Shown here: one piece after another, positions 1 through 22,415 of the stretch
Layout: each line of letters begins with the position of its first letter
Position numbering within the stretch: position 1 is the stretch's first letter
The notes under the pieces: generated by a model
Seen by the model: the letters and a program-made list of their open reading frames with translations, nothing else
Database searches by the model: none
Told to the model about the DNA's origin: nothing
Position numbers and translations under genes: made by a program
Virus record (IMG/VR): IMGVR_UViG_3300017783_000234
Location: 1-22,415 of that record
From: a virus
Length of the DNA stretch: 22,415 bases
Reading direction: 5' to 3' (one strand)

Positions 1-193
1 AATTAGTTCTAAATCTTGGAAACACGTGTGTGAATTCCCAAACTATATTTTGCTCATTACCACCAAAAGTTGTAAGTGGATTTCCTAAGTCTCCAGTTGA
101 AGTAATAGTATTCGTAACTGTAAGAAGAGAAGTTCGAAATCTACGTTTCGGTCTTATGTTTCCTGTTGGTCTAACACCATAATGAGTTCCCAT
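1..193 (-). CDS. Partial virion/fibre-region protein (N-terminal 64 codons)
   Basis: An open frame starts with ATG at 193-191 on the minus strand and runs without a stop to the window edge, so only about 64 residues are visible. It begins MGTHYGVRPTGNIRPKRRFR and continues with Thr-rich sequence ending near FTHVFPRFRTN. The start is supported by a GAGG ribosome-binding sequence about nine bases upstream. That sequence lies inside the last codons of the tail fibre gene (Leu-Ile-Glu-Ala-stop), so the two genes are only two bases apart and probably co-translated. The N-terminus is basic, with an Arg/Lys cluster around residues 9-20. I do not recognise a family. Position after a tail fibre suggests a fibre-associated or virion protein, which is inference. 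The 3' end lies outside the window. Confidence 0.6.
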   Translation of the reverse strand, partial: MGTHYGVRPTGNIRPKRRFRTSLLTVTNTITSTGDLGNPLTTFGGNEQNIVWEFTHVFPRFRTN

Positions 194-195
194 AA

Positions 196-3100
196 TTATG
201 CCTCAATCAATGTTTGTACCACTTTGAATGTAGTCGATGTCGAAGATGCAGGTGTTGCTAATAATCTGAAATCATTACTGTTTATATCTACATCATAAGT
301 CGCTAATATACCATTCGTGGATACAGTTCCGTATTCCGTAGCAACGCCAGTTGTTCCATCATGCGTTGCATATATTTCTGTAATATGTCTTTCACTACTA
401 CTCACTGCTGTTACTAAAAATTTCGCTGCACCATATGTGGTTTTAGTTAATGTGACTAAGGCAACTTGTGTTGTTGCACTCGTCGTAGTTTCACTACCAT
501 TAAGAACAAATGTATCACCCGAACCAACTGTTATCGAACCTTCAACATCAATACCTGTTGCAGATGTTGATAGCATGGTGACATCATCGTGTTGTAAAAG
601 AACTCCAGATGCACTTCGAAGTTTAAGAGATGTTCCAGATGCAATTATAGTTCCACCATCATCAAGAGTGAGAGTATCTCCACTAGTTCCTATTGTTAAT
701 ATATTAGTTGATGGATTATATGTAAGGGATGTATCTGTTTCAATACCCTGTGTTCCAGTTGCACCATCAACAAAAGCAAGAAAAACAGATTCGTTTGTAC
801 TATTATTTGCAGATGCTGTTATACTTGTAGCAATCGCTGCAGTTCCAGATGTACTAAGAACACCAGTGCCTGCAACTGTAAGGACTGCTGCAGAGTCGAT
901 GCCTCCACCGCCACCGCCTCCTCCTCCACCACCTAATCCTGCAGGGATTCTAGCAGAATCGAGAACTCTAGAAGTAATTTTTGATGCTGCCAAGTTTGGT
1001 ATTCTAGCATCTGCGAACGCACCAGAGGTAACATTACCAGCACCAATCTCTAAAATTGGAACACGTGCGGAATCAAATACGCCAGAAGTTATTTTAGAAG
1101 TTGCTAAGTTTGGTATTCTAGCGTCTGCGAATGAACCAGAAGTAACATTGCCAGTGCCAATCTCTAAAATTGGCACACGAGCAGAATCAAATACACCCGA
1201 TGTTATCTTAGATGTAGCAAGATTTGGTATATCACTTGCACTTAATGATAATCGATCTGATGGAACTGTACCACTTCCTAACTGTGATGCATTAAGAGAT
1301 GTAAGAGATGCACCAGAACCATCCGTGTTTAAAAGTGTTCCTGATGCAGTTGGTAAAACTATAACTGCAGAACTACCTGCCGAATGCGGTGCTGCCTGTA
1401 ATGTTTGAAAATGTGCATTTGATACTTCACAGTAAAATTTAACTTTTGAAACATGCCCTGTATTAGACCTGATATCTACCATACCATCTGATATAGTAAC
1501 ACCACCAGTAGACCCATCACCACCTAAAATCGCTGAGTCTGTAGTTTTGAGTCCACTTATTTTATAACTTGGACCAAACTCAAGCGCTTTGTCTGAAAGA
1601 TCAAATAAGATACCACCAGCAGAGTCAAAAGATATATCGTTAGCAAAAGAACCAGATGTAATTTTCGATGCTGCTAAACTTGGTATTCTAGCATCAGCAA
1701 ATGCACCAGAAGTAACATTGCCTGCTCCTATTTCTAATATTGGGACGCGAGCAGAATCAAATACGCCAGAAGTTATTTTAGAAGTTGCTAAGTTTGGTAT
1801 TTCTGCAGCATCTAAACTGATTCTTGCATTATCGATAGTCCCAGTCAATAATGATGCTGGAACTGCAGTTACTTCAATATCAATATCGCCAGTACCATCA
1901 AAGTTCACACCTGTAGCTGTTACTCCTGTCACATCTATATTTCTTGCAGTTGCTAGTGCAGTTGCCTTCGCTGCTAAATTAGCAGCTGCAATTACAGGTA
2001 ATCTTGCCGAGTCTAATGTACCAGATGTGATATCTGAAGTAGCAAGAACTGGTATTCTAGCAGAGTCAAACACACCCGATGTTATTTTAGATGTTGCGAG
2101 ACTTGGTATTTCTGCAGCATCTAAACTAATTCTTGCATTATCAATAGTTCCTGATGTAATTCTATTCGCATCTATTTCTATAGCAGGAACTCTAGCTGAG
2201 TCGAAAACACCAGCATTTATTTTAGATGTATTTAAATTATCGATCCTTGCAGCAGCGACAGTTCCACTTGCAATATTAGAACCATTGAGTGACGTTAATC
2301 CCGATCCAACTCCAATGAATGCATCAGCATTGATAGTTCTGTTTGCATCAAATCTTTCATCGGTATGATTATATTGAAACGATGGTTTGTCAGCAACTAT
2401 AGATGCTCCACCCCAAAAAATACCTGCACCCGATAAATCTGCACTATCAGCAGCACTATCAGCAATAGTAAAAGTTTTCTCATTAATAGAAACATCAACT
2501 GAGTTGATTGTGGTTGTAGTTCCTTCAACTGTCAAGTTTCCTAAAATTCTAACTGTTCCTGAACTATCTCCTATCCCAGCAGGATCAATTACAAAAGTTG
2601 CTGGACCACGAAGTTGATTAAATGTAGGATTAGCAGCAGAGTCAAGAGGTTGCGGTGCACGAATATCACCTGTGCTAGTCGAGTATGTTATACCATTCGA
2701 TCCACTCAATGCGTTTCTTGCCAGAATAACTAAGTTCGCAGAGTCTACCTGTATATCATCTGCGTTTGCTGTAATGCCTTTTCCACCAACTACATTAATT
2801 GTCCTATTAGCAGCAATCGTTCCACCACCAGTTAATCCTGCGCCAGCAGTAATCGATACACCGCTATGTGCAATATGTTCATCTGCTACAAATCCAGATA
2901 AGTTGTCATGAACAATATCACCATCGGTTGTTGTAAATTCTCCTGTTCCAGAACTATAAGTGATACCAGTTCCACCAGAGAACATGTTTTTTATGTTACC
3001 TGAATCAACTTGTATATCATTAGCATTCGCTGTAATACCCTTACCGCCAACGATATCAACTGTTCTTGTGGATGCAATAGTTCCACCACCAGTTAATCCA

Positions 3101-4560
3101 GCACCTGCAGTAATCGATACACTCGTATGATCTATATGTTCGTTCGATACGAATCCAGATAAATTATCATGTACAATATCACCATCAGTTGTAGTAATAG
3201 CACCAGTGCCTGAGTTATATGTTATTCCTGTGCCACCAGATAAATGTGCTCTAACTTCAGATGCACTTGGCCCAGTGTATGTAAATTTTCCGAGTGCTGA
3301 ATCATATGCAAACGATCCATCACCGCCAGCATCTACTACATTGAGAACATCTCTTGCTCTCGACGAAGTGAAACTAGAGTCGGCGATTTTAGCATTAAAC
3401 ACTCCACCATCAGCAGTGTTAATTGTAAAAATACCGCTTGCAGAATCAAATGTAGTCGAAGTAACGCCTGCAACTGAAACATTCGATGCACTAGTGATCT
3501 GACCTTGAGCATTAATTGCTATTTGAGGAACTTGAGATGCAGAACCATAAGTCGCTGCAGATACACTTGTATCTGTTAATTTGATCTCACCTGTTCCAGA
3601 AGTGTACGTTACTCCTGTTCCACCAGATAAATGCGCTCTGACTTCTGATGCACTTGGACCAGTGTATGTAAATTTTCCGAGTGCTGAATCGTAAGCGAGT
3701 GATCCGTCTCCACCTGCATCGACCACATTTAATACATCTCTTGCTCTAGATGAGGTAAAACTTGAATCAGCAATCTTAGAATTAAATGATCCACCATCAG
3801 CAGTATTGATGGTGAAGATACCACTCGCAGAGTCAAATGCAGTTGAACTTACACCAGCAACTGCAATATTTGATGCACTCGTAATTTGTCCTTGAGCATT
3901 TACAGCAATTTGAGGAACTTGGGTAGCAGATCCATAAGTTGCTGCAGTAACACTTGTATTTGTTAAACTAATTGTATCACTAGAAGAATCATATGTGATA
4001 CCAGTACCACCAGCAATCGCAGCACCAAGATCAGATTCAAAGTTCGCTTGAGTATAAACATTTTCTACATCGAAACTAAATTCACCTGATGTGCTATTAT
4101 AAGAAAGATCACCACCAGCACTAAACATTCCTCGTATTTGACTTGTTGAACCTGACAAGTCAAAATTAACAGAAGTTCCTGCACTATCGCTAACGCTAAA
4201 CTGCGTTCCCGAATCTTTGAGAAGTAATCCTCCAAGATGTATTGTGTTTCCACTTAAATATAGATCTTTCCACTTAAACGCACTATCACCAAGATCAAAT
4301 GTACTATCTTGTGCAGGGACTAAATTACTTCCAACTTTTCCAGATAAAGTCAGATTTACTAAAGTGGCACTGTCGTTATTAATAAATTTTTGTGTAGAGG
4401 AGTCAAATGTAATTATTTGGTTTTGAATCGGATTGGTAATGGAAACGTCGTTGAGAGTTGTAAATGTTGCGCCTGTACCAGTTACACTTCGGACTGGTGT
4501 GCCAATGACGACTTTTTTTACAAAAGTTGTTTGACCTGTGGTGGTAACTCGTATTGCCAT
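196..4560 (-). CDS. Large repeat-built tail fibre protein (1454 aa)
   Basis: This is probably a trimeric receptor-binding or tail fibre protein. The N-terminus (MAIRVTTTGQ...) resembles virion-attachment ends of marine myovirus fibres. The body contains two 129-aa tandem units, two tandem units of about 87-91 aa with a GAGLTGGG motif, a 'VEGTTTTIN' fibre motif near 2.5 kb, and many degenerate copies of an ATSKITSGVFDSARVP module. An 11-glycine run follows, then a C-terminal domain of about 230 aa ending AAKFLVTA...TFKVVQTLIEA. That end pattern is common in phage fibre proteins and recalls the C-terminal head of T4 gp9 from memory. The protein is rich in Ser, Thr, Gly, Ala and Asp with few aromatics, and carries about 21 Asp-Ser-Ala tripeptides. 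It follows the 116-aa gene by seven bases, with a GAGG ribosome-binding site upstream. Fibre identity is secure; the receptor is unknown. Confidence 0.85.
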   Translation of the reverse strand: MAIRVTTTGQTTFVKKVVIGTPVRSVTGTGATFTTLNDVSITNPIQNQIITFDSSTQKFINNDSATLVNLTLSGKVGSNLVPAQDSTFDLGDSAFKWKDLYLSGNTIHLGGLLLKDSGTQFSVSDSAGTSVNFDLSGSTSQIRGMFSAGGDLSYNSTSGEFSFDVENVYTQANFESDLGAAIAGGTGITYDSSSDTISLTNTSVTAATYGSATQVPQIAVNAQGQITSASNIAVAGVSSTAFDSASGIFTINTADGGSFNSKIADSSFTSSRARDVLNVVDAGGDGSLAYDSALGKFTYTGPSASEVRAHLSGGTGVTYTSGTGEIKLTDTSVSAATYGSASQVPQIAINAQGQITSASNVSVAGVTSTTFDSASGIFTINTADGGVFNAKIADSSFTSSRARDVLNVVDAGGDGSFAYDSALGKFTYTGPSASEVRAHLSGGTGITYNSGTGAITTTDGDIVHDNLSGFVSNEHIDHTSVSITAGAGLTGGGTIASTRTVDIVGGKGITANANDIQVDSGNIKNMFSGGTGITYSSGTGEFTTTDGDIVHDNLSGFVADEHIAHSGVSITAGAGLTGGGTIAANRTINVVGGKGITANADDIQVDSANLVILARNALSGSNGITYSTSTGDIRAPQPLDSAANPTFNQLRGPATFVIDPAGIGDSSGTVRILGNLTVEGTTTTINSVDVSINEKTFTIADSAADSADLSGAGIFWGGASIVADKPSFQYNHTDERFDANRTINADAFIGVGSGLTSLNGSNIASGTVAAARIDNLNTSKINAGVFDSARVPAIEIDANRITSGTIDNARISLDAAEIPSLATSKITSGVFDSARIPVLATSDITSGTLDSARLPVIAAANLAAKATALATARNIDVTGVTATGVNFDGTGDIDIEVTAVPASLLTGTIDNARISLDAAEIPNLATSKITSGVFDSARVPILEIGAGNVTSGAFADARIPSLAASKITSGSFANDISFDSAGGILFDLSDKALEFGPSYKISGLKTTDSAILGGDGSTGGVTISDGMVDIRSNTGHVSKVKFYCEVSNAHFQTLQAAPHSAGSSAVIVLPTASGTLLNTDGSGASLTSLNASQLGSGTVPSDRLSLSASDIPNLATSKITSGVFDSARVPILEIGTGNVTSGSFADARIPNLATSKITSGVFDSARVPILEIGAGNVTSGAFADARIPNLAASKITSRVLDSARIPAGLGGGGGGGGGGGIDSAAVLTVAGTGVLSTSGTAAIATSITASANNSTNESVFLAFVDGATGTQGIETDTSLTYNPSTNILTIGTSGDTLTLDDGGTIIASGTSLKLRSASGVLLQHDDVTMLSTSATGIDVEGSITVGSGDTFVLNGSETTTSATTQVALVTLTKTTYGAAKFLVTAVSSSERHITEIYATHDGTTGVATEYGTVSTNGILATYDVDINSNDFRLLATPASSTSTTFKVVQTLIEA
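901..933 (-). repeat. Run of 11 glycine codons (fibre hinge)
   Basis: Eleven consecutive glycine codons using GGT, GGC and GGA separate the repeat shaft from the C-terminal domain of the tail fibre. The mixed codons argue against simple polymerase slippage as its only source. A flexible hinge is the obvious reading. Confidence 0.9.
940..2255 (-). repeat. Degenerate fibre modules of about 18-22 aa (ATSKITSGVFDSARVP type)
   Basis: Many copies of a module reading about LATSKITSGVFDSARVP, often alternating with ILEIGAGNVTSGAFADARIP, occur in three blocks separated by other sequence. A 48-base exact DNA repeat exists between 1070-1117 and 1754-1801, so part of the array was copied recently or kept similar by conversion. 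Confidence 0.85.
2686..3219 (-). repeat. Two tandem units of 87 and 91 aa in the tail fibre
   Basis: Unit one (3219-2959, 87 aa) and unit two (2958-2686, 91 aa) both hold TTTDGDIVHDNLSGFV, SVSITAGAGLTGGGTIA and GGKGITANA. The GAGLTGGG phrase is common in fibres of marine myoviruses. They follow the 129-aa units directly, so the fibre shaft is built from two kinds of tandem repeat. Confidence 0.9.
3220..3993 (-). repeat. Two tandem 129-aa units in the tail fibre (387-base period)
   Basis: Unit one (3993-3607) and unit two (3606-3220) begin with the same Y-x-S pattern and share long identical stretches such as FDSASGIFTINTADGG, SSRARDVLNVVDAGGDGS and YTGPSASEVRAHLSGGTG. The DNA is less similar than the protein, with many synonymous differences, so the duplication is not fresh. 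Confidence 0.9.
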
Positions 4561-4567
4561 GTCTACC

Positions 4568-4918
4568 TCACTTCGTTACAGAAGGAGATACTTGGATACG
4601 ACCTTCAAGAACTCTTTCTACGATTGTTTGACTATCACTATCAACGAATGATAGTTCTACATCATATACGTATCTCCCAACCTTCAATGCATTGGTTTGA
4701 GAGTTAGTAAGTGATAGTAATGCAATACCACCTGTATTGCTTGTTATAGCAGTCGTGAAACTAGTTGTGTCGGAATCTGAGCTATTATAATTTTTTTTGA
4801 GTTTTGCTGTGACAGTATGACCATTTATATTTTTTGCTGCGTCATTTTTGTCTACTAAGTGTAGTTCGATCGCTACATCTGCACCCTGATCAATGGTGAA
4901 TTCTTCGTACTGGGCCAT
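4568..4918 (-). CDS. Small virion protein, likely baseplate/fibre beta-sandwich (116 aa)
   Basis: A 116-aa protein, first gene of the operon that ends in the large tail fibre. Its pattern, an N-terminal 'TIDQGADVAIELHLVD' strand, then 'NINGHTVTAKLKK', a 'GGIALLSLTNSQTNALKVGRYVYDVEL' stretch and 'VLEGRIQVSPSVTK' at the end, matches small all-beta phage proteins found at the base of fibre genes, similar in pattern to BppU-type N-terminal domains. The start is supported by a GGAAGG ribosome-binding sequence about seven bases upstream, and a T4-type late promoter lies 53 bases further up. It probably joins the baseplate or the fibre base; this role is inferred from pattern and position. No catalytic motif is seen. 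Confidence 0.75.
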   Translation of the reverse strand: MAQYEEFTIDQGADVAIELHLVDKNDAAKNINGHTVTAKLKKNYNSSDSDTTSFTTAITSNTGGIALLSLTNSQTNALKVGRYVYDVELSFVDSDSQTIVERVLEGRIQVSPSVTK

Positions 4919-4970
4919 GATTACCTTCCGTAATTCCTTGTCGGTGTTGCCACCCTGCCTGATTTACACT

Positions 4971-4978
4971 TATTTATA
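4971..4978 (-). promoter_or_regulatory. T4-type late promoter upstream of the fibre operon
   Basis: The minus strand reads TATAAATA here, identical to the T4 late promoter core recognised by the phage late sigma factor gp55. It lies 53 bases upstream of the start of the 116-aa gene and just past the stop of the kinase-like gene. The leader between promoter and start contains a small hairpin (4943-4954, a GGTG/CACC stem closed by a GCAA loop) and then the ribosome-binding site. Confidence 0.75.
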
Positions 4979-4983
4979 AATTT

Positions 4984-5445
4984 TCAGTTTTCGAAACGAG
5001 AATTGAATTTTTTTATTTGTTCAATTAATGACTTTTCTCCATAGTGTTCCAAATCTACATAATATAATTCTTTTGTACCATCTTCGATAATAAAATTTTT
5101 GAGTGCATAATCGTGAAAAGTTTTCCTCTTACCATACACATCCACTCTTAAAACGAGATCTTCGAATATTATCTGCCGATAATCATTTTTAGTTAATTCA
5201 TTTAATTGGATACCTTTTATAAATTCTATGTCAACTGTCACTATATTTTCCTGTCTTTTAACAGAATAATTTGGTATCTTTATTCTGTTGAATTTTTCTT
5301 CTTTTAGTTGAATCAGGTTTTTTTCATATTGCATCGCAAGTAAAATGTGACGATGAGGACGTAAAGAATCAAAATCAAATGTTGTAATCTTTGTGAAAAG
5401 AAATGTATGAGTTTTGAATGATTTTTTATAGTTTTTTGATATCAT
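4984..5445 (-). CDS. Small kinase-like (phosphotransferase-like) protein, 153 aa
   Basis: I place the start at ATG 5445-5443 (MISKNYKKSF), not at the upstream in-frame ATG at 5607, because the extra 54 residues would be antisense to the glycosyltransferase-like gene. The C-terminal half carries HDYALKN at residues 111-117, which fits the H-D-x4-N catalytic loop of kinase-fold phosphotransferases, and VDLE at 130-133, which fits the metal-binding Asp of the DFG position. 'IEFIKGIQL' (73-81) looks like the hinge between lobes. No glycine-rich loop or clear VAIK lysine is visible and the protein is much shorter than ordinary kinases, so activity is uncertain. Small sugar or lipopolysaccharide kinase relatives are the nearest comparison. 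It points away from the adjacent glycosyltransferase-like cluster and shares its low GC. No strong ribosome-binding site is seen. Confidence 0.6.
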   Translation of the reverse strand: MISKNYKKSFKTHTFLFTKITTFDFDSLRPHRHILLAMQYEKNLIQLKEEKFNRIKIPNYSVKRQENIVTVDIEFIKGIQLNELTKNDYRQIIFEDLVLRVDVYGKRKTFHDYALKNFIIEDGTKELYYVDLEHYGEKSLIEQIKKFNSRFEN

Positions 5446-5464
5446 GAAAATATCTATATATAAT
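5436..5464 (+). promoter_or_regulatory. Candidate sigma70-like promoter in the divergent junction
   Basis: TTGATA at 5436-5441 and TATAAT at 5459-5464 are separated by 17 bases, a close match to the sigma70 consensus. It lies at the junction of the divergent kinase-like and glycosyltransferase-like genes. Transcription would be expected to start near 5471, which is at or just after the preferred ATG at 5468, so the fit with the downstream gene is awkward: it implies a leaderless message or a different start. The local DNA is very AT-rich and a chance match is possible. Confidence 0.3.
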
Positions 5465-5467
5465 TTT

Positions 5468-6019
5468 ATGAATATAGTTTTGTTAAAGCATGGAATCAAA
5501 TATACCTCAGATGATGTGAATAAGCAAGTTAAATCTTTGAAAAAATTTACAAACGATGATATTTTTTGCTTTACAGAAGATCCAAAAGATGTTATAATCG
5601 ATTGCATTCCTATTCCTCGTAAACCAAAACTTGTAAGATGGTGGAATAAAATGCATCTATTTAGCGATGACTTTCCTTTATTTGGTCAATCTGTTTTATT
5701 TGATCTAGATATATTAATAGAACAAAATCCATTTGAATATATTGAAAAGATAGATTGGAAGTATCCAACTTTCATCAGACGTAAATTTAAAATGGATAAG
5801 TTTTTCAGAAAACACTCCTATGATACTGAGTTGAACAGTTCAATACTTGCTTGGACTTCTCATCAAAATACTTACATATGGGATATATTCACTAAGAATA
5901 TAGATTATCATACTCGTAAATACAAAGGCATAGATAGATTTTTTTGGCATGAAAATATAGAATGGAGACAATTTGATCATGGAATATCTGACACCATTGA
6001 TTTACAGAAAGATAATTGA
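5468..6019 (+). CDS. Glycosyltransferase-like protein with DLD motif (183 aa)
   Basis: First gene of the plus-strand cassette. From ATG 5468 the protein begins MNIVLLKHGIKYTSDDVNK, which resembles the usual N-terminus of a family of small phage and bacterial glycosyltransferase-like proteins. An in-frame ATG at 5444 would add eight residues; neither start has a good ribosome-binding site. Visible marks are 'FCFTED' (33-38), a WW-K-LF motif at 58-64, and 'VLFDLDILIE' with DLD at 79-81. DLD corresponds to the DxD metal and nucleotide-sugar binding motif of GT-A folds. 'SSILAW' (124-129) and 'GIDRFFWHE' (154-162) also fit that family. Substrate and acceptor are unknown. The gene overlaps the methyltransferase-like gene by 41 bases. 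Confidence 0.7.
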   Translation: MNIVLLKHGIKYTSDDVNKQVKSLKKFTNDDIFCFTEDPKDVIIDCIPIPRKPKLVRWWNKMHLFSDDFPLFGQSVLFDLDILIEQNPFEYIEKIDWKYPTFIRRKFKMDKFFRKHSYDTELNSSILAWTSHQNTYIWDIFTKNIDYHTRKYKGIDRFFWHENIEWRQFDHGISDTIDLQKDN

Positions 6020-6614
6020 TACTATTTCATACATTTACGATAAGTCGGGAACTGATCCCGACATGGATTTATTTCGTTTTAAAGATGTCCTTAATTCGTT
6101 TAGTGAGGGACAATTTGAAAGTAAAAAATGGGCAGTCGAAGAATTAAATAAATTTATCTTTGATCAATATAATGAGTGTTTTATTATAGGTGGATGGCAT
6201 GGATTATTCTCACACCTTCTTTCGGAATCAGGATTTAGAAATAAAATTGTAAATTGCGAATTAGATATCGTATGTCATACGATTGCTAAAAGATTAAAGA
6301 TACACGAAAACATATCTTTTCGACATGGTGATGGAATCGATATATTCAACGAATATAATTATAATGATAAAATAGTTGTATGCACAGCATGTGAGCATAT
6401 CGATGAAGATGATTTAAATCTTGTTATACAGTTAAAAAAACCTGAAATGTTAATGTGCTTACAATCTAATAATTATTATGAAGTTGATAGTCATATTAAT
6501 TGCCATCAGAGTTTAGAAGACTTTGTTTCAAGTTTGCCACTCAAACAAATTTTATATTCTGGGAAGAAAAATTATAAAAACAAATATGATAGGTTTATGG
6601 TGATTGGCAGATGA
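5979..6614 (+). CDS. Class I SAM-dependent methyltransferase-like protein (211 aa)
   Basis: I choose ATG 5979 over the TTG at 5973 because GGAGA at 5964-5968 is well spaced from it. The protein has the layout of a Rossmann-fold methyltransferase. A strand and turn 'CFIIGGWHGLFSHLL' (67-81) stands in for the SAM-binding motif I, acidic 'ELD' (95-97) follows at the end of strand 2, 'GDGIDIF' lies near 117-123, and 'IVVCTACEHIDEDD' (132-145) fits motif IV. GGWHG replaces the usual GxGxG, a variant I associate with a small phage and bacterial group. The acceptor is unknown. Lying between glycosyltransferase-like genes, it may modify a sugar, which is inference. It ends with an ATGA overlap into the next gene. 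Confidence 0.65.
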   Translation: MEYLTPLIYRKIIDTISYIYDKSGTDPDMDLFRFKDVLNSFSEGQFESKKWAVEELNKFIFDQYNECFIIGGWHGLFSHLLSESGFRNKIVNCELDIVCHTIAKRLKIHENISFRHGDGIDIFNEYNYNDKIVVCTACEHIDEDDLNLVIQLKKPEMLMCLQSNNYYEVDSHINCHQSLEDFVSSLPLKQILYSGKKNYKNKYDRFMVIGR

Positions 6615-7531
6615 AGAGAGTAATATTTAGTTTGTATATTGACATACCTGAGGGTGAGCTCGATGCACAACCACCGTATCCAAACGATGACATACCAAAA
6701 ACCTATCGTACAAAAGAAGTCCTAAAACTAAATCATTATTTTCTTAAAAAGAAACACATTGAATACGCAGATAAAATAGGAGTTGACTATAAGTTATTCG
6801 AATATGATTCTGAATATAAGGAGTATAAAAATTATTTTAAAAAAAAATATCCATTTATTACAACTTACAATATCATTAATTTTTATAAAATACAAAAGCT
6901 ATATGATCTAGCTGAACAATATGATGAGATTTTGTATCTAGATTTCGATGTAGTTCCAGTGACCGCACTTAATTTTTTCGAGTCAATCGATTTTTCTCGA
7001 GGAATCGCAATATCAGATAATTTTGAATCAAGAGAATATTCTGATAGGAAAAATTTTACTCTCGATTATTTGATTCGGAAAAGTGTAATCATGAACGAGC
7101 AGGGACAAGTTCCTTCGAATAGATCACCAAATGCAAAATATTGGAACACGTTGGCATTAAATTATATAAATTTTGGTTCTACATCATCACGATCATATAA
7201 TACAGGAATAATTGGATGCACATCCGATCAACTTGATGAATTATCTTATTGGGAAAACTTTGATAATGTGATTGAACAGATGAAAGAATTAATAGAAGAT
7301 GAGTTTTTTCCAGACCATATTCGTAAATGTTTTGGATATGATAATGAAACTATCTGGGGACACAAAGTGGAACTAAATAATGTGAAGACTCAAGAACTCT
7401 ATAAAAACTGGCATTTTAGAATGTGGAAACAAAATGACATACCAGACTATGTAAATTTTATACATGTTATCGATAAAAATTTTGACAAAGTAAAACAGTG
7501 GTTGATTGATCATGAAAAAATTAATTTATAG
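6611..7531 (+). CDS. Glycosyltransferase-like protein with DFD motif (306 aa)
   Basis: Starts at the ATG of an ATGA overlap with the methyltransferase-like stop. The N-terminus 'MKRVIFSLY' looks like the first beta strand of a GT-A fold. 'YADKIGVDYKLFE' (52-64) follows, then 'IQKLYDLAEQYDEILYLDFDVVP' (94-116) with the DxD motif DFD at 111-113, an 'NTGIIG' motif near residue 197, 'DNET' near 245 and 'FIHVIDKNFDKVK' near the C-terminus. This order resembles GT8-like enzymes, where DxD binds Mn and the nucleotide sugar and a C-terminal His contacts the diphosphate. The next gene shares the same motifs and is a tandem paralogue. Donor and acceptor cannot be inferred. Confidence 0.7.
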   Translation: MKRVIFSLYIDIPEGELDAQPPYPNDDIPKTYRTKEVLKLNHYFLKKKHIEYADKIGVDYKLFEYDSEYKEYKNYFKKKYPFITTYNIINFYKIQKLYDLAEQYDEILYLDFDVVPVTALNFFESIDFSRGIAISDNFESREYSDRKNFTLDYLIRKSVIMNEQGQVPSNRSPNAKYWNTLALNYINFGSTSSRSYNTGIIGCTSDQLDELSYWENFDNVIEQMKELIEDEFFPDHIRKCFGYDNETIWGHKVELNNVKTQELYKNWHFRMWKQNDIPDYVNFIHVIDKNFDKVKQWLIDHEKINL

Positions 7532-8318
7532 TTTATATAAAGAGGATATCGAGAATCATCAATCATCAGGTGATTATAAAAAGAGTCAGTTCAAAAAATA
7601 TAAAAATCAAATAGAGCAGTCGCAAAAAACTTATGCTGATATTTGTGGTGCTGATTATATGTTACTAGATCCTACAAATACCAACTATGATAAGATACAA
7701 ATAGAGAAATTATTACTGCTCGAAGATTTTATAAAATCTTACGATGAAGTTCTTTATTTAGATTTCGATGTTATACCAGTCACCGATACTTCATTTTTTG
7801 AAAGATTCGATTTAAATTATCTTTGCTTTCACGAAGTTGTGAAAGATATGTTATCGATACAATATGAGAAACTAAAAAGCGATGTGAACTTTACTAAGTT
7901 TTCTAGTGCTATGAGACTTTTTACACCAATGAATCCATTTGTAAAAATGGCAGCAAAAAATTCTATGTTAATGTTAGATGATATTATTGGAAGAGAAACT
8001 ATTATCAATACTGGTGTTGTTGGTGGAAATAAACATAGTATAGGATTGCTCAAATTAAAAGATAAATTAAATATGATAGATGAAAAACTAGAGGAAGCGA
8101 GAGAGGATAACATTTATCCAGATAATATATCTGATATGTTTTTTCAAAACAATGAAACATACATGAGTTATCTTGTAGAGAAATTTAACTTGCCTTATCG
8201 AGAGATAGGAAGACAATGGAATTATGTATTATATACTGAAGAAGACTATCCTCATTCCAATAATCACTTTTTACATTACATATCAAAAGATTTTCATTGC
8301 TGTTTTGATTCTTCATGA
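7512..8318 (+). CDS. Glycosyltransferase-like protein, paralogue of the preceding gene (268 aa)
   Basis: I prefer ATG 7512, giving MKKLIYSLYKED, over the TTG at 7506, because the paralogue starts MKRVIFSLY. Shared marks are 'YADICGADYMLL' (41-52), 'SYDEVLYLDFDVIPVT' (76-91) with DFD at 84-86, 'INTGVVGG' near residue 160, 'PDNISDMFFQNNET' near 200-213, and 'FLHYISKDF' at the C-terminus. It starts inside the preceding gene with a 20-base overlap and no clear ribosome-binding site, suggesting coupled translation. Its 3' end overlaps the convergent 165-aa gene by 25 bases. The C-terminus (HCCFDSS) is shorter than in the paralogue, which may indicate slight truncation at the junction. Function beyond a likely sugar transferase fold is unknown. 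Confidence 0.7.
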   Translation: MKKLIYSLYKEDIENHQSSGDYKKSQFKKYKNQIEQSQKTYADICGADYMLLDPTNTNYDKIQIEKLLLLEDFIKSYDEVLYLDFDVIPVTDTSFFERFDLNYLCFHEVVKDMLSIQYEKLKSDVNFTKFSSAMRLFTPMNPFVKMAAKNSMLMLDDIIGRETIINTGVVGGNKHSIGLLKLKDKLNMIDEKLEEAREDNIYPDNISDMFFQNNETYMSYLVEKFNLPYREIGRQWNYVLYTEEDYPHSNNHFLHYISKDFHCCFDSS

Positions 8319-8791
8319 ATTTGTATTGCGTACTTCATCGCCTCTATAGCATTCATGCTTTTTCTTAATCTTTTTTTCAACTCTGAATTTTTAGAATTTT
8401 TAATTGTTTCTACATTTTCAAATAATTTTAATTTAAATAGAAAGAGTCTTTCCTTTTCCTCTTCACCTTTATCAGAAAATAAAAAGTTTGCCATATCTTG
8501 ATAGAACTCAGGATTAAGTTCGCCATTGTAGATTAATCCTTCTTGTTGAGCAAGATCTAAAACAAATTTCTCATACCCCTTTCTATATTCTCTTTCATAA
8601 TTTACAGTATATTCGTATATATCATCTATCGTGGTATGATTGAGAAGTTCTTTATATTGAACATTATTATCTTTTGCTTCCATGTATTGATTACGAATAA
8701 TTGTTTCATCGCTATCATCTTTCCACTCTGCTAATAATGTGGTTCTATCGCTGTTTAAAAATCTTGCGTTGAGAAGAGTATGTCCTTGCAT
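8294..8791 (-). CDS. Hypothetical protein at the end of the long late operon (165 aa)
   Basis: Last gene of the operon that begins at 17833. The start has a strong AGGAAG ribosome-binding sequence and lies two bases after the preceding stop. The first 30 residues ('LLNARFLNSDRTTLLAEW') look like the short beta hairpin that opens several small phage tail-associated proteins. The rest is mostly charged helix, ending in a Lys/Glu-rich stretch 'NSELKKRLRKSMNAIEAMKYAIQIHEES' from about residue 135. No enzyme motif or membrane segment is seen. I do not recognise a named family; a fibre assembly or baseplate accessory role is a guess from position. Its final codons overlap the convergent glycosyltransferase-like gene. 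Confidence 0.7.
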   Translation of the reverse strand: MQGHTLLNARFLNSDRTTLLAEWKDDSDETIIRNQYMEAKDNNVQYKELLNHTTIDDIYEYTVNYEREYRKGYEKFVLDLAQQEGLIYNGELNPEFYQDMANFLFSDKGEEEKERLFLFKLKLFENVETIKNSKNSELKKRLRKSMNAIEAMKYAIQIHEESKQQ

Positions 8792-8793
8792 TT

Positions 8794-9807
8794 TTACTTC
8801 CTATAAATTTTCAATGTATATGTTGTTTCTGTCTCAGCAGATCCTGTAGGCATATTTTGTGACTTGTAAGTGTCTCCATCTTGATCGTTAATTCTAACAC
8901 TAGCATCAAGAGTCGTATCAACTATTGCGTCTCCACGTGTTTGAGGTGTGCTTACATTATCAGATATTGATCCTGCATCGACTCCACTACCTTCTACATC
9001 GTATCTAATTCTATAATTAGTTCTTGAAGATGCAGAGTGAAATAATAAGTTTTCTAAAAGTGTATCAAAATCACTTGCACTGTATTGTACGAAATCTTGA
9101 TTCGTATCTGTCTGAATCGGTAAAACTATGGTTGGTGTTGAGAAAGCAGTTCCCTGATTCGTTCGATACAAGTAATAATTTTGTATTGTTAATGGTTGAT
9201 CAACATTACTCAGATTTAATTTCTCCAACGTATTTGTCCCAGTCGCACCACCGTGAACTCCAGCAGCATTAAATCTTTGGTCTGTGAATATTGGATTAGC
9301 ATTTACAAGTGTATGATTTGATAAACTTGAAGACTCAGTTGATATTCTGTATGTACCATCACGATCATTACCATCTATCAATAAATCGATTGCTGCATTA
9401 ATAAAAGTATCATACATGTCATCATGCGTCATAGCACGAAAAACAGAAGTGCTTTCACGATAGAGAGGAAATGCTACATTATTTGTATCTGCTGGTTCGC
9501 TAGGAGAACCATCACTAGTTGACATTGCGATATAATCATATGTAGTTGAAGCGCCACCATCATTAACTGCACCAGGAGAGTTGGAACCAAAAGATGAGCT
9601 ATTAGATGCCTGAGTTCCTGCAGTATCTCTCGTATCCAACATTCTTCTAATGTCAGTTCCTGTATTACCTGCGTCATATGTAAGATTGACAGATCGACTT
9701 GAACCACCAAAAAGATAAACACATCTTTGCTGAACAGCGAGTATCTGCGCTGCAGACATATCTCTAATCGATGTTCCGTCCAGATAGACAGGTGTTCGTG
9801 CGGTCAT
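8794..9807 (-). CDS. Virion structural protein, marine-myovirus type (337 aa)
   Basis: A 337-aa protein starting with a TAATG overlap on the preceding gene. The N-terminus 'GTSIRDMSAAQILAVQQRCVYLFG' is a short helical opening, followed by Ser/Thr/Asn/Gly-rich sequence with little charge and an ending 'TETTYTLKIYRK', all typical of conserved structural proteins in T4-like marine phages near gp8 and DUF4815 genes. No catalytic motif, signal peptide or membrane helix is visible. Residues 135-240 contain several 'D-x-D-G' and 'NAN'-type loops consistent with a beta-rich fold. Virion location is inferred from composition and operon; the exact position in the particle is unknown. Confidence 0.7.
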   Translation of the reverse strand: MTARTPVYLDGTSIRDMSAAQILAVQQRCVYLFGGSSRSVNLTYDAGNTGTDIRRMLDTRDTAGTQASNSSSFGSNSPGAVNDGGASTTYDYIAMSTSDGSPSEPADTNNVAFPLYRESTSVFRAMTHDDMYDTFINAAIDLLIDGNDRDGTYRISTESSSLSNHTLVNANPIFTDQRFNAAGVHGGATGTNTLEKLNLSNVDQPLTIQNYYLYRTNQGTAFSTPTIVLPIQTDTNQDFVQYSASDFDTLLENLLFHSASSRTNYRIRYDVEGSGVDAGSISDNVSTPQTRGDAIVDTTLDASVRINDQDGDTYKSQNMPTGSAETETTYTLKIYRK

Positions 9808-10271
9808 TATAAAGTTCCATCAGTATTACTTGTCGATAAAATATATCCAGCGAGGACTGTTGTTCCTGCGGAATTTTTGATTGATAAAGATTTAAGATGT
9901 GAGAGTGAACCTGCCCCATCTAATTTGATTGTACTAAATTCTGCGGAGTCAATAGTAAGTTTTGTTGCATTGAAATTAGTGCTTGTTAAATTTGTTATTG
10001 TAGCAGAATCTATATTCGCAGAGTCTGCATGAAACCCTCTTACATCAAGGACATTACCTTGTGTATTGAAAAATGTTTCTACTTGTGCAGCAATCTCTGC
10101 TTCTGTGTCAATACCTAAAACTTTTGTATTGATCTCGTTAATTGCTTCAACTAAATTACTACTTGCAGTTGTTCCAAGAGATGCTCTATCACCTAAATCA
10201 GTTGCTATTGTATTCGTTTTAGTTACAAGTGTTGATATGGGATCTGATAAATTGACTACTGTTACTGCCAT
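9807..10271 (-). CDS. Small fibre-like virion protein (154 aa)
   Basis: Joined to its neighbours at both ends by one-base TAATG overlaps. The N-terminal half has 'GDRASLGTTASSNLVEAINEINTKV' (27-51), a phrase common in phage fibre and baseplate proteins, where 'LV.AINE' forms a short trimeric coiled coil. The C-terminal half ('HADSANIDSATITNLTSTNFNATKLTIDSAEF') is a repeating Ser/Thr-rich beta pattern with three Asp-Ser-Ala tripeptides, like the body of the large fibre. It is probably a short trimeric peripheral protein of the baseplate. That role is inference; no exact homologue is recognised. Confidence 0.7.
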   Translation of the reverse strand: MAVTVVNLSDPISTLVTKTNTIATDLGDRASLGTTASSNLVEAINEINTKVLGIDTEAEIAAQVETFFNTQGNVLDVRGFHADSANIDSATITNLTSTNFNATKLTIDSAEFSTIKLDGAGSLSHLKSLSIKNSAGTTVLAGYILSTSNTDGTL

Positions 10272-10498
10272 TAGATTCTCTCTGCTATCTTATTAAGTAA
10301 ACTCTTGATCTCGTCAATATCTTTTTTAATATCGTCAACATCATTCTTCATTACTTCATGCTCTAATTCTTTTTCTTTTCTTAATCGTTTTCTCTCACGT
10401 GCAAGTTCTATCTCGGTTTTATTTATATTTAAGACCGCACCAGTTTTAGGATCACGGACATAGTTATTATATCCATCGACTTTTAAATATCTTGACAT
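10271..10498 (-). CDS. Small coiled-coil virion-region protein (75 aa)
   Basis: The N-terminus 'MSRYLKVDGYNNYVRDPKTGAVLN' (1-24) matches a short opening seen in small conserved proteins of marine T4-like phages. Residues 27-75 are a continuous charged helix 'ELARERKRLRKEKELEHEVM...DIDEIKSLLNKIAERI' with heptad spacing of Val/Ile/Leu near the end, so a coiled-coil oligomer is likely. It begins next to the preceding stop and ends in a TAATG overlap with the next gene. It is probably a small structural or assembly factor; the function is not known. Confidence 0.75.
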   Translation of the reverse strand: MSRYLKVDGYNNYVRDPKTGAVLNINKTEIELARERKRLRKEKELEHEVMKNDVDDIKKDIDEIKSLLNKIAERI

Positions 10499-12147
10499 TA
10501 TGTACTCATCGCAATCACTCTTAGACTTTGAAGTGTAGGTGCAACTGCTACATTACTCGATCTCATGACTATTTTTATCTGAAAGTTGACGAATGGAACT
10601 AGATCTCCACCTATACCACCTATCAAATACTCATAATCTCTAAACACATCAGCATTATTATCGATAGGATTATTTGTTTCCTCTGCTTGTAATACGAATG
10701 GTTGATCTGACAATACCTCATCAGACTTTGATGTTCTAAAATAAAGATCAAATGCTGTTTTTTCTGGTCTATTAGCAGCAAGCATCACCTTTAATCCTAC
10801 TGCCTCTGCGTCTAATGTAATCGGCGCAGTTATATGTTTTGAAGCAGATGATCCACCAGTTGATCTAGTTTCATCAACAAAATTAATCGGAACACTTTTT
10901 GTCTCTGACCCAACAACTTTATTCTGATCATCTATCTGAAATCCGATAGCAGTAAAAGAAGTTCTTTGCAAATCTATCATTGGCGCTACATTGGAGTCAG
11001 AAGTTCCCATACCTATTTGTAATTGGAGTGATCCATCAGTTAAAAGACCTGCACTATCAGCAACCGAATTATTTAGGATTACAAAAGGTGTCTTAGAATC
11101 ATTATCAGTATTTAATGCTAGAAAAGAAAACTCAGTATCCTTTGAATATCTGTTGCTTCTATCGGAATCACCATAATTTTCATCAGTGAAGTTCAATGTT
11201 GATGTTGCTTTTATTCCTGCTGATATTCCTGTAGCATTTGGTATCAATGCTTCTACATTCGGGTGTGCAATACTGTAAGGTATATTTTTATCACATAAAA
11301 CAGCACTACCACCTGCTGTTCCAAAACCTATGGCACTATCAAAAACATCGATTTTAAATCCAGAAAAATCTACAGAACTATCACCTTTCATCAATACTTT
11401 ACTATCAGCAACGATCCTATGTGCACCATTAATCGTCGCCTCTGGTATCCCACCAACTGCTCCACCACCATTTAAATTTATATTTACTATATCTTGCGGT
11501 TGAAAACCATGATTCGGGTGGTTTATAGTTAATATAGTTGAACCCGAATCAAATGATATTGGATCCGGATCCAATAATACCTGAGGGACAGATGTATTTT
11601 TAAGTGTGGCGATTGCTGTTGTGTGTTTAAATCTTGCTCTTTTTATCTTAAAAGCAAGATCTGTATCTTGCGCAGGAGTAAATGTTGCTGCGTTTTGACT
11701 AAAAAATAAACTACCATTCGACTGTTGTTTTGATATTCTTTCTTCTTGAGAATTTAATTTAAATTGATCTCCTGTAGAAGCAAATATTTGATAATCAGAA
11801 GTATTGGTAGCGACAACAAAACAATAATCTCTTAACCCTGTTAAAAAAATTGGTTCTTCAAACTCAAAATTAGTATGAGTGGTGTCTGCACTATATAAAT
11901 CTTCAGTGGATGTAACTATATCTGCTGCTTTTACAACAATCTCTGATCCAGGGATTATACTCGAAGAGGATGGGAAACCATTAACCATTGGTCTCAGTTC
12001 AAGTTGAACTGGTAACTTTGGAGATTTTCCTATATCTTTAAAGTATAACAAAATTTTAGTTATGAATATTCCATTTTCTTCATCTACATAAAATGATTGA
12101 GCAAGAGAATATTTATCTACTTCATATGCTAATGATGTTGTTGTCAT
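10498..12147 (-). CDS. Virion structural protein adjacent to the DUF4815 gene (549 aa)
   Basis: The start is fixed by an ATGA overlap with the upstream gene and a very strong AAGGAGGTGG ribosome-binding sequence six bases away. The first 125 residues ('SLAQSFYVDEENGIFITKILLYFKDIG...VQLELRPMVNGFPS...TGLRDYCFVVATNTSDYQIF') form a jelly-roll-like domain pattern found in structural proteins of T4-like and other marine phages, usually next to DUF4815 genes. The rest is Ser/Asp-rich, ending 'VVAVAPTLQSLRVIAMST'-like beta sequence. No catalytic residues are apparent. It is likely a baseplate-associated or fibre-linking protein. A perfect 20-base palindrome lies in the gene at 11557-11576. Confidence 0.75.
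   Translation of the reverse strand: MTTTSLAYEVDKYSLAQSFYVDEENGIFITKILLYFKDIGKSPKLPVQLELRPMVNGFPSSSSIIPGSEIVVKAADIVTSTEDLYSADTTHTNFEFEEPIFLTGLRDYCFVVATNTSDYQIFASTGDQFKLNSQEERISKQQSNGSLFFSQNAATFTPAQDTDLAFKIKRARFKHTTAIATLKNTSVPQVLLDPDPISFDSGSTILTINHPNHGFQPQDIVNINLNGGGAVGGIPEATINGAHRIVADSKVLMKGDSSVDFSGFKIDVFDSAIGFGTAGGSAVLCDKNIPYSIAHPNVEALIPNATGISAGIKATSTLNFTDENYGDSDRSNRYSKDTEFSFLALNTDNDSKTPFVILNNSVADSAGLLTDGSLQLQIGMGTSDSNVAPMIDLQRTSFTAIGFQIDDQNKVVGSETKSVPINFVDETRSTGGSSASKHITAPITLDAEAVGLKVMLAANRPEKTAFDLYFRTSKSDEVLSDQPFVLQAEETNNPIDNNADVFRDYEYLIGGIGGDLVPFVNFQIKIVMRSSNVAVAPTLQSLRVIAMST
11557..11576. repeat. Perfect 20-base palindrome inside the 549-aa gene
   Basis: The sequence TATTGGATCCGGATCCAATA equals its own reverse complement over all 20 bases and also contains GGATCC twice in tandem. 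On the message it could form a hairpin. It encodes part of a Leu-Asp-Pro-Asp-Pro stretch. No function is assigned. Confidence 0.9.
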
Positions 12148-15100
12148 CTTCCACCTCCTTGGGTGCCACTTCTCCCACGACGCACGAACCCTGTTGAGGG
12201 TTTAGTTGCTCCACTAGTGTTTTTCGTTTTAACAAACTTCCCACCCTTAAATACATACTTATTACCCTTATGACGATCTCTTTCTTTTTTATCTCGTCTA
12301 CTATTATTCGCTCTTGGTTTTGGTTTAGGAGCAATTTTTTGACTCTTAAGAGTAATCACACGAGTTGTTTTTACGTCCTCCTCAACAGTCTCTAATAATC
12401 CTGATGATGTGAAAGCAGCAACTGCACTCGACTGTGCATTATCTTTATTAAATTTACTTAAATCTAATAAAACAAATTCTTTTGTTCCAGTTTTAAATGT
12501 TTTTGCTTGAATGAAGAAACTACCCTCTATCGCACCATCTGAATCGGAAACAAGAATGCTTGCTCCCTCAGGGTGTGCTGTAATGCTTTTTTTAGTATTA
12601 CCATAATCAGTTTGATCATCAGCATATCTTTTAAATGTTTCTTCTCTAACAAAAGATGCAGATAAACTAGCAGGAGAAACTAATTTCTCATCAAAATATG
12701 CAAAATGCTGAGTATTAGGTCTCAATGCCTCTGCTTTGAAATATATTTTCTTTTGCCTCATAAATGGAATCAATGCCACATCTAATACTTTTGTGCCTAT
12801 TACTTCTCTAATTTTTTCGTCTGTCACAACTTTATTGAAGATACTATTTTTATTGTTGCTTGTTCTAGACCCAACTTTTAAATCTTCTAACTCTTTACCA
12901 CCCCAGTTCCACTCATGATTATTCCACAAGTATGCCTGTTTAGTATCGAGTTGAATGCCTCCATCAACGACTTTACCAGTTCTTGTCTCGGTATCTCTCC
13001 ATTCATCAGAACTTGGAGATAATTTTAATATTCCCTTAAATTGAGTAAAGTTAAATGGATTGATAGTGATTGCTGTACTTGCTTTTGATGCATCAATAAA
13101 ATCTGCAGAGTCATAATCAATATAAAGATTGTCACCTCTTTTGACTATATTTGTAGAGTTTGATGAATCCCATATCAATCTGATGTTATCTTCGTTAAAA
13201 GCAGGATGTAAGAAAGATGCAAAAGGATCTAATGCTGCAGCATAGTCTACGTTATCAGTTGCTGATAAAATTTGATCTTCGAAATTATCAGCAAAGAAAC
13301 CTGACCTCGTTCTATTTAATCCACTCGAATCTAACACCTGAAAGTTTTTAGTATCCATTTCTAAGAGTGTAAGAGTTGTTACCTCTTCGAGTCGATCAAC
13401 TCTTTTCTCTAATCTCGCAATATCTTTCATAGTAAATCTTTTATGATCGATCGGTTGCATAGTTAGATCTGAGTCGTGAAGTGTGTTAGCACCAAGAATG
13501 ACATCATATAATCCCATCGTGCTGATAGGTGTTGGTGGAAAGTTATCAGCAGGTGCTCCTGTATCACCTCTGATAAATTCTAACGTTCCTTCGTTAGTAA
13601 TAACTAATTTTCCAGATTGTTCTAGATAATACGATCCTGTTAAAGTGGTTAAATCATTAGGTTGTGGTATCTCATTAATTATCGCATCTCCGCTGGAAAA
13701 AGTACCATTGGCAGAATTTTTTACTGATCTGAAATCTAAAACATCTGCTAAACTAATTGTGGTTCCATTCGCTAATGTGTGTGTAGGAATATTTTTATAT
13801 CCACCGATCGCAGCTGAGTCATAAGAGTTGACACTAAAAAAGTCACCACCATCGTGAGTGAAGTGCCTAAAAGTTGCATAGACACCAGTCGTTGGCATTG
13901 ACTGGCCACCTTTCAGAATGAGTCGACCTTCAGTATAAAAATTATCTCTTTGCCCATTATCTAAAATAAATCTCGATGAATAATCTTGAAGTCCGCTCGC
14001 AGAGTCTTTTATAGTTGTTATATCAAATATATCTGCTTTATTAAGTTGTAAAGATAATGTTCCACTACCATTTGAATCTATATTAGATGAAACTGAAGTA
14101 TCGATTTGCCCAGAATTAGCTGCTGTTAAATTTTTATCTCTTTTCGTGCCAGTTTCACTTTGATAATATAAAATTTCATATGTACCATTGGCTGCTGAAT
14201 CAAGAGTAACAGTGGCATCTTGTAAATTTGCACTCACACTTACAGTTTGAGTTCCTATAAAAACATCACTATCATCTTTTGCGAAAATCCAATCACCCTG
14301 ATTAACATATGATACGTTGCTTCCTAGAGTTGGCATAGATATAGTTTTAGCAGATAGTGTTCTTGTAATGCGTTTTTGTTTTCTTAGCACTATAGAACTA
14401 AGCGCAGATGGTCTCTGATCAGGAAGATCAAATAAAAGATCATTTTTATCTTGCTCAAAAATTACTGCCTGATTATTTTCTCTTACAATATTAAACCAGT
14501 TATTTGAGTCCGATCCAATACTTTTCGCATCTCTGAAATTTTTATCAGTGTTCATAATCGTATCAAAGATATGATACTTATAATTTGCTCCATCTTCAGA
14601 GACAGCACGAACTCTTACAGTTCCTAATTTTCCTGATGCACCACCAGCGAAGTCTGCACTATCTTGTATATCAAGTAATTCGAAAGTTGATATATCAGGA
14701 AGTCCATTTGTATTACCTTGTGACGAATTAACTTTTACAAAATTACCGAAATCTGCAGGAACTGCTTGATTAGTTTCTGAAAATGTATCTAAAGATTTTT
14801 GTACACGTATCGAAGATGGTCCACGTTCAACTCTGAATCCATCTACGACTGCAACACCATCACTCACTTTTAACAATAAATGTGTATTTGCCGAATCTGT
14901 TTCAAATTTTGCTTTGAATTGTTTAATTAAATAATCACCAGAGTTTTCTTTTATTCTCTGAGCAACAACTTGTTTAGGTGCATTAAATGCATCTGTTTCA
15001 TTTACAGTTTTTACAACTCCACCATCTTGTAGTTTAACGAGAAATACAAAACTTATTGTGGTCCCAGCGATATCTGTTTTATCAATTAAAGAAAGTCTGA

Positions 15101-15839
15101 TTCTATATCTATCCGCACCTGGAGATGCTGTATTTGGGACTGATCCTTGATTGTCAAATAATGATGTATCGTCACTAGTTGTTACAACATCTTCTGTTAC
15201 TCTGAAACCAATATCTCCAGTGAATGTATCAGAATATTTCGATACTATTAAAGACTGATCTTCGGTAAATACGAAATGACCTTTCGCATAAAAAATACCA
15301 TTTTGAACATTTACAACGATACCAACACCAGTTGCATCAGATGTTGCAGTTGTTAAAACTGTAGTTCCGTTTGTTATGTTTGTATTATCTGGAGCGCGAA
15401 GAGTTCCTTCACCTGCTGTAGCATCTTTTGTATATGTATATCTTACATAAAGTGTTGCTGGATTATTTGCTTCATCTCCTGAAACTGCAGCAACAACTTG
15501 TAAAACTTCAAATTTTATTCCATCACTTCCTGTACTAGTAAACTCAGTACCAACTAAGGTCGATGTATCTGTAGGGAGTGCATTACTCGTGGTGTTTAGT
15601 TTGATAAACTCATAAGAGTTATTGACTGTCACACCACCTGCTTTAATCATAGCACCTTCAGTGTAAATATTATTACCCATTCTTTCTATTTGGTTTTGTA
15701 GAATGGTTTGTGCCTGAGTTAATTCACGCGCTTGCACAACTCTCCCACTATTGAATAATATCCGATGAAAATTACTACTATCTGTAAAATCATCTTTATA
15801 AGTGGTGGTAAAGGTTGTGTCAGTAAGATTCGTTGCCAT
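12144..15839 (-). CDS. DUF4815-like virion structural protein (1231 aa)
   Basis: The N-terminus is diagnostic: 'YKDDFTDSSNFHRILFNSG' (14-32) followed by 'RVVQARELTQAQTILQNQIE' and 'GNNIYTEGAMIKAGGVTV'. This is the opening of the DUF4815 family of large phage structural proteins, common beside gp8 in marine T4-like phages. The body is mostly beta-type sequence, with a short helical segment 'MKDIARLEKRVDRLEEVTTLTLLEM' near residues 803-827 that looks like a coiled coil. The last 62 residues are strongly basic (20 Lys/Arg against 3 Asp/Glu) and end in GGGR. It follows gp8 by nine bases with only a weak GAGA-like ribosome-binding site. It probably forms a baseplate or fibre-connecting structure; the family role is not known in detail. 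Confidence 0.85.
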   Translation of the reverse strand: MATNLTDTTFTTTYKDDFTDSSNFHRILFNSGRVVQARELTQAQTILQNQIERMGNNIYTEGAMIKAGGVTVNNSYEFIKLNTTSNALPTDTSTLVGTEFTSTGSDGIKFEVLQVVAAVSGDEANNPATLYVRYTYTKDATAGEGTLRAPDNTNITNGTTVLTTATSDATGVGIVVNVQNGIFYAKGHFVFTEDQSLIVSKYSDTFTGDIGFRVTEDVVTTSDDTSLFDNQGSVPNTASPGADRYRIRLSLIDKTDIAGTTISFVFLVKLQDGGVVKTVNETDAFNAPKQVVAQRIKENSGDYLIKQFKAKFETDSANTHLLLKVSDGVAVVDGFRVERGPSSIRVQKSLDTFSETNQAVPADFGNFVKVNSSQGNTNGLPDISTFELLDIQDSADFAGGASGKLGTVRVRAVSEDGANYKYHIFDTIMNTDKNFRDAKSIGSDSNNWFNIVRENNQAVIFEQDKNDLLFDLPDQRPSALSSIVLRKQKRITRTLSAKTISMPTLGSNVSYVNQGDWIFAKDDSDVFIGTQTVSVSANLQDATVTLDSAANGTYEILYYQSETGTKRDKNLTAANSGQIDTSVSSNIDSNGSGTLSLQLNKADIFDITTIKDSASGLQDYSSRFILDNGQRDNFYTEGRLILKGGQSMPTTGVYATFRHFTHDGGDFFSVNSYDSAAIGGYKNIPTHTLANGTTISLADVLDFRSVKNSANGTFSSGDAIINEIPQPNDLTTLTGSYYLEQSGKLVITNEGTLEFIRGDTGAPADNFPPTPISTMGLYDVILGANTLHDSDLTMQPIDHKRFTMKDIARLEKRVDRLEEVTTLTLLEMDTKNFQVLDSSGLNRTRSGFFADNFEDQILSATDNVDYAAALDPFASFLHPAFNEDNIRLIWDSSNSTNIVKRGDNLYIDYDSADFIDASKASTAITINPFNFTQFKGILKLSPSSDEWRDTETRTGKVVDGGIQLDTKQAYLWNNHEWNWGGKELEDLKVGSRTSNNKNSIFNKVVTDEKIREVIGTKVLDVALIPFMRQKKIYFKAEALRPNTQHFAYFDEKLVSPASLSASFVREETFKRYADDQTDYGNTKKSITAHPEGASILVSDSDGAIEGSFFIQAKTFKTGTKEFVLLDLSKFNKDNAQSSAVAAFTSSGLLETVEEDVKTTRVITLKSQKIAPKPKPRANNSRRDKKERDRHKGNKYVFKGGKFVKTKNTSGATKPSTGFVRRGRSGTQGGGR

Positions 15840-15848
15840 ATTTTTTCT

Positions 15849-17219
15849 CTACACTGTTACTATAACTTTTATGTCTTCTTGTTGAGCAGCATCTCTTAAT
15901 ATTCTTGCCCTATTTTCTAAATACAGAAGTTCTCCACTGTATTGGTCGACTAATGGTTTTATATTTCCACTATCTATTACTATCGAGTTGATTCCATCTG
16001 ATATTGTTGCACTATTTGCAAATACACCAAAACCAGAACTATCGTTTTGATGATAGAAAATACTTGAGTCACTTATATCATCTATATATGCTCTAATCTT
16101 TGGAGTTGATCCATCAGTAATTTCTCTTCCGATTGTCAAAGTTGCAGCAGCAGTAGTCGTTTGTGCTTTCATAGATCTCATTACTTTTGATGATGTTCCA
16201 GTAAAAATATTTGCAGGAGCAGCACTATCAAACTGCTTCATTCCTTTTATTAAACTAATTTGTCTGAAGTCATTGCCAACAATAAAAGTATTTGAAACTG
16301 TTCCGTCAGGTTTGATATTCAACATTATTGAAGACGACTTTAAATCATCTCGTGGATCAAAACCGATACCATCCCTTGGACCAATCACTGCTCTCGCTTT
16401 CGCTGGTTTTGATGGTGAACCTCCACTGAATAGGACTGAGGCAAAATTATACCCAGAACCAAATCCTGCACTCTCGTTATCCATCTCAACTTTTACAACT
16501 GCCCCACCTGAAAGAGTTGCAGTCGATGCACCAGCAGATCCATCACCTCGAATCGTAACAGTTGGTGTAGAAGTATATCCTGCACCATTTGACTCCATCT
16601 CGATTCCTAAAATCTGACCACCAATAGTTGTGTTTTGAACAAGTAATTGTTGTAATTCAAACGCATTAGAAGAACTCGAGTCTTTCGTCACTATCTCAAC
16701 AGGAACAAAGTTTGCTGATAAAAAGTTGTTCGCTCTTCCAGCACTTAATCCATATAAAAATTTCCAAACATAACCATCAGATAATTGGAATGGTTTATTT
16801 CTATCTCTTCCAGCAGGAACTTCAGGTTTAACACTAGAATTTTGAACAACTCCAGATGCATTTTTTGCTGCTTTTAAACATATAAAAACTTCATTAATAT
16901 CTGTAATTACATAGTATTCATTAGTTGGTATGCCTTCAAATGCGTCACTATAAGCACTATATTCTCTACCACTTGACCAATTTTTTCTTGGTATAACAAA
17001 AGATGATGCTTCAACTTTTTTAATTGATTGTAGATTATTTCTATGATTTTGTTCTTCTTTGTCACTTCTTATTGGAGTGACTGTTGTATCCGTCGCGTCG
17101 TAAACATCAGATTTACCTATACCAATATAAAATTGATTTGAGTCAGCAGATGTCGTAACTTGATTAAGAAGCAAGTCTACAAAATTTTTTCTAAGAGTAT
17201 CTGTTACTGTTGTTGCCAT
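15849..17219 (-). CDS. 8: Baseplate wedge subunit gp8 (456 aa)
   Basis: Gp8 forms a dimer in the T4 baseplate wedge and contacts gp7, gp10 and the fibre apparatus. Landmarks shared with T4 gp8, recalled from memory, appear in order: 'FYIGIGKSDVY' (30-40), 'FVIPRKNWSSGREY' (74-87), 'LSDGYVWKFLYGL' (147-158), 'NDFRQISLIKG' (316-326) and 'YSGELLYLENRARIL' (427-441) before a strand ending the protein. It is longer than T4 gp8 (about 334 aa). Much of the difference is an inserted beta segment at about 200-275 with two related hairpins ('NGAGYTSTPTVTI' and 'SAGFGSGYNFASV'). It sits between the gp9/gp10-motif gene and the DUF4815 gene, eight bases after the former, with a TAGGTAA ribosome-binding site. 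Confidence 0.85.
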   Translation of the reverse strand: MATTVTDTLRKNFVDLLLNQVTTSADSNQFYIGIGKSDVYDATDTTVTPIRSDKEEQNHRNNLQSIKKVEASSFVIPRKNWSSGREYSAYSDAFEGIPTNEYYVITDINEVFICLKAAKNASGVVQNSSVKPEVPAGRDRNKPFQLSDGYVWKFLYGLSAGRANNFLSANFVPVEIVTKDSSSSNAFELQQLLVQNTTIGGQILGIEMESNGAGYTSTPTVTIRGDGSAGASTATLSGGAVVKVEMDNESAGFGSGYNFASVLFSGGSPSKPAKARAVIGPRDGIGFDPRDDLKSSSIMLNIKPDGTVSNTFIVGNDFRQISLIKGMKQFDSAAPANIFTGTSSKVMRSMKAQTTTAAATLTIGREITDGSTPKIRAYIDDISDSSIFYHQNDSSGFGVFANSATISDGINSIVIDSGNIKPLVDQYSGELLYLENRARILRDAAQQEDIKVIVTV

Positions 17220-17227
17220 TTAATTAC

Positions 17228-17833
17228 CTACGCTATTGTTGTTACACTTTGGTTGCCAACTAAAAACCAATTTGATCCATCCCATATACACATCGCACCT
17301 TCGTTTTGCGCGAGGGCAAAACTCGTGCCACCAGCAAAATTGTCTGGAGTTATCGTTGCAACACCAGCACCTTTATTTGTAAAGATTTTATATTCACCAA
17401 CTGTCGTTCCATTATTGAGTCCAACAGCAAGTGCACTTCCTTTGTTACATATTATAAATGGTGTTGTATCACTACAATCACCATTCGATGTAATTGTAGA
17501 ACTTTCGAATGAAACTTCACTAAGTGTTTTATTTGTGATTGTTTGAGACAAAGTATCCATAACCAAAGTACCAGAGGCATTTGGTATGCGAACTAAACGA
17601 TCTGCAGTTGCATTTTCTGCCATCAGTCTAGTTTCATGATCATCTGCAGTCGCACCTTCAAATACTACTGCCGAATCTTCTAACGAAATTTGAGATGAAA
17701 GATTATTACTATCTGGTCCAAACTTGTTATATATTTCAACTAATGTATCATTGATCTTCGTTCCAGCAGCACGAAGTGTATCACCTGTGCCATCATTCGC
17801 AGAACTTCCTATTGATATATTTTGCCTTGTCAT
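17228..17833 (-). CDS. Baseplate/fibre protein with T4 gp9/gp10-type N-terminal motif (201 aa)
   Basis: The N-terminus 'RQNISIGSSANDGTGDTLRAAGTKINDTLVEIYNKFG' (3-39) matches the opening motif shared by T4 gp10 and gp9, which folds as the wedge-binding end of these trimeric proteins. The remainder is short and unlike T4 gp9 or gp10. It has a 'TADRLVRIPNASGTLVMDTLSQTITNKTL' stretch typical of phage fibre repeats, and a C-terminal beta domain ending 'AMCIWDGSNWFLVGNQSVTTIA' that resembles a common phage fibre tip. It is the first gene after the late promoter at 17861. It may be a compact wedge-attached protein replacing gp9 or gp10, which is inference. An AAAGG ribosome-binding sequence lies upstream of ATG. 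Confidence 0.75.
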   Translation of the reverse strand: MTRQNISIGSSANDGTGDTLRAAGTKINDTLVEIYNKFGPDSNNLSSQISLEDSAVVFEGATADDHETRLMAENATADRLVRIPNASGTLVMDTLSQTITNKTLSEVSFESSTITSNGDCSDTTPFIICNKGSALAVGLNNGTTVGEYKIFTNKGAGVATITPDNFAGGTSFALAQNEGAMCIWDGSNWFLVGNQSVTTIA

Positions 17834-17860
17834 GAATAAACCTTTGTTTTCTTATAGTGT

Positions 17861-17868
17861 TATTTATA
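17861..17868 (-). promoter_or_regulatory. T4-type late promoter upstream of the gp8 operon
   Basis: The minus strand reads TATAAATA, the T4 late promoter core. It lies in a 38-base gap, four bases after the gp7-like stop codon and 27 bases before the ATG at 17833. It probably drives the eight-gene run down to 8294. Confidence 0.75.
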
Positions 17869-17871
17869 TGT

Positions 17872-18891
17872 TTATATAGCAGAATCACTCAAATATCTAG
17901 TGAACATATCATTATCCATTGTTTCTGTTACCATTGACATACCCATGTGCGCACTGTCTGCAGCATGTGATGCACTGTCATCAAATGTAAATGAGTTTGC
18001 TGTAGCGAGTTGTTCAGCGGATGAGTAAATTTTATTAAGTGATTCAATCGTGATATCTTTATATCTTTCTATTGCATCAAGAAGACTTAGACTGACTCTG
18101 AAGACTCCATCTGTATTAGGATCACCATTTGCTGAAGAATCGAATATCGCACTGAGCTGTACGAATGGAGATGTAATAGTTAGTGTTGCCTCATCCACAA
18201 GTAAGATATCACCGACTGATGATTCAATAGGATTAATACCTTCAGATGTTAAAGTGATAATTCCTTCACCATCAAATGCAACTTGACCAGAGAAATTAAA
18301 TCCTGCAGGATGAGCGAATCGAGTATATAGTGATTCATAATCAGAAACAGATAATCCACTCTTAATTAATATAGAAAATATTTGAAACTGTGCATTATCA
18401 GGAAGTCTATTTTGAAAATCAAATCCTATTTTTCCCTGAGTTCCTGATGGATCAAGACCACCAACAAATAATAAATTATCTTTTGGATATTCTACTGTCG
18501 CTTCTTCTCCGAAAAATCCACGGAAAAATCCTTCGGTCGCAACTTTCGATCCTTTTGATTTATAAAAAAGTGGTAATAATTTTGCCATCAATCTTGGATT
18601 TTGAAAGAAAGATGCAGAAGTTAATCCATTGCCGATCTCTTTTATTATTTCATCAAGATACTTTGACTCATTTTGAGCAGGATCTCTTAATTCGAATATG
18701 TTAGATACTTCTTTATGAAAAGAATGTGTACCATCACTATCAAGATATTCATAATATAAATCTAAAAGTTTAGTCAAAGATCCTGAGTCAACACCATATT
18801 CCATCGCAAAATATTCTGGCAGAAGTTTAGTGACTGCTGGAATATCGAGTCTAAGGTTTCTTCTTGTAATCTCTGCCGTTGTATTTGTCAT
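17872..18891 (-). CDS. gp7-like baseplate wedge protein, short form (339 aa)
   Basis: This gene occupies the gp7 position directly after gp6, with an ATGA overlap. T4 gp7 has 1032 aa, yet this protein has only 339. Its features resemble the C-terminal part of T4 gp7 as I recall it: 'LLPEYFAMEY...LTKLLDLYYEYLDSDG' (23-54), 'FYKSKGSKVATEGFFRGFFGEEATVEYP' (109-136) and 'TRFAHPAGFNFSGQ' (190-203). In T4, gp7 binds gp6, gp8, gp10 and gp53 in the wedge. The C-terminus ends in a Ser/Asp/Ala-rich tail with three Asp-Ser-Ala tripeptides. Wedge role is well supported by position; the direct gp7 equivalence rests on weak motif similarity from memory. Confidence 0.7.
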   Translation of the reverse strand: MTNTTAEITRRNLRLDIPAVTKLLPEYFAMEYGVDSGSLTKLLDLYYEYLDSDGTHSFHKEVSNIFELRDPAQNESKYLDEIIKEIGNGLTSASFFQNPRLMAKLLPLFYKSKGSKVATEGFFRGFFGEEATVEYPKDNLLFVGGLDPSGTQGKIGFDFQNRLPDNAQFQIFSILIKSGLSVSDYESLYTRFAHPAGFNFSGQVAFDGEGIITLTSEGINPIESSVGDILLVDEATLTITSPFVQLSAIFDSSANGDPNTDGVFRVSLSLLDAIERYKDITIESLNKIYSSAEQLATANSFTFDDSASHAADSAHMGMSMVTETMDNDMFTRYLSDSAI

Positions 18892-20726
18892 GATGTGATC
18901 GTTGATGATGTTTCTTGATGATCGATTGTTGCTGATGCTGCTGACACAGTTGTGTCAAGTGAAATTATATAATTTCTAAGAGGTCTTACTGTACTTTGAT
19001 CTGCTGGAATAATCGAAACTTTTATCTCATCTCCTGAGATTGCTGATATATTGAAACCATTGAGAGATACAACTCCAGATGTTTCATCATATGTTCCAAT
19101 ATTATCTACTAAAATTGCACTGGTAGAACTATTGAGTATTTGTAAAGTCGTGCTACTCAGTTTATTCTTTATAAATGCAGAAACTCCATTATATGTGAAT
19201 GTTGTAGTTGTAACTCGATGAACGATATCATCGGGTGAAGCAATTTTAACAGGAAAATTTACTGCATAATCTGCTGATGTATTTAATGTAGGAGTTAATC
19301 TTTGTTGAACTTTGATTGACATACTCGAGTTCAATATTGATGTTGATAATGCATCTATTTTTGTTAAGATATTTGATCTCCTAAAAGTAGAATCAAATGT
19401 ACTTAAATTTTCTGTTATGAAATTTTCAATTGTTGTTTCGATTAATTTTTCAGTTGCTTGTGATGTCAAGTTTGTCTGATCAGGATCGAAGTTAAAAGTT
19501 GTTGTTATTTCCAAAAATGTATTAATAGGATCAACATACTCAGTATCAATAGACATGATTGCTAAATTATCTGTCAAATTAGTTGTGATTGCATTTTTAG
19601 TTTCAGTTTGAGTATCAGATGTTATATTATCTTTGAAATTTAAACTTACATACACACGACCAAAAACTGGAGGCACATTTTGATTACCACCCCATGCCGA
19701 TACATCTTTTATAACTGAAGAAAAGTTTTCTAATATAGTCGCTTTATAGTCTTCAGCAGTCACCATTCTTTGTTGAGTAGAGAATCCGATAGGTGCGTTT
19801 AATTTGATCGAATCTATCGTTTCTTTTTCAGATCCACCTGCAGAGTTTGAAACTGTTGTCGCGGTCACAGTATTAGTGCCTGTAATATCATCGTCAAAAT
19901 TTATACTACTTGCAGAAAAGGTGGATGCACTATTCGCATCCGCACCTGAAGTTGATAGGTATTGAACAACAATTTTATTACCTGCAGATGGTGCTTTACC
20001 AAGCACTGTGCCATCACTGAATGTTAATTCGTAATATCCATTCGGAACTTCTCTTAAAATGAAAACAGTTGAGTCAGCATTAATTCGAATGGCATCATTT
20101 ACATTCGTGAAAGAAGTAAATGTTGCTGATGTAGGTGTATCAAAGACACTCACAGTTATCGTTGTTGTGTCGATATTCTCATCAGGTATCACATAAACCT
20201 GAGAGTCAACTGTTTCACCTACAAGGAATGTTTTAGTTTTTAAAGTTCCTTCAGTAATAGGTATTGAAGTTGATCCCGCAGAAGTCAGGAAAGAAAATGC
20301 TCCTGTACCATCATTGGTTGCAGTATGAACTTCTGTCGTTCTAAATGTAAAAGTTGTTCCATCTACATCAGCAGTAAATCCTGAAAACTTCGGAAGAGTC
20401 AAAGAGGAAGTTGATGTGTCGGTGCTCGATACTGATAAAGTAATTGTTGCGGATGATCCAGACTTTGACTTTGGATAATAACCTAAATTTTCAGCATGAG
20501 AAACAACTGAAGATCTTAATTGAGCAGAACTCAAAAATGATTCGTTCACGCCAAAATTAGCGACAAGTCCATTTAGATGCGTATTGAATGCAAGAACATC
20601 AAGTATGTTAGAAAGTCCACTTGCTTCAAAATCGTAATCAGTGAACTCAGATTTTTGTTTTAAAAAATTTTTTAGACTCGTTTTAATGGTGTCAAAATCG
20701 AGATCAGATGATTGAATAGTTGCCAT
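18888..20726 (-). CDS. 6: Baseplate wedge subunit gp6 (612 aa)
   Basis: Gp6 is the structural scaffold of the T4 baseplate wedge, forming the dimeric ring around the hub and binding gp25, gp7 and gp53. It is close in length to T4 gp6 (about 660 aa). The N-terminal pattern 'DYDFEASGLSNILDVLAFNTHLNGLVANFGVNESFLSSAQLRSSVVSHAENLGYYPKS' (30-87) is the gp6/gpJ-family signature: a small domain followed by 'AxNTH', an 'NE.FL..A..R.SVVSHA' helix and 'LGY.P'. The centre is Thr/Ser-rich beta sequence, and residues around 300-400 contain 'GFSTQQRMVTAEDYKATI' and 'VSAWGGN', both typical of baseplate J-like proteins. It starts in a TAATG overlap with gp25 and ends in an ATGA overlap with the gp7-like gene. 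Identity is strong. Confidence 0.92.
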   Translation of the reverse strand: MATIQSSDLDFDTIKTSLKNFLKQKSEFTDYDFEASGLSNILDVLAFNTHLNGLVANFGVNESFLSSAQLRSSVVSHAENLGYYPKSKSGSSATITLSVSSTDTSTSSLTLPKFSGFTADVDGTTFTFRTTEVHTATNDGTGAFSFLTSAGSTSIPITEGTLKTKTFLVGETVDSQVYVIPDENIDTTTITVSVFDTPTSATFTSFTNVNDAIRINADSTVFILREVPNGYYELTFSDGTVLGKAPSAGNKIVVQYLSTSGADANSASTFSASSINFDDDITGTNTVTATTVSNSAGGSEKETIDSIKLNAPIGFSTQQRMVTAEDYKATILENFSSVIKDVSAWGGNQNVPPVFGRVYVSLNFKDNITSDTQTETKNAITTNLTDNLAIMSIDTEYVDPINTFLEITTTFNFDPDQTNLTSQATEKLIETTIENFITENLSTFDSTFRRSNILTKIDALSTSILNSSMSIKVQQRLTPTLNTSADYAVNFPVKIASPDDIVHRVTTTTFTYNGVSAFIKNKLSSTTLQILNSSTSAILVDNIGTYDETSGVVSLNGFNISAISGDEIKVSIIPADQSTVRPLRNYIISLDTTVSAASATIDHQETSSTITS

Positions 20727-21169
20727 TATCTTAACCTTGTAAGAGATACATTTAGTGTATCAGTTTCCTCTGTACTTATAACTTGAAATTTGATTGTGAT
20801 TCGAATATCATTTTCATCTGGAGAAAGAACAACTTTTACATCTTGTAAAAGAACTCTCGGTTCAAAATTATATACTGCATTATTAATCGTGTCCCTGATA
20901 TCGTCTTCATCAAACTCTGTATCGAGTGAAAATAAAAAACGATTTAAACTTCCTCCGAAAAATGGACTGAATGGTTTTTCTGTTTTATTAGTTAATAATA
21001 AATTTTTAATTGCCTGTTTTACAGCAGCTGCATCAGTTTTTTTGAAAACTTCTCCTGTCGTTCTCTTTTTAAAAGAAAGATCAATATCTTTATAATCTCG
21101 AGATCTAGATGTAACTATAGGTCTCGTTGATAAATTTCCATCTTCTACTGAGTATGCTTTTGTTGGCAT
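20726..21169 (-). CDS. 25: Baseplate wedge subunit gp25 (147 aa)
   Basis: Gp25 is a small wedge protein with a lysozyme-like fold that nucleates sheath assembly in T4. The core 'AVKQAIKNLLLTNKTEKPFSPFFGGSLNRFLF' (49-80) and 'DTINNAVYNFEPRVLLQDVKVV' (93-114), with the conserved EPR at 103-105, is clearly the GPW/gp25 family. Length 147 compares with 132 in T4, the extra residues lying at the N-terminus. The start is preceded by an AAAGGA ribosome-binding sequence and a late promoter 19 bases upstream. It is the first gene of the gp25-gp6-gp7-like operon and overlaps gp6 by one base. Confidence 0.93.
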   Translation of the reverse strand: MPTKAYSVEDGNLSTRPIVTSRSRDYKDIDLSFKKRTTGEVFKKTDAAAVKQAIKNLLLTNKTEKPFSPFFGGSLNRFLFSLDTEFDEDDIRDTINNAVYNFEPRVLLQDVKVVLSPDENDIRITIKFQVISTEETDTLNVSLTRLR

Positions 21170-21188
21170 CTTTTAAAATCCTTTGGAG

Positions 21189-21196
21189 TATTTATA
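21189..21196 (-). promoter_or_regulatory. T4-type late promoter upstream of gp25
   Basis: TATAAATA on the minus strand, in the 35-base gap between the Kelch-like gene and gp25. It ends 19 bases before the gp25 start codon, and an AGGA ribosome-binding sequence follows. It probably drives the gp25-gp6-gp7-like operon. Confidence 0.75.
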
Positions 21197-21204
21197 ATGA
21201 TTTA

Positions 21205-22401
21205 TCAACCTTGTGTTCCTCCAACAACAAACCTATTAACTGATAATGCAGCTGGATTTGCACTAGCTGTATCTGTTGAAAAGGGGAATGAACTTATATC
21301 ATCAGCAGTAGCAAATGGAGGGAATGATCCACCACCATGATGATAACCTTTATCTTGAGAAGAACTTCCTGCGCCATAATATCTGTTATAACTTATATTT
21401 CCAACATTAGCTGAGTTTTCATCAGTCGCGAATGGAAATTTTTGTATATCATCTTGATGTCCTCCAGGTGGCCCAGATCTTCCTGCTGATGAATAACCAT
21501 GCGTTGAAGAACTCTGACTAGATGAACCAAATCTTCTGGTGACTGTTAAATCTCCTACGTCTGCTCCATTTCCATCGGAAACGAATGGATATTTTTCAAT
21601 TATATTGACACCAGAATTAGTACCTCCTGGGAATGCTCTACCACCCACAGCATATCCGTGAGTTGCGGATCCTGGTGATGTAATCCCATCTCTACCTTGT
21701 GTTAAGTCTCCGACATCTGATGCGTTTGTATCAGAACTAAAAGGAAATTTATCTATTACATTTGAAAAACTTGAAGCAGGAGGTTCTCCTACTTGACCTC
21801 CTGCTTGGTATCCATGAGTTAGAGATTGAGTTGCATCTCTCATGAAAACTCGAACTTGCGATAAATTTCCAACATCGGATTGAAAAGCATTTGAACCTAA
21901 TGAAAATTTTTCAATGGCACTAGAAACTGTATTTGGATTAGATACATGAGTCGCTCCTGTTGAATAAGCATGCGTTGTGGATGCATTAGATCCAATATTT
22001 CTTAATGCACGACTGAGTGCATTCAATGGCTGAGAAGACGTTATTGTATCTGATGCAAATGGATATCTATCAGCAGTGCTTACATTCGTTGGTTCTGCTG
22101 GACCAGTGCTACCTCCTACTGCATATCCATGAGTTGCGAACTCTCCAGGTCTAGCGAAAGCGAGTTGATTTACAATTGTATCTCCAAGTCTCACATTACC
22201 TAATATAGTTGCATTTAAATTAGATGAATCACCTGCAGTCAAAACTGAATTTAAATTTATTCCACCAAAGAATAATTTTCCTGCTCCATCAGTAACCATC
22301 GCATCACCAGCAGTTCCTGCTGAGTCAGGAAGAGTGTAAATGATATTATCACTACTATCAAGGAGTGCTATCTTTTTTCCTCTAACTTGTACGTCTGTCA
22401 T
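21205..22401 (-). CDS. Kelch-like repeat virion protein (398 aa)
   Basis: Starts at ATG 22401 with an AGGAG ribosome-binding site nine bases upstream, at the window edge. Residues 1-85 form a separate N-terminal domain ('MTDVQVRGKKIALLDSSDNIIYTLPDSAG...'), probably a virion anchor. Residues 90-398 hold six repeats of about 52 aa. Each has a 'THGYAVGG'-type strand (HGY or HAY or GY at 91, 144, 196, 248, 301 and 352), then 'IEKFPFSSD', 'DVGDL' and an Arg before the next. A final partial strand 'NRFVVGGTQG' could close the ring. This fits a Kelch/galactose-oxidase-like beta propeller of six or so blades. No catalytic Cys-Tyr pair is visible, so a binding role is more likely. It may be a peripheral tail protein binding the host; this is inference. 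Confidence 0.75.
   Translation of the reverse strand: MTDVQVRGKKIALLDSSDNIIYTLPDSAGTAGDAMVTDGAGKLFFGGINLNSVLTAGDSSNLNATILGNVRLGDTIVNQLAFARPGEFATHGYAVGGSTGPAEPTNVSTADRYPFASDTITSSQPLNALSRALRNIGSNASTTHAYSTGATHVSNPNTVSSAIEKFSLGSNAFQSDVGNLSQVRVFMRDATQSLTHGYQAGGQVGEPPASSFSNVIDKFPFSSDTNASDVGDLTQGRDGITSPGSATHGYAVGGRAFPGGTNSGVNIIEKYPFVSDGNGADVGDLTVTRRFGSSSQSSSTHGYSSAGRSGPPGGHQDDIQKFPFATDENSANVGNISYNRYYGAGSSSQDKGYHHGGGSFPPFATADDISSFPFSTDTASANPAALSVNRFVVGGTQG
21208..22134 (-). repeat. Six Kelch-like repeats of about 52 aa
   Basis: Six blade-like units with an HGY/GG strand, a KFPF-SD strand and a DVGDL strand, spaced 50-53 residues apart and with distinct nucleotide sequence. The protein's final FVVGG strand looks like the closing half-blade. 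Units one and two are more diverged than units three to five. Confidence 0.75.
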
Positions 22402-22415
22402 ATAATATCACTCCT

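Follow-up and report, generated by a model that had tools for sequence, protein, structure and literature searches.

The window, by which we mean the whole 22,415-nucleotide stretch of DNA that was analysed, derives from a marine T4-like myovirus and carries a glycosyltransferase and methyltransferase cassette at positions 4984-8318, with minus-strand virion genes around it. In our reading this cassette is the part that has been conserved, as a core, in the host recognition cluster (HRC) of a pelagimyophage-like lineage, with the peripheral tail proteins of the phage itself as the preferred target (probability of roughly 0.4). Between the phage's own tail and a host glycan, we lean slightly towards the tail. 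This tilt towards a virion target comes from a late-type promoter, the seat of the cassette among tail genes and an Asp-Ser-Ala (D-S-A) signature in the tail proteins. It is the signature, rather than the cassette, that a specialist would not expect.

Organization of the locus

The closest match of the window gp25 was Phage C48C1 (44%), followed by cyanophages, Melnitz and others. The cassette is seated inside the tail-gene block, between g165 and the fibre-assembly-like g116. All of its genes but the small one on the minus strand run opposite to the virion genes. The preliminary description had reported five non-structural open reading frames here, four on the plus strand and one on the minus strand, among minus-strand virion genes; these were correctly placed, with the starts of GTa and of the minus-strand gene now moved. 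The cassette genes and their borders are as follows.

4568..4918, minus strand: g116, fibre-assembly-like, left border (phrog_1084, 5.9e-23; phrog_3304, L-shaped tail fibre assembly, 5.7e-16)
4984..5445, minus strand: small protein of 153 aa, doubtfully kinase-like, an optional cassette member with homologues in few relatives
5468..6019, plus strand: GTa, predicted GT-A-fold glycosyltransferase of 183 aa (predicted structure, Foldseek, invariant DLD)
5979..6614, plus strand: MT, class I methyltransferase candidate (start at ATG 5979; weak profile matches)
6611..7531, plus strand: GTb, GT8-like glycosyltransferase (Glyco_transf_8, E 9.3e-5; invariant DFD)
7512..8318, plus strand: GTc, GT8-like glycosyltransferase and paralogue of GTb (start at ATG 7512; Glyco_transf_8, E 0.0014; invariant DFD)
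8294..8791, minus strand: g165, conserved right border, converging on GTc with a 25 bp overlap; 74 related loci were found through it

These cassette genes are taken to be real because their homology, order and position are conserved across relatives. The GC content at 4984-8318 was 0.285, compared with 0.393 before and 0.350 after, and non-overlapping 60-mers with at most 16 G or C numbered 21 of 55 inside, 1 of 83 before and 26 of 234 after. The two examples of lower GC cited earlier (15 of 60 at 6241-6300 and 16 of 60 at 7021-7080) were both exact.

Predicted activities of the cassette proteins

Three DxD glycosyltransferases had been proposed from the sequence. An invariant DxD was found in all three, and the assignment gained a modelled GT-A fold for GTa and weak GT8 similarity for GTb and GTc. 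The start of GTa was corrected to 5468 (MNIVLLKHG, the same N terminus in relatives). Structure prediction and fold search, which had been named as a check, did give a GT-A fold: the AF2 model of GTa (pLDDT 68.6, of moderate confidence) matched UGGT, glycogenin and the PBCV-1 capsid glycosyltransferase when compared with the PDB by Foldseek (best E 1.9e-5), with 85 matches at E up to 0.001. The DLD motif (D87/D89) was invariant across 8 aligned rows. Domain and phage-family searches returned no family match for GTa, and its profile found nothing in the PDB. GTa thus models as a GT-A-fold, DxD-bearing glycosyltransferase (Rossmann-like GT-A).

Scores against PF01501 (Glyco_transf_8) were 22.6 bits for GTb and 18.7 for GTc, both below the gathering cut-off of 24.3, and 5 of 13 members of the GTb/GTc family matched at E<=0.01. 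Their DFD motif (D111/D113) was invariant in 13 rows, and nothing was found with the GTb/GTc profile in the PDB. The two proteins are weakly assigned as GT8-type glycosyltransferases. The earlier class I methyltransferase-like label was retained in weak form: MT itself had no Pfam match, Methyltransf_25 was matched by two of nine aligned members (best E 0.0021), and the MT profile matched spermidine synthase in the PDB at E 0.017. From these weak matches, MT is probably a class I methyltransferase.

The kinase-like label that the preliminary description gave to the minus-strand gene was not established, and we use it with doubt. An ABC1-kinase match (E 0.025) was obtained in one homologue only, and the AF2 model, built from an alignment of only 4 rows, was poor (pLDDT 55) and gave no Foldseek match at E<=0.001. 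Asn117 and the DFG-like Asp131 were invariant in 5 aligned rows. The catalytic-loop Asp was present in four of the five and missing in L061, and the preceding His was missing in three, which together with the poor model leaves the phosphorylation step once envisaged unsupported. A 207-aa version of this gene (start 5607) was rejected in favour of the start at 5445, because residues 1-53 of the long reading frame match relatives merely as antisense to GTa; the true homologues begin next to GTa. In L064 and L094 these stand at the corresponding position; others are found within the L061 cluster and beside the fibres in S-TIP37.

Conservation and descent of the cassette

The window DNA had no match among named phages, and relatives were therefore taken from IMG/VR. 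Queries with GTb, MT and the minus-strand reading frame, one protein at a time, found nothing; relatives were recovered by a GTa scan (15 loci, nine of them close) and by a g165 profile (74 loci). The relatives fall into two groups, window-like (20 of 74, with g549 at least 35%) and Mosig-like (54 of 74). Phages of the latter group have GTb, MT and GTa-like genes in the corresponding position. The window lineage was delimited by how closely g549 and g1231 resemble those of the window, and several of its loci are near-identical phages, for example L037 and L038. In this lineage there were 11 distinct complete g165-g116 intervals (the window, L005, L008, L009, L013, L023, L024, L032, L036, L064 and L094).

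All 11 of these intervals contained GTb and GTc. L024 lacked MT and a GTa with an identity of about 50% or more, leaving 10 intervals with both genes, and the same gene order and place were kept in 10 of 11. Overlaps blurred the reading-frame labels of L008 and L036, where other analyses showed GTc and MT. A radical-SAM gene occurred in 8 of 11 (absent from the window, L023 and L024) and the minus-strand gene in 3 of 11. The radical SAM domain was confirmed by Pfam in three examples, one with SPASM, and carbamoyltransferase and GDSL-esterase-like genes also join the cassette in relatives; these additions support a sugar-tailoring character.

The lineage GTb (14 rows) and GTc (13 rows) each formed one clade with 99% local branch support (FastTree). 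The g549 tree split likewise, but with a branch support of only 46. Given these clades and the like split of g549, the core appears to have been inherited with the tail genes. Low GC was common to the window and the five relatives checked (in relatives 0.27-0.32, compared with 0.35-0.37 outside). The accessory module proposed in the preliminary description, for which a comparison of related loci had been suggested, therefore fits the outer layer, which is gained and lost, and is not supported for the core, which is kept, with one clade each for GTb and GTc and a shared low GC. The cassette appears to be a vertically kept core with swapped outer genes.

The Asp-Ser-Ala signature of tail proteins

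Five virion proteins that bear the signature are listed below, with D-S-A counts given as observed versus expected.

196..4560, minus strand: fibre of 1454 aa (21 vs 1.5)
9807..10271, minus strand: g154, D-S-A-bearing virion protein (3 vs 0.11; lineage 65 vs 2.7)
10498..12147, minus strand: g549, second half of VrlC, D-S-A-bearing (lineage 21 vs 2.9)
12144..15839, minus strand: g1231, first half of VrlC, D-S-A-bearing (6 vs 0.68; lineage 47 vs 8.2)
15849..17219, minus strand: gp8 baseplate wedge, D-S-A-bearing (lineage 33 vs 3.6)

The last of these, g456, was identified as gp8 by tblastn. Since g1231 and g549 match opposite ends of Mosig VrlC, VrlC is split over two genes in the window.

D-S-A was the top enriched tripeptide of the window virion proteins even without the fibre (17 vs 2.8 expected). 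Over 17 lineage loci it was observed 396 times versus 40.8 expected (z 55.6, the next tripeptide being at z 17), and no tripeptide was comparably enriched in 34 Mosig-like stretches. Fold enrichment in the lineage was 12 for the fibre, 9.5 for g116, 24 for g154, 7.4 for g549, 5.7 for g1231, 9.1 for gp8, 7.3 for g201, 9.6 for g339 and 0.4 for g337, and the lineage count by protein was 0 in g165, gp6, gp25 and all cassette enzymes. The inner virion proteins of two long contigs were at background. In a third long contig (L110) the fibre island had little D-S-A, contrary to the pattern.

The preference extends to the residue after Asp-Ser, with A at 10.6, D at 4.8, S at 3.7, N at 2.2 and G at 1.9 times expectation (D-S-small), and with V, L, F, R and P depleted to 0.1-0.4 of expectation. 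Among variants, DTA stood at 0.2, ESA at 0.6, NSA at 0.8, DSL at 0.3 and DSV at 0.4. All 74 g165 loci were scored for D-S-A; 47 were used in the D-S-small count, 27 being dropped as near-copies or for little tail sequence, and the window, L005, L011, L012, L001, L002, L022, L113 and L114 were also included. Per locus, D-S-small was 2.6-5.2 times expectation in 20 of 20 lineage loci and at most 1.5 in 36 others. The dropped loci agree, with 13-23 D-S-A in four of the lineage (L025, L027, L028 and L030) and 0-3 in the other 23. An apparent loss of the signature in L026 (D-S-A 2 vs 1.7) was rejected, as D-S-small was kept (21 vs 8.0).

Several simple origins of D-S-A were set aside. A DNA-level cause was rejected on 43 different nonamers and a codon use equal to background, and in six loci checked nearly all copies lay on the coding strand. 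Spread of a single repeat as the whole cause was rejected on the 122 sites found over 46 different alignment columns of gp8, g549 and g1231. A general cyanophage trait was rejected on eight cyanophage regions and one Ochrobactrum phage. S-B68 had 12 D-S-A versus 7.1 expected, from one repeat.

The D-S-small signature looks like the acceptor rule (sequon) of a modifying enzyme. A rule by which presence of the cassette means presence of the signature was rejected by the Mosig-like group, which has the enzymes without it, and in L024 and L047 the signature accompanies a divergent GTa, in L024 also without MT. For these reasons the link between cassette and signature is put forward as an unproved hypothesis. 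In its fullest form, cytoplasmic, phage-encoded, sequon-directed O-modification of the phage's own tail, the cassette enzymes would modify Ser in D-S-A/D/S/N/G, and sites would have multiplied in the VrlC, gp8, fibre-assembly and fibre proteins and not in inner virion proteins; taken whole, we consider this unlikely. GTb and GTc are the enzymes that all complete intervals have in common. Searches of the open-licence literature listed no phage tail whose sequence reveals a glycosylation sequon throughout a lineage.

We give an even chance to the enzymes and D-S-small being unrelated, the signature then reflecting how loops and fibre repeats are built in a single phage lineage, which is compatible with either target. 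That the Mosig-like phages do without the signature and that many D-S-A sites lie within fibre repeats argue for such a habit. It accounts less readily for the strong choice of residues (Ser in preference to Thr, Asp in preference to Glu or Asn, then a small residue), for the spread of sites through three non-fibre proteins or for background codon use at the sites.

Promoter elements before GTa

Two elements lie at the left end of the cassette.

4971..4978, minus strand: late-type promoter TATAAATA of g116, in relatives paired divergently with the element before GTa
5455..5462, plus strand: degenerate late-promoter copy TATATATA, 5 nt before GTa, palindromic, a degenerate form of TATAAATA

Cyanophage late promoters are given as NATAAATA/TATAAATA in the excerpted source (PMC2984593). 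Five distinct relatives (L005, L008, L009, L011 and L013) had an exact copy of this T4-type element, TATAAATA, 5 nt upstream of the start of GTa, together with a divergent TATAAATAG for g116; in the window, TATATATA lies at an equal distance from GTa. Across the whole window TATAAATA was not enriched (4 vs 2.9 expected), and the late-promoter argument therefore depends on where the element lies and on its conservation. With so short a spacing GTa would be nearly leaderless, and the palindromic TATATATA could serve the minus-strand gene too. Rfam gave nothing credible near the promoter region, its five matches all being far under the gathering score.

Target of the cassette

In the preferred reading, the quartet would be made late in infection and, acting in the cytoplasm, would assemble a short methylated glycan step by step out of nucleotide sugars of the host. 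The acceptors would be peripheral tail proteins of the phage (the VrlC halves, gp8 and fibres), decorated during assembly, with altered adsorption or tail shielding as the presumed benefit. In relatives, tailoring of the glycan would fall to the optional radical-SAM, kinase-like and carbamoyl genes. GTa and MT were 73 and 65% identical in L005, compared with 37-46% for baseplate proteins, and this greater conservation does not favour acceptors that vary.

Modification of the host surface is possible, though we hold it to be somewhat short of an even prospect. Here the LPS O-chain or another envelope glycan would be altered so that competing or sibling phages fail to adsorb (superinfection exclusion). 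The GT8 similarity of GTb and GTc, the published pelagimyophage interpretation as excerpted (PMC7029224), the occurrence of the same enzymes in phages lacking the tail signature, and the genes for carbamoyl and esterase tailoring in one relative, which fit O-antigen chemistry, are all consistent with it. The late-type promoter before GTa and a seat among tail genes retained over deep divergence argue otherwise, and no flippase, polymerase or initiating lipid transferase was recognised among the interval genes. Recent acquisition of an accessory island from a host genome, as low GC and the reversed strand might suggest, was rejected as highly improbable on the equally low GC of relatives, the vertical trees and a scan of bacterial and archaeal genome contigs that gave 4 matches only, all phage-like and also carrying g165 and g337.

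Glycosyltransferase cassettes are common in marine T4-like phages, with host LPS as the guessed target. The present lineage offers a small version of only four genes, whose starts are defined and which in relatives has a late-type promoter before GTa; this makes it easy to test, and the D-S-small signature makes a peptide-level prediction for a virion-tail target. If this is true, it would show a virus that writes the sites of its own modification; otherwise, one phage lineage is left with a tenfold amino-acid signature that has no explanation.

Comparison with known systems

Glycans have been described on the capsids of mycobacteriophages with glycosyltransferase genes (Freeman et al. 2023, cited in PMC11256854). 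On that brief description, the only basis of the comparison, the likeness lies in phage glycosyltransferase genes tied to virion-protein glycans; in contrast to the present case, the phages are unrelated and the capsid is the target. The general O-glycosylation sequon of Bacteroidota, as excerpted from PMC12871550, is D-S/T-A/L/V/I/M/T and periplasmic. It resembles our signature in having Asp before Ser and often Ala after, and in the use of target-protein enrichment as evidence. Unlike that sequon, our signature has Ser only, followed by A/D/S/N/G, and lies in virion proteins whose assembly is cytoplasmic, with DTA, DSL and DSV at 0.2, 0.3 and 0.4 times expectation.

The Pelagibacter phage Mosig EXVC030M (MT647606) is like the window in that an MT-GTb pair and a GTa-like gene adjoin its g165 homologue, but its interval is 17 kb long, holds many more enzymes and shows no D-S-A enrichment. 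In the excerpted account of the pelagimyophage HRC (Zaragoza-Solas et al. 2020, PMC7029224), a change of the host O-chain against coinfection was proposed, and GT8 is interpreted as mainly an LPS family. Compared with that account, the window is set apart by its compact conserved quartet, split VrlC, kinase-like gene, D-S-small tail signature and absence of radical SAM. The neck gene gp14, at which the HRC ends there, was not identified in the longest relative, read past the fibres, and the window ends inside the fibre region. The cassette follows VrlC amid fibre and structural genes (between g165 and g116), includes several GT8-type glycosyltransferases, though with PF01501 scores of GTb and GTc below the curated cut-off, and has relatives in which radical-SAM cassettes are gained and lost. 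As far as the excerpted account describes it, the cassette appears to belong within the pelagimyophage HRC, a known kind of cluster.

Tail gene signatures and architecture

Peripheral tail proteins across the lineage are enriched in an Asp-Ser-small signature (D-S-A, or D-S followed by A, D, S, N or G), with D-S-A enriched about tenfold. This was seen in relatives L005, L011, L012, L023, L024, L026, L029, L031-L033, L035-L038, L040, L047, L064, L092 and L094, and was not found in inner proteins or in the other phages checked. In the window these features lie at:

196-4560 and 9807-18891: D-S-A enrichment
10498-15839: tail protein VrlC, as two genes

The two-gene form of VrlC is shared by the window and most of the lineage, while L032, L036 and L040 have a single open reading frame of about 1,700 aa, and many Mosig-like phages have one of about 2,000 aa. 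Phage tail genes were also found on contigs L111-L114, which had been placed in MAGs of Flavobacteriaceae, Gammaproteobacteria and Rhodobiaceae; these contigs are therefore likely misbinned phage sequence.

Cassette locus

The starts of the minus gene and GTa are separated by 22 bp (window 5441-5470), within which lies the palindromic TATATATA; this element could drive both genes. At the MT start (5973-5982) the window carries TTGATCATG, with an identical stretch at the GTc start (7506-7515). Upstream of the fibre-assembly-like gene g116 lies:

4919-4978, minus strand: conserved g116 leader, read by eye

By-eye comparison of the leaders of the window, L005, L007, L009, L011, L013, L023 and L024 gave the layout GGCAGGG, a short hairpin-like inverted repeat whose letters vary between leaders, then GACAA. 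An Rfam search of the window's copy returned no credible match.

Additional enzymes occur at this locus in relatives. In one relative, L064, the minus gene is separated from g116 by a gene for a carbamoyltransferase and a GDSL-esterase-like one (16907-19127). In Pelagibacter phage Mosig EXVC030M (L001), the place equivalent to the cassette is a 17 kb stretch (1388-17992) in which genes for oxidoreductases, radical-SAM-like proteins (annotated MoaA), aminotransferases and hydroxylases predominate.
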